Positions 1 through 64,000 of a stretch of 64,000 bases of DNA are shown piece by piece. Location of the stretch: contig JAFGRU010000036.1 of assembly GCA_016934985.1 (NCBI GenBank), positions 1 to 64,000 on the forward strand, read 5' to 3'. The stretch comes from Deltaproteobacteria bacterium (lineage in GTDB: Bacteria; Desulfobacterota; Desulfuromonadia; Desulfuromonadales; JAAYDE01). The position numbers and the translations under genes were made by a program. Below the pieces are notes generated by a model. The model was not told where the DNA came from and did no database searches. It saw nothing but the letters and a program-made list of their open reading frames with translations. How positions within the stretch are numbered: the stretch's first letter is position 1; each line of letters begins with the position of its first letter.

Positions 1-104
1 CGAAACTTTCTCTTGTTGGCCGGGTTGATCAGGCGGGAGTCGTGAATATGTTTTTCCCATTTCTGGTCGATCGGCCCGGAAGGAATTTTGGCATCCAATT
101 TCAC
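1..104 (-). CDS. frdA: Fumarate reductase / succinate dehydrogenase flavoprotein subunit, N-terminus only
   Basis: Only the first 34 codons lie in the window; the gene runs off the left edge. The start is read as GTG at 104-102, preceded by AGGAG with a 6-base spacer, 10 bases after the frdC stop. The residues begin [18 protein letters not shown] and continue to ANKRKF, which I recognise as the N-terminus of the Geobacter-type FrdA. That family is the FAD-binding catalytic subunit of a membrane complex interconverting fumarate and succinate. Adjacency to the cytochrome b subunit supports a frdCA(B) operon. The FAD site and catalytic residues are outside the window. Confidence 0.85.
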
Positions 105-114
105 GATTCAACTC

Positions 115-789
115 CTATAATTTGACGATTCCCAGATAAATGAGAAGGGGGATGGAAATAAAGCCCAGAGCCAGAACAGCAGCCACTCCCAGACTTGCAT
201 TTTTGAAAAGGGGAATGGTTTTATCATCATTGAGACCGAAAGTCTGAATAAGACTGTGGATACCATGCCGGACGTGGAGAAAGAGCACGACCATGGCGGC
301 AATGTAGATGCAGGAAATGGCGATCATTTGGAAACTGGAAACCACCATGAAAAAGACGTCATGCTGACCCAAAGCATCAACGGCTTCGGAAATATCGGGA
401 TTAGTCACTCGAACGGTAAAATGCAACAGGTGATAGACAACGAAAGCCAATATCAAGAGGCCGGAGTAAATCATCGTCTCCGAGGACAGGGTCGTGGCCT
501 GGCGTTTCTTGACCGCATAATTCTGCGGCTTAGCCTTATTGTTTTCGAGGGTCAGGGTTATCCCGAAGAAAATATGGGCCGCCAGAATAGCCAAAAGCCC
601 TCCCCGGGCAACCCAGATGAGCGGTCCCAGGCTTTTCAGTTTGGCCGCATAGAGGTTGATGGCCTCGGGCCCAAGGAAGATGGCGGTATTCCCGACCAAA
701 TGGACCACCACAAAACCAGCCATGCAGAACCCCGTCAGGGCCATGACCAGCTTCCTCCCCACCGAATTTTTTAGCAGTTTAGTCACCAT
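115..789 (-). CDS. frdC: Fumarate reductase / succinate dehydrogenase cytochrome b subunit
   Basis: A 224-residue integral membrane protein with about five hydrophobic helices (roughly residues 13-37, 58-80, 105-127, 147-172 and 197-220). This matches the one-subunit, five-helix (type B) anchor of fumarate reductase or succinate dehydrogenase that carries two b hemes and exchanges electrons with menaquinone. Histidines at 30, 72, 120 and 172 lie in or at the ends of four helices and are candidate heme ligands (inferred from spacing). The ATG at 789-787 follows AGGAAGAG. It is first in the operon, with frdA starting 10 bases after its stop. In Geobacter this complex is bifunctional; direction here cannot be read from sequence. 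Confidence 0.9.
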   Translation of the reverse strand: MVTKLLKNSVGRKLVMALTGFCMAGFVVVHLVGNTAIFLGPEAINLYAAKLKSLGPLIWVARGGLLAILAAHIFFGITLTLENNKAKPQNYAVKKRQATTLSSETMIYSGLLILAFVVYHLLHFTVRVTNPDISEAVDALGQHDVFFMVVSSFQMIAISCIYIAAMVVLFLHVRHGIHSLIQTFGLNDDKTIPLFKNASLGVAAVLALGFISIPLLIYLGIVKL

Positions 790-1534
790 GATAAGCTCTT
801 CCTGTATTGAATAGCATCAAACTATGAAAAACTAAGGATAACCGAAAAGTCACGCCAGAAAAAACAATACCGAGCCTGTTCTTAAAACGCGAAGCTGGAT
901 ACCTGTATCCATGAGCTATGACCGGAAAATAACGCAAGCCATTGACCAGCCTAAGCCTTCCAGAAATCACCGGCGAACCTAAGGGCGCGCCTCCGATTTT
1001 TGAAACCCTAATTCAGGCCAGGCACTCACGTCCTTTTCCCGCCCTCATCCCACGGATTCAGGCAAGAGGGTCCCCGGTTAAATTTCGCCGGAGAAATATA
1101 GAACGGTTATGAGGAAACGTTAAGACAGTGTTTCTCACCACCATTCTGAAGGTTGGAACTGGTAAAGAATACAACGAAAACCAGGATTCAGCAATCTTTA
1201 ATGTGCCGTTTTCGTTCCCAAGTGAGGAAGCCCGGATACTGACTTTCACCCGCACCGACTATAAAATAAAAAATAGAACGCTATTTTATTTTTGTCAATA
1301 TGTTTGTTGGAAAAAATATTTTCAACTGTTTATTTATATGTTTTTATTTGTTTTTTAAAAAGATGGATCTGTTCTACCATTCTCATTGGTGAACCTTTCA
1401 CCTGAACAACGAATAACTTCTCACCAGACATTTCAAAAACGGCATAAATCTTCTCGTGAGAAGAAAAACCAAGATTGCCACGTTGCCGGCGAATTGTGCT
1501 TGGGCTTTTGAGCGCCTCCTGCTATGCTTCTGCC
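790..1534. promoter_or_regulatory. Divergent intergenic region frdC / tgt with three inverted repeats
   Basis: No convincing gene in this 745-base divergent spacer. Short open frames at 779-970, 1058-1255 and 1128-1358 have no recognisable protein character. Three inverted repeats are visible: an AT-rich one centred on AACG at about 1264-1292 (AAAATAG / CTATTTT arms), GGTGAA-CCT-TTCACC at 1388-1402, and CTTCTC-GT-GAGAAG at 1450-1463. These are possible operators or mRNA hairpins for either flanking gene. I did not recognise a preQ1 riboswitch before tgt. Confidence 0.35.
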
Positions 1535-2644
1535 ATGATCGAATTCAAACTGCTAAATAAGGATGCCTCGTGCCGGGCCAGGCGCGGCCGCCTGAAAACC
1601 CCGCACAGCACCATCGAAACCCCGGTTTTCATGCCCGTTGGCACTCATGCCGCCATGAAAGCCATGACCCCCATGCAGGTCCATGAAACCGGGGCCCGCA
1701 TTATCCTGTCCAACACCTATCACCTGCACCTCAAACCCGGGGAAAATTTGGTCGCAAAAGCGGGCGGCCTGCATTCTTTCATGGCCTGGGAACACTCCAT
1801 CCTGACGGACAGTGGCGGCTTCCAGGTCTTTTCCATACCCAAAAAAAATATCACCGATGACGGCGTGTTCTTTAAAAATGAAGTCACCGGCAAGGAAATT
1901 TTCATAGGTCCGGCCGAATCCATGGCAATTCAGAACGATTTGGGCGCCGATATCATCATGGCGTTCGACGAGTGCATCCCCTTCCCCGCCAGCCACGACT
2001 ACGCCGCCCGCTCCATACGGAAAACCCTGCGCTGGGCCGAAAGCTGCCTCAAAAACCACAAAAGGGACGACCAATCCCTCTTCGGCATTGTTCAGGGCAG
2101 CGTCTTCCCCGACCTGCGGGAGCAGTGCGCCAATGCCTTGACCGCCATGGATTTTCCCGGCTACGCCATCGGCGGCGTCAGCGTCGGTGAAGGGCTGGAA
2201 CTGCTGAAAAAGGTTGTCGACTACACGGAGCCCTTCCTCCCGGATAATAAGCCCCGCTACCTAATGGGGGTAGGACTCCCCGAGGACATCCTCGAATCGG
2301 TGGAACGCGGCATGGACATGTTCGACTGCGTCATCCCGACCCGCTATGCCCGCAGCGCCACCCTTTTCACCCGGCGGGGGAAAATCCGCCTGACCAACCG
2401 CAATTTCCGCCGCGATTTCTATCCGGTGGACCCTTCCTGCAGTTGCTACTGCTGCCGTAATTTCACCCGCGCCTACATGCACCATCTCTACAACGCCAAT
2501 GAAATCCTCTCCTCCATCCTGGGCGCCATCCACAACGTACATTTCTATGTCAATATGATGCAGGAAATCCGGGAGGCGATTGAGCAAAACCGCTTCAAAG
2601 CCTTCAAAAAAGATTTCCTGAGCCAATATCTGAAAACGGAATAA
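1535..2644 (+). CDS. tgt: tRNA-guanine transglycosylase (queuine/preQ1 insertion)
   Basis: 369 residues, the usual bacterial Tgt length. The enzyme swaps guanine-34 of GUN-anticodon tRNAs for preQ1 during queuosine synthesis in the cytoplasm. Visible hallmarks are the early LTDSGGFQVFS motif with its catalytic aspartate, FDECIP, the GGVSVGEG loop, DCVIPTR, and the zinc cluster CSCYCC followed by a histidine in the TRAYMHHL stretch. The frame opens upstream at 1475, but the first 20 codons are not family-like. ATG 1535 gives the standard MIEFKLL start, although it has no strong ribosome-binding site. It stands alone here; queA and yajC are not next to it. Confidence 0.93.
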   Translation: MIEFKLLNKDASCRARRGRLKTPHSTIETPVFMPVGTHAAMKAMTPMQVHETGARIILSNTYHLHLKPGENLVAKAGGLHSFMAWEHSILTDSGGFQVFSIPKKNITDDGVFFKNEVTGKEIFIGPAESMAIQNDLGADIIMAFDECIPFPASHDYAARSIRKTLRWAESCLKNHKRDDQSLFGIVQGSVFPDLREQCANALTAMDFPGYAIGGVSVGEGLELLKKVVDYTEPFLPDNKPRYLMGVGLPEDILESVERGMDMFDCVIPTRYARSATLFTRRGKIRLTNRNFRRDFYPVDPSCSCYCCRNFTRAYMHHLYNANEILSSILGAIHNVHFYVNMMQEIREAIEQNRFKAFKKDFLSQYLKTE

Positions 2645-2972
2645 TTGTATGTAATACTGGAGACTTTACAGTCCCATGGATGGGTTACAGCAAACAGCCT
2701 TTTAAATGTAGGGCCCGAATTCATCGACCGAAATGGTGAAATTGAGTATGTAAGCCCCTCCAGGGGCTGACATACCTGTTTTGTTCCTCTCGACTTGTTT
2801 GTTTTTCAGAGTTCTGACAATATTTTCATAGCCCTCTGACTGGACTCATTATAGTTTCCATTTAATGTGTTTTTTCGGTCACTTGCCTGCCATTTATTTT
2901 TTTTGCGAATCGTAGCTTCAGCTATCTCCAATGTAGACACCGGAATTCAAATAACATGGGTGGAGGAAGTGG
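2645..2972. other. Intergenic region tgt / histidine kinase
   Basis: 328 bases without a gene. A short palindrome, AGCCCCT-CC-AGGGGCT at 2753-2768, followed by a loosely T-rich stretch, could act as a weak terminator for tgt. No clear promoter could be picked for the kinase. Confidence 0.3.
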
Positions 2973-4922
2973 ATGATGGATGAACACCTTTCATATCAAG
3001 ATCTGCTCCACAGGGTTCGGGACTTAGAACGTAATGAAAAGCTGCTGAAAGAAAAAAACGAACTTCTTGAATTAGCCATCGATGCCGTGGAAGACGGGGT
3101 CTGGGAAATGGATCCGCGCACCGGCAAAACCTACTACAGCCCTCGCTGGTTTACCATGCTCGGCTATGAGCCCGGAGAGCTCCCCGCCACCTATGAAACC
3201 TGGCGCGATCTTCTGCATCCTGCGGACCGGGGGCCGCTGGAAGAAGCCGTCCAGAAATTTCTGGAAGACCCCCAGGATCTGTATTCTGCTGAATTCCGCA
3301 TGCGCACCAGGCAGGGCGACTGGCGCTGGGTCCACTCCCGTGGCAAAATCATGGGCAGAGATGAGGACGGCAGGATTTCACGGATGATCGGCACCCATGT
3401 CGACATTACCGAACGGCGCCAACTGGAGGATTCCCTGCGCCTCACCCAGTTCATCTACGAAAAAGCGTCGGTAGGGATTTTTCGGGTCGGTGCCGATGCC
3501 CGTATACTTGGGGTGAACGACCAGGCGGCAAAGAGCCTGGGGTATAGCAAAGAAGAGTTGACCTCCATGAGCATATTCGATATCGACCCCTTAGCCACCA
3601 CAGATAATTGGAAGGATATCTGGGAGCGATTTCTCGATGGAGAAGGAGACAGCTTTGAAACGATTCATCGGCACAAGGATGGAACGGAACTGCCGGTCTA
3701 TATCACCTCCAATCTGCTCGTCTATGACGGCCAGCAATTTTCCATCGCCTTCGTTCAGGACATTACCCATTTGAAGCGGATCGAACAGGCGCTGTATCAG
3801 GCGCAAAAAATGGAAGCCATAGGCAACCTGGCCGGCGGCATCGCCCATGATTTCAACAACGTTCTGTCAGCGATATACGGTTATTCCCAGCTTGCCCAAC
3901 TTAAGGTAAACAATAAGGAAAAGGTTCTGGAATACATCCGCAACATCTGCCTGGCCAGCGACCGGGCCAAAGAGCTGGTCCAACAGATCCTCGCTTTCAG
4001 TCGCCAGGGCGTTTCCGAAAAAGCCCCCATAGACCTCGGGGATAACATCAAGGATGCCCTGAAACTGCTCAAAGCCTCTATCCCTTCCACTATTGAGATG
4101 CAGGAAAATATTGCTGTAGAAAGAGGCGTTGTTCACGCCAACCGAATACAAATTCAACAGGTCGTCATGAACTTATGTGCCAATTCCGCCCATGCCTTGC
4201 AATCTGACGGGGGAAAGATCGTGGTCGAATTGCTGCCTTTTGAGGTATGTCAGGGAGATTTCTCCGACGACCCTGACATCATTCCGGGCAGATATCTGAA
4301 ATTGATCGTGGCGGACAACGGGCATGGAATACCCGCAGATATTCAGAACAGAATTTTCGAACCCTATTTCACCACCAAAAAGACCGGCGAAGGAACCGGC
4401 ATGGGCCTGGCCACGGTCCACGGCATCATCAAGGATCATGGCGGATACATAAAGGTCTACAGTAAACCGGGGACTGGAACGACCTTTCAGGTTCTGTTTC
4501 CCGTCACCGGTCACAACTCCCTGCCCGACCATGAAAGATTTGAGGCGCTGCCAAGGGGGACAGAGAGAATACTGTTCGTTGATGACGAGGGGAGTATCCT
4601 CGAAATCGGCAGAACACTGCTTTCAAATCTTGGCTACCGTGTGGAAGCAAGCACCAGTCCCCTCGATTGTCTCGCGTGCTTCCGGGCCCGGCCGGACGAA
4701 TTCGATCTTGTCCTTACAGACTTTGCCATGCCGGGAATGGATGGCAAAATTTTTGTGGCTGAAATCAGAAAAATTCATCCAACCATCCCCATAATCGTGT
4801 GCACCGGCTTCAGCGCAAACATTCTATCGGAGGAAATGACCGATCTGGGTATTCATTCCATCCTCATGAAACCCGTTTCGACATCCGAGCTTGCTATGAC
4901 CGTAAGGCGCGCCATTGGATGA
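2973..4922 (+). CDS. Hybrid sensor histidine kinase (PAS-PAS-HisKA-HATPase-receiver)
   Basis: 649 residues with no transmembrane segment, so a cytoplasmic sensor. After a short coiled N-terminus come two PAS domains (about 30-148 with a PAC-type end, and 155-270). The dimerisation helix follows with His292 in GGIAHDFNNVLSA, then a GHKL ATPase with the N-box NLCANSAHAL (400-409), DNGHG (448-452) and GEGTGMGL (472-479). The C-terminal receiver (about 530-649) has Asp583 as phosphoacceptor and Lys633. The HDFNN H-box is typical of PAS hybrid kinases in this group. ATG 2973 has GGAGG six bases upstream. No partner regulator or output gene is adjacent, so the signal and target are unknown. Confidence 0.92.
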   Translation: MMDEHLSYQDLLHRVRDLERNEKLLKEKNELLELAIDAVEDGVWEMDPRTGKTYYSPRWFTMLGYEPGELPATYETWRDLLHPADRGPLEEAVQKFLEDPQDLYSAEFRMRTRQGDWRWVHSRGKIMGRDEDGRISRMIGTHVDITERRQLEDSLRLTQFIYEKASVGIFRVGADARILGVNDQAAKSLGYSKEELTSMSIFDIDPLATTDNWKDIWERFLDGEGDSFETIHRHKDGTELPVYITSNLLVYDGQQFSIAFVQDITHLKRIEQALYQAQKMEAIGNLAGGIAHDFNNVLSAIYGYSQLAQLKVNNKEKVLEYIRNICLASDRAKELVQQILAFSRQGVSEKAPIDLGDNIKDALKLLKASIPSTIEMQENIAVERGVVHANRIQIQQVVMNLCANSAHALQSDGGKIVVELLPFEVCQGDFSDDPDIIPGRYLKLIVADNGHGIPADIQNRIFEPYFTTKKTGEGTGMGLATVHGIIKDHGGYIKVYSKPGTGTTFQVLFPVTGHNSLPDHERFEALPRGTERILFVDDEGSILEIGRTLLSNLGYRVEASTSPLDCLACFRARPDEFDLVLTDFAMPGMDGKIFVAEIRKIHPTIPIIVCTGFSANILSEEMTDLGIHSILMKPVSTSELAMTVRRAIG

Positions 4923-5288
4923 TAGTGTAACATGTGGGGGAACATTCTCTTCATAATGGTCTGATCTTACTTATCAATCACCAAAAAACAATTTCAAGAA
5001 AGAAACGGAGATTGCCCGCCTTCGACTACATGGGTGCGGGTTCTTTTTATGCTTAATTGATAGTCCTAATTAGAAAAGTTTTCTTTTTAAAAAATAATAT
5101 TTTTTTCTTTGCATCCTTTAAAACCATTGGCTATAAAACTGCATCTATCTTTAAATGCAGTTTGTTTATGAGGGGTACTTTCCTCTCTTTTTTTCGGTAA
5201 TTGAAATTTTATCTGAAAAACGGTATCCGATTCATCCTGGGTTATGGGAATTTCAGATCGCCGTATAAATAGACAAAAGGAGACATTC
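4923..5288. other. Intergenic region with hairpin before the small peptide gene
   Basis: 366 AT-rich bases without a gene. A perfect 9-bp hairpin lies at 5136-5144 / 5155-5163 (AAACTGCAT and ATGCAGTTT). A possible promoter for the downstream peptide gene ends in TATAAA near 5262, with a TTATGG-like -35 about 16 bases before it. This is a weak call. Confidence 0.35.
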
Positions 5289-5438
5289 ATGGCCCAATCC
5301 AATCTCGCTCAAAAAGAAGAATTTCAGATTAAGGAAGAACCCCAAGAGGAAAAAAAAGAACTCCAGGTGGTAGTTGGTCCTCACAAGGTTTACCAAAACA
5401 ACATGATTATTGGTTCGGAAAGACCCCAAGCCTACTGA
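5289..5438 (+). CDS. Small orphan peptide, 49 residues, unknown function
   Basis: I do not recognise this protein. The case for a real gene is structural: AGGAGA sits about five bases before ATG 5289, the gene stands alone, and a strong intrinsic terminator follows 52 bases after the stop. The first 30 residues are hydrophilic and rich in Glu, Gln and Lys. The last 20 change character to valine- then Gly/Asn/Tyr-rich, ending in RPQAY. There is no signal peptide or membrane segment and no cysteine. A charged leader followed by a different tail resembles the plan of a precursor peptide, but no maturase or exporter gene is nearby, so that is only a possibility. A small regulatory or chaperone-like protein is equally possible. 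Confidence 0.6.
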   Translation: MAQSNLAQKEEFQIKEEPQEEKKELQVVVGPHKVYQNNMIIGSERPQAY

Positions 5439-5490
5439 CACGACTAAGCATTCCCTTTTTCCTGAAAAGAGGGATTCCTGCTATATATTT

Positions 5491-5522
5491 AAAAAGCCCT
5501 TCTTCGGAAAGGGCTTTTTTTT
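5491..5522 (+). terminator. Rho-independent terminator of the small peptide gene
   Basis: AAAAAGCCCTT, a CTTCGG loop region, then AAAGGGCTTTTTTTT: a strong GC stem with a U tract on the plus strand. A weaker hairpin, TCCCTTTT / AAAAGAGGGA, lies just upstream at about 5451-5475. Confidence 0.9.
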
Positions 5523-5594
5523 CGTTTGTTGTCCTGAGCTGCATTCAAAGGAAAACTAAGACTCTGTTTGAAAATTCGAAAATGACAAAGAAAG

Positions 5595-5649
5595 TTATCC
5601 ACAGGCTGCGTGGATAACCCTGTTTATAACCCACACATTTGGTGGATAA
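5595..5649. other. Cluster of three DnaA-box-like 9-mers
   Basis: TTATCCACA (5595-5603, exact consensus), TTATCCACG on the minus strand (5609-5617) and TTATCCACC on the minus strand (5641-5649) lie within 55 bases and are followed by AT-rich sequence. The first two form a perfect inverted repeat, GTTATCCAC / GTGGATAAC, with a 7-base loop. This may be a DnaA-binding locus. No dnaA, dnaN or gidA gene is in the window, and flanking gene strands do not diverge from here. Confidence 0.45.
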
Positions 5650-6146
5650 AAATTTATATTACTGCAGTTATGCTCTTTGCCTGTTTCTAAAGCAATACCC
5701 TGATTAATTTTTTGACTTCAGAAAAGATTTTTTAAAAGCCGAAATCCCTTTTCGTTTTTCCGGTAAATTTTTCTGGGAAAGGGGATTACCAAAGTTCTAA
5801 TGTATGTGGTGTGCGATGGCTGTCGAATAATAGCAGTCTTCCCGGAAAGCTCCCTTGCGGTTTTTTCGCCGGTTATATTTCTGGGAGACTCTTCCCCCCC
5901 ACAAGTTGCATACTTTTGGGGCTTTCCCCTTTTCCGGCATCCTTCACCAGAAGGTGAACGTGGTTCGAGGTCACGATCTAATTCAGGAGACGGAGGCCGA
6001 AGCGTTTTTTTGCTTCGAAAAGCCACTAGATCCAAGATTGCCTGACCAAGGAAAACTTGAGCAGGAAGTTCTTTTTATGGCATCGATGTGTGATGTGCCA
6101 GACATGGCCCGGAAGAAGATATCGATTCGCACGGGGTATTGGGCCT
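5650..6146. other. Intergenic stretch without a recognisable gene
   Basis: About 500 bases between the DnaA-box cluster and the MITE-like element. Open frames on either strand look non-coding. Small palindromes are present (TTCACC-AGAA-GGTGAA near 5944-5959 and CGAAGC / GCTTCG around 5998-6017). On the minus strand, 5830-5950 could fold into several short GC hairpins, but it fits no RNA family I know. Confidence 0.3.
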
Positions 6147-6333
6147 CCTAAGCTCGGGTTATTCATGAGGCTTCGTCGCGAAACCGTGAAGTGTGCGTCA
6201 GATCAAGCCAAGCACAGCGACGCGCGCTGCAGGCGTACTTGCAGTCCGTCGAAGCGCAAGGAGGGAGCACGGCTTGAGATGGCGTGCAATTGACGGTTGC
6301 AGCAAAAGTCTTCATGAATAATCCGGGCTAACC
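6147..6333. mobile_element. MITE-like element with about 20-bp terminal inverted repeats
   Basis: The left end (6147-6168) contains CTCGGGTTATTCATGA. The right end (6312-6333), read on the opposite strand, contains CCCGGATTATTCATGA, so about 20 of 22 positions match as terminal inverted repeats. The roughly 187-base element has a GC-rich interior with no credible coding frame. This is the form of a non-autonomous miniature inverted-repeat element. I associate such ends with IS-derived repeats in Deltaproteobacteria but cannot assign a family. No clear target duplication was seen. Confidence 0.6.
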
Positions 6334-6583
6334 ATTTCATAGCGAAAATGGGGCATTTAAGACCAAAAACAGGCCGGTTTTATTGATAATTTTATTCATT
6401 ATCAACTAGTTAGCTTGGTCCGACCCCATCATTCTTATTTCCCGGCCAATTTGCATCATCAGCCAATTTTTCAAGCCCCGGTCCTGGTTGGGATCAGGAC
6501 CTTCAACCGAAACGCCGTCTGCAATAAGTGCAGCCTACCCTGCCCGGCCCGTTTTCTCACATTTGCCAAAACAATTCAGAACC

Positions 6584-6770
6584 TCATCCGAGCACTGCCC
6601 TTTTAAGTCCATCTTTCCTTACAGAACAGCCTGTCCGCACCAGAGATAAACCGACAGCACCTGAAGGGTTTTGACGATACCGAACCAGTTCGAGCAGGTA
6701 GAAATCTTCTTTGCAGATAAAGGATTTGTAGCGATTCTGAAAAAGATGCCCGCTTTGTTTATGTCTTCTC
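6584..6770 (-). pseudogene. Fragment of REP-associated tyrosine (Y1) transposase
   Basis: Read on the minus strand, the segment encodes RRHKQSGHLFQNRYKSF followed by EDFYLLELVRY. This is the recognisable middle of RAYT / TnpA-REP transposases (IS200-like Y1 HUH family). The expected continuation after LVRY (an IHLNPLRA-type motif) is damaged to RQNPSGA, and the tail is out of register, so this is a remnant. The N-terminal half, with the HUH motif, is absent because the preceding sequence is the 3' end of the autotransporter gene. A GGTCCGACCCC motif near 6418-6428 resembles sequences that often border such transposases and may mark the far edge of the relic. Confidence 0.7.
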
Positions 6771-8979
6771 AGAACTGGAAATTGAGCCGCCACCAGGCGG
6801 TGTGAGCCGTGGTGTCGTCGCCGTACTCCCCGGCGTAGGCCAGTTCGGTGGAGAAGCTGCCCTTGCCGATCAGCAGCGACGCGGCGACGGTGCCGGTCAT
6901 GTCGTCCTGCTCGGATTTCACCGTGCTGGGGGCGGTGCCAGGCATGGACTGGTGGGCGTCGATCTCGTCGTCGGTCAGCAGATAGCGCACCCCGGCGGCC
7001 AGCGACGGGGTCAGGATGAATTCGGAGACCGGGAGGCGGGTCAGCCAGCGCAAGGAAGCCACGGCACTGAGTTGATGCTCGTCCAGGGAGGAGCTGTGGA
7101 GATCCCAGGCCGGATTGTCGGCGTCGGTGGTGAAGCTTTCGCGGTAGAGCCAGAGGTAGTCGAGGCCCGCCTCAGGCAGCAGCAGATGGTTCCCCAGCTG
7201 CACCGGGTAGCCCCCCATCAGGTTGGCGGCGACGCCGTAGCTGTCGTATTCGGCGCTCTCGCCGACATTGAGGCCGACGCCGGTGCGGCCGGTAAAATCG
7301 TGCCAGGCGTAGAAGCCCGTCACTTGGGTGCGCCAGGTCCAGTCGGCGAGACTCCCCATGGCGTGGATGCCGGCGCTCAGGAGATCCTGGTCCTCGTCGT
7401 TGTCGGCAAAGCCGGTGCCGCTGAAATCGACCTCGTTGCGGCCGTAGCCCAAATGGAACCCGGCCACATGGCGGGCACCGCGGCGTTCATAGCCGGTGAC
7501 GAAGCCGACCGCGTCGCTGTCGTAGCCGATGGGCGAAGCGTCATGGGCGATGCGAGTGTAGTAAGGGGTCAGGAAATAGCCGTTGGCGGGCCGGGAGTTG
7601 TCGTAGATCGCATCGCTGGCAGTGTTCCCGGCCGCGGCGTAGAACTTCTGGGCCGGATTTCCGGTGGCCGCCAGGCGGGGCTGGAGATATTCCGTGACCA
7701 GGCGCTGGTTGACGAGTTTGCCGGTCAGAGCGAGGGTGTGTTGCAGCGCCTCGGCCCCCTGCAGGAAGGCGGAGCCGATGGGCCGGTAGGCCAGGGAGAC
7801 AGTGTCGTCCGAGGGATTGGCCAGGGGGCCGTCGTGGTAGGTGACGGCGACGTTGGGGTTGAGCACCGAGACCGAGCTGAAAGCGCCGCTGATAGGGCCG
7901 GGTCCGGCGAAGATGCGGTATTCGGTGTTCCATTGAAAATCGTCGCCGACGCTGCTCAGGGTCAGGGCCGCGTTGTTGAGGTCGAGGGAGGCGGCGTTAC
8001 TGACGTAGATCATGCCGATGGCCGGGTCGCCGTCAAGGTTGAGGTTGTAGGTATCGACCAGCCTGACGGGTCCCTGATACACGTAGACCTCGTAGGCATT
8101 GGTGGCGGCCACGGCGCGGATGACGCCGCTGTTGGTCAGGTCGGTATTACCCAAATGGGCACTGATATAGATGCCGTAGGCGTTGGCATTGGCGCCGGCG
8201 GCGGTTACGGTGATGGGGCCGCTGTTGGTCAGAGCGACGGGGGGATCCTCGTTATAGTAGATGCCGTAGGCGTAAGCATCAGCGGTGGCGCCGTTGGCCC
8301 TGCCGCCCCTGGCGGTGACGGTGATGGCGCCAAGGTTGGTGACATCACCGTCTGCCTCGATGCCGTAAGCTTGAGCCCAGGCCTGTTGACCCCCGGCGTC
8401 ATTGGTCGTGCCGCCGGCGGCGCTGACCGTGATGGCGCCAAGGTTGGTGACGGGGGCCCATGCCCGGATGCCGTAGGCCCAGGCCTTGGCCATGGAACCG
8501 CCCGTTGTGTTGGTGGCGGTCCCGCCGATGGCGCTCACGGAGATGGCGCCGCTGTTGAAGACACCGTCGTGGGAGAAGATGCCGTAGGCCGAGACATCAG
8601 CGTAGTGAGTGAGGCTGGAACTGGTGGAGGTTGTGCCGCCGGTGGCGGTCAGGTCGATATCGCCGTCATTGATGACGGCCGGTCCGCCGCCATCCGAGAA
8701 AATCCCCATGGCAAAAAAGTTAACATGGGGGATGGTTCCCGAGTCGTCCCCCGAGGCGGTGACGAAATAGTTGTCGGTATTCACAAAGGGGGAGGGCTCG
8801 CTGGTGGCGTCGATGCCATAAACCTGTTGCGGATAAGAAAGCGCGGTAAAGGTCCGCACGATGTCGGCGGCGGCAGCTCCGGAGACCATCACCGCCAGCA
8901 GCAGCCCGGCGGCCAGCGCGGCCCAAAGGCCCCCGGCTCTCGAGTGGTTTCCGTGTTTGGGCTCCGATTGTTTCAGCAT
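6769..8979 (-). CDS. Autotransporter adhesin (type Va) with repeated passenger
   Basis: 736 residues from ATG 8979, chosen because GGAGG lies eight bases upstream; an in-frame ATG at 9000 has no such site. A signal peptide with a hydrophobic core (LWAALAAGLLLAVMVSG) ends near AAAAD. The passenger is Gly/Ala/Thr-rich, with at least four units of about 40 residues built on GAITVSAxGGT followed by AYGI, suggesting a beta-helix. The C-terminal 300 residues form an autotransporter beta-barrel ending in RLNFQF, with the terminal phenylalanine needed for outer-membrane assembly. It likely mediates surface adhesion or aggregation. The gene looks GC-richer than its surroundings and abuts a transposase relic, consistent with acquisition. 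No protease motif was recognised. Confidence 0.85.
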   Translation of the reverse strand: MLKQSEPKHGNHSRAGGLWAALAAGLLLAVMVSGAAAADIVRTFTALSYPQQVYGIDATSEPSPFVNTDNYFVTASGDDSGTIPHVNFFAMGIFSDGGGPAVINDGDIDLTATGGTTSTSSSLTHYADVSAYGIFSHDGVFNSGAISVSAIGGTATNTTGGSMAKAWAYGIRAWAPVTNLGAITVSAAGGTTNDAGGQQAWAQAYGIEADGDVTNLGAITVTARGGRANGATADAYAYGIYYNEDPPVALTNSGPITVTAAGANANAYGIYISAHLGNTDLTNSGVIRAVAATNAYEVYVYQGPVRLVDTYNLNLDGDPAIGMIYVSNAASLDLNNAALTLSSVGDDFQWNTEYRIFAGPGPISGAFSSVSVLNPNVAVTYHDGPLANPSDDTVSLAYRPIGSAFLQGAEALQHTLALTGKLVNQRLVTEYLQPRLAATGNPAQKFYAAAGNTASDAIYDNSRPANGYFLTPYYTRIAHDASPIGYDSDAVGFVTGYERRGARHVAGFHLGYGRNEVDFSGTGFADNDEDQDLLSAGIHAMGSLADWTWRTQVTGFYAWHDFTGRTGVGLNVGESAEYDSYGVAANLMGGYPVQLGNHLLLPEAGLDYLWLYRESFTTDADNPAWDLHSSSLDEHQLSAVASLRWLTRLPVSEFILTPSLAAGVRYLLTDDEIDAHQSMPGTAPSTVKSEQDDMTGTVAASLLIGKGSFSTELAYAGEYGDDTTAHTAWWRLNFQF

Positions 8980-9039
8980 GACTTCCCCCTCCTTTTTCAT
9001 CCCGCCAGAACAGGTTGTAGCGTCCTAAAATGCCGCATT

Positions 9040-9068
9040 ATTTAATTCCAATATTGGGGATTCGTCAA
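9040..9068 (-). promoter_or_regulatory. Candidate sigma-70 promoter of the autotransporter gene
   Basis: On the minus strand TTGACG (9068-9063), a 17-base spacer and TTAAAT (9045-9040). The spacer contains the perfect palindrome CCAATATTGG (9048-9057), a possible operator. Confidence 0.5.
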
Positions 9069-9486
9069 ATTTTTTTTAATGAAAAAAATAAATTATCCGT
9101 CGTTTGGACAGGGAAGGCACGTTTTTGAGATTTGCAGTTTTCGGTTTTCCTCCGCAACTTCGCCAATCCATTTTCAACAAGCAGCAGTTTGAAGTTTTTT
9201 TTATGCGCATGGCCGACTAAGTTGGAAAAAGCCAATCGAGGTTTCGAGGGTCATTCTCAAAGCTCGAACAGCTTCACTGGAAAGCGTAGCAGGATGTCAC
9301 AAGGCTCGGGAGGCCTGACTACCAAAAGGAATAACCAGGAAACAAGGGCATGAATGTGGCTAACAGGAAGGTCGCGTTGGAAAGGTTAGCGTGAAAAACA
9401 GGCATGGTTTATCCGGCGCCAAAGGCAGGTATTTGGGTCTATCAGATCAAGGAATAAATCTACGGCAAAAGGGAAACCGGCAGGAA
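9069..9486. other. Intergenic region upstream of the autotransporter promoter
   Basis: About 420 bases between the autotransporter promoter and the 3' end of rlpA. It is AT-rich near 9070-9110. No gene, RNA or clear terminator was recognised; a 73-codon plus-strand frame at 9132 has no protein character. Confidence 0.3.
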
Positions 9487-10254
9487 CTAATCGTAGGCCA
9501 CGACAAAGCTGTGGGGAAAACCGTTGTGCTGGATGCGGAGGCGGGCTTTTTCTGCCGATTCCAGGTCGGGATAGCTGCCGACACAGACGCGGTAGAACGT
9601 CTTGCCGTCCACTTCGATGGTCTGGATACTGGCCGGGCCGAATTGAGGTTTAACCCGGTCGGCAAAATAGCGGGCATTCTCGGGGGCGGCAAAAGCGGCG
9701 ACCTGAACCGCAAAACTGTCAATTTTTTTGGTGGGAGGCGGAGCCTGATAGGCCACTTTTTGGGTCGCCGGCTCGGTTGTTGGGACACCGAGCATCTCGA
9801 TACGGACAGGGGCAGTTCCCGGCCCGACGATACCGATTTTTTTAGCTGCGGAGTAAGACAGATCAATGATGCGGCCCTTGACAAATGGGCCCCTATCGTT
9901 GACGCGCACCACCGCTTCCTTGCCGTTGCGAAGGTTTTTAACCCGGACGAAAACACCCAGGGGAAGGGTCTTATGAGCCGCCGTCATGGCGTGCATATTA
10001 TAAATTTCGCCGTTGCTGGTTTTGCGGCCGTGAAAATCCCGCCCGTACCAGCTTGCCATCCCCTCTTCCGTAAACTCCTGGCAGTCAAGGAGAGGATCAT
10101 AACGCTGCCCCGCCACAACATAGGGCTTCTCCCAGTATTTTCGCCCCTTGGTTTCGGGGGTATCAATGACATGGCTGGACGGAGCGCAGGATGCAACCAG
10201 CAAAACTGCCAGCAGAACGCCGAGGATTCTGTAAATTTTTATCGCCTGTTTCAT
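9487..10254 (-). CDS. rlpA: RlpA-family septal/rare lipoprotein A with SPOR domain
   Basis: 255 residues from ATG 10254; a TTG six codons earlier is also possible. A lipoprotein signal ends in the lipobox LVASC, placing the protein at the outer-membrane periplasmic face. A double-psi beta-barrel (about residues 65-160) contains GMASWYGRDFHGRKTSNGE and RVNDRGPFVKGRIIDLS, hallmarks of RlpA lytic transglycosylases. A C-terminal SPOR domain (about 180-255) binds denuded glycan at division septa. In other bacteria RlpA cleaves such strands during cell separation. It appears monocistronic here. Confidence 0.9.
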   Translation of the reverse strand: MKQAIKIYRILGVLLAVLLVASCAPSSHVIDTPETKGRKYWEKPYVVAGQRYDPLLDCQEFTEEGMASWYGRDFHGRKTSNGEIYNMHAMTAAHKTLPLGVFVRVKNLRNGKEAVVRVNDRGPFVKGRIIDLSYSAAKKIGIVGPGTAPVRIEMLGVPTTEPATQKVAYQAPPPTKKIDSFAVQVAAFAAPENARYFADRVKPQFGPASIQTIEVDGKTFYRVCVGSYPDLESAEKARLRIQHNGFPHSFVVAYD

Positions 10255-10651
10255 GCCCTTTAATATATTCAATTTCCCTGCCGTTTTGAGTCAAAGATTA
10301 CTAAAACAACAGCAGGGGACTTGAGGTCTGGTTTTAAGTTTTTGTCCCCTTGCAACGCAGCCGGAACGCAAGGATCATTTTAAAATCTGACGGGCAGACT
10401 GTTTGAGCGTTTTTTGCGAGTTTCTGACCGTCTTTAAAATGGCCCTGAAGCGAAGGATACCCGAAGGGCAAGTTGCGGGGTGTCCTTTTTCTGCTTACTC
10501 TATTTGGACAAGCAAAAAGAGTAAGGCGTCGTACGGGGCGCAACCCCGGTCTTTAAACTGCTGAAATAAATGTGAGAATAGCCGTCTTTAACAGCATACC
10601 CTCTCTCGTCCCACCTGCCAAGCAGGTGGATTGCGGAACCGCTCAATCAGT
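10255..10651. other. Intergenic region rlpA / accA with repeat-like block
   Basis: 397 bases with no real gene. The block at about 10334-10543 gives on the minus strand a 69-codon frame with segments such as LTLFACPNRVSRKRTPR and GHFKDGQKLAKNAQTVCPSD. From memory, near-identical spurious frames occur in other proteobacterial genomes, which would indicate a conserved intergenic repeat rather than a protein. AAGGCG / CGTCGTACG-type local symmetry is present but no clear terminator. Confidence 0.35.
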
Positions 10652-11605
10652 TCATTCCTGAATCCGGGTCATGGCCCGGAACTTCTGGTAGCGGTGCTCA
10701 ACGAGCTCATCGGGAGAAAGGTATTTAAGCTCGTTCAGGTTTTTGAGCAGATACTCTTTGACATTCTTAGCTGCCGCTTCGGGATCATTATGGGCACCGC
10801 CCGAAGGTTCGGGAATCACGTCATCAATGACATCCCCCAAAGCATCGATATCCTGGGCCGTCAACTTGAGAGCCTCGGCTGCCTGGGGCGCCATACCCCC
10901 GTCTCCCCACAGGATGGCTGCGCACCCTTCCGGGGAAATTACCGAATAGATGGAGTATTCCATCATTAGAACCCGGTTGGCGACGGCAATGGCCAGCGCA
11001 CCGCCCGAGCCGCCTTCGCCTGTTACTGTCGTAATCACCGGCACTTTCAAACCGGCCATCTCCCGCAGGTTGCGGGCAATGGCCTCGGCCTGGCCCCGCT
11101 CCTCAGCACCGATGCCGGGAAAAGCACCGGGGGTATCCACAAAGGTGAATATCGGCAGTTCAAATTCTTCTGCCATCTTCATGATCCGCAGGGCCTTGCG
11201 ATAGCCTTCGGGATGTGGCATGCCGAAGTTGCGGTAGACCTTTTCTTTGGTATCCCGGCCTTTCTGGTGACCGATAATCGCACAGGGTTCGCCTTCCAGG
11301 CGGGCAAAACCGCAGACAATGGCGGGGTCATCACGATAGAGGCGATCGCCATGCATCTCGAACCAGTCGGTAAAAATGTAATTCACATATTCAAGGGTGA
11401 AGGGCCGTCCCGGCACCCTGGCCAGTTGAGTGCGCTGCCAGCGCGACAGCTTGGAAAAGATCTCTTTGTGCAGCTTCTCCGCTTTTTTCTCGAGTTTTTC
11501 AATCTCGGAGGAAAAAGAAGTATCTGTGGTGGAATACTGCTTCAGCTCGCGGATCTTCGTCTCCAGCTCGATCAGCGGTTTCTCAAAATCCAGATAAGGC
11601 TGCAT
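10652..11605 (-). CDS. accA: Acetyl-CoA carboxylase carboxyltransferase subunit alpha
   Basis: 317 residues, close to the E. coli protein (319). AccA with AccD transfers the carboxyl group from carboxybiotin-BCCP to acetyl-CoA, the first committed step of fatty-acid synthesis. Visible hallmarks are the [10 protein letters not shown] start, [44 protein letters not shown] and [13 protein letters not shown]. The frame opens four codons earlier, but ATG 11605 is preferred because GGAGG lies five bases before it. It follows dnaE on the same strand after an 86-99-base repeat-containing spacer, an arrangement also known in other bacteria (dnaE-accA). Confidence 0.95.
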
Positions 11606-11630
11606 TAGGCCCTCCATTAAAAAGACAGTT

Positions 11631-11702
11631 ACAAGTGCTAAGTATTAAGTGTTAGGTGTTTAGTAAAACAATTTAAAACTTAACACCTTAAACTTAAAAC
11701 TG
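11631..11702. repeat. Inverted repeat of the AAGTGTTAAGT family between dnaE and accA
   Basis: The left arm (11631-11663) contains TAAGTATTAAGTGTTAGG. The right arm (11673-11702), read on the other strand, contains TTAAGTTTAAGGTGTTAAG. Together they make an imperfect hairpin with a loop of about 9 bases, beginning right after the dnaE stop. It belongs to the same family as copies at 15183, 20050, 20501 and 42581. Confidence 0.6.
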
Positions 11703-11703
11703 C

Positions 11704-14700
11704 TTACTCGAAAGTGGTCACATTATAACCGAAAAGCTTCTCCGTGTCTTTCATGATCGCGTCACAGGCGGCAACATTGAGGCTTTTCGGAAGTCTGATT
11801 ACCGCCTCGCTGCGGTTGGGAATAACCACGTGGATCATGGCCTCACAGTCACCCGGATTGTCGCGAACGATGCTGTGCAGGCCGTCCAACAGCTGCTCGT
11901 CCACCGTCGGCGCTGACAACCGGAAGTGAACCCGCCTGGTTTGGCGCAGCTGATAGTCGGCCAGGGCCGCAACCTCGGTGGCAATCAATTTGCGGTTCTC
12001 CTCCCCGACATCGAGGTTGCCGCGCACCAGCAACGGATCTTCGCCGTGCAGCACATCAAACCCCGCCTGGTAAACCTCCGGGAAAATCACCACCTCGATA
12101 CAACCACTGAGATCTTCAAGGGAAACAAAAGCCATGCGGTCCCCTTTTTTGGTGGTCAACTCCTTGATAGATGCCACAATGCCGCAGACCGCAACCGCTT
12201 CGCGGTCTTTGCGCTCGGCCAGCCCCACCGCATCGCAGGAAGCAAAACGTTTGACGGTGGCTTCGAAACCGGCCATGGGGTGGCCGGTGATGTAAAAACC
12301 CAGGGCCTCTTTCTCGAATCCAAGGCGAATCTTTTCGGGCCACTCTTCCAGCTCAGGCAACTGCTGATAACCATGGCCGTTGCTGGAAATAATTTCGGCC
12401 GTTTCAAACAGTGACTCCTGCCCTTGCTCGCGCTCACGCTGGATCTTATTGCCCACCTCCATAGCATCCTCCAACCCCGCCAGAAGTTGCGACCGGTGGC
12501 CGGGCAGCGAATCGAAGGCACCGCATTTGATCAGGGCTTCGATGACCTTTTTGTTGACCTTGCGGGAATCGACCCGCTCGCAGAAATCATAGAGTGACTC
12601 AAAAGGTTTTTCTTTTCGGACCTCAATAATGGAATCGAGGGCCGCGAGCCCGACCCCTTTGACCGCCCCCAAACCGAAACGGATGGCATTTTCATGAACC
12701 GTAAAACTGCTGCTCGACTGGTTGATAGCAGGCGGCAGAATTTCGATCCCCATGCTTCTCAGTTCGCTGATATTCTTGATGACCTTGTCGGTGAATTCCA
12801 TGTCCTCGGTCAAGAGGGCTGCCATGAATTCAACCGGATAATGTGCTTTGAGGTAGGCAGTCTGGTAGGCAATCAAGGCATAAGCTGCTGAATGGGATTT
12901 GTTGAAGCCGTATTCGGCGAACTTCTCCATGAGGTTGAAAACTGCTTCCGCCTTTTTTTGATCAAGCTTGTTCTCCGCTGCCCCTTTGAGAAACTTTTCC
13001 CGTTCCTGGGCCATGACGTCGAGCTTTTTCTTGCCCATGGCCCGGCGCAGGATATCGGCCCCGCCCAGGCTGTAATTAGCCAGGATCTGGGAAACGAGCA
13101 TGACCTGCTCCTGGTAGAGGATGACCCCGTAGGTATCCTTGAGGACCGACTCCAACTGCTTAAATTCGTAGGTGATTTTTTTGCGACCGTGCTTACGCTG
13201 GATGAAATCCTCAACCATTCCCGAACCGAGAGGGCCCGGACGATAGAGGGCGACCAGGGCAATGATATCCTCGAAGCAGTTGGGCTTCAGTTTGACCAGA
13301 AGTTCTTTCATGCCCGAGGATTCAAGCTGAAAAACCCCCGTGGTTTCGCCCGCGGAGAGCAGCTGGAAAGTGGCCTCGTCATCGTCGGGGATGAGGCGCA
13401 GATCGAAATCGGGCTTTCCGCCCTCGCGGATCAGGCGAATGGCGTTGTTGATAACGGTAAGGGTTTTGAGGCCGAGAAAGTCGAATTTGACCAGACCGAT
13501 GGTTTCGACATTGCCCATGGAGTACTGGGTGACCTGGGCGCCTGACTTGGGATCGGTATAAAGAGGCAGATAGTTTTCCAGGGCCATGGGTGTCACCACC
13601 ACCCCCGCAGCGTGGGTGGAGGCATGACGAGTCAACCCTTCCAAAGCCAAAGCCACATCGAAAAGCTTCTTCACGCGCGCATCGCCGGCGATCATCTCCT
13701 TCAAGCGCGGCTCCTGCTTTAGGGCTTTCTCAAGCTGGATATTGAGGATACTGGGAACCAGCTTGGCAATGCGGTCGACCTCACCATAGGGCATGTTCAA
13801 AGCGCGGCCGACATCCCGGATCACCCCTCGCGCCGCCATGGTTCCGAAGGTGATGATCTGGGCGACATTCGCCTTGCCGTATTTCTCCTGAACATAACGG
13901 ATGACCTCCTCACGGCCATGTATGCAGAAGTCGACATCGATGTCAGGCATGCTTACCCGTTCGGGGTTGAGAAAACGCTCGAAAAGCAGTTGATAACGAA
14001 TCGGGTCGATGTCGGTAATGCGCAAAGAAAAGGCGACCAGACTGCCGGCCGCGCTGCCGCGGCCGGGCCCCACGGGGATATCGTGGTCCTTGGCCCAGTT
14101 GATAAAATCGGCCACGATAAGAAAGTAGCCGGGAAAACCCATCTGGGTGATGCAGACGATCTCCTCTTCGAGCCGTTCACGATATTCGTCATGTTCCTTT
14201 TCAGAGAAATCCCGTACCTTGCGAATTTCCTCAATGCGCTCATCCAGCCCCTGTCTGGCCTGCTCGGCAAGGATCTCATCGAGGGTCTTATCCTCGGGCT
14301 TTTCATACTGGGGGAAATGGTAGGTGCCAAGGGGGATTTCAAGGTTGCATTTGTCAGCGATACGCAGACTGTTGTCAACGGCCTCGGGAATATCGGCAAA
14401 CAGCTCGCGCATCTCAGCCGGCGTCTTGAAATAGAACTCGTCATTCTGGAAACGCATGCGCTCCTGGTCTTCCATGGTTTTGCCGGTCTGGATGCAGAGG
14501 AGAACCTCGTGAGCGTAAGCGTCCTTGCGATCAAGGTAGTGACAATCATTGGTAGCCACCAGAGGCAGGTCCATTTCCCGGGAGATTTTGATCAACTCCT
14601 TATTGACGATATCCTGCTCGGCCAGGAAATTGCGCTGTATTTCCAGGTAAAAGCGCTCATTATCAAATACTTCAGATATTTCGGCGGCTCGCTGACGAGC

Positions 14701-15174
14701 CAGGTCCGGCTGGTTGTTGAGAATCAGATCAGGGATTTCGCCCCCGAGGCAGGCAGTCAAAGCGATGAGCCCCTCGTTTTTTTCCCGCAAAAGCTCCCAG
14801 TCCACCCGGGGCCGATAGTAGAAGCCTTCCCGGTAAGCTGAAGAAACCAGGGAACAGAGGTTCTTATAGCCGGTGAGATCCTGGCACAAGAGCAGAAGAT
14901 GGAAGGCGGCTTCCTTTGATTTGCGCGCCTTGGACTTGTCAAAACGGGATTCGGGCGCGACATAGACTTCGCAGCCGAGAATCGGCTTGATACCGGCTTT
15001 GCGGACTTTCAGGTAGAACTCGATAGCCCCGAACATGTTGCCGTGGTCGGTGATCGCCAAAGCGGGCATCTCGTTTTCGAGAGCCTTTTCAATCAGCTTA
15101 TTGACCTTGATGGCGCCATCGAGAAGGCTGTATTCGGTATGCAGGTGGAGATGGACAAAACTCTGATTGCTCAT
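11704..15174 (-). CDS. dnaE: DNA polymerase III alpha subunit
   Basis: 1156 residues, the normal DnaE1 length. The replicative polymerase subunit has an N-terminal PHP domain (HLHLHTEYSLLDG, ITDHGNMFGA), then the C-family polymerase core. The core includes GPGRGSAAGSLVAF and the catalytic PDIDVDF aspartates, and is followed by the fingers, tandem HhH, an OB-fold (about residues 985-1070) and a C-terminal tau-binding region. The PHP metal ligands look mostly intact (H-x-H and D-H), which in some lineages supports proofreading. ATG 15174 lacks a strong ribosome-binding site. Upstream are two dispersed repeats, and accA follows. Confidence 0.97.
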   Translation of the reverse strand: MSNQSFVHLHLHTEYSLLDGAIKVNKLIEKALENEMPALAITDHGNMFGAIEFYLKVRKAGIKPILGCEVYVAPESRFDKSKARKSKEAAFHLLLLCQDLTGYKNLCSLVSSAYREGFYYRPRVDWELLREKNEGLIALTACLGGEIPDLILNNQPDLARQRAAEISEVFDNERFYLEIQRNFLAEQDIVNKELIKISREMDLPLVATNDCHYLDRKDAYAHEVLLCIQTGKTMEDQERMRFQNDEFYFKTPAEMRELFADIPEAVDNSLRIADKCNLEIPLGTYHFPQYEKPEDKTLDEILAEQARQGLDERIEEIRKVRDFSEKEHDEYRERLEEEIVCITQMGFPGYFLIVADFINWAKDHDIPVGPGRGSAAGSLVAFSLRITDIDPIRYQLLFERFLNPERVSMPDIDVDFCIHGREEVIRYVQEKYGKANVAQIITFGTMAARGVIRDVGRALNMPYGEVDRIAKLVPSILNIQLEKALKQEPRLKEMIAGDARVKKLFDVALALEGLTRHASTHAAGVVVTPMALENYLPLYTDPKSGAQVTQYSMGNVETIGLVKFDFLGLKTLTVINNAIRLIREGGKPDFDLRLIPDDDEATFQLLSAGETTGVFQLESSGMKELLVKLKPNCFEDIIALVALYRPGPLGSGMVEDFIQRKHGRKKITYEFKQLESVLKDTYGVILYQEQVMLVSQILANYSLGGADILRRAMGKKKLDVMAQEREKFLKGAAENKLDQKKAEAVFNLMEKFAEYGFNKSHSAAYALIAYQTAYLKAHYPVEFMAALLTEDMEFTDKVIKNISELRSMGIEILPPAINQSSSSFTVHENAIRFGLGAVKGVGLAALDSIIEVRKEKPFESLYDFCERVDSRKVNKKVIEALIKCGAFDSLPGHRSQLLAGLEDAMEVGNKIQREREQGQESLFETAEIISSNGHGYQQLPELEEWPEKIRLGFEKEALGFYITGHPMAGFEATVKRFASCDAVGLAERKDREAVAVCGIVASIKELTTKKGDRMAFVSLEDLSGCIEVVIFPEVYQAGFDVLHGEDPLLVRGNLDVGEENRKLIATEVAALADYQLRQTRRVHFRLSAPTVDEQLLDGLHSIVRDNPGDCEAMIHVVIPNRSEAVIRLPKSLNVAACDAIMKDTEKLFGYNVTTFE

Positions 15175-15182
15175 GATCCGGC

Positions 15183-15210
15183 GTCAAGTGTTAAGTGTTA
15201 AGTGGTTAAG
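15183..15210. repeat. AAGTGTTAAGT-family repeat, single arm
   Basis: Three tandem variants of AAGTGTTA directly upstream of dnaE; same family as 11631-11702, but no clear complementary arm follows. Confidence 0.5.
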
Positions 15211-15245
15211 ACGTGACATGTAACTTGTGACAAGAAACCTTTTTT

Positions 15246-15332
15246 ACCGCCAAATACGCAGAGGGCACCGAGAAAAACCAACAAAAAAATATAGTGTTTG
15301 GTTTTCTTTGCGTTCTTCGCGATCTCTGCGGT
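15246..15332. repeat. Inverted repeat of the ACCGCNGAG-ACGCAGAG family
   Basis: The left arm (15246-15289) starts ACCGCCAAATACGCAGAGG. The right arm (15300-15332), read on the other strand, starts ACCGCAGAGATCGCGAAG and ends AAAGAAAACC. Arms are built from decayed copies of an ACGCAGAG(A/G) octamer and meet around a short A-rich loop. Related copies lie at 16099-16135 and 23350-23427. Confidence 0.6.
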
Positions 15333-15406
15333 CATAGGCTTTTTTGTGCTATTTCCATGACCAGCATTATGGCAAATTTCAGCGTTTGACGAAAGGAGGA
15401 TTTGCG

Positions 15407-15994
15407 TTATCTGGAAAGAACAGGGCAGCCCATATCCTGCAGCATGCGGGTCAAGCGGATCAGGGGCAGGCCGATAAGGGCGGTGGGATCATCCGAAGTC
15501 ACTTTTTCCATGAGAGCGATGCCCAGGCCTTCGATCTTGAACGAACCCGCGCAGTCGAAGGGTTCCTCTTTGCGAAGATAGACGTCGATCTCCTCGGGAC
15601 TCAAAGAACGAAAGGTGACCTCGGTAGTCGTGAAGTCAGTCAGGGCCTCGTTCCTGAGGCTGTCGTAAAGGGATAGACCGGTGTAAAAGACATTGGTGCG
15701 TCCGGACATCTCCTCAAGCTGTTTGCGGGCCGCCGCAAAGGTGTGGGGTTTGCCGATGATATCGCCGCGCCAGTTGACGAACACCTGGTCGGAACCGACG
15801 ATGAGGGCGTCAGGGTAATCCTCACGCAGACTTTTCGCCTTGAAAGCGGCAAAATGCTTGACCAGCAGAGCCGGTTCGACACCCGGTTCCGGGTTTTCCT
15901 CAAACAGGGGCGCCACAGCCTTGAAAGAGATGTCGAGACGCTTCATCAGGTCAAAGCGGTATGGGCTGGTCGATGCAAGAATAAGGGTTCGCAT
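15407..15994 (-). CDS. Maf / YceF-like nucleoside triphosphate pyrophosphatase
   Basis: 195 residues. Maf proteins hydrolyse non-canonical or methylated nucleotides to monophosphates plus pyrophosphate in the cytoplasm. The start ILASTSPYRFDLMKRL, GSDQVF with the catalytic aspartate, the IIGKP segment, FYTGL, and the CAGSFKIEGLGI and GLPLIRL motifs match. The SPYR form of the N-terminal motif and CAGSFKIEG point to the YceF (7-methyl-GTP) subgroup rather than classical Maf (dTTP/UTP), by recall of E. coli YceF. It is flanked by repeat-bearing spacers and is probably its own unit or joined to the MazG-like gene upstream. Confidence 0.88.
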   Translation of the reverse strand: MRTLILASTSPYRFDLMKRLDISFKAVAPLFEENPEPGVEPALLVKHFAAFKAKSLREDYPDALIVGSDQVFVNWRGDIIGKPHTFAAARKQLEEMSGRTNVFYTGLSLYDSLRNEALTDFTTTEVTFRSLSPEEIDVYLRKEEPFDCAGSFKIEGLGIALMEKVTSDDPTALIGLPLIRLTRMLQDMGCPVLSR

Positions 15995-16006
15995 AACGAA
16001 AAACCG

Positions 16007-16057
16007 TCATTGGTCATTGGTTATTGGTCAATTGCCAATTATCATGGTCGTTGGTCA
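16007..16057. repeat. Heptamer repeat (CATTGGT)n between maf and the MazG-like gene
   Basis: Five or so degenerate copies of TCATTGG / TTATTGG, with one inverted copy (CCAATTATC), directly before maf. Confidence 0.5.
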
Positions 16058-16098
16058 GTTTCAAACGTAAAGCGTCAATTGAATATGGTGTGTGGAGA

Positions 16099-16135
16099 TT
16101 TTCTCGGCGTACTCTGCGATCTCTGCGGTAAAAAA
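16099..16135. repeat. Single arm of the ACCGCNGAG-ACGCAGAG repeat family
   Basis: On the minus strand this reads TTTTTTACCGCAGAGATCGC followed by AGAGTACGCCGAGAAAA, matching the right arms at 15300-15332 and 23401-23427. No complementary left arm is adjacent. Confidence 0.5.
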
Positions 16136-16140
16136 GCCCT

Positions 16141-16527
16141 TCAGTTTTCAGCTTCGTCATCTGCTTTTTTGTAATACGTATACTTGTGGGATTTACCGCG
16201 AACTTTCTCACTCGGATATTTACGGGCATTTTTCGCCATTTTGTCGAGCACCGTTTTAGACAGATCAAGCCCCAGGGAGTTGGCCATGGAAAGGGCATAT
16301 AAAACGATATCGGCCAGTTCTTCTCCGACCTTTTGCAACTCCTCGGAAGTGAGAGACGCCGACTCCTCGACACTCACCCACTGAAAATGCTCCATCAACT
16401 CCGCCGCCTCGATGGCAAGGGACATGCTGAGATTCTTGGGCGTATGAAACTGCTCCCAGTCACGCTCGTGGACAAACTCGGCGGTGCGGGTCTTTAACTC
16501 AGCAAGTGTCGTTGTTTCGTCACCCAT
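16141..16527 (-). CDS. MazG-like nucleotide pyrophosphohydrolase (RS21-C6/dCTPase type)
   Basis: 128 residues, all-alpha. The KNLSMSLAIEAAELMEHFQW helix, followed by EELQKVGEELADIVLYALSM, carries the paired EExxE and ExxD acidic clusters. These bind magnesium in the MazG / dUTPase-like superfamily. By length and the HTPKNLSMS start it fits the RS21-C6 (DCTPP1) subgroup, which cleaves dCTP and modified dCTP to the monophosphate. A house-cleaning role fits the adjacent maf. Substrate is inferred from family only. Confidence 0.85.
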   Translation of the reverse strand: MGDETTTLAELKTRTAEFVHERDWEQFHTPKNLSMSLAIEAAELMEHFQWVSVEESASLTSEELQKVGEELADIVLYALSMANSLGLDLSKTVLDKMAKNARKYPSEKVRGKSHKYTYYKKADDEAEN

Positions 16528-16700
16528 TCATTGCTCCAAAAAGTAATATTTCCATTTCCGAAAGCCATACAGCCATCATTGTAAAAAAAATGTAACAGAT
16601 CGAATAGACAATACGACGAGGGAAAAAGAAAATATTGGGATTATTCTTTGGGAATTTTTTCTGCCAAATTGAACTTGCCCTTTTCATAAACTAAAATGAA

Positions 16701-16740
16701 AGAAAAGGTACCTTACCATTGATCAGGTACCTTTTCTTTT
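16701..16740. terminator. Bidirectional intrinsic terminator
   Basis: A perfect 13-bp stem, AGAAAAGGTACCT / AGGTACCTTTTCT (16701-16713 and 16725-16737), with an 11-base loop. It sits just after the stop of the minus-strand lipoprotein gene. The U tract is better on the plus strand, but T-rich sequence follows on both sides. Confidence 0.8.
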
Positions 16741-16761
16741 ATTTTTTTGCTTCATAAGCGC

Positions 16762-18018
16762 TTATTCAAATTTTCTGCTTTCAATACTATCATCCTGTTC
16801 CCAGACAATCATAAAATCCCCATTACCCCCACTATTGTCGCCCGCCACTTGTGGTGTCAGAGCCCCCCCCAAACCATCATTTACGAGATCCTCTCCACTC
16901 CAATCGGATACAGTAGCATCGTAACGGTTGTAATAGACATCGTCAGACTCCAACCATGTCACCGTAAAGTTGTCGGTACCCGAGGATGCAACCTGCGGGA
17001 CGGAGCCCAGTCCTGATGATGAATTGAGCTCCTCCGGGGCCTCCCAGCCTGCACTAAAGTGTCTGCCCCAGATATTGTTACCCGCCTCGTCCCAGGCAGC
17101 CACAAAATGACTGTTCCCATCTCCTGCGACCTGCGGGCTAATGGACACAGCACCACCACTTATCTGTCCTGCACCTGCCCAGGCCGCCCCAACAAAACGA
17201 TTGGCATAAATATCATTTGTCTCTTTCCACACCACCATGAATTCGTCACCCCCTGCAGAAGACGCTACTTGGGGGGAAGCACCTTCACCAAGCCCTGGAT
17301 TAACAGTCGTAACTGCCCCCCAGCCACCACTATAGCGGCAAGCATTAAGATCATCATTGCCGCCATCCAACTCATTCCAGACCGCCATAAAATGTCCATT
17401 TCCGTCGGAAGCAATCTGAGGCTCAACACCCACCTCCCCTGTCCCTGCATCAATAGCACCGGAAGGTGTCCAATTACCGGTTGCAGATGCAAACCGGCTG
17501 GCATACAGCCTGTAGATAGCACCATCAGACTGAGTCCATATAGCAATGAAATTTCCTGAACCATCCGCCGCGACCTGGGGGTCTTCGGCGGCGTCAGCGC
17601 TTGCTTCAAGAAGTTCAGCTCCCCCCCAAATACCGCTTCCAGAATCATAATGGTTAGCGTAAATACTTTCGGTAAAAAAGGGACCTTGCATCCAGACCAC
17701 AACTACATCACCGGAAGCATCAGCCACTATTTGAGGCGATGAAATCCCGCCGGAAACTTTTGCGATGGATCCTATTGACACTGGCGTCCCCCAGCTGACC
17801 CCGCTGTAAAAACTTACATAGACCCTGTATGTGGTCGAATCCTCTTGCACCCAAACTTGAACGTACTGATTTGTCCCCCGGGCAGCCACCTGGGGCTCGG
17901 TGCTGGTACCGCTAAGTCCGCTGGCAGGGTTATCCCCTCCACCACCTCCGCCGCAGCCGAACAGAAGCAACAGAACGAAAAACAGGGGAAAAGCTAATGT
18001 CGTTTTAATAATTTTCAT
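16762..18018 (-). CDS. Lipoprotein with eight propeller-like repeats, unknown function
   Basis: 418 residues starting at ATG 18018, with GGAGGGG seven bases upstream. The signal peptide ends in LLLLFGC followed by a glycine run, a lipobox with a flexible linker. The rest is eight imperfect repeats of about 48 residues, each starting with PQV or PQI. A typical unit reads PQVAADGSGNFIAIWTQSDG, and several later carry a YxNRY-type strand. The pattern suggests an extracytoplasmic beta-propeller. No catalytic residues are evident. It stands alone, with a terminator behind it. A sugar- or protein-binding surface lipoprotein is a guess from fold only. Confidence 0.75.
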   Translation of the reverse strand: MKIIKTTLAFPLFFVLLLLFGCGGGGGGDNPASGLSGTSTEPQVAARGTNQYVQVWVQEDSTTYRVYVSFYSGVSWGTPVSIGSIAKVSGGISSPQIVADASGDVVVVWMQGPFFTESIYANHYDSGSGIWGGAELLEASADAAEDPQVAADGSGNFIAIWTQSDGAIYRLYASRFASATGNWTPSGAIDAGTGEVGVEPQIASDGNGHFMAVWNELDGGNDDLNACRYSGGWGAVTTVNPGLGEGASPQVASSAGGDEFMVVWKETNDIYANRFVGAAWAGAGQISGGAVSISPQVAGDGNSHFVAAWDEAGNNIWGRHFSAGWEAPEELNSSSGLGSVPQVASSGTDNFTVTWLESDDVYYNRYDATVSDWSGEDLVNDGLGGALTPQVAGDNSGGNGDFMIVWEQDDSIESRKFE

Positions 18019-18479
18019 TTTTCAACCCCTCCACTTTTCCTGTCCTTGGGAAAAGACCCTGAAAACTCCAAAATATTTAATGAATTTTTTCCATCTGAAT
18101 AAAAAGAAAAGGATACAAGCAAAAAAACAATGGAATGTATATCTATGCAATTACTATACTCTAATTAATCACGGAACAGGATGGGAAGAGCCGGAAATAT
18201 TGAAAATATCAAGGCATCAGCCTGTGCCGGGCTCGTAAAATGCCAATGCTGAAATTATTTTTCAGCATGGCAATGATACAGTTTAATGAGTAGAACTCCG
18301 GCAGTCAATGGCACTGGGAGAAATGACTCCGATAAACGACAAAATCGGAATCGGGACAGCGGGTGTAGAAATTAATATTCGGACAGTGACTTCGTTTTCA
18401 AACCTCGACCTTTACACCATCAGAAGCGGAACAAGCATCTCCAGTTTATCAAGTTTAATTTCATGACCAATGACGGCCA
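18019..18479. other. Intergenic region guaA / lipoprotein with a long hairpin
   Basis: 461 bases with no gene. A near-perfect hairpin spans 18241-18272 (TGCCAATGCTGAAA and TTTCAGCATGGCA, one mismatch). It may terminate guaA transcription coming from the right or structure a leader. The lipoprotein promoter should lie near 18050-18150, which is AT-rich, but no single candidate stands out. Confidence 0.4.
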
Positions 18480-20042
18480 TTACTCCCACTCAATGGTAGC
18501 CGGAGGTTTGCCGGAGATATCGTAGACAACCCGGTTCACCCCTCGGACTTCATTAATAATGCGGTTGCTGATACGCGACATGATGGCGTAGGGAAGCGGA
18601 TACCACTCGGCCGTCATAAAATCTTTGGTTTCCACGGCACGCAGGGCGATGACGTACTCATAGGTGCGCCCGTCACCCATAACGCCAACGCTTTTGACCG
18701 GCAGGAACACGGCGAATGCCTGGCTGATCTTGTCGTAATGGCCGGTACGGTGCAGTTCGTCGATATAGATGGCATCGGCATAGCGCAGAGTATCGGCAAA
18801 GTCTTTGTTGATCTCTCCCAGGATGCGGACCCCCAGGCCCGGCCCGGGGAAAGGATGGCGATAGACCAGCTGATGCGGCAGACCCAGCTCCTCGCCGATG
18901 GAGCGCACCTCGTCCTTGAACAGTTCGCGCAAGGGCTCCACCAGTTGCAGCTTCATGAACTCGGGCAGGCCGCCGACATTGTGGTGGCTTTTGATGCTGT
19001 GCGCCTTGCCGGTTTTGGCCCCGGCGGATTCTATAACATCGGGATAGATGGTCCCCTGCCCCAGCCAGCGGACATTGCCAAGCCTCTTCGCTTCTTCCTC
19101 GAATATTTCAATGAAAAGGCCGCCGATAATTTTGCGTTTCTGCTCAGGATCGGCCACCCCTTTGAGAGCGGAAAGGAACCTCTCCTCGGCATCGACCCGA
19201 ATTACCCGGACACCGAGATTCTCGGCAAAGGTGGCCATGACCTGGTCCCCCTCCCCCAGACGCAGAAGACCGTTATCGACGAAAACGCAGGTCAACTGAT
19301 CGCCGATCGCCAGATGCAACAGGGCCGCCGCCACGGAGGAATCAACTCCGCCGGAAAGGCCGAGCACCACCTGCCCGCCTTCGACCTGCTCGCGGATGCG
19401 GGCGACGCCGTCCTGAATGATGTTGCCCGGCGTCCACTGTCCTGAACAGCGGCAGATGTTGCGGACAAAATTTTCGATAAGGAGGTCACCCCGCAGGGTG
19501 TGATTGACCTCGGGATGGAACTGGACACCGTACTGGCGCCCTTGAATGTTCTGGATGGCGCAGACAGGAGCGTTTTCCGAGTTGGCGATGACCTCAAACT
19601 GATGCGGAACCTTCTCGACGTGATCGCCGTGGCTCATCCAGACCGAGTTTTTCCCCTCGACAAAAAAACCTTCGAATAATGGGCCCGGCCGCCCCTGGGA
19701 CATGACCTCGGCATGGCCGTATTCGCGTTTTCCGGCCGGCACCACGGCACCGCCAAAGTGTCGACACATGAGCTGCATGCCGTAACAGATCCCCAGGACC
19801 GGAATGCCCAGTTCGAAGAGCTCCTCCTCGACAGCCGGGGCACCCTGATCATAGACCGATTTCGGTCCGCCGGAAAGAACGATCCCCCTGGGGGCAAAAG
19901 CCCGAATCGCCGCCAGATCCATGTCAAACGGCTGGATCTCGCAATAGACATGGGTTTCCCGGATGCGCCGGGCAATAAGCTGGCTGTACTGGGAGCCAAA
20001 GTCGAGAATGAGAATTTTTTCGCTGTGAATGTCTTTGGTCAT
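18480..20042 (-). CDS. guaA: GMP synthase (glutamine-hydrolysing)
   Basis: 520 residues. It converts XMP, ATP and glutamine to GMP. The class I amidotransferase domain (1-195) shows [10 protein letters not shown] with the nucleophile cysteine and GVQFHPEV with His/Glu. The ATP-pyrophosphatase domain has the P-loop [15 protein letters not shown]. The C-terminal dimerisation domain ends [17 protein letters not shown] 20042 is preferred over an in-frame TTG seven codons earlier, because that extension lies inside a repeat arm. There is no Shine-Dalgarno sequence: the leader consists of the repeat, so the native leader may have been replaced by the insertion that separates guaA from guaB. Confidence 0.95.
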
Positions 20043-20049
20043 AAAATTA

Positions 20050-20529
20050 GTTTCAAGTGTCAAGTTTTAAGTGTTAAGTGTTGGGCAGTGACTGGCAGGA
20101 GCTAAAAATCAGCTGTTTCTGTTGGCAATACTTTTTGAAAGCTGATGGAGCATTTTTGATAAGGCCATAAGCTCTTCAACCATCTCTTTCTGAATTTCCG
20201 GACTGACAACTCCAATTTTGCTCGCAATATAAACCTGAGTTCTGAGTTCAGCGGCGGAACCTTTTGCAATATGCAGAAAACGGACAAATTCTTTTTTTGA
20301 TTCGCGCTGATCCCCTTTGGCAATGTTGGAGGCGATAGAAACTGCCGACCGGCACATCTGGTCTTTCAAACTGAAATCGCGGCAGTCTTTCAGAACTTCA
20401 TAGGTTCGAACCGCCAACCGGGAAGCACGTTTCCAAACATCCAGATTTTCAAATAACGAATAGCCCATTCAAATCAATTTTAAAAGGGTTTTAGGTTTTG
20501 CTTAAAACTTAAAACTTGCAACTTAAAAC
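20050..20529. mobile_element. IVS-like inverted-repeat cassette inserted between guaB and guaA
   Basis: Two 29-base arms (20050-20078 and 20501-20529) are inverted repeats: 25 of 29 positions pair and one more is a G-U wobble in RNA. They share CAAGTTTTAAGT. They enclose the S23-type gene at 20109-20468. In the guaB-guaA transcript the arms would form a long stem with the gene in the loop, the same plan as intervening sequences in bacterial 23S rRNA. The arms belong to the AAGTGTTAAGT repeat family found elsewhere in the window. Mobility is inferred. Confidence 0.55.
20109..20468 (-). CDS. Four-helix-bundle protein, S23 / 23S rRNA intervening-sequence family
   Basis: 119 residues. The start GYSLFENLDVWKRASRLA, then FSLKDQMCRSAVSIASNIAKG, then FVRFLHIAKGSAAELRTQV is the clear signature of the four-helix-bundle (S23, PF05635-type) family. 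Members are encoded inside intervening sequences of 23S rRNA genes in Leptospira, Coxiella and others, and also stand alone. They form pentameric bundles related to the Avd protein of diversity-generating retroelements. The biochemical role is not established. Here the gene lies between guaB and guaA on their strand, enclosed by inverted repeats, and interrupts an otherwise common guaBA pair. Confidence 0.88.
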   Translation of the reverse strand: MGYSLFENLDVWKRASRLAVRTYEVLKDCRDFSLKDQMCRSAVSIASNIAKGDQRESKKEFVRFLHIAKGSAAELRTQVYIASKIGVVSPEIQKEMVEELMALSKMLHQLSKSIANRNS

Positions 20530-20629
20530 CGAGGTCGAAGCCTGATACAGTAAAGCCTCAAAGGGCCGCCAATTCACCCCGTCATTCATTTATACGGAAA
20601 GTACTACAGACTCAAACCCGGCTTCGCGG

Positions 20630-22138
<1,509 letters not shown>

Positions 22139-22217
22139 TTAATTCGTGATCATATTCCTTTTCATTTTAGGAGTCAAAGAAAACCGGAACCCAAATTTGG
22201 CGAATCTGTGGCGGACT

Positions 22218-23288
22218 TCAGTTGGGGATAAAATCTTCCCGTTTTTCGACCCGACCGAGAAAATCGGAGAGTAAGGCAACGGCATTTTCGAGGTCGGACT
22301 GGGCCAGGACCTCGACCGGCGTATGCATATAACGCAAGGGAACGCTGATAAGGGCTGCGGCCACCCCCTCGCGGGTCATCTGCAAGGCGTTGGCGTCGGT
22401 GCCGGTCGGACGCCCCGAGGCCTCGATCTGGTGAGGTATATTCCCGTCTTTGGCCGTGGCAATCAGCATCTGGAAAAGAACGGGGTTGATGTTCGGCCCC
22501 CGGCAGATGATCGGACCATCGCCGAGCTTGAACTCGCCGAGTTCCTTCTTGTCGATTTCCGGACAATCGGTGGCGAATCCAACATCGACGGCAATACCGA
22601 CATCGGGATTGACGCCATAGGCGCTTGTTTTGGAGCCACGCAGACCGACCTCCTCCTGAACTGTAAAGACGCCGTAGACGTCAGCCTTCACCGGGCCGCG
22701 CTTACGGATTTCCTTAAGTACCTGGGCGACGATGAAAGCACCCATTTTGTCGTCAAATGCCCTCGAGGTGAGCCGGTCCCCCTGCAGGTGCTCAAGCTTT
22801 ACGGCAATGGTCACGGGATCACCGATATTGACCAGGACAGCGGTTTCATCCTTGCTGGCACAGCCGATGTCGATGAACTGATTTTTAAACTTGACTACGG
22901 TTTCACGGTCCTTGGCTTCCATCAGGTGGATAGGCTTTTTTCCCACGACGCCAAGGACCGCTCCCTGGTCCGTATGAATGTGCACCCGCTGGCCGGGGAC
23001 CAGATGAGGATCCACTCCGCCGATAGGGGAAAAGTAGATAAAACCGTTGTCATCGATATATTGAACGATAAAACCGATTTCGTCGCAATGTCCGGCCAGC
23101 ATCACCCGCGGATTGTTTTCACCCACGCCCTTGATGCAGGCGATGACGTTGCCCATAAGATCGGTCTTCAGCTCATCGACAACCCCTTCCAGCTCTTTTC
23201 TGATGCGGCGCTGGGCCGGCTGTTCAAAGCCTGAGGGGCTGGGGGTTTCAACCAGTTCCTTTAAAAACTTCAGATCCTTTTTATTCAT
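22218..23288 (-). CDS. M42-family metallo-aminopeptidase / endo-glucanase-like
   Basis: 356 residues. M42 enzymes are dodecameric tetrahedral cytoplasmic aminopeptidases with two metal ions. Metal and catalytic positions are visible in LAGHCDEIGF (His), AFDDKMGAF (Asp), TVQEEVGLRG (base and ligand Glu), VDVGFATD (Asp) and RYMHTPVE (His). The start is ETPSPSGFE, common to this clan. Some relatives are annotated as cellulase M or FrvX, but peptide hydrolysis is the better-founded role. It lies between guaB and a PHP gene on the same strand, with a repeat in the next spacer. Confidence 0.9.
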   Translation of the reverse strand: MNKKDLKFLKELVETPSPSGFEQPAQRRIRKELEGVVDELKTDLMGNVIACIKGVGENNPRVMLAGHCDEIGFIVQYIDDNGFIYFSPIGGVDPHLVPGQRVHIHTDQGAVLGVVGKKPIHLMEAKDRETVVKFKNQFIDIGCASKDETAVLVNIGDPVTIAVKLEHLQGDRLTSRAFDDKMGAFIVAQVLKEIRKRGPVKADVYGVFTVQEEVGLRGSKTSAYGVNPDVGIAVDVGFATDCPEIDKKELGEFKLGDGPIICRGPNINPVLFQMLIATAKDGNIPHQIEASGRPTGTDANALQMTREGVAAALISVPLRYMHTPVEVLAQSDLENAVALLSDFLGRVEKREDFIPN

Positions 23289-23349
23289 TCCTTCTCCTGA
23301 TTAACACCTCACGCGAGCACAAAAAATGTCAGGGCACAAAAACAAACAA

Positions 23350-23427
23350 ACCGCTGAATACGCAGAGAAAAAACAAAAAGGGTGCTTTTAAAAGCTTTGT
23401 CTCGACGTTCTCAGCGTACTCGGCGGT
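23350..23427. repeat. Inverted repeat of the ACCGCNGAG-ACGCAGAG family
   Basis: The left arm at 23350-23370 reads ACCGCTGAATACGCAGAGAA. The right arm at 23401-23427, on the other strand, reads ACCGCCGAGTACGCTGAGAA followed by CGTCGAG. Same family as 15246-15332. Confidence 0.6.
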
Positions 23428-23442
23428 AAATAAATCTTTTCT

Positions 23443-24105
23443 TCAGGCCAATGTTCTTCCAAGCAGGCGCTCGACAATACGCAGGGAATTATTGCGGGCT
23501 TTTTCTACCTCTTCATCGGAAAGTCCTGCCCCCAGAGCCACTTTGCGGGCTTTTTCCCAAGGGGTCAAATCGTCGGGTGAGTGGCTGTCGGTGGCAATGA
23601 TCAGATCAGCCTGGCATTTCCGGGCCAGGGCCGCCACATGGCCATTGCAGAGGGAATGCCCCTTGCGGGTAGTTATTTCGAGAGCAACCCCCTTTTCTCT
23701 GGCCAGCAGAACCTCTTCCTCACTGATCAACCCCGGATGGGCCAGGATATCGACGCCCGCTTCAATGGCGGCACGGTTGGTTCCCTGCGCCACCGGCTCC
23801 GAGATGGTCTCACCGTGACAGATGACCAGCTGGGCACCCAGATGCCGAGCCTCAAGCGTTGCCTCGCCGATGAGTCCAGGCGGCATATGGGTCAGTTCGA
23901 CGCCGAAAAGCACTTCGAGTCCGCAATTACCGGTCAGCTTCTTAGCCACCTTGGCCAGCCGCGGAAGCATGTGGTCAAAATTTGAAAAATCCGCATGATC
24001 AGTTATGGCAACTGCGCGATAGCCGGCAACCGCGGCTCGCCGGACAAGTTCGGATGGAATCAGTTCACCGTCGCTGAAAATGGAATGGGTATGCAGATCA
24101 ATCAT
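23443..24105 (-). CDS. PHP-domain phosphoesterase
   Basis: 220 residues, a stand-alone PHP fold. The metal-binding motifs are DLHTHSIFSDG at the start, AITDHADFSN, FGVELTHMPPG, CHGETISEPV, ILAHPGLIS and IATDSHSPDDL. Relatives include histidinol-phosphate phosphatase and the 5'-nucleoside phosphatase YciV/TrpH (RNase AM). Histidinol-phosphatase specificity cannot be told from sequence. It overlaps the upstream response regulator gene by four bases (ATGA), so the two are translationally coupled. Confidence 0.88.
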   Translation of the reverse strand: MIDLHTHSIFSDGELIPSELVRRAAVAGYRAVAITDHADFSNFDHMLPRLAKVAKKLTGNCGLEVLFGVELTHMPPGLIGEATLEARHLGAQLVICHGETISEPVAQGTNRAAIEAGVDILAHPGLISEEEVLLAREKGVALEITTRKGHSLCNGHVAALARKCQADLIIATDSHSPDDLTPWEKARKVALGAGLSDEEVEKARNNSLRIVERLLGRTLA

Positions 24106-25595
24106 GGAATTTCCCTCGTCACAATATGTTTAGCCAGAAAGGCCGATGCAAAATTTGCCAGAAGCTTTCGAAGCCCGGAACGGTTTCCCGGCAATAAGCA
24201 TATTTCATCGCCGTGGGGTTTGTCCAGCCTTACCCTGAAAACAGGAACCCTGCGACGCTGAAAAAAGGACTCGGCCTCAGCTTTGCCTCCATAGGGGGAG
24301 AGTGAGATCACCCCTATAACTCGACGGCAGAAAGGCGCCCACAAAGGACTCCCTTCTGGCTTGGAAGAGAGGGAAAAGAGGCGCAGAAAAAAGTTGTCCG
24401 CAACCCGCAACCGGCCGAAATCACCGACCCGGAATACGGTGTCACTGGTTTCCCACCCTGCTTCAGGTTCAAACTCCTGAATACCCTGGAATATTTCAGC
24501 AAAATCAGCAAGTTCCTGTGCCGATGAGGTCAGAACGACCACCTTGGCCGAGCCTTCTTCCAAAAGTGCATCTCTCTCACCCAGGCAGTCCCGAATAGAA
24601 AGGATGGTTTCCGCCGACAACAGAGGCTGGTCGTCTTTTTTCAGGTGCGCACCTGATTTCGAAAATTTTCCGATCAGGCCTTTTTCCAGCAGGACCTTAA
24701 GGATATGCAAAACCTCGTAATCGGGACGAGGGCACTTGTCGAGGATCTCGGCCACGTTGTCATAATGGTTAAGAAGAGTGAGAATCTCCTGGGTTGAAGG
24801 ACGCAAACCTTTTGGCAGATGATCCTTTGGAACACGGAGTTTGATGCAATTTTCCCTGCCAAGCAGGGAATCTGCCTGGGATACCATTTCGTCCTTCTGC
24901 CGCAAGCCCTCCATTATAAGGTAATCGGTAGGATGGTTGATCTTGTTTTCGCAGTTCACCCCGGCAGGAGTGAACCAGAAGTTCCCCTTTTCCCAAGCCA
25001 GCAAACGGAAAAAAGCCTTTTCACCATCGACGGAACCAACCTGGGCATTGACGACATTCCCTTCCAACAGGTAGATCGTCGCTTTTTCCTTGGCGCACTC
25101 CAGGGAAAGGATGCCATCTTTGCGGTTGAGATAAAAAATCTGCAACAGATCGACCAGGGATATCTGATTGAGGTTTCCTTCAATTTCGCTTTTTCCATCA
25201 GCCAGTTCCCCGACATGTACAGTTTTTTTCAGTATTCGCCCAATGCGGTTGGTCATCTGCTCCTGGTTGAAAGGCCGGACAACAAAAGCGTCCTTGTCCC
25301 GCTGCAGGAATTTCATGACATGTTTGCCGTCCTCCTGCGAACCGATGACGAAGAAAGGAATCTCCAGGGTTTTGGGATTGCTCCTAAGGATTTTCACCAG
25401 CCTTGCCAAAGGCAGAAGAGCCAGATTGACATCCATCACGATCAGTTGTGGGGGAGTGGTGAGTGCAACCTGCAGAACTTCAGGCCCGTCCTTACAGAAC
25501 TGAACCGAAAAACCCTGTTGATCAAGAAGTTTTGGCATGAATGCCAGTTCAGGAATATCTCCAGCGATAATTAAATGAAGAGGTTTTTTGCCCAT
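24102..25595 (-). CDS. Response regulator with DUF4388 (PATAN) domain and GTPase-like C-terminus
   Basis: 497 residues. Residues 1-125 are receiver-like with a candidate phosphoacceptor Asp55, but the usual conserved lysine is replaced by Arg (VVRPF) and the early acidic pair is reduced, so phosphorylation is uncertain. Residues 130-240 match DUF4388/PATAN (IEGNLNQISLVDLLQIFYLN, FWFTPAG), common in Desulfuromonadia regulators. A helical linker follows. The last 150 residues (VVVLTSSAQELADF onward, then VIGVISLSP and VPVFRVRLDKP) resemble a degenerate MglA-type small GTPase lacking a P-loop; this last call is tentative. It lies four bases after the REC-GAF-GGDEF gene, suggesting joint function. 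Confidence 0.75.
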   Translation of the reverse strand: MGKKPLHLIIAGDIPELAFMPKLLDQQGFSVQFCKDGPEVLQVALTTPPQLIVMDVNLALLPLARLVKILRSNPKTLEIPFFVIGSQEDGKHVMKFLQRDKDAFVVRPFNQEQMTNRIGRILKKTVHVGELADGKSEIEGNLNQISLVDLLQIFYLNRKDGILSLECAKEKATIYLLEGNVVNAQVGSVDGEKAFFRLLAWEKGNFWFTPAGVNCENKINHPTDYLIMEGLRQKDEMVSQADSLLGRENCIKLRVPKDHLPKGLRPSTQEILTLLNHYDNVAEILDKCPRPDYEVLHILKVLLEKGLIGKFSKSGAHLKKDDQPLLSAETILSIRDCLGERDALLEEGSAKVVVLTSSAQELADFAEIFQGIQEFEPEAGWETSDTVFRVGDFGRLRVADNFFLRLFSLSSKPEGSPLWAPFCRRVIGVISLSPYGGKAEAESFFQRRRVPVFRVRLDKPHGDEICLLPGNRSGLRKLLANFASAFLAKHIVTREIP

Positions 25596-25598
25596 TGG

Positions 25599-27449
25599 TC
25601 AGATTTCTTCCTGAAGTCGATACTGTTCCTGGAGTTTGAGAATCATACTTTCGACAAAATAAAAATCAGAACTATGAAAACCGAACCACTTGTCCCCTTT
25701 CCGCCTGGTCAGAAGGGCATAAGCAAACTCTTCGCTCAAATAGAGGAAAAAGGGCGCCTCGGTAAAGTTGGGTTCCGAAATATAGATGGGAACGATGCGC
25801 TGGTAGCTCCAGTTTTCTCTCTGGCTCCCGCCCAGAAGGAATATGGAGGTCGCCGAATTCTCGATACGACCCAGGTGTGGGAGCTGTTCCCTGACGCGCT
25901 CAAAGTTGCCACAGCCATAATAGATAAAACCACGCACTCGATTGGCCTCTATCAATTCGTGGTAAAAGGACTGGAAAACCCTCTCGACAGATTCTTCGGT
26001 TATTGAAACATGACAATCCTGAAAATATGCGGAGTCGCCAGGGCAGTCGTGGGGAATTTCTCCCATCAGTTTGTCCACCGACTCCCAGAAAGGCAGCTCT
26101 TCCAAGCCGTACTTAAAAATCAGGCTTGAATCAAGTTCCCTGAGACGCTCCTCTGCAGTTTCCGTCAACTGCTTGAAAGAGTTGCCATCCAGCGAGCAGG
26201 AAGCTGAACGCATAACCACCTTGATGGGGAGGCTTTTCTTGAGGCTGTGAACCATCAGTTTGGATTTTAAAATCCTCAGAATTCGCCTTTGAGCGAGCAG
26301 AGCCCCCCAATAGTCGGTTTCCGGAAGAAAAATAAAAAACTCGTCCGGTCCGTCCTTGGCAATGATATCGGCCTCACGAAGGGTAATATTGATGGCGTTA
26401 ACCAGGCTGCCGATACCCTCCTCAACCTCACGGTCCTGGAATGCGCCTTTCAGCTGAGCATAGTTTTTGATCCGCAACTTTGAAATTGAAAGGTCACGTC
26501 CATATCGCTGAGCCTTGTGAATCTCCTTGGAGGCATAATCCCTGAAAAAAACCATATTGTAGGCTTCGCTCCCCGGGGAACGAAGAATGTTTCGTTCAAG
26601 GCTCCGGAACAGGAGGACATTGTGCAAACCGGTAGCTGCAATCTCCGCCACCATGGTTGCCACTTTCAGGTCACGGCGGTTGAAATTTTTTCGCCCGCTG
26701 GGTGCTTCCACCTGAACCAGTGCAAGGGTTTCGTTGCCGAAATTGATGGGTACCTGAAGGGTTGCGGCCCCATCGCCGAACATGGCTTCCCCGCTTGAAA
26801 AGGCACAGCGTTCGGCTTCCGTCGGCTGAAAAATATTTTTTTCCGGCGGCACGTTGGCCAGTCCCCTGGCGCAACGCAGGCGGTAATGGTTGGCCATATC
26901 CCGAAAAAGCCAGAGCGCGGCACCGTCGGCTTGAAGAATTTCCATCATGAGATCGGCAATGAAATCAGCAAGACGATCAAGCCCGTGAATCTTCAGCAAA
27001 TCAAGGCATTTACGATAGGACGCGAGGATGGAGAAATAATCGACATTTTCGTCAATCAGTTTAGAGTGTTCACATTTCAAAGCCTGCCGGAAAAGAATTT
27101 TGTTGATCAACAGGAGAAAAGCCTCGGGATCGATAGGCTTAAGAAGGTATTCGGTTACCCCTTTTTTCATGGCCTGAACCGCCAGGTTAACGTCTTTCTG
27201 CCGGGTTACCGCCATGATTTCCTGATCGGGGCTCAATTGCCTGATCAGTTCCGCCACTTCCAGGGAATTTTCCTCCCCAAGATCCATATCGAGAATTATA
27301 AGGTCAAATTCCTCGCGGTAAACATGATCCAGGCCCTTGCTGCCACTGAGCGCGGTAACGACCCGATAGCCTTCGGCGCCGAGAAGGTCTTCATAAAAAC
27401 GCCGAAAAAACCGCTCATCATCGATTGCCAGGATTCTACCCTTTGCCAT
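25599..27449 (-). CDS. Response regulator with GAF, degenerate GGDEF (GPDEF) and C-terminal sensory domain
   Basis: 616 residues. The receiver (1-122) has an acidic pair at 10-11, Asp54 and Lys104. A GAF-like domain (about 150-280) follows. A diguanylate-cyclase-like domain (about 295-430) has its signature changed to GPDEF at 367-371. The second glycine of GGDEF is lost and the flanking I-site RxxD is not evident, so cyclase activity is doubtful; a GTP- or c-di-GMP-sensing role is possible. The C-terminal 160 residues (FIYYGCGNFERVREQLPHLG, then PIYISEPNFTEAPFFLYL) look like a DICT-type sensory module. Coupled to the following DUF4388 regulator. Output is unknown. Confidence 0.78.
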   Translation of the reverse strand: MAKGRILAIDDERFFRRFYEDLLGAEGYRVVTALSGSKGLDHVYREEFDLIILDMDLGEENSLEVAELIRQLSPDQEIMAVTRQKDVNLAVQAMKKGVTEYLLKPIDPEAFLLLINKILFRQALKCEHSKLIDENVDYFSILASYRKCLDLLKIHGLDRLADFIADLMMEILQADGAALWLFRDMANHYRLRCARGLANVPPEKNIFQPTEAERCAFSSGEAMFGDGAATLQVPINFGNETLALVQVEAPSGRKNFNRRDLKVATMVAEIAATGLHNVLLFRSLERNILRSPGSEAYNMVFFRDYASKEIHKAQRYGRDLSISKLRIKNYAQLKGAFQDREVEEGIGSLVNAINITLREADIIAKDGPDEFFIFLPETDYWGALLAQRRILRILKSKLMVHSLKKSLPIKVVMRSASCSLDGNSFKQLTETAEERLRELDSSLIFKYGLEELPFWESVDKLMGEIPHDCPGDSAYFQDCHVSITEESVERVFQSFYHELIEANRVRGFIYYGCGNFERVREQLPHLGRIENSATSIFLLGGSQRENWSYQRIVPIYISEPNFTEAPFFLYLSEEFAYALLTRRKGDKWFGFHSSDFYFVESMILKLQEQYRLQEEI

Positions 27450-27562
27450 GAGCCATCACCAATAGGTTGTAATCCGGAATTTCCCGAAGGAAGCGGGAAT
27501 CGTCAAAAAAATGAGAGTCAGAGATGCTTTTTTAAGCACATCATAAACATATTGCGGGACAA

Positions 27563-28885
27563 TTAAATTTTAACAGATTCTCCCAATTGGGAGTTTTTAT
27601 AAGAAGCGATAATTTTAACCGGGACCGTCCGGCCGATCAGCTCCGACCCGCCGTTGAAATTGACAATCCGGTTCCAGACCGTTCGCCCGAAGATCTGACC
27701 GTTGCCCTGACGGCTCTCCCCTTCCACCAGAACCGGGAAGTTTTTGCCGACATCTCCAGCCCAGACTTCCAGACTGATCTGCTCCTGAATGTCCAGAAGG
27801 CATTGAAATCGCTGCTGCTTCACCACGCCAGGGGTTTCGTCTTGCAAATTCAAAGCCCGTGTGTTGGGCCGCGGCGAATAAAGGAAGGTAAAGGCGTCAG
27901 CGAAGCGTACCTCTTCAACTAAAGCCAGGGTATCTTGAAAATCTTCTTCAGTCTCGCCGGGGAAACCGACGATGATATCTGTGGTCAAGCGGATATCAGG
28001 GCAGACCCGCTTCAAAAAAGCTACTTTGTCCAGATAGGCCCGACGGCTGTAACCCCGCCCCATAAGCCCGAGAATCCGATCGGAACCGCTCTGAAAAGGC
28101 AAATGGATATGACTGCAGAGTTTGGGCAAGTCGGCAAAACACTTGATTAACTCATCGGATATATCCCGAGGATGGGAGGTCACAAAACGGATCCGCTCAA
28201 TTTCAGGAATCTCATGGACCCGGACCAGAAGTCCGGCAAAGGAAAGTCCATCAGGAAGATAATTGCCATAAGAATTGACGTTCTGCCCGACCAAGGTGAC
28301 TTCGCGGGTGCCATTTTCCGCCAGTCGTCGGACTTCCGCGACGATTTCCGTACTGGGGCGGCTTATTTCCCGGCCCCGCACATGAGGCACTACACAATAG
28401 GCACAAAAATTATCGCACCCCTGCATCACCGTAACAAATTGACTGATGCTTCCGTCGCAACGTCTTGTCGGGAACAGACGCAGACGGCTCTCCTTGTCCA
28501 GAAAGGCGACTTCATGACTGCGCCGCCCCTTCTTTGCATTTTGGATCATTTCCGGTAAGCGGTGAATATTATGGGTACCAAACACCACACCCACATGGGG
28601 AAGCTGTTCCAAAAGGCGTTCACCTTCCTGTTGGGCGACACAGCCGCCCACGGCGATGATCAACTCGGGATTGCTCTCTTTAAGGGGCTTGAACTGCCAG
28701 AGGTGGCCGACAACCTTTCTTTCCGCTTTTTCCCGGATAGTGCAGGTGTTGAGCAGAATCAGGTCGGCCTCTTCCGGGATGCTGGTCGGCTCATAGCCCA
28801 TTTCCTCCAGTAAACCGGCAATCTGTTCGGAGTCCACGACATTCATCTGGCATCCGAAAGTCTCCAAGTAGAATTTTTTTTCCAT
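27563..28885 (-). CDS. miaB: tRNA-2-methylthio-N6-dimethylallyladenosine synthase
   Basis: 440 residues from ATG 28885; the frame is open 48 codons further upstream, but that part is not family-like. MiaB is a radical-SAM enzyme with two [4Fe-4S] clusters that methylthiolates i6A-37 of tRNAs. Visible are YLETFGCQMNVVDSE with the first cluster cysteine, the LLNTCTIREKA and GGCVAQ cysteines, the radical SAM motif CDNFCAYC, IVGFPGETEEDF, and a C-terminal TRAM domain. QGCDNFCAYCVVPHVRG distinguishes MiaB from MtaB/RimO well. AGGGA lies about 10 bases upstream. It appears monocistronic. Confidence 0.93.
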   Translation of the reverse strand: MEKKFYLETFGCQMNVVDSEQIAGLLEEMGYEPTSIPEEADLILLNTCTIREKAERKVVGHLWQFKPLKESNPELIIAVGGCVAQQEGERLLEQLPHVGVVFGTHNIHRLPEMIQNAKKGRRSHEVAFLDKESRLRLFPTRRCDGSISQFVTVMQGCDNFCAYCVVPHVRGREISRPSTEIVAEVRRLAENGTREVTLVGQNVNSYGNYLPDGLSFAGLLVRVHEIPEIERIRFVTSHPRDISDELIKCFADLPKLCSHIHLPFQSGSDRILGLMGRGYSRRAYLDKVAFLKRVCPDIRLTTDIIVGFPGETEEDFQDTLALVEEVRFADAFTFLYSPRPNTRALNLQDETPGVVKQQRFQCLLDIQEQISLEVWAGDVGKNFPVLVEGESRQGNGQIFGRTVWNRIVNFNGGSELIGRTVPVKIIASYKNSQLGESVKI

Positions 28886-29678
28886 AAGTGCCAAATCCCT
28901 ATCGATTTTGCCGAAATGGTAAGTGGATAGATCGAGAAAAGTCAATGGATTTCCCGGGCCGGAATGCCACCCGGCAGGACTTCCCGTACTTTTACCCCAA
29001 CAAAAGAAGACTTCTGCCATAACCGCCAATTTAAATATCAGCTCTTGAGTGGCGGCTCAACTTTTAAAAATGATTCTTTCGACTACGAGCTGCGATCTAT
29101 CACCTAATAAGTCTATTAAACGACAAAAAACCGGAAAACTTCCAGGTCATTTTGTGGCAGTTCGGGGCAGCTGAGGCTCACGCGTGTTCCTGTTCTGCCA
29201 AAAAAATGGAGCGATTCCAATTCGGTCTCTTAAAGCTGAACCAGAAACCTTTTTATCCGGTCAAAAGGTTGGCCTACCGTTCAAGACGGGAGACCAAATC
29301 CGGTCCAAAGAACCCAAAAATAGTAAAGAGCGTAAAAGTTTTTTAGCTATTGGACACGAGCCTGGGAAAACTATCCGACAGCCAGATATAACCCTGCAAT
29401 AAAAAAAACGATTATAATGAGGGCGCATTAGGCGGAGTCTGCCCTCCTTTTATTAGACCTGCCAGAAAAAAAGCCAATGGACACAGGGCCGGACCGCCCG
29501 CGAAGGACGGAAAAAAGGGCTGATTTTCACCAGGGGTCCCGGCTCTACCGATGACCAAACTAAAAATGGAAAATCTTAAATATCAGTCCTCAGTCTGATA
29601 TCTGGTTCGTTTTTTCTTTCGACAACCTGACAAATCAAATAATCCCCAGGAACGCTTTTGAAAAACTGTAAATTAAAC
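28886..29678. other. Long intergenic region miaB / iclR
   Basis: About 790 bases without a recognisable gene between divergently transcribed miaB and iclR. It contains one terminator-like hairpin on the plus strand at 29419-29449 (GAGGGC / GCCCTC arms then CTTTTATT) that terminates no known gene, with TATAAT just before it at 29413-29418. A GC-rich fold at about 29478-29550 superficially recalls a c-di-GMP riboswitch but lacks its core motifs. Confidence 0.4.
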
Positions 29679-29706
29679 TTGACAATAATATTGCGGGAAA
29701 TATAAT
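29679..29706 (+). promoter_or_regulatory. Consensus sigma-70 promoter of iclR and the hydroxy-acid locus
   Basis: TTGACA (29679-29684), 16-base spacer, TATAAT (29701-29706): both hexamers are perfect consensus. Transcription should begin near 29713, about 40 bases before the iclR ATG. Confidence 0.8.
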
Positions 29707-29707
29707 T

Positions 29708-29744
29708 ATTGCACGATATGAAATAACCATTCACATTGTGCAAT
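29708..29744. promoter_or_regulatory. Inverted repeat over the predicted start site, likely autoregulatory operator
   Basis: ATTGCAC (29708-29714) and GTGCAAT (29738-29744) are perfect inverted 7-mers separated by 23 bases. They start two bases after the -10 box and lie just before the regulator gene. Position suggests repression by the adjacent IclR protein; binding is inferred. Confidence 0.5.
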
Positions 29745-29753
29745 AAAAAACAT

Positions 29754-30533
29754 ATGACATTCATAAAATCTATCGAAAAAGCTGTTGACGTCCTTTCCTG
29801 CTTTACTCTTGAAAACCCTCTCCTCAGGGTTGTCGAAATCAGTCACCTGACCGGCCTGAACCAGAGTACCGTCTCACGGATTCTTTCTACGCTTGCTAAA
29901 AAGCAATGTATTGAACAGATCGTGCCCAGCGGTAAATATCGACTGGGGATTAAATTTCATCAGTGGTCTGCCGTACTTCGTCATAAAACGAATTTGCCGG
30001 ACCTGGCGCGACCAGTGATGGAGAAACTTCGGGACTCTTGTGGGGAAGAGGTTACCCTCTATGGGCTCGATGAAAATCGAAGAATCTGTCTTGAAGCTGT
30101 AAAAAGCCATTTTGACTTGGCGAAAGTCACACCGGTAGGCAAGATTTTACCCCTTCATTGCGGCGCGGCCGGCAAGGTTCTTCTTGCTTACCTTACACCC
30201 TCTGAACGAAAGAAATTTATCAGCAGTAAAGGCCTGGAAAAATTTACCCCTGAAACCATCGTTAATCCAGAGGAGCTGGAGATGCATCTGGAAAAGATCC
30301 GCCAGGATGGTTATGCGGTAAGCCAGGGTGAGAGGGAAAAAGGGGCTTATTCGATTGTCGCGCCGATTTTTAATCAAAATAAGAAAATAGCGGCAAGCCT
30401 TTCCGTAAGTGGTCCGATTTTCCGTCTTTCTGAAACAGCGTTAAAGAAAAATATCGAAGCTGTTCAGCATGCTGCAAATGAAATTTCAGTGCTCCTAAGC
30501 AAATCCAATTTGAATCACAGACAGAATAGCTGA
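29754..30533 (+). CDS. IclR-family transcriptional regulator
   Basis: 259 residues from ATG 29754; a TTG at 29736 adds six codons. The N-terminal winged helix (about residues 8-75) has the IclR pattern SIEKAVDVLSCF, then LTGLNQSTVSRILSTLAKK. The C-terminal effector domain (about 80-255) includes LPLHCGAAGKVLLAYL and EREKGAYSIVAPIF. IclR proteins usually control one nearby catabolic or transport operon in response to its substrate. Here the gene heads the TRAP-larA-enolase-glycerate kinase run and carries its own strong promoter with an overlapping inverted repeat. The ligand is probably the transported hydroxy acid. Confidence 0.92.
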   Translation: MTFIKSIEKAVDVLSCFTLENPLLRVVEISHLTGLNQSTVSRILSTLAKKQCIEQIVPSGKYRLGIKFHQWSAVLRHKTNLPDLARPVMEKLRDSCGEEVTLYGLDENRRICLEAVKSHFDLAKVTPVGKILPLHCGAAGKVLLAYLTPSERKKFISSKGLEKFTPETIVNPEELEMHLEKIRQDGYAVSQGEREKGAYSIVAPIFNQNKKIAASLSVSGPIFRLSETALKKNIEAVQHAANEISVLLSKSNLNHRQNS

Positions 30534-30637
30534 TGAGGTTTCCCTCAAAACGGTTTTGCGATGCAATAAAATCAGGATTATTAGAGACAGAACTTAGCAA
30601 ACCATTCGGACGGTTAATTTTCGGGAAAGGTTTTTAA

Positions 30638-31912
30638 GTGGCGCTACTGGCTTTGATCATTTGTTTTGTGCTGTTGCTGCTGATCGGATTCCCCATTGCC
30701 TTCAATCTGATTCTCAGTTCGATTGTCTATCTCCTGATTGGAGATTATCCCCTGACACTGGTTTCCCAAAGAATGTTTCAAGGGATGAACGGTTTTGCTC
30801 TGCTGGCCGTCCCTTTCTTCATTCTTACCGGACAATTAATGGTCAAGGGAAGTCTTCTCAAGTCACTGACCGATTTCGTTAATGCGTTTGTGGGACATGT
30901 GCGAGGGGCTCTTGCTCTTGTGACTGTCGGCACCTGCCTTTTTATGGGGGCCATTGTCGGCCTTGCGGTTGCAGCCACTGCTTCACTGGGTTCTTTTCTT
31001 ATCCCGATGATGAAAGAGGAGGGATACTCCGCAGGGTACGCTTCCGGAGTGATGGCATCGGCCTCCCTGCTCGGACCGATCATGCCACCCAGTGTCTTGA
31101 TGATCATATATTGCATTTCCGTCGGTCGAACCTCAATCGCCGGCATTTTTCTCGCTTCCATCGTTCCCGCCGTCATGATCGCCCTCGCGCAGATGCTGGT
31201 GATTTATTTTTTGGCCCGAAAGAGGAATTACCCCTGCCATGAAACCGGAGACTGGCCGGAAAAATGGAGACAGTTCAGAAAGGCCTGCCCGGCATTGATG
31301 CTGCCGGTCATCATCCTTGGCGGAATCTTTGGTGGGATATTCACCGTAACTGAAGCCTCGGCAGCGGCCGCCGCCTATGCTTTTTTCCTCTCCATGTTCG
31401 TCATGAAAGATGTTAAATGGTCCGATCTCCCCTCCATTTTTATGGAGACGGCACTTACTTCCGGTCTGGTCATCATGCTCGCGGGAAGTGCAACTATCAC
31501 CGCGTGGGCCATCTCGAACGAACAGATTATTCAGACCGTAAGCGGTCCCATGTCCCAGATTCCGGTCTGGCTTTTCCTTTTTTTGCTGAATATTCTTCTC
31601 CTTATCAACGGCATGTTCATGGATGACTATGCCTCTGTCATCGTCCTTGGACCGATCCTGGCTCCCATCGCCTGGGCAATGGGAATCGACCCTCTCCAGA
31701 TCGGGGTTATCATCTGCGTCAACCTGGTTATCGGATTAGCCACGCCCCCGTTTGGGATCACCCTTTTCGTTACAAGCCCGATGGCCGGAGTCACCATCGA
31801 ACAAACGGCCAAAGAAGGTTTGCCGATGATCCTGATCAGCATCCTGGTCCTTTTCCTTGTTACTTACGTCCCGGCCTTGACTTTATGGTTACCCCGAATG
31901 TTCGGCTATTAG
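30638..31912 (+). CDS. dctM: TRAP transporter large permease (DctM)
   Basis: 424 residues with about 12 hydrophobic helices, starting at GTG 30638 with AAAGG upstream. Family marks include FALLAVPFFILTGQLM, GPIMPPSVLMIIY and VNLVIGLATPPFG. DctM is the sodium-driven translocation subunit of tripartite (TRAP) transporters for organic acids. Unlike the usual P-Q-M order, dctM comes first here, 104 bases after iclR. Substrate cannot be read from this subunit; the neighbouring enzymes point to a hydroxycarboxylate. Confidence 0.93.
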   Translation: MALLALIICFVLLLLIGFPIAFNLILSSIVYLLIGDYPLTLVSQRMFQGMNGFALLAVPFFILTGQLMVKGSLLKSLTDFVNAFVGHVRGALALVTVGTCLFMGAIVGLAVAATASLGSFLIPMMKEEGYSAGYASGVMASASLLGPIMPPSVLMIIYCISVGRTSIAGIFLASIVPAVMIALAQMLVIYFLARKRNYPCHETGDWPEKWRQFRKACPALMLPVIILGGIFGGIFTVTEASAAAAAYAFFLSMFVMKDVKWSDLPSIFMETALTSGLVIMLAGSATITAWAISNEQIIQTVSGPMSQIPVWLFLFLLNILLLINGMFMDDYASVIVLGPILAPIAWAMGIDPLQIGVIICVNLVIGLATPPFGITLFVTSPMAGVTIEQTAKEGLPMILISILVLFLVTYVPALTLWLPRMFGY

Positions 31913-31993
31913 ATAGGTTGGCAGTACGGCAATCCAAGATTCCCGAACTGTCGTTTTGAAGTAACGGCTACAATTTAAAAAGGAGGTAGGATC

Positions 31994-33022
31994 ATGAAAA
32001 AGAGGCACCTTTTTACCGGCACAGCTCTCTTGGCGGCATCGCTATTCCTATTTTCGGGAATAGTATTCGCCAAAACCACAAAAGCAAGAATTTCGGTCTG
32101 CAATTCCATGACCCACCCGCAAACGATCGGCCTGATGCTTTTCAAGAAATATGTTGAAGAGGAAACCAAAGGAGCGGTGGAAATTGCCATCTACTGCAAT
32201 TCCCAGCTTGGTGGAGAAAGGGAATCCGTTGAGCAGGTCAAAAGCGGGGCACTGGAAATGGCGACGGCCTCGGCTGGCCCTCTGACAACCTTCAACAACA
32301 AATTCATGGTCCTGGACATTCCCTTTGCATTTGACAGTTATGACGCCGCATGGGGAGTACTGGACGGACCCATGGGGCAAAAACTTCTGGAATCCAGTGA
32401 AAGCATCGGCCTGAAAGGTTTGGCTTTCATGGAAAATGGCTTCCGTCATGTCACCAACAACGTCCGGCCTATAAACGGCCCTGCAGACCTTGATGGCATC
32501 AAGATCAGGACCATGGAAGCTCCCATGCACATGGCAAATTTCAAAGGTCTCGGCGCCAACCCGACCCCTGTCCCCTGGACTGAACTCTACATGACGATGC
32601 AGCAGAAAATTGTCGATGGCCAGGAAAACCCTTTGGCTAACATCTGGGAATTAAAGATGTATGAAGTACAGAAGTACACCTCGCTGACGGGACATATTTA
32701 CGACCCGATGCCGCTGGTCGCCAATCTGGCATGGTTCAACAAATTGCCCAAAGAACACCAGGCCATCATTGAAAGGGGAGCGCTGTTGGGACAGAATTAC
32801 AGCCGTTTCGTCAATCAAGCCCGCGAGCGGGAACTCGTCGAAAAGCTTGAGGCCAAGGGGATGAAAGTCAACGATTTATCGGCCAAAGCCAAGGAGGAAA
32901 TGAGAAAGAAATCTCAGGGAGCAGTCGTAGCCCAAATAAAGTCCAGCACCGACAAAAAATTTGTCGACGAGTGGCTCGAAGCAATCAAAGCCTTTAATAA
33001 AGATGTAAATGCCGGAATGTAA
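31994..33022 (+). CDS. dctP: TRAP transporter periplasmic solute-binding protein (DctP)
   Basis: 342 residues with a clear signal peptide (LFTGTALLAASLFLFSGIVFA) and GGAGG ahead of ATG 31994. Mature-protein marks of the DctP family are GGERESVEQVKSGALEM, GFRHVTNNVRPI, and the carboxylate-binding arginine in the DLDGIKIRTMEAP stretch, then PTPVPWTELYMTMQQKIVDGQ and ENPLANIWE. The arginine normally salt-bridges the substrate carboxylate, so an organic acid ligand is expected. A stable hairpin follows the stop and may protect this mRNA segment, giving excess binding protein. Confidence 0.93.
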   Translation: MKKRHLFTGTALLAASLFLFSGIVFAKTTKARISVCNSMTHPQTIGLMLFKKYVEEETKGAVEIAIYCNSQLGGERESVEQVKSGALEMATASAGPLTTFNNKFMVLDIPFAFDSYDAAWGVLDGPMGQKLLESSESIGLKGLAFMENGFRHVTNNVRPINGPADLDGIKIRTMEAPMHMANFKGLGANPTPVPWTELYMTMQQKIVDGQENPLANIWELKMYEVQKYTSLTGHIYDPMPLVANLAWFNKLPKEHQAIIERGALLGQNYSRFVNQARERELVEKLEAKGMKVNDLSAKAKEEMRKKSQGAVVAQIKSSTDKKFVDEWLEAIKAFNKDVNAGM

Positions 33023-33031
33023 GGATGCCTG

Positions 33032-33071
33032 GCCGGAGGGGATGGGCTCCCATTGCCCTTCCCCCTCCGGC
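33032..33071 (+). promoter_or_regulatory. Stable hairpin between dctP and dctQ
   Basis: A perfect 10-bp stem, GCCGGAGGGG (33032-33041) and CCCCTCCGGC (33062-33071), with a 20-base loop and no U tract. More likely an mRNA-stabilising or attenuating element than a terminator, because dctQ continues downstream. Confidence 0.65.
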
Positions 33072-33128
33072 AATCGAAGCCCGGGAAAAATCTTTCTGAG
33101 TAACGTAGAAGCAGAGTTTTCGGAGAAC

Positions 33129-33644
33129 ATGGAAATGGACGAGGGAAGACTGGAAACGCTCTGTAATTATCTAGAGAAAATTACCTTGGGGATAACCATG
33201 GCCATGTGCGTGGTTATGCTCGTCGTCGCCTGGATGCATGTGATCAAAAGGTACGTCTTTAATGACGCACTCACTTGGTCCGAGGAATTTCTCCGCTTCG
33301 CCATCGTCTGGTATGCCCTTCTGAGCGCAAGCATTCTTTACAAACGCAACGGCCATTTGGGCATCACCATTTTCCGCGAAATGATGCCCGAGAAGGTGCA
33401 GAGGATTCTGGCCAGGTTGGTAATCTATTTCGGCGTGCTGACCATTGTTGTGGTGACCGTTTTTGGGGCCGTTCTCGTTTATAACACCCGCGCTCAGATT
33501 ACGCCCGCTCTCGGAATTTCAGTCAGCTGGCCCTATGCGGCCATTCCCGTCAGTTTTTTATTAATGACGGTTTACGGCATCATGCACATTGTTCGGGACA
33601 TCAAAGGACTTCCGCCCCTTCATGTGGACCATGTTGACGAATAA
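33129..33644 (+). CDS. dctQ: TRAP transporter small permease (DctQ)
   Basis: 171 residues with four hydrophobic helices (about 18-40, 55-75, 93-117 and 134-155). The DctQ signature ALTWSEEFLRFAIVWYALLSAS is present, followed by KRNGHLGI. The frame opens earlier at 33009, overlapping dctP, but the preceding stretch is not protein-like. ATG 33129 has GGAG only three bases away; ATG 33135, two codons on, has better spacing and is an equally good start. The subunit bridges the binding protein and DctM in the inner membrane. Confidence 0.88.
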   Translation: MEMDEGRLETLCNYLEKITLGITMAMCVVMLVVAWMHVIKRYVFNDALTWSEEFLRFAIVWYALLSASILYKRNGHLGITIFREMMPEKVQRILARLVIYFGVLTIVVVTVFGAVLVYNTRAQITPALGISVSWPYAAIPVSFLLMTVYGIMHIVRDIKGLPPLHVDHVDE

Positions 33645-33876
33645 AAACAATTATTATCATTTCCATATTTTACCGAGGTAACAAGGATTTTCGCCACATA
33701 CACCAAACAGCCAGCGGCGGAAATTAAAGGCTGTATTCTTTGACAAAAATGGAAAAACTCCTTTAGACAAAATCGCATGTCCGCACTTTGACACAAAAGA
33801 AATTTTCCGCCCTCGAGCCCGGCTGTATCTATCGGCTCTGGGACGGTTTCTATAAAAATCTTAAACCGGGTGAGAT

Positions 33877-35181
33877 ATGTATTCCCTTGTAAGGAAAAAC
33901 GGAACTGAAACCTTTCGTGACGACCTCGAAGATGTAACAATTTCAACTCCCGTCAAGAATTGCCTCGGACTTTTGCAGATCCGGGAACCCTCCCCTCTCT
34001 CCTGGCCCGAAGATTTCAGTTCAGCCTTTGCAAGCCCAATCGGCACTCCTCCGTTGCGTGAATTGGGGGCTGGAGTCAAACGGGTTGCCGTGATCGTTTC
34101 CGATTCGACACGCGGCGTACCCACCTCGGCTGTCATGCCGATGATATTAAAGGAACTGGCATTCGCAAACATCCCCCCCCAGAAGGTGACCGTTGTGATC
34201 GCAACAGGCGTTCACCGGCCGGCAACCTCCGAAGAGATCAGTGCAATCGTAGGAATCGACAATGCGGACAAGGTAAAGGTAGTCAATCATGATGCTTTTG
34301 CCGCGCATGAGTTGGTCAACCTGGGAAACACCTCCTACGGAACGCCGGTTGAAGTCAACAGGCACGTTTACGAGGCGGAGCTGAGAATCATCGTCGGCAA
34401 GGTGGAGCCCCACGAGTTTGCAGGTTTTTCCGGAGGGCGGAAATCCATCCTTCCGGGAATCGCCGGCGAAAGTGCTATCCGCCACAACCACCGTCCGGAA
34501 ATGCTCATGTCGCCCATTGCCCGTCCCGGGCAACTGGAGGGAAACCCAGTCCATCTCGATATGCTTGAGGCTGCCCAAAAGCTGGGGGTGCAATTTACAA
34601 TTAACATGGTTCTCAATAAATCCGAAGAAACCATTGGCATTTTTACCGGAGGCCTGCAGGAGGCTCACCTTGCTGCGGTCCAGTTCATGCGAAGCTTCTG
34701 CCAGATCACCTTGAACCAGCAGCCCGATGTCATTGTCACGACCCCGGGAAAACCTCTGAACATAGATTTCTACCAATCGGTAAAACCCCTGATCGCCCTA
34801 GCCCCGGTAATGGCGCCCGGAAGTGTTCTCGTTCTTTATTCCTTCTGCCGGGACGGGCTCGGGACCACGGATATGCTGATTCCCTATGAGGGGGCAAAAA
34901 ATATTGACGAGGTAATAAGCCGCCTGAAGTCCGATTATCGAATTCAGATGGATCACGCTCTTCTGATCGGCAAAATCCTTCAGCAGGGGGTGCATATTAT
35001 CATAACCACTCCTCATGTGAGCTCCGCGGTTCTTGAAAAAATGTTCCTTGCGTCAGCGAATTCGCCTCAGGAGGCCTTGAATCAGGCCCTCCAGATAATT
35101 AAAAAACCGAACCCATCGGTTTTGTTTTTTCCCCAGCCCCAACGGGCTTTAACCGTTTTGAATCAGGCAACAACCAAATAA
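33877..35181 (+). CDS. LarA-family nickel-dependent 2-hydroxyacid racemase/epimerase
   Basis: 434 residues. The catalytic set of lactate racemase LarA is complete: Asp76 and Arg79 in SDSTRG, His113 in GVHRP, His179, Lys189 and His205. His179 and Lys189 are 10 apart (PHEFAGFSGGRK) and His205 is 16 further on, the exact LarA spacing (His174, Lys184, His200 of the Lactobacillus enzyme). Lys189 should carry the nickel-pincer cofactor made by LarB, LarC and LarE, which are not in this window. LarA relatives interconvert C2 stereoisomers of lactate, malate, gluconate and other hydroxy acids. With a TRAP system, glycerate kinase and hydroxyacid dehydrogenase around it, it probably inverts the imported acid; the substrate is not determined. 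Confidence 0.85.
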   Translation: MYSLVRKNGTETFRDDLEDVTISTPVKNCLGLLQIREPSPLSWPEDFSSAFASPIGTPPLRELGAGVKRVAVIVSDSTRGVPTSAVMPMILKELAFANIPPQKVTVVIATGVHRPATSEEISAIVGIDNADKVKVVNHDAFAAHELVNLGNTSYGTPVEVNRHVYEAELRIIVGKVEPHEFAGFSGGRKSILPGIAGESAIRHNHRPEMLMSPIARPGQLEGNPVHLDMLEAAQKLGVQFTINMVLNKSEETIGIFTGGLQEAHLAAVQFMRSFCQITLNQQPDVIVTTPGKPLNIDFYQSVKPLIALAPVMAPGSVLVLYSFCRDGLGTTDMLIPYEGAKNIDEVISRLKSDYRIQMDHALLIGKILQQGVHIIITTPHVSSAVLEKMFLASANSPQEALNQALQIIKKPNPSVLFFPQPQRALTVLNQATTK

Positions 35182-35206
35182 GAGGATATTAAAGGAGTTA
35201 ACGACC

Positions 35207-36481
35207 ATGAAAAAATTCAAGATTACAGGGGTCACCGCCAGGGAAATACTGGACTGCCGATGGAACCCGACCGTTCAGGTGGATGTCTGGGTCAACGATG
35301 AAATTCTCGGTAGGGCCGATGTACCTGCGGGCCGCTCCACCGGCGCAAATGAAGCGAAAGAGATCCGTGACGGCGAAAAACGCTATGCCGGTTTGGGCGT
35401 CCGGAAAGCCGTTCGCAATGTGTGTGAAATTCTCGGACCCGCGGTTATTGGCATGGACGTGACCGACCAGCGGAAAATTGATGAAAAATTGCGCCTGACG
35501 GACGGCAGCGCCGACAAATCGAAATTGGGCGCCAATGCCCTGATCGGGGTCTCGCTGGCCGTCGCCCGCGCTGCGGCCGCGGCCGTTCATCTTCCTCTTT
35601 ACCGCTATGTCAACTGCAACGCTCACATTCTTCCCGTCCCGCTCCTGAATCTTCTCAACGGCGGCAAACTGACCTCCAATGATCTTGATTTTCAGGAGTT
35701 CTGCATTTTCCCCATTGGCGCCGAAAGCTTTTCCGAAGCAATGGCCATTGGCAACGCGGTCAACAATGAACTTCGTGAGATCGTCATAGCCAAATACGGA
35801 AAAATCGCGGCCAACGTCGGGGATGAGGGCGGATTTGCCACACCGATCGTTAAGGTCGATGAAGCGATGGATTTCCTGGTCCAGGCGGTTGATCGTGCCG
35901 GGTATGAAAAAGAGATTGTTTATGGGCTTGATTGTGCAGCGACCCATTTCTTTGATCCTGAAACCGGGAAATACACCTTGGAAGGCAATGATCTGACCAC
36001 TGCCGAACTGCTGGACTACTACAAGGCTCTGACAAAAAAATACCCCATCAAGAGCATCGAGGATCCATTTGCCGAGGATGATATTGAAGGGTTCGTAGAA
36101 GCCACTAAAGAATTGGGAATCCAGATCATCGGCGACGATTTTCTGTGCACGAATCCTGACCGGGTCCGCGAGAGGGCTCCCTTGGGAGGAGGCAATGCCC
36201 TGTTATGGAAATTCAATCAGATAGGAACACTGTCGGAAGCCCTGGATGCGGCAGAATTGTCCTATCGGCAGGGATTCGGCATTATGGTCTCAGAACGATC
36301 GGGCGAAACAGAGGACCCGATCATTGCCGATCTCGTTGTCGGTCTCAATGCAGGCCAGATAAAAACCGGCGCGGGCGTCCGCGGCGAGAGAACATCGAAG
36401 TACAATCGCCTTTTCCAGATCGAGGCGGAACTTGGTTCGCAGGCCCGTTATGGAGGCCGGGATTTTCGTGCTGCCTTTTAA
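35207..36481 (+). CDS. Enolase-superfamily paralogue with altered substrate site
   Basis: 424 residues, alignable with enolase over its whole length. Metal ligands Asp242, Glu285 and Asp310, the acid/base pair Glu207 (NVGDEGG) and Lys335 (LLWKFNQIGT), Glu164 and Lys386 are all present. Two histidines that in yeast enolase (159 and 373) contact the 2-phosphoglycerate end of the site are gone: NGG-x-HA became NGGKLTSN (Leu155), and SHRSGE became SERSGE (Glu363). The mobile loop is AGRSTG in place of SGASTG, and DSRGNPT is DCRWNPT. I infer a dehydratase for a related, perhaps unphosphorylated, 2-hydroxy acid rather than a second glycolytic enolase. GGAG lies eight bases before ATG 35207, 25 bases after the racemase gene. 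Confidence 0.8.
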   Translation: MKKFKITGVTAREILDCRWNPTVQVDVWVNDEILGRADVPAGRSTGANEAKEIRDGEKRYAGLGVRKAVRNVCEILGPAVIGMDVTDQRKIDEKLRLTDGSADKSKLGANALIGVSLAVARAAAAAVHLPLYRYVNCNAHILPVPLLNLLNGGKLTSNDLDFQEFCIFPIGAESFSEAMAIGNAVNNELREIVIAKYGKIAANVGDEGGFATPIVKVDEAMDFLVQAVDRAGYEKEIVYGLDCAATHFFDPETGKYTLEGNDLTTAELLDYYKALTKKYPIKSIEDPFAEDDIEGFVEATKELGIQIIGDDFLCTNPDRVRERAPLGGGNALLWKFNQIGTLSEALDAAELSYRQGFGIMVSERSGETEDPIIADLVVGLNAGQIKTGAGVRGERTSKYNRLFQIEAELGSQARYGGRDFRAAF

Positions 36482-36489
36482 CCTCTTGT

Positions 36490-36534
36490 GTCAGGAGTGG
36501 CGGACGGAGCTGTCCCACCGGCCGCCACACTGAC
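36490..36534 (+). promoter_or_regulatory. Intercistronic hairpin before the glycerate kinase gene
   Basis: Arms GTCAG-GA-GTGGCGG (36490-36503) and CCGCCAC-A-CTGAC (36522-36534) pair over 12 bp with a small bulge. No U tract follows, so it more likely affects mRNA stability or processing than termination. Confidence 0.6.
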
Positions 36535-36557
36535 TGAAGTCCAGAGTCGGAGGCATT

Positions 36558-37928
36558 TTGAACTATATCCAGAATCTAGATGAGATCGTATCGCACGGCA
36601 ACATAAAATTGCGGCGACTGGCTCTTGAAATTATCAATCATGCCTTGAACAAAGCTGATCCCTATCTGGCGACGAAGGAACTTGTTCATCTCCACGGGGA
36701 TTTTCTTGAGGTCGGAGGAAATAGTCTCGACCTCAAGAAACAGGGTAAAATTTTTCTTCTGGGAGCAGGGAAAGCCACTTTTCCTATTGCGAAAGCCCTA
36801 GAGGAAATAATTGGGAATCGCATTGCGGATGGCGTGATAATTTGCAAATATGGGCAATCAGGGGCTCTGGATCACTCGAGGCTCTACCTTTCCAGCCATC
36901 CGATTCCAGATGAAGCAGGGCTTGATGCGGCACACGAAGCACTTGCCCTGGCCCGTGCCACCCGTGAAGGGGATATCGTTTTTGCCTGCGTCACCGGTGG
37001 AAGTTCCGCCCTGATGCCTTACCCCGTTGAAGGTATAACACTGGAGGAAAAGAAACTGGTCAACCAGTTACTCCTGACCTGCGGTGCCAACATCATTGAG
37101 ATTAATGCCGTACGAAAGCACCTGAGCCGGATCAAAGGGGGATGGCTGGCCAAGGCTGTTCACCCGAAAGCGCACCTGATCAACCTGACCGTCTCAGATG
37201 TTATCGGAGACCCCCTTGACTACATCACCTGCCCCACTGTTCCTGACACATCCAGTTTCGAAGATGCCCGCCGCACTCTGGACAAGTACGAGCTCTGGGA
37301 CAAAGTCCCCGCTTCGGTCGCCGCCCATATCAAAACAGGGGACCCGACCTTGGAAACTCCCAAAGAAAAGGATTTTGCCGGGCACCTGCTCGACACCTTC
37401 ATCATCGTAGAGGGGACCGCGGCCTGTGAAGGAGCCGCCGAAAAAGCGCGGGAAATGGGTTTCGAAACGATGATCCTTTCCACAATGCTGGAAGGGGAAA
37501 GCCGCGAGGTCGGTGGGATGTTTGCTGCAATCGGCAAAGAGATTATCATGAACAAGCGTCCCCTGAAAGCTCCCTGCGTCATAATCGGCGGAGGAGAAAC
37601 AACAGTGAAAATCATTGGAAAGGCCGGCCGGGGAGGACCGAATCAGGAATTTTCACTCGGAGCCGCCCTGGGGCTCGACCGGGGCGGCGAAATTGCTGTC
37701 ATCGGTCTGGACTCGGACGGCTCGGACGGCCCCACTGAGTTTGCCGGCGGCATCGGGGACAATTTTACCCTCGGCCGAGCCAGAGAGCTTGGCATCGATC
37801 TATTCAGCGTCCTGAACAGACATGACGCCACCTCAGCTTTGACCAAGCTGGGTGATGCCATCCTGACCGGTGCAACCGGGACAAATGTCAATGATCTTAA
37901 GCTGATGATTATCATGCCAAAAACCTAA
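36558..37928 (+). CDS. MOFRL-family glycerate 2-kinase
   Basis: 456 residues, starting at TTG 36558 with GGAGG four bases upstream; an ATG start is not available nearby. Family features are LLGAGKATFPIAKALEE, CVTGGSSALMPYP, INAVRKHLSRIKGGWLA, LTVSDVIGDPLD, and the C-terminal MOFRL domain with IGGGETTVKIIGKAGRGGPN and LDSDGSDGPTEFAGG. Enzymes of this family (GckA, TtuD) phosphorylate D-glycerate to 2-phosphoglycerate using ATP, feeding central metabolism through enolase. This suggests that glycerate, or a compound converted to it, is the end product of the locus. Confidence 0.9.
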   Translation: MNYIQNLDEIVSHGNIKLRRLALEIINHALNKADPYLATKELVHLHGDFLEVGGNSLDLKKQGKIFLLGAGKATFPIAKALEEIIGNRIADGVIICKYGQSGALDHSRLYLSSHPIPDEAGLDAAHEALALARATREGDIVFACVTGGSSALMPYPVEGITLEEKKLVNQLLLTCGANIIEINAVRKHLSRIKGGWLAKAVHPKAHLINLTVSDVIGDPLDYITCPTVPDTSSFEDARRTLDKYELWDKVPASVAAHIKTGDPTLETPKEKDFAGHLLDTFIIVEGTAACEGAAEKAREMGFETMILSTMLEGESREVGGMFAAIGKEIIMNKRPLKAPCVIIGGGETTVKIIGKAGRGGPNQEFSLGAALGLDRGGEIAVIGLDSDGSDGPTEFAGGIGDNFTLGRARELGIDLFSVLNRHDATSALTKLGDAILTGATGTNVNDLKLMIIMPKT

Positions 37929-38036
37929 TCGAATCCTTTTTAGTCCTCCCGGATAGTTTTTAAACAATCTGACTGCCGGTAATAAAAGTAACAATCCGGG
38001 AAGACCGGCAAGGCTTGAATACTATTTTGGACAAAT

Positions 38037-39020
38037 ATGTTAAAACCAAAAATAATTTTCGCCGATTCCTTCAACCTGCTGGACGATGTTCGGAAGCAGT
38101 TCGCCGCTCTGGGGAACATCCTCCAATTGACTCTTGATCAAAGAGAAGCGCTGCTGCAGGAAGTTTCGGATGCCGACCTGGTGATCGCTGAATATGCCCA
38201 AATTGACGAAACTCTTTTGAATCGCGGCAGAAAACTCAAAGGGATATTGGTCTACGGTACAGGCACTAATCACGTGGATCTGGGTGCCGTTGCAGGCAAA
38301 GGGATTCCGGTTACCAATACCAGGGGAGCTAACGCCGGAGCCGTTGCCGAGTTGACCTTCAGCCTTATGCTGAATTGCATCCGCCGGACAGCCGTTGCTC
38401 ATCGGTACGTGCAGGGGGCCAACTGGAAGAGTGGTGACAGCGGGGACCTGCCGGACGAGTTTACCGGCATCGAACTCAGCAACAAAATTCTTGGCATCAT
38501 TGGTTTCGGTGCCATCGGCCGGCGGGTTGCCGGGATAGGAAAAGGTTTTGGGATGAATGTGTGCTTCTATGACCCGAACCTGCATGGGAAACTCTCTCCG
38601 GAAGTACCGGCCCGGCCCTGCAATGATCTCGATTCATTACTCCAGGAAGCCGATATCGTTTCTGTTCACGCGCCTCTCACGCCGGCGACATGTGACTTGC
38701 TAAATGCACACAAATTACGCCTGTTGAAACCCTCCTCCATTCTAATCGTCACCTCCCGGGGAGGAATTGTCAATGAAGAGGTTTTGGCCGACATGCTGGC
38801 GCGGAAAGAAATTGCCGCCGCAGGACTGGACGTCTTTCGAACCGAGCCACTGGAAAAAACAAGTAAATTATTGACCTTGGACAATGTGGTGTTAACCCCG
38901 CATATAGGCGGTTCCACCCGGGAAGCAGTAGTAAATATTTCACGGACCCTTATTGAACAGGCCGCCGCCATAATTACCGGAAAAACACCGATCAACCTGA
39001 TTACACCCGCAAATGTTTAA
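38037..39020 (+). CDS. D-isomer-specific 2-hydroxyacid dehydrogenase
   Basis: 327 residues with the two-domain fold of this family. The NAD-binding loop is GIIGFGAIGRRVAG (about 155-168). The catalytic triad is visible as Arg in TSRGGIVNEE, Glu in FRTEPLE and His in LTPHIGG. An acidic residue is expected at the end of the second strand; the sequence there is FYDPN, favouring NAD(H) over NADP(H). Members act on D-3-phosphoglycerate, D-lactate, glycerate/hydroxypyruvate and similar acids. In this locus it could reduce a 2-keto acid, such as hydroxypyruvate, to the substrate of the neighbouring kinase. It ends the plus-strand run. ATG 38037 has only a weak ribosome-binding site. Confidence 0.9.
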   Translation: MLKPKIIFADSFNLLDDVRKQFAALGNILQLTLDQREALLQEVSDADLVIAEYAQIDETLLNRGRKLKGILVYGTGTNHVDLGAVAGKGIPVTNTRGANAGAVAELTFSLMLNCIRRTAVAHRYVQGANWKSGDSGDLPDEFTGIELSNKILGIIGFGAIGRRVAGIGKGFGMNVCFYDPNLHGKLSPEVPARPCNDLDSLLQEADIVSVHAPLTPATCDLLNAHKLRLLKPSSILIVTSRGGIVNEEVLADMLARKEIAAAGLDVFRTEPLEKTSKLLTLDNVVLTPHIGGSTREAVVNISRTLIEQAAAIITGKTPINLITPANV

Positions 39021-39164
39021 AAACCTAAGAAATCACCTCCCTGATTTAGATGCTTACTGAAGGATTTCAGCAGGCTGGATTTTATTTAACAAAAAGGGTT
39101 CAGGACCAGTTGCGTATATAATTAAATCTAATAGAACTCAAACTGATTACCTGCGCCAAATCCT

Positions 39165-40427
39165 TCAGTTGTTCTTCATCTGCAGACCCCGCTCAGCGGC
39201 CCGGCGACCTAATTTCCCGGATGGCTCGGCCCGAACCACATCTGCGTAGAGATTCGCGGCCTGACCCACTTTTCCTTGCCGCTCATAGGCCTCAGCGAGA
39301 AGGAAGGCTCCTTCTATGGTGGGAAGAAGGCGCATTGCTGCTTCCAAGTGAACTAGAGCCTGATCGGGCTGATCGTCTTCAAGCAGACAGTAGCCCATCC
39401 CTAAGCGGGAATAATAGTAATTCGGGGAAAGGCGAACAGCCTGCCGCAGGTAATGACCTGCCGAGTGAAGGTCTTCAGCTTGTAGATAAGCCAGCCCCAG
39501 GCGACACAAAATCAAAGGGTCGTCGCTTGCTTCAGCAGCAGCTTGGAGATAAAAAGCAACGGCACCGTTAAGATCACCACGTTTTTCGAGTTTCATACCC
39601 TCATCAAAATAATCAAGCCCCTGGGAATTCTGACGCAACCTGACGGTTGCCCGGGCATAAGCTGCCTCACCCAGGTAACGGCTTCGATTCCCCGGGGAAA
39701 GAAAATTATCCACATAGCGTTTTGTGTTGATCCACCTTTCCTGACACACCGCATGGGGCTGCAGGTGGCCGCCAAAGGAACCCTGCGCCCCGGACCAAGC
39801 ATCCATCAACCACAGTATGCCACGGGGGTTATAGCCGGTCTGGTTCAAATAGTTGACGGCAATCTGGTCGGCATCCCGTTCCTGGCGGAGAGTGAATTGC
39901 CAGGCCAACAGTTGAGCAACCAGGTCCTGGGCCGCAACAACGGATTGATTAAAGGAGAGCGAATCGATTTCATCAGGTGTTTGGTCCCGAAAGCGCAGGT
40001 ACAATTTGCTATCCCGCAAAGCATCATTCAGGTGAAAGTCCTCCACGTGGGCAATGAGGTGCCCCAGGATTGCGGCAAGTTGGGTCTCGTTTTCCAGTCT
40101 CAGCATCAATCCCCTGGAAATACCGATATAGCCCCCGGGAAACACAAAAGCACCCGGAAGGGAGGAATTGACCACCTGAAAATGGTAAGTCACTTCGGAA
40201 CGCCCTGCGTACTTTGCCAGCTTTTGCCCTACACCCTCGACATAGACAAGCAATTCGGAATCATTGCAAACCCCTCCCATTTTTTGCACCGCCCAGGGGA
40301 AAAGCATGTTGCCGACGGCAACCTCCTCAAGAAGGGGGACATCCTCCTTGACCGCCATGGGAACATAGGCACAGCTCCAACAGAAAAAAAGAACCTGGGA
40401 AAACAGCACGAGGTTGCGGATTCTCAT
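39165..40427 (-). CDS. M48-like lipoprotein with TPR repeats, catalytic glutamate missing
   Basis: 420 residues from ATG 40427 (GGAGGG upstream); the longer frame to 40478 is not supported. A lipobox near LFFCWSC marks an outer-membrane lipoprotein. Residues 35-260 follow the BepA/YfgC M48 pattern, including PGAFVFPGGYIGISRGLM and the later ERDAD zinc-ligand motif. The expected HEXXH is HLIAH at 123-127: both histidines are kept but the catalytic Glu is Leu, so it should not hydrolyse peptides. The C-terminal 150 residues are TPRs, as in BepA. A chaperone-like role in outer-membrane protein quality control is plausible. It faces the hydroxy-acid run convergently. Confidence 0.82.
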   Translation of the reverse strand: MRIRNLVLFSQVLFFCWSCAYVPMAVKEDVPLLEEVAVGNMLFPWAVQKMGGVCNDSELLVYVEGVGQKLAKYAGRSEVTYHFQVVNSSLPGAFVFPGGYIGISRGLMLRLENETQLAAILGHLIAHVEDFHLNDALRDSKLYLRFRDQTPDEIDSLSFNQSVVAAQDLVAQLLAWQFTLRQERDADQIAVNYLNQTGYNPRGILWLMDAWSGAQGSFGGHLQPHAVCQERWINTKRYVDNFLSPGNRSRYLGEAAYARATVRLRQNSQGLDYFDEGMKLEKRGDLNGAVAFYLQAAAEASDDPLILCRLGLAYLQAEDLHSAGHYLRQAVRLSPNYYYSRLGMGYCLLEDDQPDQALVHLEAAMRLLPTIEGAFLLAEAYERQGKVGQAANLYADVVRAEPSGKLGRRAAERGLQMKNN

Positions 40428-40764
40428 GATGCCCTCCTTCTCCATAAAATTGCTGTAAATATGGGCTGCGAGGCACACTCTTTTTTACAAGTTTATTACT
40501 CTCACCAAAGAAAGCCAGAAACAAGTTTAAAAGCATGATTCATTGTTATATTTCAGCTTATTGGCACAAGGCCTCGCATCACCCATTCCGAGGACCGCGT
40601 AAACTCATCAATGGGGCAACACGAGTCCTTGTACTGAATAGTTTCATTCATTATTTAAAAAATCGTTTTTTAACTGGAATTCAGGATGATTCTGCTTTAG
40701 TATTTAAAAGTTTTGCTAAACTGAGAAGATAGGTTATTACACAATCATTAGATCGGCTAATTTC
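40428..40764. other. Intergenic region M48-like gene / typA
   Basis: 337 AT-rich bases holding the divergent promoters of the two genes. No gene, RNA or clear operator was recognised, and no promoter stands out. Confidence 0.3.
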
Positions 40765-42576
40765 ATGTCCCGGAAAATCCGCAACATCGCTATTATCGCT
40801 CATGTCGACCATGGAAAAACTACTCTGGTGGACGCCATGCTCAAACAGTCCGGTGTGTTCCGCTCCAATCAGGCCATCACCGAAAGAATCATGGACCGTC
40901 ATGACCTTGAAAAAGAACGGGGCATTACGATTTTATCCAAAAACCTGGCTGTCCAGCACAAGGGCGTCAAGATCAATATTGTCGACACCCCCGGTCACGC
41001 CGATTTCGGCGGTGAGGTGGAACGTGTCCTGAAAATGGTCGACTCTGTACTGCTCCTGGTAGATGCTTTTGAAGGCCCCATGCCCCAGACCCGCTTTGTT
41101 TTAAAAAAATCCCTGGAACTGGGCCATCGACCCATCGTGGTCATCAATAAGATCGACCGGCCCGGCGCCAGGCCCGAAGAAGTCGTGGACCTGGCATTTG
41201 ACCTCTTTTGCGAACTGAACGCAAACGATGAACAACTCGATTTCCCTATCGTCTATACTTGCGCCAAGGCCGGCACGGCAACCCTCGACCTCAACCAGGC
41301 ATCCGACAATCTGGAACCTCTTTTCCAAACCATCCTGGAAAAAGTCCACCCGCCCGAGGGCGACCCCGAGGGGTCTTTTCAGATGCTTGTCGCCAGCATC
41401 GACTACAACGAGTATATCGGCCGCCTGGCAACCGGGAAAATCTTCCGCGGCAGAATTCGAAAAGGCGAGCAGACAACCCTTATAAAAAATAATGGCCCTG
41501 TGATCAAAGGCCAGATTTCCAAACTTATCGGCTATGACGGATTGAAGCAGGTCGAGATGGAATCGGCCGCTGCAGGAGACATCGTCTCCATCGCCGGATT
41601 TGAAGAAGTCAGTATCGGCGACTCTTTTACCTGTCCGGAAAATCCGGAGGCCATTCCATACGTCTCAATCGACGAGCCCACCCTTTCCATGTTTTTCATG
41701 GTCAATAAATCCCCTTTCGCTGGCACCGAAGGAAAATTCGTGACTTCCCGCCAACTTCGCGAACGGCTCCTTAAAGAGCTCCGTTCCAATGTCTCCCTGC
41801 GCGTCGAGGAAACCACCGATACCGACACCTTTAAAGTTTCCGGACGGGGGGAGCTGCACCTTTCCATCCTTATTGAAAACATGCGTCGCGAGGGTTATGA
41901 ACTGGCCGTTTCCAAACCGGAGGTCATCTACAGGACCATTGACGGTATGCGCTGTGAACCCATGGAAACCCTTGTTATTGACGTCCCTGAGGAATACCAG
42001 GGCGTGGTGATTGAAAAGCTCGGCCTTCGCAAGGCGGAAATGCTGGCCATGCACCCCCGCGAGGGAAATGTCCGCATAGAGTTCGTTATCCCCGCCAGGG
42101 GCCTGATCGGATTCCGCAACGACTTCCTGACCGACACCCATGGCACCGGAATCATGACCCACACCTTCCTTGAATATGGCCCCGACAAAGGTGGAATTTC
42201 CAGGCGCCAAAATGGCGTGCTTGTCGCCATGGAACCCTGTGAAACAGTAGCCTACGCCCTTTTCAACCTTCAGGAACGCGGCATCCTTTTCGTCGGTCCC
42301 GGAGTGAGGGTTTACGAAGGGATGATTCTGGGTCAACACGCCAAAGACAGCGATCTGGTCGTTAACCCCGCCAAAGGAAAAAAGCTCACCAACATGCGCG
42401 CTTCCGGAAGCGACGAAGCCGTCCGTCTGGTCCCACCCCGCATATTTTCATTGGAGCAGGCCCTGGAATTTATCGAAGATGATGAACTGGTCGAAATAAC
42501 CCCGAGGTCCATCCGCCTCAGAAAGAAAACCCTGAGCGCCATCGAGAGAAAAAAACAGCACAAAATGGCGGTTTAA
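40765..42576 (+). CDS. typA: Ribosome-associated GTPase TypA/BipA
   Basis: 603 residues, the usual length. It is a translational GTPase of the EF-G family that binds the ribosome and is needed for growth at low temperature or under stress and for ribosome assembly. The G domain has [15 protein letters not shown] (G1), RGITI (G2), DTPGHADF (G3) and NKIDRPGA (G4). EF-G-like domains II, III and V follow, with the TypA-specific C-terminal domain ending in the positively charged [18 protein letters not shown] 40765 has no strong Shine-Dalgarno sequence. AMMECR1 follows after a repeat-bearing spacer. Confidence 0.96.
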
Positions 42577-42580
42577 AGCA

Positions 42581-42618
42581 GTTTCAAGTTATAGGTGTTA
42601 AGTTTTAGGTGTTTAAGC
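42581..42618. repeat. AAGTGTTAAGT-family repeat after typA
   Basis: Reads TTCAAGTTATAGGTGTTAAG then TTTTAGGTGTTTAAG; direct degenerate copies of the repeat found at 11631, 15183, 20050 and 20501. No complementary arm is adjacent. Confidence 0.5.
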
Positions 42619-42673
42619 TGTGACATCTGATCATCCAGTCTACAGTCTATTTACCTGAGTTATCGGAGGTGTG

Positions 42674-43225
42674 ATGTCAGAAACCCTGAGTGCCGAGCAC
42701 AAATCCACCCTGCTTTCCATTGCCCGTCAGGCTATCGAAGAATATGTCCGCAACAACAAACTGGAGTTGGCTCCGTCGGACGACCCCACACTAAATGAAA
42801 AGCGAGGGTGTTTTGTAACCATCCGCCAGACAGGTAATTTGCGAGGTTGCATCGGCGTTTTTACCTCAGAAAAACCGCTTTATCAGGAGGTTGCCGAAAT
42901 GGCAATTTCCGCAGCGACGCGTGATCCCCGTTTCCGCCCCATGACCGAAAAGGAACTGGGGAATTTTACCCTTGAGATTTCCGTTCTCTCGCCTCTCATT
43001 GAGGCGGACAGCCCGGAACAAATCGAAGTCGGTACCCATGGGATATATCTTGAGAGAGGCTACAGCCGGGGGGTACTGCTTCCCCAGGTGGCCACTGAAT
43101 ACAACTGGGACAGGATGACTTTCCTTGAGCAAACCTGCGTTAAGGCTGGATTGCCGCGCGATGCCTGGAACGCGAGCGACACACGTTTATATATCTTTTC
43201 CGCAGAAATTTTTAACGACAAATGA
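42674..43225 (+). CDS. AMMECR1-domain protein (AmmeMemoRadiSam system protein A type)
   Basis: 183 residues from ATG 42674 (GGAGG four bases upstream; a GTG directly before it is less likely). The AMMECR1 signature LRGCIGVF is present, followed by AISAATRDPRF, LEISVLSPL and RGVLLPQVA. In bacteria this domain is often encoded with MEMO1-like and radical-SAM partners (the AmmeMemoRadiSam set), whose reaction is not established. Neither partner is adjacent here. The conserved cysteine in RGCIG may be functional. Last plus-strand gene before the flagellar cluster. Confidence 0.88.
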   Translation: MSETLSAEHKSTLLSIARQAIEEYVRNNKLELAPSDDPTLNEKRGCFVTIRQTGNLRGCIGVFTSEKPLYQEVAEMAISAATRDPRFRPMTEKELGNFTLEISVLSPLIEADSPEQIEVGTHGIYLERGYSRGVLLPQVATEYNWDRMTFLEQTCVKAGLPRDAWNASDTRLYIFSAEIFNDK

Positions 43226-43291
43226 AAATACACGACGGGAGGGATTTTTTCAGCAGTTCAACCTGTCCATTTCGAGATCAGCCTGCCCTGT

Positions 43292-43582
43292 TCAGGTAGA
43301 ATTCTTGCTATGGCGATATTTCTGCCCGGCCTGGTAGACAAAAGCCAGGACCTCGGCAACGGCCTGATAAAGTTCCGGAGGAATTTGCGCACCCAAAGGC
43401 AGTGCCTCCAGAACCTCGCCAAGTTCCGCATCTTCCATTACTGCCACGCCCGCATCCCGGCCGGTTTCAATGATCCGTTCGGCAACCTGACCGCGTCCGC
43501 TGGCAATGATGCGTGGGGCGGCATCTTTTTCTTTATCATAAAGCAGCGCAGCCGCTTTTTTTACTTTTGGCGTTTTTTCCAT
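43292..43582 (-). CDS. FlhB-like cytoplasmic domain protein (FhlB type)
   Basis: 96 residues, corresponding only to the C-terminal cytoplasmic domain of the flagellar export gate protein FlhB. It has KKAAALLYD, APRIIASGRGQVAERII, and a C-terminal stretch with IPPELYQAVAEVLAFVY. The NPTH autocleavage site and membrane helices are absent. Such stand-alone paralogues sit beside fliK-like genes in many flagellar clusters and are thought to help the export-specificity switch. It lies one base after the fliK-like stop and is the last gene of the minus-strand flagellar run. Confidence 0.85.
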   Translation of the reverse strand: MEKTPKVKKAAALLYDKEKDAAPRIIASGRGQVAERIIETGRDAGVAVMEDAELGEVLEALPLGAQIPPELYQAVAEVLAFVYQAGQKYRHSKNST

Positions 43583-43583
43583 C

Positions 43584-44612
43584 TTAAACCCAAGTCTCCA
43601 AGACCCCTTTATCCTTTCCGGCGATACGTTTTAACAGGGAGTTTACTGGCGGCACTACTGCAGTTTCAAACGTCAGGCTCCGAAGGGGCAGAGCCGTCAA
43701 AACTTTCTTTAAATCATTTCCGCAAGCCTCTAAAAACATTTTCACGTCCTGCGAGCCGGAAACAAACTTCAAAAGCAGACCGTTATCGTGCTCCAAAAAA
43801 TCAATTTGCAGCTCCCCCAGGGAACTGGTTTCAAGAAACAGACTCAAACGCCATGGAGAATCCTCTTCGCCATTATTTTCGCCAGCCGATTTCTGAAACA
43901 CCAAAAACCCTTTTTCCAGGAAAGGAAGCGGCAGGAATGTATAGCCGGCCTCGGTCGTTTTTCCTTCCTGTCCCGCCATATCACTTTTACCAAGCCCATC
44001 GAAAACCGCTTCCAGCCTTTTGCCGAGATCTGAACCAGGCTCTTTCAATCCCGCCAGTAACTCTTGCAGGCAGGATTTTAAAGACCTCGCTTCGTAGTCC
44101 ATCCCTTCCTCTTCATTGCCTGAAGAAAATTTCATTCCCAGCATGCGAAGGAGTTGCTCGACCTGCTCCACATCGAGATTTTCCGGACTATCTTGGAAAT
44201 TTCGAAACAAATCCAGGCTTTTGGCGATTTCAGAAGGCAGGGGATTGGTCAGCAGGTCGGGGCGGGAAAAAACGGTGGTCAGCAAACGCGGCAAGAGATT
44301 TTTTTCCGCCAAAAGCGGCCAACAATTCCGTAGTGACTGTGAACGGTTTGACAGAATTTTCAGTTTGATCTGAGACGAATTTTCCGTAACTAAAAGGTTG
44401 AGAGTCTCCCCTTCGCGCAACGGAAACTGGGATTCCGCTCGGAACTGGAAATCACCCCACTTAAGCAAGGCATCACCCTGCCCGCCCCGGACCACTTCAA
44501 TATTAAGTATTTTGCCGGGGCTCATAGCCTTGAAAGCTGGATTATCCTGCCCTGGAGAAGACTGGACAGTTTTGGCGGGAATTGCTTCGGAAACTGGCTT
44601 TATGGTCAGCAT
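43584..44612 (-). CDS. FliK-like flagellar hook-length control protein
   Basis: 342 residues, with low overall conservation. The C-terminal third (about 230-330: LEKGFLVFQ, WRLSLFLETSSLGELQIDFL, then FLEACGNDLKKVL) resembles the Flg_hook domain of FliK, which contacts FlhB to stop hook export. The N-terminal part (VVRGGQGDALLKWGDFQF) looks like a small beta-domain seen in other divergent FliK-like proteins. The long hydrophilic ruler typical of enteric FliK is short here. Its pairing with the FlhB-like gene, one base apart, supports the call. A sigma-54-like TGGCAA-N5-TTGTT lies upstream but is weak. Confidence 0.7.
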   Translation of the reverse strand: MLTIKPVSEAIPAKTVQSSPGQDNPAFKAMSPGKILNIEVVRGGQGDALLKWGDFQFRAESQFPLREGETLNLLVTENSSQIKLKILSNRSQSLRNCWPLLAEKNLLPRLLTTVFSRPDLLTNPLPSEIAKSLDLFRNFQDSPENLDVEQVEQLLRMLGMKFSSGNEEEGMDYEARSLKSCLQELLAGLKEPGSDLGKRLEAVFDGLGKSDMAGQEGKTTEAGYTFLPLPFLEKGFLVFQKSAGENNGEEDSPWRLSLFLETSSLGELQIDFLEHDNGLLLKFVSGSQDVKMFLEACGNDLKKVLTALPLRSLTFETAVVPPVNSLLKRIAGKDKGVLETWV

Positions 44613-44753
44613 TTTTCGTGGGACACCATTGGCTGGATTTTATTTAAGTTGCCGTTATTTTCCGTTTTGGCCAAACCAAGGAAATTACGGCTTAAAACAA
44701 CATGATTGCCACGAAAAACAGAACTAATACAACGTTCCTTTTACACCAGAATT

Positions 44754-45446
44754 TCAGCGGGATAACGTAGGAAGACTTTTCAGAAAGGAGAACCCTTCCG
44801 CCTTGGTTTTCATGTTTTGAAACTGTTGCACCATGCAAAATGCCGCAATTTTTTCCTCATCCTGAGGATCAACTTCCGTTATTTGGATGGAAACCTCATG
44901 CACTTTGGATTCCTTGGCAACCGTTCTTAGAACCTGACCTTCAAACATCACTTTTTCCAGAACCGGCCCCAACAGATAGAGTTCAAGCCGGATATGCGCT
45001 CCCAGGGGAAACCCTCCATCGGACAAGAAGCGAATCCCGGTCTGACTAATATCCACTTTTTTCCTCAGAGGTTTGACCCACTCCTTGAAATCCAGCCCGT
45101 CGGAGAAACACCTGAGATAGACTTCGGCTTCCACACGCTGATGCCGACGGCCCTGCACATGGTGCTGGGAGTGCAAAATTTGCAGACGAAACAGGTTTGG
45201 GCTCAAACGGTTTTCAACTCGGGCTTGGATGGAAACCAGGTGTATTCCCGAATTGACTGTAACAACCCAATCATCAGCAATAAAATCATCCGGCAGTTTT
45301 TTCCCCGGGAATTCAGCCTCAATGTAGGGATAATTAAACCCCTGCAAACGGGCGAAAAAAGTTAAAGCCAACCCTTCGTTAGAAGGAATTGATATTTTAG
45401 CCAGCAATCCCGATGCAAGGCTTTTCTCAATCGGGTTAAAAGGCAT
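44754..45446 (-). CDS. PilZ-domain c-di-GMP-binding flagellar protein
   Basis: 230 residues from ATG 45446, chosen because GGGAGGAG lies just upstream. An N-terminal YcgR-like/PilZN beta-domain (about 1-105) is followed by a PilZ domain. In the PilZ domain GRRHQR supplies the RxxxR motif and DISQTGIRF the (D/N)xSxxG motif, both intact for c-di-GMP binding. YcgR-type proteins slow or bias flagellar motors in response to c-di-GMP. It stands next to a second PilZ gene of the same plan, inside the flagellar cluster. Confidence 0.82.
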   Translation of the reverse strand: MPFNPIEKSLASGLLAKISIPSNEGLALTFFARLQGFNYPYIEAEFPGKKLPDDFIADDWVVTVNSGIHLVSIQARVENRLSPNLFRLQILHSQHHVQGRRHQRVEAEVYLRCFSDGLDFKEWVKPLRKKVDISQTGIRFLSDGGFPLGAHIRLELYLLGPVLEKVMFEGQVLRTVAKESKVHEVSIQITEVDPQDEEKIAAFCMVQQFQNMKTKAEGFSFLKSLPTLSR

Positions 45447-45524
45447 GTCTCCTCCCAAAACAGAGCCTGACAAAATATCTGCAAAAATAATCAACGAGCA
45501 ATTTTAACAGGCTGCCAATTTAAA

Positions 45525-46190
45525 TCAGAGGGAATCGGCGATTCTGACTTTGGTACGAAGCTCCTCCCTCTGGACAGCCATGCAAAACGCGATGATTTTC
45601 TCTCGGCCCTTGGGCTCCATTTCAATAAATTTGACTGCAATATGCTTATTACGGTGAAAATTTCTGGTTCTGACAATCTCGCCGATACAATCGACTTCAA
45701 TTTCAATGGGGGAGTCAAAAAAAAGGGTCATTCTAACTTTTTGACGAAGGCTGAATGCATTATTAACCGGGAAGCGAACACCGCCTCCACTAATATTAAT
45801 TTCACCATTAAACACATGAAAAGAGGTATCATTTTTCGAAATTATCTGGTATTCTACCCGGCCAAAGGCATCGACCCGGTAGTAATCCCGGACATGCTGA
45901 AAAATCTTGTTCTTTTTTACTGATAATGCGAGCTTTTCCGGAGAAACAACCTGGTTGATCTGAGAATTGATCAAATGGGCTTCGCCATTAGATTGATAAA
46001 AAACCTTACAGGTTTTTTCCAAATCCAGACGACTGGCGGGAAGTTGGCCCGGCAGGAACGTGGCCTCAAAATTGGGGGGAGTGGTCATATGAATGACACA
46101 GTCGAGCTCCACCATCTCGTCGCCCTCGACGGGAAGGGATATTTTTGCGACTGTAAAATTTTTTATCGTTTCTTTCGCCTGCATGAGCAT
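45525..46190 (-). CDS. Second PilZ-domain protein, paralogue of the adjacent gene
   Basis: 221 residues. The layout matches its neighbour: an N-terminal beta-domain to about residue 98, then PilZ with RDYYR (RxxxR) and NISGGGVRF (NxSGGG). The two share the ending EKIxAFCMxxQ, suggesting a tandem duplication followed by divergence. Both c-di-GMP motifs are intact. ATG 46190 lacks a strong ribosome-binding site and a start two codons later is possible. Likely role is c-di-GMP-dependent motor or export control. Confidence 0.8.
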   Translation of the reverse strand: MLMQAKETIKNFTVAKISLPVEGDEMVELDCVIHMTTPPNFEATFLPGQLPASRLDLEKTCKVFYQSNGEAHLINSQINQVVSPEKLALSVKKNKIFQHVRDYYRVDAFGRVEYQIISKNDTSFHVFNGEINISGGGVRFPVNNAFSLRQKVRMTLFFDSPIEIEVDCIGEIVRTRNFHRNKHIAVKFIEMEPKGREKIIAFCMAVQREELRTKVRIADSL

Positions 46191-46220
46191 TGATGGTTGT
46201 GGGAAATTCTTCCCGAAAAA

Positions 46221-46637
46221 TCATACGGTTTGCTCAAAAGATCGCCCGGTTGTCCGACTTTTTTTGAAATATCCCCCTGCGGCTTGTCGAAAACTTTTGC
46301 TTTTTGCGAGGTCATCCGCAAGCATGGTTAACATACGGGATATAACTATTTTATTCTTTTCCAGAAGAGCAAGAACATTACGTACAGTGTCAGCTCGTTC
46401 CTGAAGAAGTCCCCGACAGTCTGCGGAAAGTGGAGTCGACTCCTGCAGCTTTACAATCTCCAGGTCCAAACCACGGATTTCATTTTGCAATTTCCGAGCC
46501 GCGAGAAGATATTCGGAAATTTTGGCCGCATTCCAACAGTTCAGGTTGGCATCCATGTCGCGGGACAAAGCCAGAAACCGTTTGTAAAGTGCGCCGGACT
46601 CTTCCAGTTTCTTACGAAAAATATCGGCGGTTTTCAT
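46221..46637 (-). CDS. Putative FliT-like flagellar chaperone
   Basis: 138 residues, predicted almost wholly helical, from ATG 46637 (AGGA nine bases upstream). I do not recognise a strong sequence signature. Its position directly after fliS, its size and the leucine-rich helical pattern (LLAARKLQNEIRGLDLEIVK, LQERADTVRNVLALLEKN) fit the FliT/FlgN class of small export chaperones; FliT binds FliD, encoded two genes earlier. A function other than chaperone is possible. Confidence 0.55.
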   Translation of the reverse strand: MKTADIFRKKLEESGALYKRFLALSRDMDANLNCWNAAKISEYLLAARKLQNEIRGLDLEIVKLQESTPLSADCRGLLQERADTVRNVLALLEKNKIVISRMLTMLADDLAKSKSFRQAAGGYFKKSRTTGRSFEQTV

Positions 46638-46680
46638 CCCTTCCAAATCCTTTCACCGGCGGGAGAGGAACCTGTGTGAA

Positions 46681-47136
46681 TCATAAAGCGGCGGAAAGCC
46701 TCTTGTAGCCGTCAGGAGAACCGGCATCGTACCCTTGTTCTTCTCCGTTCGCAGCCTGGCCTTCGTCCTTGACTATCTGAATCGCCTCGGCCCAGGTGGC
46801 GCGCAGGGTTTTCAGAAGATTCTCCACCGTTTCCAAGGGTTTCGCATCGACATTGCGGTTCGCTTCGATGAGACTGCGAATCATGAAATTGTAAAGCGCA
46901 TCCAGGTTCTCGGCTACCTCCCCGCCAATACTGTGGTCGAGACTATTGGAAAGTTCCGAAATGATCGCCATTGCCCGGCTGATCGGTTCCAGTCTTCCCA
47001 GCCGGTCTCCGTTTTCAATGGCCTGCCGGGCCTGCCCCACGAAGCGGATTGCTCCATCGTATAACATAATCAGGATTTGCTCCCGTGAAGCTGTCTGGAC
47101 CTGATTTTGTTGGTATTGATGCATATATGGATTCAT
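46681..47136 (-). CDS. fliS: Flagellin export chaperone FliS
   Basis: 151 residues from ATG 47136, 13 bases after the fliD stop. FliS binds the C-terminus of flagellin in the cytoplasm, prevents premature polymerisation and delivers it to the export gate. The family pattern is YQQNQVQTASREQILIMLYD, then GAIRFVGQARQAIENGD, then LSNSLDHSIGGEVAENLDAL and YNFM. The C-terminal 30 residues are a variable, Gly/Glu-rich tail. Cotranscribed with fliD. Confidence 0.93.
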   Translation of the reverse strand: MNPYMHQYQQNQVQTASREQILIMLYDGAIRFVGQARQAIENGDRLGRLEPISRAMAIISELSNSLDHSIGGEVAENLDALYNFMIRSLIEANRNVDAKPLETVENLLKTLRATWAEAIQIVKDEGQAANGEEQGYDAGSPDGYKRLSAAL

Positions 47137-47149
47137 TATTTTTCCCGCC

Positions 47150-48499
47150 TTAATCTTTGTTGAAGTTCCACAAGTTTTCAAGCGCTGCCAACTGCTTCGT
47201 CAAGTAATCACCCGTCGCATTCAACTCACTGACAAGCAACTCAAGAGCGGTAAACTGGCTTATAAGATTCTGCTCCCGTTTTTCCAGGCGCATTTCCGTC
47301 ATTTCAATGCGTTTATCTATCCGACGGATATTGCTATCGATACTCTCTTTTCTTCCGGCCAGGAAACCATCGCTGGAATCGGTCAAATTTTCCAGATAGC
47401 TCGTAAAACGGGCGCCGATACCTCCTTCCTCCCCCTCACCAGCGAAAAGCTTTGCGATACTTTCAAAATCATCATTGACTGCTTGGGAAAGGGTCTCTTC
47501 ATTCAAAACAAGAGTTCCGTCCCGCTGGGTTTCGAGACCCAATTCTGAAAGGCTGGAAAAATTCCCCGAATTAGGGACCTGCCCGGAAATCATGTTTTGA
47601 AGACGCCTTTTAATACTGTTTAGCCCCGTATCATAGCCCAAAGCACCATCGGAGGAGTCACTTATCGCTGTAATTACGGCATTATAGCCTGATATAAAAG
47701 AAGAAATTTTCTGCGTGATACTGGTCTTATCCAATGAGACGCTGAGGTTGGTTCGGACACCCTCTCCGGCCTCGATCAGGTCAAGAGTAACCCCGGGTAC
47801 GGCCTCGTCCAAAGTATTGCTATCGGCGTAGATGTCCACGTTGTCTACCAGGATATGAGCCTGGGACGCAGCCTGGGTGGTGGCAAACTCCGGAATCTCA
47901 TAGGTACCCCCGACAAGTCCGGAGGCCTCCAGGGAAAAATCCGTGGCGACATTGTCGGCGGTCAGAACCAGACGGTAGGGGGAATCCGTGCCATCATTGA
48001 TAATTGATGCGGTAACACCCGACCCTGAGGCATTGATTGCCTCCATGATACCTCCCAGAGAATTGTTCTCGGCACTAATCTCAATGGTCACCGGATCATT
48101 TTCGCCCACGGTCAAGGTCAAATTTCCGATGCCGAATTCCTGGGCCGTTTTGTCAGCGTAACCCTGGGAGACATCTTTCTGGACCCGCGCGAGAGAGACT
48201 ACCTCAACCTGGTAGCTGGCAGGAAGCGCGTCGGCCGAAGCGCTGGCAGAAAAGTAGTCCTGGTTACTCTGGGATACTTTTTTGGCACCAATATCCTCGC
48301 TGGAACCAATATCCTCCGCTTTTATCAGAAAGCTGTTGAATTTAGCATCGAGCGTCTGAAGAGCCGACAGGCGGTTGTTAAGCCAAGTCTTGTCGTTTTC
48401 CATAAGAGTGAGGGGTTGCCTTTCAACCGTCATCAACTCTTCTATCAAGGACGCTGTATCAAGGCCAGTCGCTAGACCGCCAAAACTGATAGTTGACAT
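47150..48499 (-). CDS. fliD: Flagellar filament cap protein FliD
   Basis: 449 residues. FliD (HAP2) forms the pentameric cap that folds flagellin at the filament tip. The N-terminus ISFGGLATGLDTASLIEELM and the C-terminal coiled region with LDxLLV-type heptads (RRIDKRIEMTEMRLEKREQN) are typical, with the FliD_C domain about 235-430. A flagellin hook-IN-like segment (about 115-170) is also visible. It lies between flaG and fliS, the common order. Confidence 0.93.
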   Translation of the reverse strand: MSTISFGGLATGLDTASLIEELMTVERQPLTLMENDKTWLNNRLSALQTLDAKFNSFLIKAEDIGSSEDIGAKKVSQSNQDYFSASASADALPASYQVEVVSLARVQKDVSQGYADKTAQEFGIGNLTLTVGENDPVTIEISAENNSLGGIMEAINASGSGVTASIINDGTDSPYRLVLTADNVATDFSLEASGLVGGTYEIPEFATTQAASQAHILVDNVDIYADSNTLDEAVPGVTLDLIEAGEGVRTNLSVSLDKTSITQKISSFISGYNAVITAISDSSDGALGYDTGLNSIKRRLQNMISGQVPNSGNFSSLSELGLETQRDGTLVLNEETLSQAVNDDFESIAKLFAGEGEEGGIGARFTSYLENLTDSSDGFLAGRKESIDSNIRRIDKRIEMTEMRLEKREQNLISQFTALELLVSELNATGDYLTKQLAALENLWNFNKD

Positions 48500-48517
48500 C
48501 TTACTCCCGCCTCTTGA

Positions 48518-48868
48518 TTAACTTTCCGTGTCGACAATATTGCCACGCCACTCATCAAGGCGCTGACTCACCTCCAGCAACTCTTCCGGAGGGAACTGTC
48601 TTTTTACTTCTCCGGTCTCCTGATCGACCAGACGGACGACCATCGTCTCGGTATCCTTGTCCTTTTCAAAACGAATGCTATAAGTTCCGTCCTCGGTAAT
48701 TTTCTTAATCCGACTTAAAATTTCCTCGGTCGGCTGCTTTTTGGCGGCTTTCTCTGAATCTTGTACCGAATCAGATAACTTTTGATTGCGCTCCACCTCT
48801 TCCACGGCAGAAAATGTTTTCTGGGAGGACGAGAAGGAGTCAAATGCGTTTATTCCATCGACTTTCAT
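48518..48868 (-). CDS. flaG: FlaG-family flagellar protein
   Basis: 116 residues: a hydrophilic N-terminus followed by the FlaG domain (about 50-110), with SIRFEKDKDTETMVVRLVD and TGEVKRQFPPEELLEV. FlaG proteins affect filament length in several bacteria; the molecular role is not settled. GGAG lies before ATG 48868. It sits between fliC, from which a terminator separates it, and fliD, 18 bases downstream. Confidence 0.9.
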   Translation of the reverse strand: MKVDGINAFDSFSSSQKTFSAVEEVERNQKLSDSVQDSEKAAKKQPTEEILSRIKKITEDGTYSIRFEKDKDTETMVVRLVDQETGEVKRQFPPEELLEVSQRLDEWRGNIVDTES

Positions 48869-48902
48869 GGCTTTGCTCCTTTTCTTTTAGTCGTCAAAAA
48901 CT

Positions 48903-48942
48903 GAATTGAAAAGGTGGAGGCCGGTTGCCCGGTCCTCCACCT
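48903..48942 (-). terminator. Intrinsic terminator of fliC
   Basis: On the minus strand GGTGGAGG, a 13-base loop, CCTCCACC, then TTTTCAATTC. An 8-bp GC-rich stem 20 bases after the flagellin stop separates fliC from flaG-fliD and allows high flagellin expression alone. Confidence 0.85.
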
Positions 48943-48962
48943 GATCATTCAGTCACCCGGTA

Positions 48963-50177
48963 TTAACCACCGAGGAGGGAAAGTGCCAGCTGAGGTACCT
49001 GGTTGGCCTGGGCGAGAATGGAAACGCCGGCCTGCTGCAGGATATTCTGCTTGGTCATTTCCGAGGTTTCCTGGGCGATGTCCGCATCAAGGATCCGGCT
49101 GCGAGCAGCGCTCAGGTTCTCGGCAACGTTGTTGAGGTTGGCGATGGTGGACTCGAAACGGTTCTGGACCGCACCGAGGCCGCCGCGGATTTCGTCGATC
49201 TGCTCCAGAGCCAAATCGACACTGGCGATGGCAACTGACGCATCGTCACGACTGGCAACGGATACGTTCCCCATGAGTGCCGTACCGGAAGATGCAACGG
49301 CTGCCGCAGCGTCAACACCGCCAGCCAGGGTAAAGGCTGCTTCGGCTGCAGCAGCATCAGTGGTACCGACGGCATCAACCAGGGCAGCAGCATCAGTATT
49401 GCCATTAATCAGAGCAGCAATATCAGCCGTAGTCAAAGCGGCGATATCGGATGCGGCATCAGCTCCAACGGTAATGGTAGTTCCCGATACGGAAACTTCT
49501 CCAGTTGTGGCGGAACTGCCGTCGGCAACAATTTCAATTGAAATGGCATTACCAGCGGTACCTGCGGTGTCAGCAGTAAAGGTCAGGGTGGTGTTCGTTG
49601 CGCCCGCGCCGGTAGCAGCTACCTCGGCCACTGCAGCGGTCCCGGCAACATAGGCATCAACGCCGAGAGCCGAAGTTCTGGCATCGTCGATACTGAAGCT
49701 GATGGTCTGGTCGGCACCGGCGTTAGCCCCAACCTGGAAGGTAGCATCAGTCATGGTACCGTCGAGAAGGGTTTTGCCGTTGAACTGGGTGGTGCTGGCA
49801 ATACGGTCCATCTCGGAGATCAGCTGGGATACTTCAGCCTGCAGGGAGGTACGGTCGGAGTCGCTGTTGGTGTCGTTGGCCGACTGAACAGCCAGTTCAC
49901 GGATGCGTTGCAGGATGTTGGTACTTTCCTGCAGGGCGCCTTCAGCGGTCTGCGCCAGGGAGATACCGTCGTTGGCATTACGGGACGCCTGATTCAAGCC
50001 ACGAATCTGAGCGGTCATACGGTCGGAGATCGCCAGACCTGCGGCGTCATCCTTGGCGCTGTTGATACGAAGACCGGAAGAAAGGCGCTGCATCGATTTG
50101 GAAAGAGCGCTTTGAGATGTACCCAGGTTACGCTGGGCGTTAAGGGACATTACGTTGGTGTTAATTGTGATTGCCAT
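48963..50177 (-). CDS. fliC: Flagellin
   Basis: 404 residues. The conserved D0/D1 regions are complete: [14 protein letters not shown], then [20 protein letters not shown] at the N-terminus, and [20 protein letters not shown] to LSLLGG at the C-terminus. The central surface domain (about 180-310) is unusually Ala/Thr/Asp-rich. It is exported by the flagellar type III system with FliS. The N-terminus carries no signal peptide, as expected. It is transcribed from a sigma-28 promoter at 50349-50323 with a leader of about 140 nt, and the start ATG has GGAGG seven bases upstream inside a potential hairpin. A glycosyltransferase gene follows upstream, suggesting O-glycosylation of this surface domain. 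Confidence 0.96.
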
Positions 50178-50180
50178 GAT

Positions 50181-50219
50181 TTTCCTCCATGAGTTGTTTG
50201 TTCAGGCTTCCTTGCCTGG
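50181..50219 (-). promoter_or_regulatory. Likely CsrA-binding site in the fliC leader (two GGA hairpins)
   Basis: In the fliC mRNA, CAGGC-AAGGAA-GCCTG (50218-50203) is a 5-bp hairpin presenting GGA in a hexaloop, the classical CsrA/RsmE target. About 22 bases on, the Shine-Dalgarno GGAGGA (50188-50183) lies in a loop closed by CATG/CATG. Two GGA sites at this spacing suit one CsrA dimer and would block ribosome binding. csrA and fliW are encoded about 4 kb upstream on the same strand. Confidence 0.6.
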
Positions 50220-50322
50220 TTAGAAAGTTTTTTAAACGATGCTTCTTTTGCTTCTTTTAAAAATCAATTTTTTTATACCTGGTGACACTCACCTCCCTTC
50301 AAAAAATTTCCCTTTGGTTTAC

Positions 50323-50349
50323 TTTTCGACCGGGCACCAGAAAACTTTA
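50323..50349 (-). promoter_or_regulatory. Sigma-28 (FliA) promoter of fliC
   Basis: On the minus strand TAAAGTTT (50349-50342), exactly 11 bases, then GTCGAAAA (50330-50323). The enteric consensus is TAAAGTTT-N11-GCCGATAA: the -35 is perfect and 6 of 8 positions match at -10. Confidence 0.85.
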
Positions 50350-50425
50350 GATAAATTTTTCATTTTTGACTGGTGGTGAAAACACAGATCGAAAAAACAT
50401 AAAAAGCTATTTATTATCTCCCGAC

Positions 50426-53400
50426 TTAAGTTACAGCCAACCTGTTGCTCCTGACAAAATGCTCGGCAGCTAAAATCCGAAGATCATCCTCATACCGGAG
50501 AGACTTACTTGCAATGGCCCATAGATCGAAAGTTTCTGGACACGCCATGGTTGCAACGGCCATAAATCCTGCTTTTTTCAGTGTATTGCTCAAAACCTTT
50601 TCGGTGAAACCACAGCGATGGGCCATGAAAATATTGCCCCTGGCCATTGACGCACGGTGCCCATATAGAATGTCAAGAGGTGCGATAGGGCCCGCAGCTG
50701 ATTGATAGGCAGGATCACAAAGTTTGTCTTCAGCCACCAGGGCACACACGGACTTGAGATCAGGGCAAGTAATCACTGTAAAACCGTCATCCTTCAATAC
50801 GCGCAAAAACTCTTTGAGCGCCAGCGGGACATCATGTGGGTAAAGGTGCTCAATGTTGTGGCTGGAAAAGATGGCGTCGACCGAAGCATCGGCAACCCTT
50901 GACATGTCCGTCATAGTGCCGACGATATCCGGGTTGACCGCCTCGTTGATGTCGAGGCGCAATTCGCACCATTGGTCAGTATTAAAACCTTTAGTAGTGG
51001 CATCCTTGCGTTGGGGGCCGCAACCAACATGAAGGAAGGTTTTGGGCGCTTTTGCCTTCCCCAATGGCGCTTCTTTCTTCGGCCTCTTGCTGTTAGGGTC
51101 CAAACAGCTCTGCGGTGGTTCTTTTTTCCGCCACATTGCCCATAAAGCATCCTCAAAGTTGTGAGCGAATCTCGAAGCATCGAAAAGCGGCGATTCGAGC
51201 ACCTGCGACCTCAGTTCTGCCCTCAGGAATGCCAACTTTTGCAGTTCGCTTGCCTTGGCAACAGCCTTGTCAATATATTCCGCTTCGCTGGCTGCAATCC
51301 AATCTTCCAATCCCGCTGCTGTAAGAAGGCTCGCGCCCTGCCGCGACAGGAGGGTGTCGCCCGCCAGGGTGAGTGTCGGGACGCCCATCCACAATGCTTC
51401 ACAGGTTGTAGTGCCTCCCGGGTATGGAAAGGTGTCGAGAATCATGTCGGCCTCAGCATGAGATGCCAGATAGTCGGCTCGGGACATGGAGCCATGCAAT
51501 TTTACTCGCGCCGGATCTATGCCAACTCGCTGCAAGCGTTCGAAGGTTTGTGCAACAACTTCCTGGTCGTTAAACTGAGCGCATTGCCAACGCAACCGTG
51601 CAGTGGGCAATGCGTTTAAAACAGCGTTCCAGGTTCCCAGCACCGCATCCCCGACCTTGGTCAGCATCTGAAAACAGCCGAAGGTAATATAACCATTCTC
51701 CAGTGCGGGCAAAGGGGCAACGGGCAGATCAAGCTCCGGCGCACTGAAACACAGACGGGTATCAGGCAAGTACCATAAGGTTTCGGTGAAATTAGCTCGC
51801 TGGGTTTCGGGCACCCCCACCTCGTCCGCCAGAAAATAATCGATTTCAGGCAGCCCGGTAGTGGCGAAATATCCGAGCCAGGAAGCCTGCACCGGAGCTG
51901 GTTTCCACGCAAACATCGGCAGACGGTTGTGGGAGGTGTGCCCTGAAAGATCAATAAGGATATGAACTCCATCCTTATGAACCATGTGTGCAGCCGCTTC
52001 ATCAGACAACCCGTACAGGGGTGCCCAGGCATCGAAATACGGCTTGATGCGGGCGGTCAGGCCATCGGCCTTGGGCTTGGTGGGATAGGCAACCAACTCC
52101 ACACGATCACGATTGAATACCCCGAGCAGACTTTCCAGAAAAAAACCCACCGGATGGTTATACAGATCACCCGATACGAAACCTATCCGCAAACGTTGGG
52201 GCTGGGGCTCACAGTGCCATTTGGAAAATGGGGTTTTGACTTTTCTGCCCACCATGCGCCCAAATTTTCGTGCTTCCTCAAGATGAGACGTCTTGGGAGG
52301 AGTAGAGGTGTAATTCATCGTGAACAGCAGGTGGCTGTTTTTCTCGGGGCAGTCAGGGTCAAGTTTCAGCGCCCGGCGTTGACTGGCAATCGCTTCCTCA
52401 AGGCGCCCCTGATAACGAAGGCTGACACCCAGATTGATATGGGCCAATGCCGAATCAGGTTGGATTTTCAGAGCATGCCGATAGCAGTCCTCCGCTTCGA
52501 TGATTCGTCTCTGATCCAGAAGATTGGCGCCGAGGTTATTATAGATTGCGGCATTGGGTCCGCTCTTCAGCGCACGGCGAAAGCATGTTTCAGACTCTTG
52601 GAGACGCCCTTGACCTCGATAAAGGTTCCCCAAATTGCTGAGCGCCGCCGGGAAATCAGGCCGCAGATCCAATGCCCTGCAAAATAGTTTTCCTGCTTCA
52701 TCAAGACGAACCTTTTTTTGCATGAGAACACCCAGTACGTTATGTACATCGGGATCTTCCGGCAATAATTCCAAAGCCTTCTGCATAGGTTGCAAGGCAT
52801 CATCAATCCGTTCCTGCTGCTCCAATATCTGGCCCAAGACTTTCCAGCCTAATCCATGACCCGGATAACGCACCGTCAAATCTTTAGCAAAGGTTATTGC
52901 TGCTGATGTCTGCCCTTTACTTTGTAGACGCTCAAGCTTGTTAATTTCTTGAGAACTGGGGCCTTGTCCTTTTCCAACGGCACTTTCCCCGCCAGACAAA
53001 ACCGATAAGTGAGATTTTTGCGTTGCGAAAGATTGTGTTTTAGCTTGAATACAACTTGCTAGTTCATCTACAGTAACCCCTTGCAAACCATGATTCCGCC
53101 CCAAATCCAACATTTGTGAAGCGCTTTCTATTTGGTCCGACTGAATTAGGGCACTGATGTAACTCAACCAATAGTGCTCACATTCAGGTTTTTCTTTAAG
53201 GGCATTATGCAAAAAGGAAAGACCTGTCCCCACCTTATCCTGCTCTAACAAAACCCCAAAGTTGTGATTGGCATCAGGGTGATTCGGCAGCACTTCGAGG
53301 ATACCGCGATAAAGCTCTTCTGCCTCGTTGATTTCTCCGGACAATTGATGTTGTTCTGCTTGTTGCAAAGCCTGAACAACGGTTTGCTCAAGTTCCTGGT

Positions 53401-53446
53401 TTACATCCGGGGCACCAGCCTGCTGACATTCTGAAAAAACCGCCAT
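50426..53446 (-). CDS. TPR / GT41 O-GlcNAc-transferase-like glycosyltransferase fused to a methyltransferase
   Basis: 1006 residues, three parts. Residues 30-380 are TPR repeats (for example NNLGANLLDQRRIIEAEDCY). Residues 418-770 match the catalytic region of OGT/SPINDLY glycosyltransferases: IGFVSGDLYNHPVGFFLESL, DLSGHTSHNRLPMFAWKPAP, GYITFGCFQMLTKV, and the nucleotide-sugar site MILDTFPYPGGTTTCEALWM. Residues 803-985 are a class I SAM methyltransferase (FLHVGCGPQRKD, then IFSSHNIEHLYPHDV). The fusion suggests glycosylation followed by sugar methylation of the same target. Its place directly upstream of fliC points to flagellin; this is inference. No signal peptide, so it acts in the cytoplasm before export. 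Confidence 0.82.
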   Translation of the reverse strand: MAVFSECQQAGAPDVNQELEQTVVQALQQAEQHQLSGEINEAEELYRGILEVLPNHPDANHNFGVLLEQDKVGTGLSFLHNALKEKPECEHYWLSYISALIQSDQIESASQMLDLGRNHGLQGVTVDELASCIQAKTQSFATQKSHLSVLSGGESAVGKGQGPSSQEINKLERLQSKGQTSAAITFAKDLTVRYPGHGLGWKVLGQILEQQERIDDALQPMQKALELLPEDPDVHNVLGVLMQKKVRLDEAGKLFCRALDLRPDFPAALSNLGNLYRGQGRLQESETCFRRALKSGPNAAIYNNLGANLLDQRRIIEAEDCYRHALKIQPDSALAHINLGVSLRYQGRLEEAIASQRRALKLDPDCPEKNSHLLFTMNYTSTPPKTSHLEEARKFGRMVGRKVKTPFSKWHCEPQPQRLRIGFVSGDLYNHPVGFFLESLLGVFNRDRVELVAYPTKPKADGLTARIKPYFDAWAPLYGLSDEAAAHMVHKDGVHILIDLSGHTSHNRLPMFAWKPAPVQASWLGYFATTGLPEIDYFLADEVGVPETQRANFTETLWYLPDTRLCFSAPELDLPVAPLPALENGYITFGCFQMLTKVGDAVLGTWNAVLNALPTARLRWQCAQFNDQEVVAQTFERLQRVGIDPARVKLHGSMSRADYLASHAEADMILDTFPYPGGTTTCEALWMGVPTLTLAGDTLLSRQGASLLTAAGLEDWIAASEAEYIDKAVAKASELQKLAFLRAELRSQVLESPLFDASRFAHNFEDALWAMWRKKEPPQSCLDPNSKRPKKEAPLGKAKAPKTFLHVGCGPQRKDATTKGFNTDQWCELRLDINEAVNPDIVGTMTDMSRVADASVDAIFSSHNIEHLYPHDVPLALKEFLRVLKDDGFTVITCPDLKSVCALVAEDKLCDPAYQSAAGPIAPLDILYGHRASMARGNIFMAHRCGFTEKVLSNTLKKAGFMAVATMACPETFDLWAIASKSLRYEDDLRILAAEHFVRSNRLAVT

Positions 53447-53548
53447 AATATGAACTCTTTTATGAATTTCGAATAATGTGTTTAGAAATAGTATGGGCTT
53501 TCAGGTTACCGAACCGCTGTAAAAAGCTTTTGGAATATGCCCTAAAAA

Positions 53549-53575
53549 CAATTTTCCACCTATCATCGGGTGGGG
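53549..53575 (-). terminator. Terminator after fliW
   Basis: On the minus strand CCACC-CGATGAT-AGGTGG followed by AAAATTGTTTTT: short stem with a T-rich tail just after the fliW stop, separating the flgM-fliW operon from the glycosyltransferase gene. Confidence 0.6.
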
Positions 53576-53581
53576 AATCGT

Positions 53582-54019
53582 TTACTTGGCAATTGTCGGC
53601 AACTGCGTGCGAGTCTGGAAGGGAGTACCCTCAAGAATCATCTGCAATCCTTTGTTGGCTTTGGGAGCGAAAAAAACCGGCGCAGCAAGATTGAGAGTCA
53701 CCGACTTGTCGCGGTGAACGGTCACTACACTGAGAACAAAACAGTCATCCCCTTCCCCCATGCCTAGTTTCTCTTTTTCCGCCTTTCCCGGCGCCACCTG
53801 ATAATCGCAGAAGAATTGACTGGGGTCGGTCAGAATAAAAGCGATCTGAGGATCTTCGACACTCTGAATCCAGAACAACGGCCCTTCCTTCTCATTGGGT
53901 ATAACAATGAAATGGCGCAGATTTTCAAAACCGACAATCCCCTCGACAAACAGAATCGTTTTGGCCGGATCGTACTCGATCTCACCAAAACGGGAATTTA
54001 TTTTCCGGGTTTCATTCAT
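53582..54019 (-). CDS. fliW: Flagellar assembly factor FliW (CsrA antagonist)
   Basis: 145 residues from ATG 54019, overlapping the csrA stop by four bases (ATGA). FliW binds CsrA allosterically and is itself sequestered by flagellin. When flagellin is exported, freed FliW relieves CsrA repression of flagellin translation (worked out in Bacillus subtilis). Family features are GFENLRHFIVI, FWIQSVEDPQIAFIL and LNLAAPVFFAPKANKGLQMI. The csrA-fliW pair next to fliC with a GGA-rich leader suggests the same circuit here. Confidence 0.93.
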   Translation of the reverse strand: MNETRKINSRFGEIEYDPAKTILFVEGIVGFENLRHFIVIPNEKEGPLFWIQSVEDPQIAFILTDPSQFFCDYQVAPGKAEKEKLGMGEGDDCFVLSVVTVHRDKSVTLNLAAPVFFAPKANKGLQMILEGTPFQTRTQLPTIAK

Positions 54020-54249
54020 TTCGATCGGGTCAAGCTTCCGCTCAGCGCATCCAGATCCACAATATCCCACTGCAGTGCCTCCCTGTTTTCTTCGCAAATC
54101 CGTTCGTAGATTTCCTGACGATAAATTTTTCTGGCTTTCGGCGCATCAACGCCGATGCGAACCGTTCCCCCCCGTGTTTCAAGAATCGTTATCTTGACAT
54201 CATTTCCAATTACGATTCCTTCACCAATTTTCCTGGTCAAGACTAGCAT
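54016..54249 (-). CDS. csrA: Carbon storage / translational regulator CsrA
   Basis: 77 residues. The dimeric RNA-binding core MLVLTRKIGEGIVIGNDVKI, then RIGVDAPKARKIYRQEIYE, carries the usual RNA contacts (Leu4, Arg6, and the VDAPK/R region). The C-terminal extension beyond residue 50 is longer than in E. coli (61 aa) and typical of flagellar-locus CsrA, where it contributes to FliW binding. GGGAGGG lies five bases before ATG 54249. The probable target is the fliC leader. Confidence 0.95.
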   Translation of the reverse strand: MLVLTRKIGEGIVIGNDVKITILETRGGTVRIGVDAPKARKIYRQEIYERICEENREALQWDIVDLDALSGSLTRSK

Positions 54250-54313
54250 TCAACCCTCCCTGGCCTGTTTAAACCTTCCTGGTTTCTTTTATTTTCACTT
54301 AACTTTTATAAAA

Positions 54314-55270
54314 TCAGAGGTAGTTCAATATGGACAAATTGGCCACCCTCGATGTTACTTCCAACGCGGCCTGAAAAGCGGTCTCCTGCTCCAACAGCTC
54401 GGAGAGCGTTTCCACCAGATCCGCATCCTCATAACGGGAGAGCGATTGTTGATAATTGAGCTTGATGTCTTCCATCTGGGATTTAGACGTATCAACCCTC
54501 TGAGCATTAATTCCTATCAAGCTCCTGGTTTGAATAACCTGAGTCATCCCGTCGTCCAGCGCCGCAAGATTGGCTTCAATGGTCGGGACGTCGTTAGCCC
54601 TGATAGCGGTCTCCAACTCTGATAGAACATAAAACAAATTTACGCCACCCGCATCGACAGATCCGTCGTTATCGCTGTCACCCAGAAAAGTCGCACACCC
54701 CGTTGCTGTCACCTCGATTATTTCTCCAGGTGAAGTTTCCAGTGTTATGGGGTTATCATTTGCCTGATAAATTACCGGCCAGGTAGCGGAATTTGCCGGA
54801 TCATACAACAGGGGGTCATAAGCGGCATTCTCTTCAAAAGGACATACATCCTCCATATAGCCGGAAAAGATATACTTTCCCTCCACCTGGGTGTTGATTG
54901 TCCCCATAAGTTCATCTTTGAACGCAGAAATTTCATCGGCAATGGTGTTCAGATCCGATTGGCTCAAAGTCCCATTAAGCGATTTCACCACATCGTCCCG
55001 GACCTCGGTCAAAACATCCACCACGCCAGTCAGGAATGTGTCTTGAAGGGCCAGTTTGTCACCCGCGACACCAAGCGTCTCCATGTAACGGTCGGTCTGC
55101 CGGATCTGGGCGCGCGAGTGAAGCACAGGACCAATTGCGGCAGGATCATCCGACGGCTTGGTTATTCGTTTGCCGGTGGTCGACTGAACTTGAAGGCCGC
55201 TCATTTTGTTGACGATTTCGCTCAAATGATTTTGAAGAGTTCGAAAGGTCGTCCCTTGAGTCGCTTTCAT
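54314..55270 (-). CDS. flgL: Flagellar hook-associated protein 3 (FlgL)
   Basis: 318 residues. HAP3 joins hook to filament as the second junction ring. The N-terminal flagellin-like helix shows TFRTLQNHLSEIVNKMSGLQ, then GKRITKPSDDPAAI, and the C-terminal helix ends VTSRVANLSILNYL. The middle surface domain (about 150-230) includes GKYIFSGYMED. It starts 14 bases after the flgK stop. Confidence 0.93.
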   Translation of the reverse strand: MKATQGTTFRTLQNHLSEIVNKMSGLQVQSTTGKRITKPSDDPAAIGPVLHSRAQIRQTDRYMETLGVAGDKLALQDTFLTGVVDVLTEVRDDVVKSLNGTLSQSDLNTIADEISAFKDELMGTINTQVEGKYIFSGYMEDVCPFEENAAYDPLLYDPANSATWPVIYQANDNPITLETSPGEIIEVTATGCATFLGDSDNDGSVDAGGVNLFYVLSELETAIRANDVPTIEANLAALDDGMTQVIQTRSLIGINAQRVDTSKSQMEDIKLNYQQSLSRYEDADLVETLSELLEQETAFQAALEVTSRVANLSILNYL

Positions 55271-55284
55271 AAAATCACCGTTTT

Positions 55285-56691
55285 CTATCCCTTCATGGAG
55301 ATGACCATGGTCATCATCTCGTCAACTGCAGTTAAAAATTTGGCGGACGCTTCGAAACCCTTCTGATACTGCATAAGGCTGATCATTTCCTCTTCCAAAG
55401 AAACGCCCTGGACGCCATCCCTCAGATTTTTCAGTTGAACGATGGTATCGTCGGCATTGCTTAGTTCGAGGTTGTTCTGTGCAGCTTCCAAACCAACCTG
55501 ACCCGTCAGGTTTCCATAATAATCGGTGAACGAAGTAGTGCCATTGATTACTTTCTGGGTAGCCAGCGAAGCTAATAAAAGAGCGTTGGTATTATCGCCG
55601 ACCATAGCCCCGCTACCGGTATCCGTTCCGGCAGCAACCTCGGTTGTGCTGGTCAAGGCCACCGACATATTGCGGCAGGCACCGGGAATCCCAATGGCGG
55701 GATCCGGGTCAAGATCGGCAAAAAACGAGCGGCCACTGACGTCGTCCAGACCAACACCGGCCTGATGTTGGGTGTTGACCGAGGTAACGATATTGTAAGC
55801 AAGTTCATCGAGACTGGCGCCTAAGTCGGGGATCAGATTGTCGCGAACATCGAGCATACCCCCGAATTCGCCGCCCACATCCTCGACACTGATGTCGATA
55901 CTGACGTTTTCGTCCACAATAGAAAACTGGGTCAGACCATTGACCACCGTTCCCGTCAGGGTTAAATGACTGCTCCCCTGGACGAGCGGAACGCCTCCGG
56001 GCAGCTGTACGGACACCATGCCGGCTTCATCCTCATAGACCTGCACACCAAGTGATTCGGTCAGGTCCTGAAGAATGGCATCGCGCTGATCAAGAAAGCT
56101 GTTGGGGCTGGTCCCCGCTGTTTTCAAGGTGGCGATACGGCTGTTGAGTTCGGTCAGAGCGTCAAGATTTATATTGATATCCGTAACTTTGGAAACCAGG
56201 CTGTCATCAATATTCTGCTGAACCGAGTCGAGGGCTGCCCTTGCGTCTCTGAAGGCATCTGTCAGAAGCTCACCTTGCTGAATAACCATCTGGCGTTCGG
56301 TTATGCCGCCGGGATTAACGGAAAGTTCCTGCCAGGAATCAAAAAACTTGTCGATTTCCGTGGCCAGTCCTTCTTCGGAAATACTGAAGACCCGTTCAAG
56401 TTCGGAAAGGGGGCTAGATTTGGCGTTGGCCTCCCCGAAGTCCGCATATTTTTCCTGCAACTGATTAGTTACGAAAACATCCTGCGAGCGGGTGATATCG
56501 CTGATCTTTACCCCGGTCCCGATAAATAAGCCCTTATAATTCAAGGTGGGGGTTGGGCTGAGCTCGGGGGTCTGGCGGGAATAGTCTTCGTTGTTGACGT
56601 TGGCGATATTGTTGCCGGTAACCTCGATAGCCTTCTGATTTGTAGAAAGACTGATCTTGCCGGTATTCAGAGCACTTAACAGGCCTCCCAT
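55285..56691 (-). CDS. flgK: Flagellar hook-associated protein 1 (FlgK)
   Basis: 468 residues. HAP1 forms the first hook-filament junction. The rod/hook-type N-terminus has ALNTGKISLSTNQKAIEVTG, then NNIANVNNEDYSRQ, and the C-terminal flg_bbr segment reads EEMISLMQYQKGFEASAKFL and ends in VISMKG. The N-terminal half holds a helical domain with SWQELSVNP, and GDNTNALLLASL occurs late, both FlgK marks. One base separates it from flgN upstream. Confidence 0.95.
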   Translation of the reverse strand: MGGLLSALNTGKISLSTNQKAIEVTGNNIANVNNEDYSRQTPELSPTPTLNYKGLFIGTGVKISDITRSQDVFVTNQLQEKYADFGEANAKSSPLSELERVFSISEEGLATEIDKFFDSWQELSVNPGGITERQMVIQQGELLTDAFRDARAALDSVQQNIDDSLVSKVTDININLDALTELNSRIATLKTAGTSPNSFLDQRDAILQDLTESLGVQVYEDEAGMVSVQLPGGVPLVQGSSHLTLTGTVVNGLTQFSIVDENVSIDISVEDVGGEFGGMLDVRDNLIPDLGASLDELAYNIVTSVNTQHQAGVGLDDVSGRSFFADLDPDPAIGIPGACRNMSVALTSTTEVAAGTDTGSGAMVGDNTNALLLASLATQKVINGTTSFTDYYGNLTGQVGLEAAQNNLELSNADDTIVQLKNLRDGVQGVSLEEEMISLMQYQKGFEASAKFLTAVDEMMTMVISMKG

Positions 56692-56692
56692 G

Positions 56693-57049
56693 TTACACCT
56701 TCCCTGAAAGCAAACCGCCGCCCATCTGCAGGGTCACCTGGTTGCCGTTTCTGCCGTAAGACGCCGGCTGTTTGCTTCTGCCAAACATTTCCATCAGATT
56801 ACGAATCCAGTTCAGGGAAAACTTCAGGAGATAGGCGTTACGACGGTTTTCGAAGCGAATGTTTCGAGCCATTTCCTGTTGATCGGCAGAAACACCCTCC
56901 TGCTTCTCAATAATGGGAAGCAAATCCTTCTTTCTCTCCTGGAGTTCCGTCAGACGATCCATGTTCAACTCACGGATGCAGTCTCGCTCCTCAACCAGAA
57001 GCTGACGGAGATCTTCAAGGCAGTTTGCAAAGGAAGTGTCCGGGCTCAT
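56693..57049 (-). CDS. flgN: FlgN-type chaperone for FlgK/FlgL
   Basis: 118 residues, helical. CLEDLRQLLVEERDCIRELN then LTELQERKKDLLPIIEKQE matches the FlgN N-terminal coiled pair. It binds the C-terminal helices of FlgK and FlgL in the cytoplasm before export. The position between flgM and flgK (gaps of three and one bases) is the canonical flgMNKL order. Confidence 0.85.
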   Translation of the reverse strand: MSPDTSFANCLEDLRQLLVEERDCIRELNMDRLTELQERKKDLLPIIEKQEGVSADQQEMARNIRFENRRNAYLLKFSLNWIRNLMEMFGRSKQPASYGRNGNQVTLQMGGGLLSGKV

Positions 57050-57052
57050 AGC

Positions 57053-57340
57053 TTACTCCACGCCAATATTTTTCAATAAGCTTTCAGCTACCGCTTTAGG
57101 ATCAGGGTTGTATTCTCCTGCGGCAATCCGCTCTTTCAGAGCCTGGATTTTCTCCGCCCTGGTTTCCGATGCAGTTGAGTTGACCTTATTGGCCTGGTTG
57201 GCATCCTGGAGAAAGGACGAGAAATTAACCTTATCCTTCTGCCCGGCTTTGTCCGCATTGGACACCTTTTGATTCTGCTGCATTTTTTTGAGTGGCGATG
57301 TAGGATTAAATCCGCCCTCTCCTGAAATTTTGATGCTCAT
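57053..57340 (-). CDS. flgM: Anti-sigma-28 factor FlgM
   Basis: 95 residues from ATG 57340 (GGTGGGGA upstream; a GTG three codons earlier is less likely). The N-terminal half is disordered and polar. The C-terminal half (EKIQALKERIAAGEYNPDPK, then AVAESLL) is the sigma-28-binding region. FlgM holds FliA inactive until it is exported through the completed hook-basal body. Its own sigma-28 promoter (57419-57393) gives feedback control. First gene of flgMNKL-csrA-fliW. Confidence 0.9.
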   Translation of the reverse strand: MSIKISGEGGFNPTSPLKKMQQNQKVSNADKAGQKDKVNFSSFLQDANQANKVNSTASETRAEKIQALKERIAAGEYNPDPKAVAESLLKNIGVE

Positions 57341-57392
57341 AATCCCCACCTATTGGTTTGAAACTGGATTGTGAAAAAGGTCCTTGATATAT

Positions 57393-57419
57393 CTATCGGT
57401 CTTTTTGAAATATTCTTTA
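57393..57419 (-). promoter_or_regulatory. Sigma-28 promoter of flgMNKL-csrA-fliW
   Basis: On the minus strand TAAAGAAT (57419-57412), 11 bases, ACCGATAG (57400-57393). Matches 6 of 8 at each box of TAAAGTTT-N11-GCCGATAA. It lies about 50 bases upstream of flgM. Confidence 0.8.
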
Positions 57420-57487
57420 GGATAAAAGTGAAAAAAAAGAGGATTTTTTTACAGAATAGTTACATTGGAGGGAGGCTGCCTGAAATA

Positions 57488-57820
57488 TCAGTCGCCGGAT
57501 TTATCAGAATTTTGCTTCTCAAGTCCCGACAACTGCCGGTACAAGGCATCCGCTATGCCAATATGCTGATGCCGGGATATGGCTTTGGAAACTTCCAGAT
57601 CCCGCATCTCTTCGATCATTTCCGAGTCCAACCCTTTCTCCAGCAAGCCGCCGCCGGGAATGGTCGCCCTCATGCCCTTCAGCAGGTTATGAACAAAAAC
57701 CGCCTCAAACTGCTGGCAAAGGTCCATCAATTTTTCGGATTGACCGTTCTTGTCTGCCGGGTCCTGCTTGCCGGCCGGATCGACCGGCGGTTGATATCCA
57801 TTTCCGGTATTGATTTTCAT
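57488..57820 (-). CDS. flgJ: FlgJ-type rod-binding protein without muramidase domain
   Basis: 110 residues. It covers only the N-terminal rod-capping part of FlgJ: LMDLCQQFEAVFVHNLLKGM, then GGGLLEKGLDSEMIEEMRDLE and ADALYRQL. The C-terminal glucosaminidase domain of enteric FlgJ is absent, as is usual in this class, so a separate peptidoglycan hydrolase must open the wall. It follows flgI by 21 bases, the usual flgHIJ order. Confidence 0.9.
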   Translation of the reverse strand: MKINTGNGYQPPVDPAGKQDPADKNGQSEKLMDLCQQFEAVFVHNLLKGMRATIPGGGLLEKGLDSEMIEEMRDLEVSKAISRHQHIGIADALYRQLSGLEKQNSDKSGD

Positions 57821-57841
57821 ATTATGCCGCCTCTCACGCCA

Positions 57842-58951
57842 TCAAAGAATGACCAGTTCCGCATGAAGGGCTCCGGCGGCTTTGATTGCCTGAAAAATGG
57901 CTATCAGGTCACGGGGTGATGCGCCGATGGCATTGAGAGCCCGGGTTATTTCCCCGATACTGACGCCCATGGGCATAACCACCATATTGCCCGAATCTTC
58001 CATAATGTCCATGTCGGTCTGGGATACCGCTGCGGTTTGTCCCTGGGACATTGCATTGGGCTGGGATACCTCGGCCGACTCGGAAACCACGAGACTGAGA
58101 TTACCGTGGGAGACGGCAACCGTTGAGAGTCGGACATCCTCGCCCATGACAATGGTCCCGGTCTTCTCATTGATAACAATTTTGGCCGGGAAATCGGGGC
58201 GCACTTCGAGATTCTCAATGGCGGCGATAAAATCGACGACACTGTCCCGATAATTTTCAGGGATAAGGATATTGACACCCCCGCTATCCCGGGGCTTGGC
58301 GATTGTCCGGTTGAATTTCTGGTTAATGGCGGAAGCCATCCGAGCTACCGTGGTAAAATCCGAGTCCTGAAGACGATAGGTCAGGTTGTCTCCGCTAGGC
58401 AAGCTGAACGCGACCTCCCTTTCAACCAAAGCCCCTCCCGGAACGCGCCCCACGGTTGGATGGTTTTTCTGCACTTTGGCGGCCTTGCCACCGAAAGCAA
58501 GTCCACCGACAACCAGAGAACCCTGGGCCACGGCATAAACTTTACCGTCAGGGCCTTTTAGGGGAGTCATCAGCAGCGTTCCACCTGTCAGGCTACCGGC
58601 ATCCCCCATTGAAGAAACCACCACATCAATGGTGCTGCCGGGCTTTGAAAAAGGTGGGAGCTGGGCCGTGACAATGACTGTGGCCGCGTTATCAACCTTG
58701 ACTTGGCTGCGGTCCACGGACAACCCCATCCGTTCCATCATATTGACCAGAGCCTGGATGGTGAACTTAGTCCCGGAGCTGTCACCTGTACCATTAAGCC
58801 CCACCACCAGACCGTAACCGACCAGTTGGTTTTCCCGTACTCCTTCCAAGTAAGCAATATCTTTAATCCGGGAAGCCAGTCCCATCTGAGACTGAAGCAA
58901 GAGTATGGCTGCAACCACGGCTGCAATTAGAATTCCTCGGAAGTTTTTCAT
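57842..58951 (-). CDS. flgI: Flagellar P-ring protein FlgI
   Basis: 369 residues. ATG 58951 is chosen because AGGTGA lies about eight bases before it; several ATG/GTG codons overlap upstream. A cleavable signal peptide ends near GLASRIKDIA. The family core includes LEGVRENQLVGYGLVVGLNG, TGDSSGTKFT, VVSSMGDAGSLTGGTLLMTP and a conserved C-terminus ALNAIGASPRDLIAIFQAIK. The protein forms the periplasmic P ring in peptidoglycan. It follows flgH directly. Confidence 0.96.
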   Translation of the reverse strand: MKNFRGILIAAVVAAILLLQSQMGLASRIKDIAYLEGVRENQLVGYGLVVGLNGTGDSSGTKFTIQALVNMMERMGLSVDRSQVKVDNAATVIVTAQLPPFSKPGSTIDVVVSSMGDAGSLTGGTLLMTPLKGPDGKVYAVAQGSLVVGGLAFGGKAAKVQKNHPTVGRVPGGALVEREVAFSLPSGDNLTYRLQDSDFTTVARMASAINQKFNRTIAKPRDSGGVNILIPENYRDSVVDFIAAIENLEVRPDFPAKIVINEKTGTIVMGEDVRLSTVAVSHGNLSLVVSESAEVSQPNAMSQGQTAAVSQTDMDIMEDSGNMVVMPMGVSIGEITRALNAIGASPRDLIAIFQAIKAAGALHAELVIL

Positions 58952-58963
58952 TGTCATCATCAC

Positions 58964-59656
58964 CTAAAACGGCCAGATGTGATCCAGCGCCCGCGTCATC
59001 CAGCCGGGTTTCTGGCGATCGCTAATAATACCCTTGCCGGTGTAGGAAATTTCGGCATCCAGGATATATTTGGAATCAATTAAATTGTCGGCAGTAATAT
59101 CCATGGTTCGGACAATTCCGGTTAACATGATGTACTGGTCTTCGTTGTTAACCGTCACCTTTTTTTTCCCTGCGATCCCCAGGTTACCATTGGGAAGGAC
59201 TCCAACAACCTGTGTGGTAAGGGTTGCAACCAGATCTTCTTTGCGGGTGGTTGTACCACCCCCTTCAAAATCACTGCTATAACTGGCATTGATAAGATCA
59301 GTCACATCACTGTTATTAAAGATATCGGCCAGCTTTTCCTCAAGACCCAAAAATTTGGTGATATCTGCAGAGGCACTGCTCTTCCGGTCGGTTTCAGTTG
59401 ACGCTTCCTTGCTGGCGCTGGCCTGTTCATAAATAACAACAGTCAGGATATCACCCAGACTTCTGGCTTTGTTGTCGGAAAACAAATCCCCCTGACCGTC
59501 GGTCCACAACGAACCGGAGGTTACCGGTTCGTTTGAGGTCACGATCTGAGAAGGTTTTACCTCGGGTAAAGGTTGTTCGTGGACAGCAACTTTTTCATGG
59601 TGTGCACAGCCAAAAAGCAGAAATCCGGCTAACAAAAAAATTATTGTTTTCACCAT
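58964..59656 (-). CDS. flgH: Flagellar L-ring lipoprotein FlgH
   Basis: 230 residues from ATG 59656; the frame extends 22 codons upstream inside flgA and is not used. A lipoprotein signal ends in AGFLLFGC. Family motifs are SLWTDGQGDLFSDNKARSLG, then DILTVVIYEQASASKEAST, and the C-terminal LTGIVRTMDITADNLIDS. It forms the outer-membrane L ring. GGAG of the flgA 3' end serves as its ribosome-binding site; the start lies one base after the flgA stop. Confidence 0.94.
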   Translation of the reverse strand: MVKTIIFLLAGFLLFGCAHHEKVAVHEQPLPEVKPSQIVTSNEPVTSGSLWTDGQGDLFSDNKARSLGDILTVVIYEQASASKEASTETDRKSSASADITKFLGLEEKLADIFNNSDVTDLINASYSSDFEGGGTTTRKEDLVATLTTQVVGVLPNGNLGIAGKKKVTVNNEDQYIMLTGIVRTMDITADNLIDSKYILDAEISYTGKGIISDRQKPGWMTRALDHIWPF

Positions 59657-59657
59657 A

Positions 59658-60611
59658 TCAGAACTCCACCGCCACCTGTCCAGGTCCGACAACCTTGCAA
59701 ACAACTTCCTTGCCGGAGCCACTGTTTTTCACCCGGATGGTATCCCCTTCCTGTCCGTTGGATTTGGCAATGCCTGTCGCTGTCACTTTAAGACCACCGT
59801 TGCCAGCTTCAATGGTAATGAGTTCCCCTCTTTTAACCATGGGCGGAAAGTCAACCATGCTTTTTTCAATCGGCTCCCCTTTGCGCAGATTTCTCAAAAC
59901 CTTCTGCCCAAGAAGCCCCTGGGGCTTGAAACAAGGATCCCGCAATCTGTCAAGCTCCATAGCCACGACCTGAATTTCATTACCCGTCAATATCGTTCCA
60001 CGAGGGACATCCGCAGCAGCAACAGCTATTGGCGCCACAGCCTTGAGTTTCCCCCTTATCGAAATGTTTTTTTCAACCTTGCCGTCAACACTGAACATCA
60101 AGTTAAAACTTTGACTACGGTACAGAGTGGTATCAGAAGGAATTATCCGGCAACTCACCTTCCCTTTGGGCAAGACAAAAGACTTCGGCGAACGGGTAAA
60201 GGAAAACTCCATGTGGATATTATTGATGTGAGTGTTCTGACGGTTTTTCTCGAGATACTGATTGATGATTCGCGCAATTTTTTCCGCGGTAATGGTAATT
60301 CCTTCACGGGTAACCTTGACGGTTTCAGCCCCGACCCAGGTCAGTCCCTTGAAATCTTCGTCCGTTTGCTCCAGGTAGGAACGAATTTCCCCGGTGTTGT
60401 AGGTCATGGTTTTCCCCGGAGACGGCGAGCGGTAAATTAAACGCGCGGCCAGATCATTTGACGCCGGGCTTAAAAGCGCAATATCGCCCAGGGTGAAGAA
60501 CTCGCCGTCCACGGTTGCTGCTGCCTGGAAACGAGCTTCCATAGCCATGGCAAAGCTACAAAAACTTTGAAAAAGAAACAAAAACAGGAAGGTTTTAACC
60601 AAAGCTTTCAT
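59658..60611 (-). CDS. flgA: Flagellar P-ring assembly chaperone FlgA
   Basis: 317 residues. A signal peptide (LFLFLFQSFCSFAMA) leads to the periplasm. The C-terminal 140 residues carry the SAF-type FlgA domain with VAAADVPRGTILTGNEIQVV, then LRKGEPIEKSMVDFPPMVKR and ATGIAKSNGQEGDTIRVKNS. FlgA helps FlgI assemble the P ring. The N-terminal part (about 25-170) is longer than in E. coli. Position between flgG and flgH is conserved in many non-enteric flagellar clusters. Confidence 0.93.
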   Translation of the reverse strand: MKALVKTFLFLFLFQSFCSFAMAMEARFQAAATVDGEFFTLGDIALLSPASNDLAARLIYRSPSPGKTMTYNTGEIRSYLEQTDEDFKGLTWVGAETVKVTREGITITAEKIARIINQYLEKNRQNTHINNIHMEFSFTRSPKSFVLPKGKVSCRIIPSDTTLYRSQSFNLMFSVDGKVEKNISIRGKLKAVAPIAVAAADVPRGTILTGNEIQVVAMELDRLRDPCFKPQGLLGQKVLRNLRKGEPIEKSMVDFPPMVKRGELITIEAGNGGLKVTATGIAKSNGQEGDTIRVKNSGSGKEVVCKVVGPGQVAVEF

Positions 60612-60623
60612 AAATGATCCGGG

Positions 60624-61409
60624 TTATACCAGGTTGTTGGTCATCTGCAGCATTTCATCGGATGCCTTGACCGCTTTGGAGTTGACTTCGTAGGCACGCT
60701 GGCCGGCAATCATGTTAACCATTTCTTCCATGACGCTGACATTGGAACCTTCAAGAAAGCCTTGAGCCAAAGTCCCCAAGCCGGTTTCCCCTGGGACTCC
60801 AAGAATCGGCGCTCCCGATGAAGCAGTCTCTTTGAGCAAATTTTTTCCCTGACTGCTAAGACCTGCAGGGTTACTGAAAGTGGCCAATTCGATGGAGCCG
60901 ACTTCGCTTCCGGTCATGGAGCCGTCGAGAAAAGCCTGCACCGTACCATCCTCACCAATAGCGACGGAAGTGGCATTTTCCGGGATGGTGATCTGGGGTA
61001 AAATGGGATAACCTTCCGAAGTAACCAAGCGGCCGGAGCTGTCCTTTTTCAAGGCCCCGCTCCGGGTGTAAGCGGTATCGCCGTTGGGAAGTTCAACCTG
61101 GTAGAAACCAGGTCCTTCAATAGCGACATCGAGCTCATTTCCGGTCTGCATCAAGTCACCGACAGTAAAAACCTTCTGAACAGCCGCGGCCCTGGCACCC
61201 AGGCCGACTTCAATACCGGTCGGATTCTGTGTATCCGCAGAAGTGTCACTTCCGGCGACTTCGACACTCTGATAAAGGAGATCCTGGAAATCAGCCCGGC
61301 TTTTTTTAAATCCGGCCGTATTGACGTTGGCCAGGTTGTTGGAAATAACATCCATGTTCAACTGCTGCGCTTCCATCCCTGTCGCCGCCGTCCATAACGC
61401 TCTAATCAT
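60624..61409 (-). CDS. flgG: Distal rod protein FlgG
   Basis: 261 residues, the standard length, from ATG 61409 with AAGGAG upstream; the longer frame to 61454 overlaps the flgF 3' end. [20 protein letters not shown], then [20 protein letters not shown] and DLLYQ is the invariant N-terminus. The C-terminal [20 protein letters not shown] and AYEVNSKA completes the rod fold. It forms the distal rod crossing the periplasm. Confidence 0.96.
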
Positions 61410-61437
61410 AATTATTTTCTCCTTGTATTTTTTCCAA

Positions 61438-62160
61438 TCAGCCCAGCAATCCAATCTGATTCGCCTTGGCGGCCAGATCGGAATAGGATTTCATGACCTT
61501 TTCGTAAGATTCAAAATAACGGGTCCCCGCCACCATCTGGGCCATTTCCTCAAGCAGGCTGACATTGGAGCCTTCAAGACGCCCTTGCATAATGCTCGGC
61601 TCGTCGACTATTTGTCCCTGAACACCATCAGGAGCCTTGAAAACACCATCTTTCATACGTGAAAGTATCGACGGATCATCAAAGGTGTAAAGAATAATCC
61701 TGCCAGCCGAGCCATCAACTGTACCAATGGTGCCGTCTTTGCCGACCGTAATCTCGCTGGTATTCAAGGTAATCGGCCCTCCTTCACCCATCACTTGGTG
61801 ACCTGTCGGGCTGAGAAGAAGACCGTCCGGATTGAGCTTGAAGTTGCCCTGACGGGTATAAAAAACACCCTTTTCGTCCTGGACCTTGAAAAAGCCCTCT
61901 CCCATAATTGCCATGTGAAGAGAATTGCCCGTCTCAATGGCCGTGCCATCAGACATATCGGGGACAACACCGCGGATAAATGTATAGTTGATCCCTTCCG
62001 CAGCACTTGCCTGGCTGGCTTCATCCAGATAGGAACCGAAATTTGCGGCACTTCTTTTAAAACCGGGGGTGCCTACATTGGAAAGGTTGTTGGAAAGAAT
62101 ATCCAGGGCCTGCATTCTGGAAACGGCACCGGATAGAGCTGAATAATAACCTGAACTCAT
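61438..62160 (-). CDS. flgF: Proximal rod protein FlgF
   Basis: 240 residues. [20 protein letters not shown], then [13 protein letters not shown] at the N-terminus and [20 protein letters not shown] then YFESYEKVM at the C-terminus define the rod/hook family; size and position before flgG identify FlgF. First gene of the flgFGAHIJ set, expressed from a near-consensus sigma-28 promoter 41 bases upstream. Confidence 0.92.
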
Positions 62161-62200
62161 GTTTTTCCCTTATTTGCTGTGGCAGAGTGATTTAATATGC

Positions 62201-62227
62201 TTATCGTCGTAAAAGAGTAGAACTTTA
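62201..62227 (-). promoter_or_regulatory. Sigma-28 promoter of flgFGAHIJ
   Basis: On the minus strand TAAAGTTC (62227-62220), 11 bases, GACGATAA (62208-62201): 7 of 8 matches at both boxes, the best sigma-28 promoter in the window. Confidence 0.85.
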
Positions 62228-62249
62228 ATTTTTTCTCGCGATCGACCAA

Positions 62250-62699
62250 TCAATGCACGGTAGCTTTGTTAACTTGGAGAGCGATATGGGTCAACTTGGC
62301 GATCTGGTCCACCTCGTCAGATGAAAGACTCAGGACTTCGGCAATTTCTTCATTCTTCAAACCCCGTTTCAACAGACAGGGAGCATAACGATACTTGTCC
62401 GGCACCTGCCGGTCCGGAACCCCTTCCCTGAGCTTTTTTTTGGTCTCGGCCTCGAAAATCGCATCGCCAAAAGGATTGGACTCTTCAACAGCTTCGGGGC
62501 GACGATCCGCCAGGGGGGGTGAAAGTTTTTTGGCGGAAGACTCCAGAAGAAGACGGACTTCTTTTCGGCTGCGCCGCAGCCTGACGACCAGGAACAGGGT
62601 CACAAAAAGAGCCACCAGGCAGAACACGCTGAGTCCGATAATCAGCGCTCCAGCAGGGTCAATCATGACAATTTCACGGATTTTTTCAGACAACTGCAT
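62250..62699 (-). CDS. Membrane-anchored protein with C-terminal helix-turn-helix, unknown function
   Basis: 149 residues from ATG 62699; a GTG six codons earlier is also possible. One transmembrane helix (PAGALIIGLSVFCLVALFVT, then LFLVV) is followed by a basic stretch (RLRRSRKEVR), a charged linker, and a C-terminal 55 residues that look like a sigma-4-type helix-turn-helix (APCLLKRGLKNEEIAEVLSL followed by SSDEVDQI). Similar small DUF2802-like proteins lie next to fliA or che genes in other bacteria. Whether the helix-turn-helix binds DNA is unknown. Sits between fliA and flgF. Confidence 0.6.
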   Translation of the reverse strand: MQLSEKIREIVMIDPAGALIIGLSVFCLVALFVTLFLVVRLRRSRKEVRLLLESSAKKLSPPLADRRPEAVEESNPFGDAIFEAETKKKLREGVPDRQVPDKYRYAPCLLKRGLKNEEIAEVLSLSSDEVDQIAKLTHIALQVNKATVH

Positions 62700-62727
62700 G
62701 GAAACCACTTTTTTCACCCGACAAGTT

Positions 62728-63477
62728 CTACTTGCGTGAGGATTTGAAAATATTCTGAAGTTTCACTTTCAGGCGAATCAGGGCCTGACTGTGAATTTGG
62801 GAAACCCGACCTTCAGTGATGTTTAAGATTTCTGCGATCTCTTTCTGAGTACAATCTTCATAGTAGTAGAGTGAGACCACCAGACGTTCTTTCTCGGAAA
62901 GATTCTTAATCTGCTCGGCCAGGATCTCGGCCAGCTCGTTTTCTTCAAAAACCTGATGAGGGTTTTCGCTCTCCGGATCCTCAAGTTTGTCATAAAGAGA
63001 CTGGCCGTCCTCGGAGGACGACATGGTTTCCTCCAGGCTGATCAGGCTCAAATGGCTGACTTCGGTGAGGAGCTTGTGGTACTGATCCAGGGAGAGCTCC
63101 AAACCGCGGGCTATTTCTTCCTCGGAAGGAGAACGGCCCAACTGGTTTTGCAGCTTGTTGAGAACTCCACAAAGACGGCTGTACTTTTCCCGACCGGAAC
63201 GAGATGCCCAATCCATGCGCCGGACCTCGTCCAGGACCGCGCCCCGAATCCTCTGTTCGGCAAAGGTTTTAAAGAGTACCCCTTTGGACGGATTGAAACG
63301 GTGCGCCGCATCCACCAAACCAAGGCGCGCTGCGCTGACCATCTCATCCCGGTTCAGATACCCGGGGACCTGAGTCCTTAGCCGGTCAACCCAGAAGTCA
63401 ATCATGGAAAGATGACTCTGAATCAACCTGTTGATATCTTCGGGCCCCCAGGTCGGGTAGGCGGCTTCCAGAGTCAA
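62728..63477 (-). CDS. fliA: Flagellar sigma factor sigma-28 (FliA)
   Basis: 249 residues. Region 2 shows RDEMVSAARLGLVDAAHRFN then FAEQRIRGAVLDEVRRMDW. Region 3 has GRSPSEEEIARGL, and region 4 LSEKERLVVSLYYYEDCTQK then EIAEILNITEGRVSQIHSQA. It directs transcription from TAAAGTTT-N11-GCCGATAA promoters, three of which lie in this cluster, and is held in check by FlgM. It overlaps flhG by four bases (ATGA), so the two are coupled. Confidence 0.96.
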   Translation of the reverse strand: MTLEAAYPTWGPEDINRLIQSHLSMIDFWVDRLRTQVPGYLNRDEMVSAARLGLVDAAHRFNPSKGVLFKTFAEQRIRGAVLDEVRRMDWASRSGREKYSRLCGVLNKLQNQLGRSPSEEEIARGLELSLDQYHKLLTEVSHLSLISLEETMSSSEDGQSLYDKLEDPESENPHQVFEENELAEILAEQIKNLSEKERLVVSLYYYEDCTQKEIAEILNITEGRVSQIHSQALIRLKVKLQNIFKSSRK

Positions 63478-64000
63478 ACTCTTCCCCCCTCATTGACCAT
63501 CAGGAATTTTTTCCAGAAGAACTGAAGAGAACCGTTGAGATGCATATCCACCGGGAGAGACACCAGGCACTGGGCCAGAGTTTCGAAAGCGGAGCTGCTG
63601 CGGCCGTCGGGCAACAACTCGACAATAGGCTTCTGGCGCCGGAGTGATTCCCGCATCTTTTTATCAAAAGGTATGCAACCCAGATAGTTGATGGAAATGT
63701 TCAGAAAACGGTTGGCTACCATGGTCAGCTTCTGGAAGACATCCAAACCCTCCTCAGCATCCTTGACCACGTTGACAACCAGATGGAATTTTTTCTGCTG
63801 GTACTCGAGGGAGAGAAGTTTCATAAGAGTGTAGGCATCGGTAATCGAAGCCGGGTCCGAAGTGGCAATGACCAGAATTTCATTAGCAGCGGCGTTGAAA
63901 TAGGTTACGTTCTCAGAGATCCCCGCCTCGGTATCGACGAGAACAATCTCGAAATCTTCATCAAGGGATTCAAGGCCTTCGATAAATTGGATTTTCTGCA
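63474..64000 (-). CDS. flhG: Flagellar number regulator FlhG (MinD-like ATPase), partial
   Basis: About 175 C-terminal residues are in the window; the N-terminus with the P-loop lies beyond the right edge. The reading frame is continuous from 64000, past an internal ATG at 63824, and shows EIVLVDTEAGISENV (switch II), SITDAYTLMKLLS, NYLGCIPFDKKMRESLRRQK and a final amphipathic region. FlhG (FleN/YlxH) with FlhF sets flagellar number and place. The usual DTGAGIS reads DTEAGIS here. The ATGA overlap with fliA matches the flhF-flhG-fliA order seen elsewhere. Confidence 0.88.
   Translation of the reverse strand, partial: QKIQFIEGLESLDEDFEIVLVDTEAGISENVTYFNAAANEILVIATSDPASITDAYTLMKLLSLEYQQKKFHLVVNVVKDAEEGLDVFQKLTMVANRFLNISINYLGCIPFDKKMRESLRRQKPIVELLPDGRSSSAFETLAQCLVSLPVDMHLNGSLQFFWKKFLMVNEGGRV

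Follow-up and report, generated by a model that had tools for sequence, protein, structure and literature searches.

The S23 protein family is known chiefly from ribosomal RNA inserts. Intervening sequences (IVSs) with an S23 open reading frame, from Coxiella, Leptospira and Brucella and from Azospirillum lipoferum, carry the gene in sense in the loop of a hairpin closed by terminal inverted repeats of ~30 bp, and in both respects they resemble the element described here, which lies between guaB and guaA (the gua element). A further parallel is the REPtron (REP + RAYT), in which a single gene likewise sits between inverted copies of a short dispersed repeat that often form hairpins. In the 5' arm of the Coxiella IVS two or three tandem heptamers GACAGAT, varying with the strain, lie at the RNase III site, and the origin and function of rRNA IVSs and of the S23 protein have been called unclear (PMC4990558).

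Dispersed heptads have been described as TAACTGA in Beggiatoaceae, GGGAATC in Xanthomonas and GGGGA(T/C)T in Nostoc, and as paired sites in Geobacter metallireducens (PMC4679880, PMC4692102, PMC2700814). Like the S23 arms considered below, these are intergenic tandem 7-base units, at times in inverted pairs; the accessible portions of these accounts make no mention of S23, and the link is drawn here (PMC4679880, PMC4692102, PMC2700814). Heptads are reported there as the commonest bacterial repeats of 5–11 nt, with an origin by slippage proposed (PMC4679880, PMC4692102), and slippage is the only hypothesis on offer for the heptanucleotide excess (PMC4692102). A literature search, mostly without subscription papers, found no paper joining S23 or IVSs to dispersed heptads, which does not in itself prove novelty. 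We argue that the gua element is probably a mobile hairpin element, with S23 in the loop and inverted 7-base arrays as the stem, and that the rRNA IVS is one case of it.

The S23 gene and its place between guaB and guaA

The window analysed is a stretch of 64,000 nucleotides from a Deltaproteobacteria bacterium. Two essential purine-synthesis genes, guaB (IMP dehydrogenase, the upstream member of the host operon; 20630–22102) and guaA (GMP synthase, the downstream gene; 18480–20042), were located by the open reading frame list and junction comparison and flank an S23 gene at 20109–20468. Along the minus strand, guaB (22102–20630) is followed by a 100 bp spacer from the guaB stop to the 5' arm that holds neither S23 nor array (20530–20629), an array (20529–20501), S23 (20468–20109), a second array (20083–20049) and guaA from 20042. 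Since all three genes lie on the minus strand, S23 is co-directional with the gua genes.

The S23 frame is intact, with an ATG start and 119 aa, and matches PF05635 over essentially the whole profile (positions 1–105 of 106) and well above the curated cut-off (E=1.2e-32; 112.7 bits against 33.8), as well as TIGR02436 (four helix bundle; E=9e-32). Profile searches gave no other Pfam match within the element, and a single S23 gene above the cut-off in the genome of the window; the further S23 genes with the same arms that the initial annotation had proposed to look for did not appear. No promoter-like site was found between guaB and guaA, the only one on the minus strand being upstream of guaB, and, because S23 is also in sense orientation, it would be read from the gua transcript. 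The element thus splits guaB from guaA, as had been proposed, and guaA is preceded by CACTTGAAACTAATTTTATG, in which there is no Shine-Dalgarno sequence; AGGAG precedes guaA in two genomes of the same family (G001 and G003).

The hairpin arms are heptad arrays

The S23 gene was already described in the initial annotation as lying between 29-base inverted repeats, and the repeat search bears this out: 20050–20078 and 20501–20529, 422 nt apart, pair at 25 of 29 positions (86% complementary). The arms are, however, no arbitrary inverted repeats, a point missed there; both are tandem arrays of the 7-base unit ACTTAAA/ACTTAAC. Written as minus-strand sequence, the arm on the 5' side of S23 is GTTTTAAGTTGCAAGTTTTAAGTTTTAAG (20501–20529; repeat and period searches) and the 3' arm is the inverted array CAACACTTAACACTTAAAACTTGACACTTGAAACT (20049–20083; the same searches and junction comparison), which ends 6 nt upstream of the guaA ATG. 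No strong periodicity other than 7 is present in the window, which has five period-7 arrays and none of period 5, 6, 8, 9 or 10.

Cofolding of the two arms gives −29.4 kcal/mol, and the 90-nt flanks of S23 pair beyond shuffled sequences (z −3.6). Folding of the whole 516-nt region was dropped as evidence of structure, being ordinary (z −1.25, with 13 of 100 shuffles as good), an outcome attributable to the AT-richness of the arms, and arm-to-arm pairing was taken instead. An Rfam scan around the element gave no match.

Related heptads occur elsewhere in the window and its genome. With up to 3 mismatches allowed, the pattern AACTTAAAACTTAAAACTT matches the genome 52 times and its reversal 3 times. 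In some genomes (e.g. G010, G029, G048) the reversed pattern matches real heptad families and so is no clean control, hence the comparison of S23-bearing with S23-free genomes (see below). A hairpin of the ACTTAAA-family unit at 11632–11701, found by pattern and period search directly after the dnaE stop codon, contains no S23 and is probably a related miniature element. At the other end of dnaE (11704–15174, minus strand) an array of the same family (15177–15208) ends 2 nt before the start codon, with no S23, and a lone array at 42580–42618, again of the ACTTAAA family, has no facing arm. A second heptad family, with the unit TTGGTCA (AATGACC when read from the opposite strand), follows a small gene at 16005–16034, and units resembling it are present in G003 and G016. 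A dispersed repeat, CCGCTCCGGCTGCGGTACAAGGGG, is present at least 17 times on contigs of G000 (e.g. L318, L322, L327), and several copies are directly followed by a heptad array; the far side is common too, TTTGCTTATACGGCCCCT.

Comparison with 23S rRNA intervening sequences

An S23 gene of Azospirillum lipoferum 4B (L310, one of 12 plasmid loci) provides a bridge to the rRNA IVSs. It lies inside a 23S rRNA gene, flanked by two heptad arms that pair over more than 30 bp. In five further Azospirillum records the same rRNA site is occupied by a short hairpin. Heptads are therefore found in the 5' arm of the Coxiella IVS (PMC4990558), in both Azospirillum arms and in both arms of the gua element, and on the strength of the Azospirillum arms and the Coxiella heptamers we conclude that rRNA IVSs and the gua element have a common architecture. 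The IVS-like layout claimed in the initial annotation is supported by the Azospirillum arms. Like an IVS that bears an open reading frame, the gua element has a long stem of terminal inverted repeats and, in its loop, an S23 frame that reads in the direction of the host transcript. RNase III excises rRNA IVSs without ligation, and a comparable cleavage of the gua stem would be a prediction. It differs in its location, a guaB–guaA spacer in a protein-coding operon and not a 23S rRNA gene, so that it resembles an IVS in layout yet falls outside the definition by rRNA location. It differs also in the state of its gene, which is intact in the window and under selection in relatives, whereas the Coxiella IVS frame is decaying (PMC4990558).

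The resemblance to REPtrons extends to layout and stops at the components. PF05635 is the sole gene in the gua element, where no Y1 REP-associated transposase gene is found; S23, a small four-helix bundle with no Y1/HUH transposase, is unlike RAYT, and the repeat is unlike REP in being a tandem array of 7-base units that differ in sequence from one locus to the next.

Period-7 arrays beside S23 genes across phyla

The S23 loci came from two sources, 98 genomes belonging to the same order and GTDB representatives spanning many phyla; the comparison took in ~170 relatives, with 158 S23 genes in the main survey and 12 plasmid-borne S23 genes taken later. With array thresholds that were fixed after the first loci had been seen, a period-7 array lies within 250 bp of 79 of the 158 genes, the corresponding counts for periods 5, 6, 8 and 9 being 0, 1, 12 and 3; at this threshold about half of the genes have no clear array, which counts against reading these loci as mobile elements. 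The plasmid-borne genes, mostly cyanobacterial, served as a later check with a slightly looser threshold and the same control periods, and had an array upstream in 10 of 12 cases and downstream in 9 of 12, with other periods near zero. Array density near S23 is ~10-fold and ~16-fold that further out in the two sets of loci. Arrays occupy 40 of 101 gaps beside S23; elsewhere in the same loci they occupy 34 of 239 intergenic gaps (P=6e-7), the gaps being delimited by a simple, crude caller of open reading frames. The 14% of ordinary gaps that have arrays show heptads to be dispersed through the genomes concerned.

Within a locus the arms are as a rule inverted copies of a single unit, and the unit varies from locus to locus: arms match at 5.4 of 7 positions within loci and at 3.6 in shuffled loci (maximum 4.3). 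In a few loci there are instead copies of the unit in direct orientation, or a complete hairpin on each side of S23. Pairing between the flanks reaches z<−3 in 58 of 157 S23 loci and in 4 of 149 control segments. When the flanking arrays are read outward from the gene, C exceeds G in 90 cases and G exceeds C in 19.

These surveys bear on one alternative, that an orphan gene gained by horizontal transfer has AT-rich, low-complexity flanks by chance, which the ordinary fold energy of the whole gua region would fit. It is hardly credible given that period 7 alone stands out, in many phyla, whatever the base composition, and again in the independent plasmid set, and at the level of the family it is refuted by the survey of 158 genes, the plasmid set and the comparison of gaps within the same loci. 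Another possibility raised in the initial annotation, that the arms merely replicate a genome-wide repeat and have no link to S23, is half right: they are repeat copies, as the 52 genomic matches indicate, but these surveys show the link to S23.

Dispersed heptads are likewise associated with S23 at the level of whole genomes. For five units, in counts that include the arrays adjoining S23 itself, the median number of matches is 15.5 in S23-bearing genomes and 2.5 in S23-free ones, and at least 10 matches occur in 32 of 48 and 7 of 50 respectively (P=1e-7, uncorrected for genome relatedness). Both those seven S23-free genomes and six S23-bearing genomes with zero matches to the five units searched count against the mobile-element reading.

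Movement between gene junctions

The guaB–guaA junction can be read in 85 cases within the same order, 80 of them without S23 and five with it (G000, G008, G048, G075, G091), which means that the empty junctions expected of an inserted element do exist. The S23-free gaps range from −7 to 277 bp, with 24, 60 and 61 bp in the same family. The S23 tree requires at least three independent acquisitions for the five carriers, which differ in S23 subfamily and in heptad unit. Heptad arrays or hairpins without S23 occupy the junction in G035, G040, G068 and G072, and, as judged by eye, in G055.

Comparable arrangements are found at other junctions, where gene names at unannotated loci are our reading of the translations: cysD–S23–cysN in Stutzerimonas (L104, with L114 representing the same locus), S23 downstream of manC in two loci (L100 and L103), cas6–S23–cas4 in two cyanobacteria with different units, and also nrdB–S23–nrdA and rfbA–S23–rfbC. 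By the same crude caller of open reading frames, S23 runs in the direction of both adjacent genes in 78 cases and opposite to both in 11. The movement of an IVS-type element into protein-coding transcripts, as initially suggested, is upheld by the five occupied junctions and their separate acquisitions, with the amendment that residence between protein genes is common and not exceptional.

In three Pseudoalteromonas genomes the 3' end of a metallo-hydrolase gene is occupied by one S23 gene with AACCACT arrays. The same site in Pseudoalteromonas sp. XI10 (L339/L128) carries another S23 gene, reversed in orientation and with an ACTCGCA array, and this gene sits within two to three leftover AACCACT units in 7-base register; one element has evidently landed in, or recombined with, the array of the other. 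In G099, G100 and G101, AACCACT arrays occur in several gaps within ~10 kb, as if locally spread.

Among related S23 genes at non-orthologous loci, unit similarity is 4.53, against 3.86 in GC-matched shuffles (sd 0.11), and because units are alike outside orthologous loci the arms travel with the S23 gene. The relation fades fast, S23 proteins 60–80% identical often carrying unrelated units, which makes strict sequence recognition unlikely. Strict specificity of S23 for its heptad was considered and dropped, as a first Mantel test was driven by near-identical loci and the relation was weaker once orthologous loci had been removed. Taken as sequence comparisons, these data give good support to movement of the S23 and heptad element between sites. 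Two results count against a mobile element: comparison did not pin down exact element ends or target duplications, and no nuclease, transposase or reverse transcriptase is present in the element.

It could be held, alternatively, that heptads are products of polymerase slippage that arise independently, and that S23 shares tolerant gaps with them or inserts into existing hairpins while playing no role in the arrays. The prevalence of heptads among bacterial repeats of 5–11 nt, for which slippage has been proposed (PMC4679880, PMC4692102), would favour this, as would array lengths that differ by whole units among related species (L105, L107, L108), heptads in some S23-free genomes and one S23 element inside an older array. 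Slippage leaves unexplained, however, why both arms are inverted copies of one unit, why related S23 genes have common units at different loci, why arrays are in 4-fold excess over other gaps of the same loci and why the same arms occur in a 23S rRNA IVS, and we regard it as rather unlikely.

Selection on the S23 protein and its relatives

In most S23 pairs divergent enough to judge, dN is well below dS, which argues that S23 is maintained as a protein. The pair from the guaB–guaA junctions of G091 and G075, a lineage other than that of the window, has dN 0.07 and dS 1.19. Purifying selection at this junction, together with the sense orientation, the recurrence at guaB–guaA and the loss of the Shine-Dalgarno sequence in the window, would suit an element kept as a guaBA regulator, whose stem would set the guaA/guaB ratio through mRNA cleavage or blocked guaA translation and on whose stem S23 would act. 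We find such a role improbable as the explanation of the element, given that 80 of 85 relatives lack it, that the carriers differ in S23 subfamily and unit, and that the same layout recurs at cys, manC, rfb, nrd and cas junctions.

Two solved S23 relatives, 2gsc and 2rld, have five chains each, and the Xanthomonas one is described as a homopentamer (PMC4990558). Avd (4DWL), noted as homologous to PF05635 (2GSC) and related in fold to S23, is indispensable to the retrohoming of diversity-generating retroelements (PMC10053308). Unlike Avd, S23 is alone in its element: the neighbours at the locus are guaB and guaA, with no adjoining reverse transcriptase, template or variable repeats or other retroelement parts.

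A possible mechanism

If the mobile hairpin reading is correct, the element would have inserted in sense between guaB and guaA, and the 23S rRNA IVS would be the same kind of element in a different host transcript. The arms would move with the gene, their sequence drifting while the 7-base period and the mutual pairing are kept, and S23-free hairpins and single arrays would be the offspring, remains or landing pads of the element. The S23 ring may bind the heptad stem, either as RNA or as extruded DNA, a model that we favour because the solved relatives are five-chained and PF05635 is related to Avd. S23 might then help a host enzyme to copy or insert the hairpin, somewhat as Avd aids a reverse transcriptase, and RNase III may cut the stem and so separate the guaB and guaA mRNAs.

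More broadly, and tentatively, since we hold this wider proposal to fall somewhat short of an even chance, S23 with a 7-base stem may constitute a widespread, unnamed class of mobile element in which the period and the pairing of the arms are conserved and their sequence is not, for which the IVS is one niche, and which would be a main source of the dispersed heptad families of bacteria.

Implications

What appears to be new here is the link between S23 and heptads, and the wider class of S23 and heptad elements would be a novel case. The S23 family carries heptad arms in many phyla, and this ties the rRNA inserts to the unexplained dispersed heptads. If the link is true, the origin of IVSs and S23 and the excess of heptads become one question, namely whether the S23 ring binds or moves heptad hairpins, and unnoticed double-stranded stems, with possible RNase III cleavage, would be predicted in essential operons (gua, cys, nrd, cas).

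Follow-up and report, generated by a model that had tools for sequence, protein, structure and literature searches.

Enolase (phosphopyruvate hydratase, TIGR01060) is commonly regarded as a fixed glycolytic enzyme. Its closest described setting to the one reported here is the glycerate branch of the non-phosphorylative Entner-Doudoroff pathway, in which, as set out in the available part of PMC2063504, a class II glycerate 2-kinase (GK II), enolase and pyruvate kinase act in that order. For the active site, a cyanobacterial enolase serves as reference: in the excerpts of PMC8996150 the residues equivalent to His373 and Glu168 keep the water in place near C3, the equivalent of Ala38 binds metal 2 via its carbonyl, and the equivalents of Arg374 and Ser375 hold the phosphate (residues mapped to yeast numbers in the present analysis).

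The second relevant family is the LarA superfamily of nickel-pincer racemases and epimerases (lactate racemase, Mar2, GntE), whose members are told apart by pocket codes. In the portion of PMC11770544 consulted, the lactate/glycerate racemase (LAR) pocket is F-F-W-E/Q, that of gluconate 2-epimerase (GntE) is E-V-A-H, and malate racemase (MAR) has H/Q and K at positions 358/359. No description of a link between LarA and an enolase appeared in the titles or abstract openings of our literature search results, and the word enolase is absent from the main text of the two main LarA-superfamily papers.

The locus described here lies in a 64,000-nucleotide stretch of contig JAFGRU010000036.1 from a Deltaproteobacteria bacterium; this whole stretch is called the window. 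The eight genes are co-directional behind one consensus promoter (Table 1), as the first-pass annotation had stated, and this promoter is the sole one of its quality among 15 promoter-like sites in positions 28500-40500, where shuffled sequence yields a mean of 9.8 such sites of any quality. By eye, a TTGACA box stands upstream of iclR in all eight relatives compared, and TGCACAATGTGCAT-like repeats occur at the matching position in several relatives (by eye, no statistics); judged from its sequence, the inverted repeat in the window is a probable IclR operator. The likelier start of iclR is the ATG at 29754, and orthologue comparison places the true start of DctQ probably at about 33129-33135. 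The TRAP transporter set is complete (DctP, DctQ and DctM subunits). An internal promoter is possible, because DctQ and LarA are separated by a gap of 232 bp. The nearest NCBIfam models of the regulator, BhcR and PcaR/PcaU, are both far under cut-off, and the dehydrogenase scores under every equivalog cut-off.

Table 1. Features of the operon (positions in the window)
Feature	Position	Strand	Evidence
Sigma-70 type promoter TTGACA-16-TATAAT	29679-29706	+	12/12 consensus positions
Candidate IclR operator, inverted repeat TTATTGCAC ... GTGCAATAA	29706-29746	.	Between promoter and iclR
IclR-family regulator gene	29736-30533	+	Pfam IclR_C 2.2e-44
TRAP large permease DctM	30638-31912	+	TIGR00786 378 bits, over cut-off
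TRAP solute-binding protein DctP	31994-33022	+	TIGR00787 250 bits, over cut-off
TRAP small permease DctQ	33009-33644	+	Pfam DctQ 2.4e-30
LarA-family nickel-pincer 2-hydroxyacid racemase/epimerase, E-F-D-H pocket code	33877-35181	+	Lar_N 3.8e-58
Eno*, enolase paralogue	35207-36481	+	TIGR01060 503 bits, over cut-off
GK*, class II (DUF4147/MOFRL) glycerate 2-kinase homologue	36558-37928	+	DUF4147 4.5e-70
D-2-hydroxyacid dehydrogenase (phosphoglycerate dehydrogenase / glyoxylate reductase-like)	38037-39020	+	2-Hacid_dh_C 4.5e-54

The first-pass annotation had made its proposal answerable, in advance, to co-conservation in related genomes. The complete eight-gene order was found in seven other genomes (L033, L039-L042, L044, L045), and in L043 it is conserved as far as the contig end. 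Since the complete order recurs in this way, the arrangement exceeds chance, which supports both a single conserved operon for taking up and degrading a 2-hydroxy acid and the linkage of an enolase paralogue to LarA.

Eno* resembles enolase in its metal ligands, catalytic lysine, E168/E211 and phosphate-holding Arg/Ser pair: K345, E168, E211, D246, E295, D320, R374, S375 and K396 are intact in the window and in 30 of the 30 Eno* scored, and the best solved relative is 2pa6 of M. jannaschii. Unlike enolase, Eno* has Arg (29) or Lys (2) in place of Ala38, so altering the SGASTG loop at all 31 loci, Glu for His373 (31/31), Trp or Phe preceding the catalytic lysine, and His at 251 (28/28 compared). 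The corresponding window residues are R43 (yeast Ala38), L155 (His159), H247, W334 and E363 (His373). By contrast, the ordinary enolases compared have Ala38 and His373 in 13 of 13 cases, an odd paralogue with Ala instead of His373 (L112) having been excluded from the 13. The placing of residues 38 and 373 in space is borrowed from the cyanobacterial enolase (PMC8996150, in part), and would hold by analogy. A literature search on enolase His373 and His159 gave no mutant study among the papers listed.

In a tree, Eno* forms one clade, separate from ordinary enolases (SH-aLRT 95), and its 31 loci span several bacterial phyla and haloarchaeal plasmids; a scan of viral contigs yielded no confirmed Eno*. 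All seven genomes checked hold Eno* in addition to another enolase, and the window genome also encodes an ordinary one, whose motifs are likewise ordinary. His159 is missing in the window Eno* and in 17 of the 31 loci. The idea that this loss marks linkage to LarA was tested and dropped, since L082 and L084 carry LarA yet retain His159, whereas L047 and L038, without LarA, have lost it.

A DUF4147 kinase adjoins Eno* or sits one gene off in 28 of 31 loci, and 26 of these 28 kinases have an altered motif in common. Distances among Eno* track those among the linked kinases (r = 0.958, 25 loci; none of 2000 permutations reached this value), although GK* forms no clean clade in a tree. GK* resembles class II glycerate 2-kinases (solved 1x3l, 2b8n) in having both the DUF4147 and MOFRL domains and most conserved motifs, but it scores under the NCBIfam glycerate 2-kinase cut-offs and differs in having GGS for GGG, one residue deleted in IASGPT, and Thr for PH0495 Ala202 (present numbering of the aligned piece). 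Thus, where PH0495 has SGGGSAL and IASGPT (motifs whose conservation is drawn from the present comparison, not from a curated definition), GK* has TGGSSAL and I-TCPT, and the ordinary glycerate kinase also encoded in the window genome nearly matches PH0495 in these motifs. The third Gly of SGGGSAL is Ser in 25 of 25 GK* compared and is kept in seven of seven others; L104, an unlinked kinase omitted from this comparison, likewise carries Ser, so the change is not exclusive to linked kinases. A PADLOC search with GK* gave no match.

LarA is linked to Eno* in 12 of 31 loci. The window protein scores under every LarA equivalog cut-off, NCBIfam MAR included, but resembles the superfamily in all catalytic (D72, H108, H174, K298) and cofactor-binding (NPN; R75, K184, H200) residues, as listed in the part of PMC7583248 available. 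The code E-F-D-H occurs in 12 of 12 Eno*-linked LarAs and in none of 28 unlinked homologues, which are close relatives of each other and not independent. It is none of the four codes (LAR, GntE, HGR, MAR) given in that portion of PMC11770544: it departs from LAR, it has D and H at 358/359 and so lacks the malate racemase lysine, and it comes nearest to GntE, with E and H in common (two of four positions). LarC, needed for the nickel-pincer cofactor, is encoded in the window genome; it was not found in two genomes with a linked LarA (G1624 and G1821). Sulfolactate (sulfite leaving) and tartrate were set aside as less likely substrates, as the acidic LarA residues E175 and D358 and the lack of a MAR-type lysine argue against an anionic side chain.

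Taken together, these features incline us slightly towards a catabolic operon in which phosphorylation precedes elimination, the 2-phospho acid probably being other than plain 2-phosphoglycerate. We infer the chemistry at every step. The transporter, whose family is seen, would import what is presumably a 2-hydroxy acid; LarA, with its nickel-pincer cofactor, would invert C2, thereby making either epimer usable; GK* would phosphorylate the C2 hydroxyl with ATP; the conserved lysine of Eno* would take the C2 proton and the C3 group would be expelled, giving a phosphoenol acid; and pyruvate kinase (here presumably the housekeeping one) would pass the phosphate back to ADP, so that overall the acid would undergo elimination to a 2-oxo acid without net ATP cost. 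The dehydrogenase would link 2-oxo acids with the same hydroxy acid. The order is that of the Entner-Doudoroff glycerate branch; the difference is that the operon's enolase is a dedicated, altered copy with the kinase as its linked partner and, in some lineages, LarA too. As the residues for phosphate, metal and base are kept, whereas the His373 side and residue 38 of the closing loop are altered, the substrate of Eno* is probably a 2-phospho acid beyond 2-phosphoglycerate. Our favoured guess for the imported acid is a polar sugar acid of C4 or longer, of the erythronate/threonate type.

In the version of the first-pass annotation, the enolase homologue would form a 2-keto acid by dehydrating the unphosphorylated hydroxy acid. 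Sugar-acid dehydratases of the wider superfamily act in this way, and the kinase would then be left to a separate glycerate branch. The altered active site and the frequent loss of His159 would suit such direct dehydration, but it is very improbable: the Arg/Ser phosphate pair and metal ligands are kept in every Eno* scored, and the neighbour that stays constant is the kinase, whose distances follow those of Eno*, rather than LarA, which makes phosphorylation first the most likely order. A quite improbable variant of that order has a C3 leaving group other than hydroxyl; for example, isoserine would be phosphorylated by GK* and Eno* would expel ammonia to give PEP, the acidic E373 of Eno* and E175 and D358 of LarA holding a cationic side chain. 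It is favoured by the amine-type genes that several lineages have near Eno* (polyamine-type ABC transporters, class III aminotransferases, an amino acid permease, members of the arginase family, and a homologue of D-amino acid dehydrogenase together with RidA) and by an ordinary-looking pyruvate kinase beside Eno*, which suits a PEP product; these amine-type genes are, however, lineage-specific and missing from the window operon, and the solved proteins nearest to DctP by sequence (4p9k/4pak, 4p47, 4pdh) are ones that we take to be sugar-acid binders. The predicted DctP model is poor (pLDDT 49.5), so its fold search was not used for specificity, and a literature search on the fold-search entries gave nothing useful.

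Ordinary use of glycerate, with active-site changes that merely tune kinetics, would run from TRAP import through LarA (L- to D-glycerate) and GK* (2-phosphoglycerate) to PEP by way of Eno*, the dehydrogenase turning hydroxypyruvate into D-glycerate. We consider it unlikely overall, yet the chief rival, since every family fits and glyoxylate/hydroxypyruvate reductase-like dehydrogenases recur across loci. According to the parts of the two papers available, lactate-type LarAs racemise glycerate (PMC11770544), and class II kinases form 2-phosphoglycerate, some using L-glycerate at 13-34%, with GK II and pyruvate kinase a known arrangement (PMC2063504). Furthermore, GK* is the sole DUF4147 kinase found in seven of 12 genomes, and might therefore serve glycerate there. 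Against this reading stand the ordinary enolase and glycerate kinase already present in the window genome, the invariant Glu373 and the LarA code. Of the two substrates first suggested, L-glycerate or a larger sugar acid, L-glycerate is possible yet less likely, given the residues altered in Eno*, GK* and LarA, and the polar sugar acid is preferred. As a counterpoint, plain glycerate would suit each of the enzymes as well.

We give about even chances to the wider proposal that the Eno* family of enolases catalyses a new reaction, GK*-dependent and acting on a 2-phosphorylated hydroxy acid other than 2-phosphoglycerate, in an ATP-neutral kinase/enolase/pyruvate-kinase elimination cycle scattered over bacterial phyla and haloarchaea. 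In some lineages a LarA epimerase of new specificity would feed this cycle, and databases would be labelling Eno* as ordinary enolase. If true, a His-replaced enolase paralogue and a co-diverging kinase would show that lower glycolysis has lent its phosphorylate-then-eliminate chemistry to other acids, and these genes may be wrongly labelled "phosphopyruvate hydratase" and "glycerate 2-kinase". Identification of the substrate would put a name to a new carbon source used by anaerobic and soil bacteria.

The neighbours of Eno* vary by lineage (TRAP, TTT, MFS, polyamine-type ABC, amino acid permease, aminotransferases, arginase family) and, as they differ so much, indicate no single substrate. 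Five of 14 plasmid matches were examined (H1, H2, H3, H9, H12), and H9 is an ordinary enolase. In a Salmonella plasmid cluster, a pyruvate kinase stands with Eno* and shows, by eye, no obvious change from a solved one, an ordinary look that suits ordinary PEP; no near match to this stretch was found in E. coli genomes. Self-resistance through duplicated drug targets (eno, pyk, ddl) was considered for this plasmid and set aside, because the cluster also holds GK* and an organic-acid-type MFS permease. A PEPCK-family protein occurs in one LarA-Eno*-GK* cluster, and a haloarchaeal Eno*-GK* pair adjoins sugar-acid-type genes.

All eight genes that the first-pass annotation had read as a candidate hydroxy-acid catabolic pathway are present, in the positions and on the strand it had claimed. 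Their order is IclR, DctM, DctP, DctQ, LarA, enolase homologue, class II glycerate kinase homologue and D-2-hydroxyacid dehydrogenase. The promoter (TTGACA-16-TATAAT) matches the consensus at 12 of 12 positions and is the sole such site within the 12 kb scanned. A TTGACA box lies upstream of iclR in 8 of 8 relatives compared and, by eye, TGCACAATGTGCAT-like repeats lie downstream of the box in several of them. As these boxes and repeats precede iclR in the relatives, inspection by eye suggests that the IclR protein may control the operon promoter.

Features of the locus and of related loci, with coordinates
Feature	Location	Coordinates	Strand
Eight-gene operon	window	29679-39020	
Promoter	window	29679-29706	
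LarA	window	33877-35181	+
Eno* (enolase paralogue)	window	35207-36481	+
GK* (linked kinase)	window	36558-37928	+
TPR protein, 1006 residues	window	50426-53446	-
GK*, apparently in two overlapping frames	L038	11315-12735	
Distant LarA-domain protein	L065	347-1603	
Odd enolase outside Eno*	L112 (G655:C21)	80963-82216	

The operon also proved to be co-conserved: the full eight-gene order is found in seven other genomes (loci L033, L039, L040, L041, L042, L044 and L045), and L043 has the same order as far as its contig end. In Syntrophaceae-type loci, the dehydrogenase in last place is distant from that of the window (about 200 bits, compared with 495 for L033); thus, the position has been conserved, the orthologue not. 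When a genome collection was searched with the enolase paralogue, 25 loci were obtained: 21 belonged to the same paralogue clade, here called Eno*, three were ordinary enolases and one was a fragment with ordinary enolase residues wherever readable. Eno* is rare: it was found in 4 of 395 genomes sampled from the window's phylum at E 1e-140 (the window's genome counted) and, at E 1e-170, in 1/398, 1/301, 2/246 and 3/249 genomes from four further phyla, whose samples include their centre genomes by construction. A close relative of the window LarA occurs in only one further genome among the 277 searched from its own class (70% identity; next match 38%). In a quick tree (29 Eno* and 14 other rows), Eno* forms a single clade beside the M. 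jannaschii enolase (SH-aLRT 95), the haloarchaeal member being a long branch. As an internal control, the window's genome encodes an ordinary enolase alongside Eno*, and a further enolase was found in 7 of 7 Eno* genomes searched.

The active site of Eno* was compared over 31 loci, one count per locus, with residues numbered as in yeast enolase. Ala38 is replaced in all 31 (by Arg in 29, Lys in two), His373 is Glu in all 31, and His159 is missing from 17. The metal ligands, the catalytic lysine, E168, E211, K396, R374 and S375 are retained in 30 of the 30 scored. Set against 13 ordinary enolases (L112 omitted), 28 of 28 Eno* have His at position 251, where the ordinary enolases have Glu (ten) or Ser (three), and the residue preceding the catalytic lysine is Trp or Phe in Eno*. 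In a cyanobacterial enolase, according to PMC8996150, the counterparts of His373 and Glu168 hydrogen-bond a water near C3, that of Ala38 binds the second metal via its carbonyl, and those of R374 and S375 bind the phosphate; the matching of these residues to the yeast numbering is our own, by motif. From the residue pattern and these roles, Eno* seems equipped for binding a 2-phosphate and a carboxylate and for abstracting the C2 proton, with a changed leaving-group side and closing loop. In the omitted L112, position 373 is Ala and position 168 is Asp; its genome also has Eno* and an ordinary enolase. Two haloarchaeal plasmids (L072 and L114) carry divergent Eno* with a CGRSRG loop and ERSGQTPD, and these Eno*-kinase pairs possibly have a further specificity.

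The constant partner of Eno* is a DUF4147 kinase, GK*, encoded either directly beside it or with a single gene between them (28 of 31 loci). The exceptions are L055, which stops within Eno*; L084, the second Eno* copy of genome G1624, which has LarA and a TRAP permease as its flanks; and L065, whose genome has a GK*-motif kinase (L099) on a different contig. In the SGGGSAL motif, GGSS replaces GGGS in 26 of the 28 linked kinases, the haloarchaeal L072 and L114 having GGAS and GGTS (TGGASAQ/TGGTSAQ); the IASGPT motif is also shortened. GGSS is not exclusive to GK*, being present in L104, a kinase without Eno* linkage, and GK* rows are not cleanly apart in the kinase tree, where two label changes are required because L072 clusters with L104. 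Pairwise distances of Eno* and GK* are correlated (r = 0.958, 25 loci; none of 2000 permutations reached this value, the highest giving 0.437), which is expected from joint travel and alone is no proof of a common substrate. Besides GK*, the window's genome also encodes an ordinary glycerate kinase; in a search of the DUF4147 class, GK* was the sole such kinase in 7 of 12 genomes, which counts against the internal-control argument. In L038, the apparent split of GK* could be a frameshift or an assembly error.

LarA, a nickel-pincer 2-hydroxyacid racemase/epimerase, is present in 12 of 31 Eno* loci. The window copy retains every catalytic and cofactor residue, and its genome encodes LarC; LarC was not found in genomes G1624 and G1821, both of which have an Eno*-linked LarA. 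At the four published specificity positions, 12 of 12 Eno*-linked LarAs have E, F, D and H, the last two being placed in the window LarA by ungapped alignment to Mar2. Among 28 comparison LarAs that are closely related to one another (L005-L032, among the best own-class matches), the first two positions are M and W and the last two, read by eye since the script columns hit an alignment gap, W and C; no enolase was found in the flanks of these short loci. PMC11770544 (with PMC7583248 as background for LarA residues) gives F-F-W-E/Q as the lactate/glycerate code, Y-F-H/Q-T as the hydroxyglutarate code and H/Q-K as the last two positions of the malate code; the code of gluconate epimerases, E-V-A-H, is the nearest to E-F-D-H. 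In L065, a distant LarA-domain protein (Lar_N 8.8e-11) lies directly upstream of Eno*, as if another LarA subgroup stood in LarA's place.

Elsewhere, Eno* has various neighbours. On a Salmonella plasmid, these are an MFS permease, GK*, a D-Ala-D-Ala ligase homologue, GntR, pyruvate kinase and GNAT; on a Paraburkholderia plasmid, they are GntR, GK*, Lrp, a polyamine-type ABC transporter, a D-amino acid dehydrogenase homologue, RidA, GhrA and a class II aldolase. Locus L082 has LarA, Eno*, GK*, a divergent PEPCK-family protein and a 2-hydroxyacid dehydrogenase, and L058 (Bacillota) has GntR, Eno*, GK*, an amino acid permease and a GABA-aminotransferase-like enzyme. On a Halorubrum plasmid, Eno* and GK* are near a mandelate-racemase-family protein, 2,5-dioxovalerate dehydrogenase, a D-2-hydroxyacid dehydrogenase and, below the family cut-off, a mannonate dehydratase homologue. 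The PEP-handling genes beside Eno* support a phosphoenol compound as its product; transporters and upstream enzymes are too varied across loci for a single substrate to be named. Near a contig end of G1624 (C1), two very similar Eno* (L083, with GK*, and L084, with LarA) lie about 10 kb apart, separated by genes for hydantoinase B, an octopine-dehydrogenase-like protein and a TRAP-type transporter.

Beyond the observed families, conserved operon, altered residues and linked kinase, a pathway may be proposed in which the substrate would be imported by the TRAP transporter, epimerised at C2 and phosphorylated at the 2-O position, followed by elimination at C3, after which the phosphate would be handed back to ADP. 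The preferred substrate is a polar sugar acid of C4 or longer, because the LarA code is nearest that of gluconate epimerases, because of the haloarchaeal gene context, and because the nearest solved relatives of the window DctP include 4p9k/4pak and 4pdh, which are probably binders of D-erythronate or pantoate. The leading rival is glycerate, which is compatible with every enzyme family in the operon, is racemised by lactate-type LarAs (PMC11770544) and would draw on a known glycerate arrangement, glycerate kinase II with pyruvate kinase (PMC2063504). The Eno* pairing was absent from the open-access titles and abstract openings found on LarA-enolase, enolase-paralogue, DUF4147-enolase and 2-phospho C4 acid subjects; supplementary gene-context lists of LarA papers, or subscription papers, could record the link.

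Apart from the operon, the window encodes a TPR protein in a flagellar gene cluster, beside flagellin. By eye, it resembles a glycosyltransferase of the O-GlcNAc-transferase type, one end of which is methyltransferase-like, and a role in flagellin glycosylation is possible.
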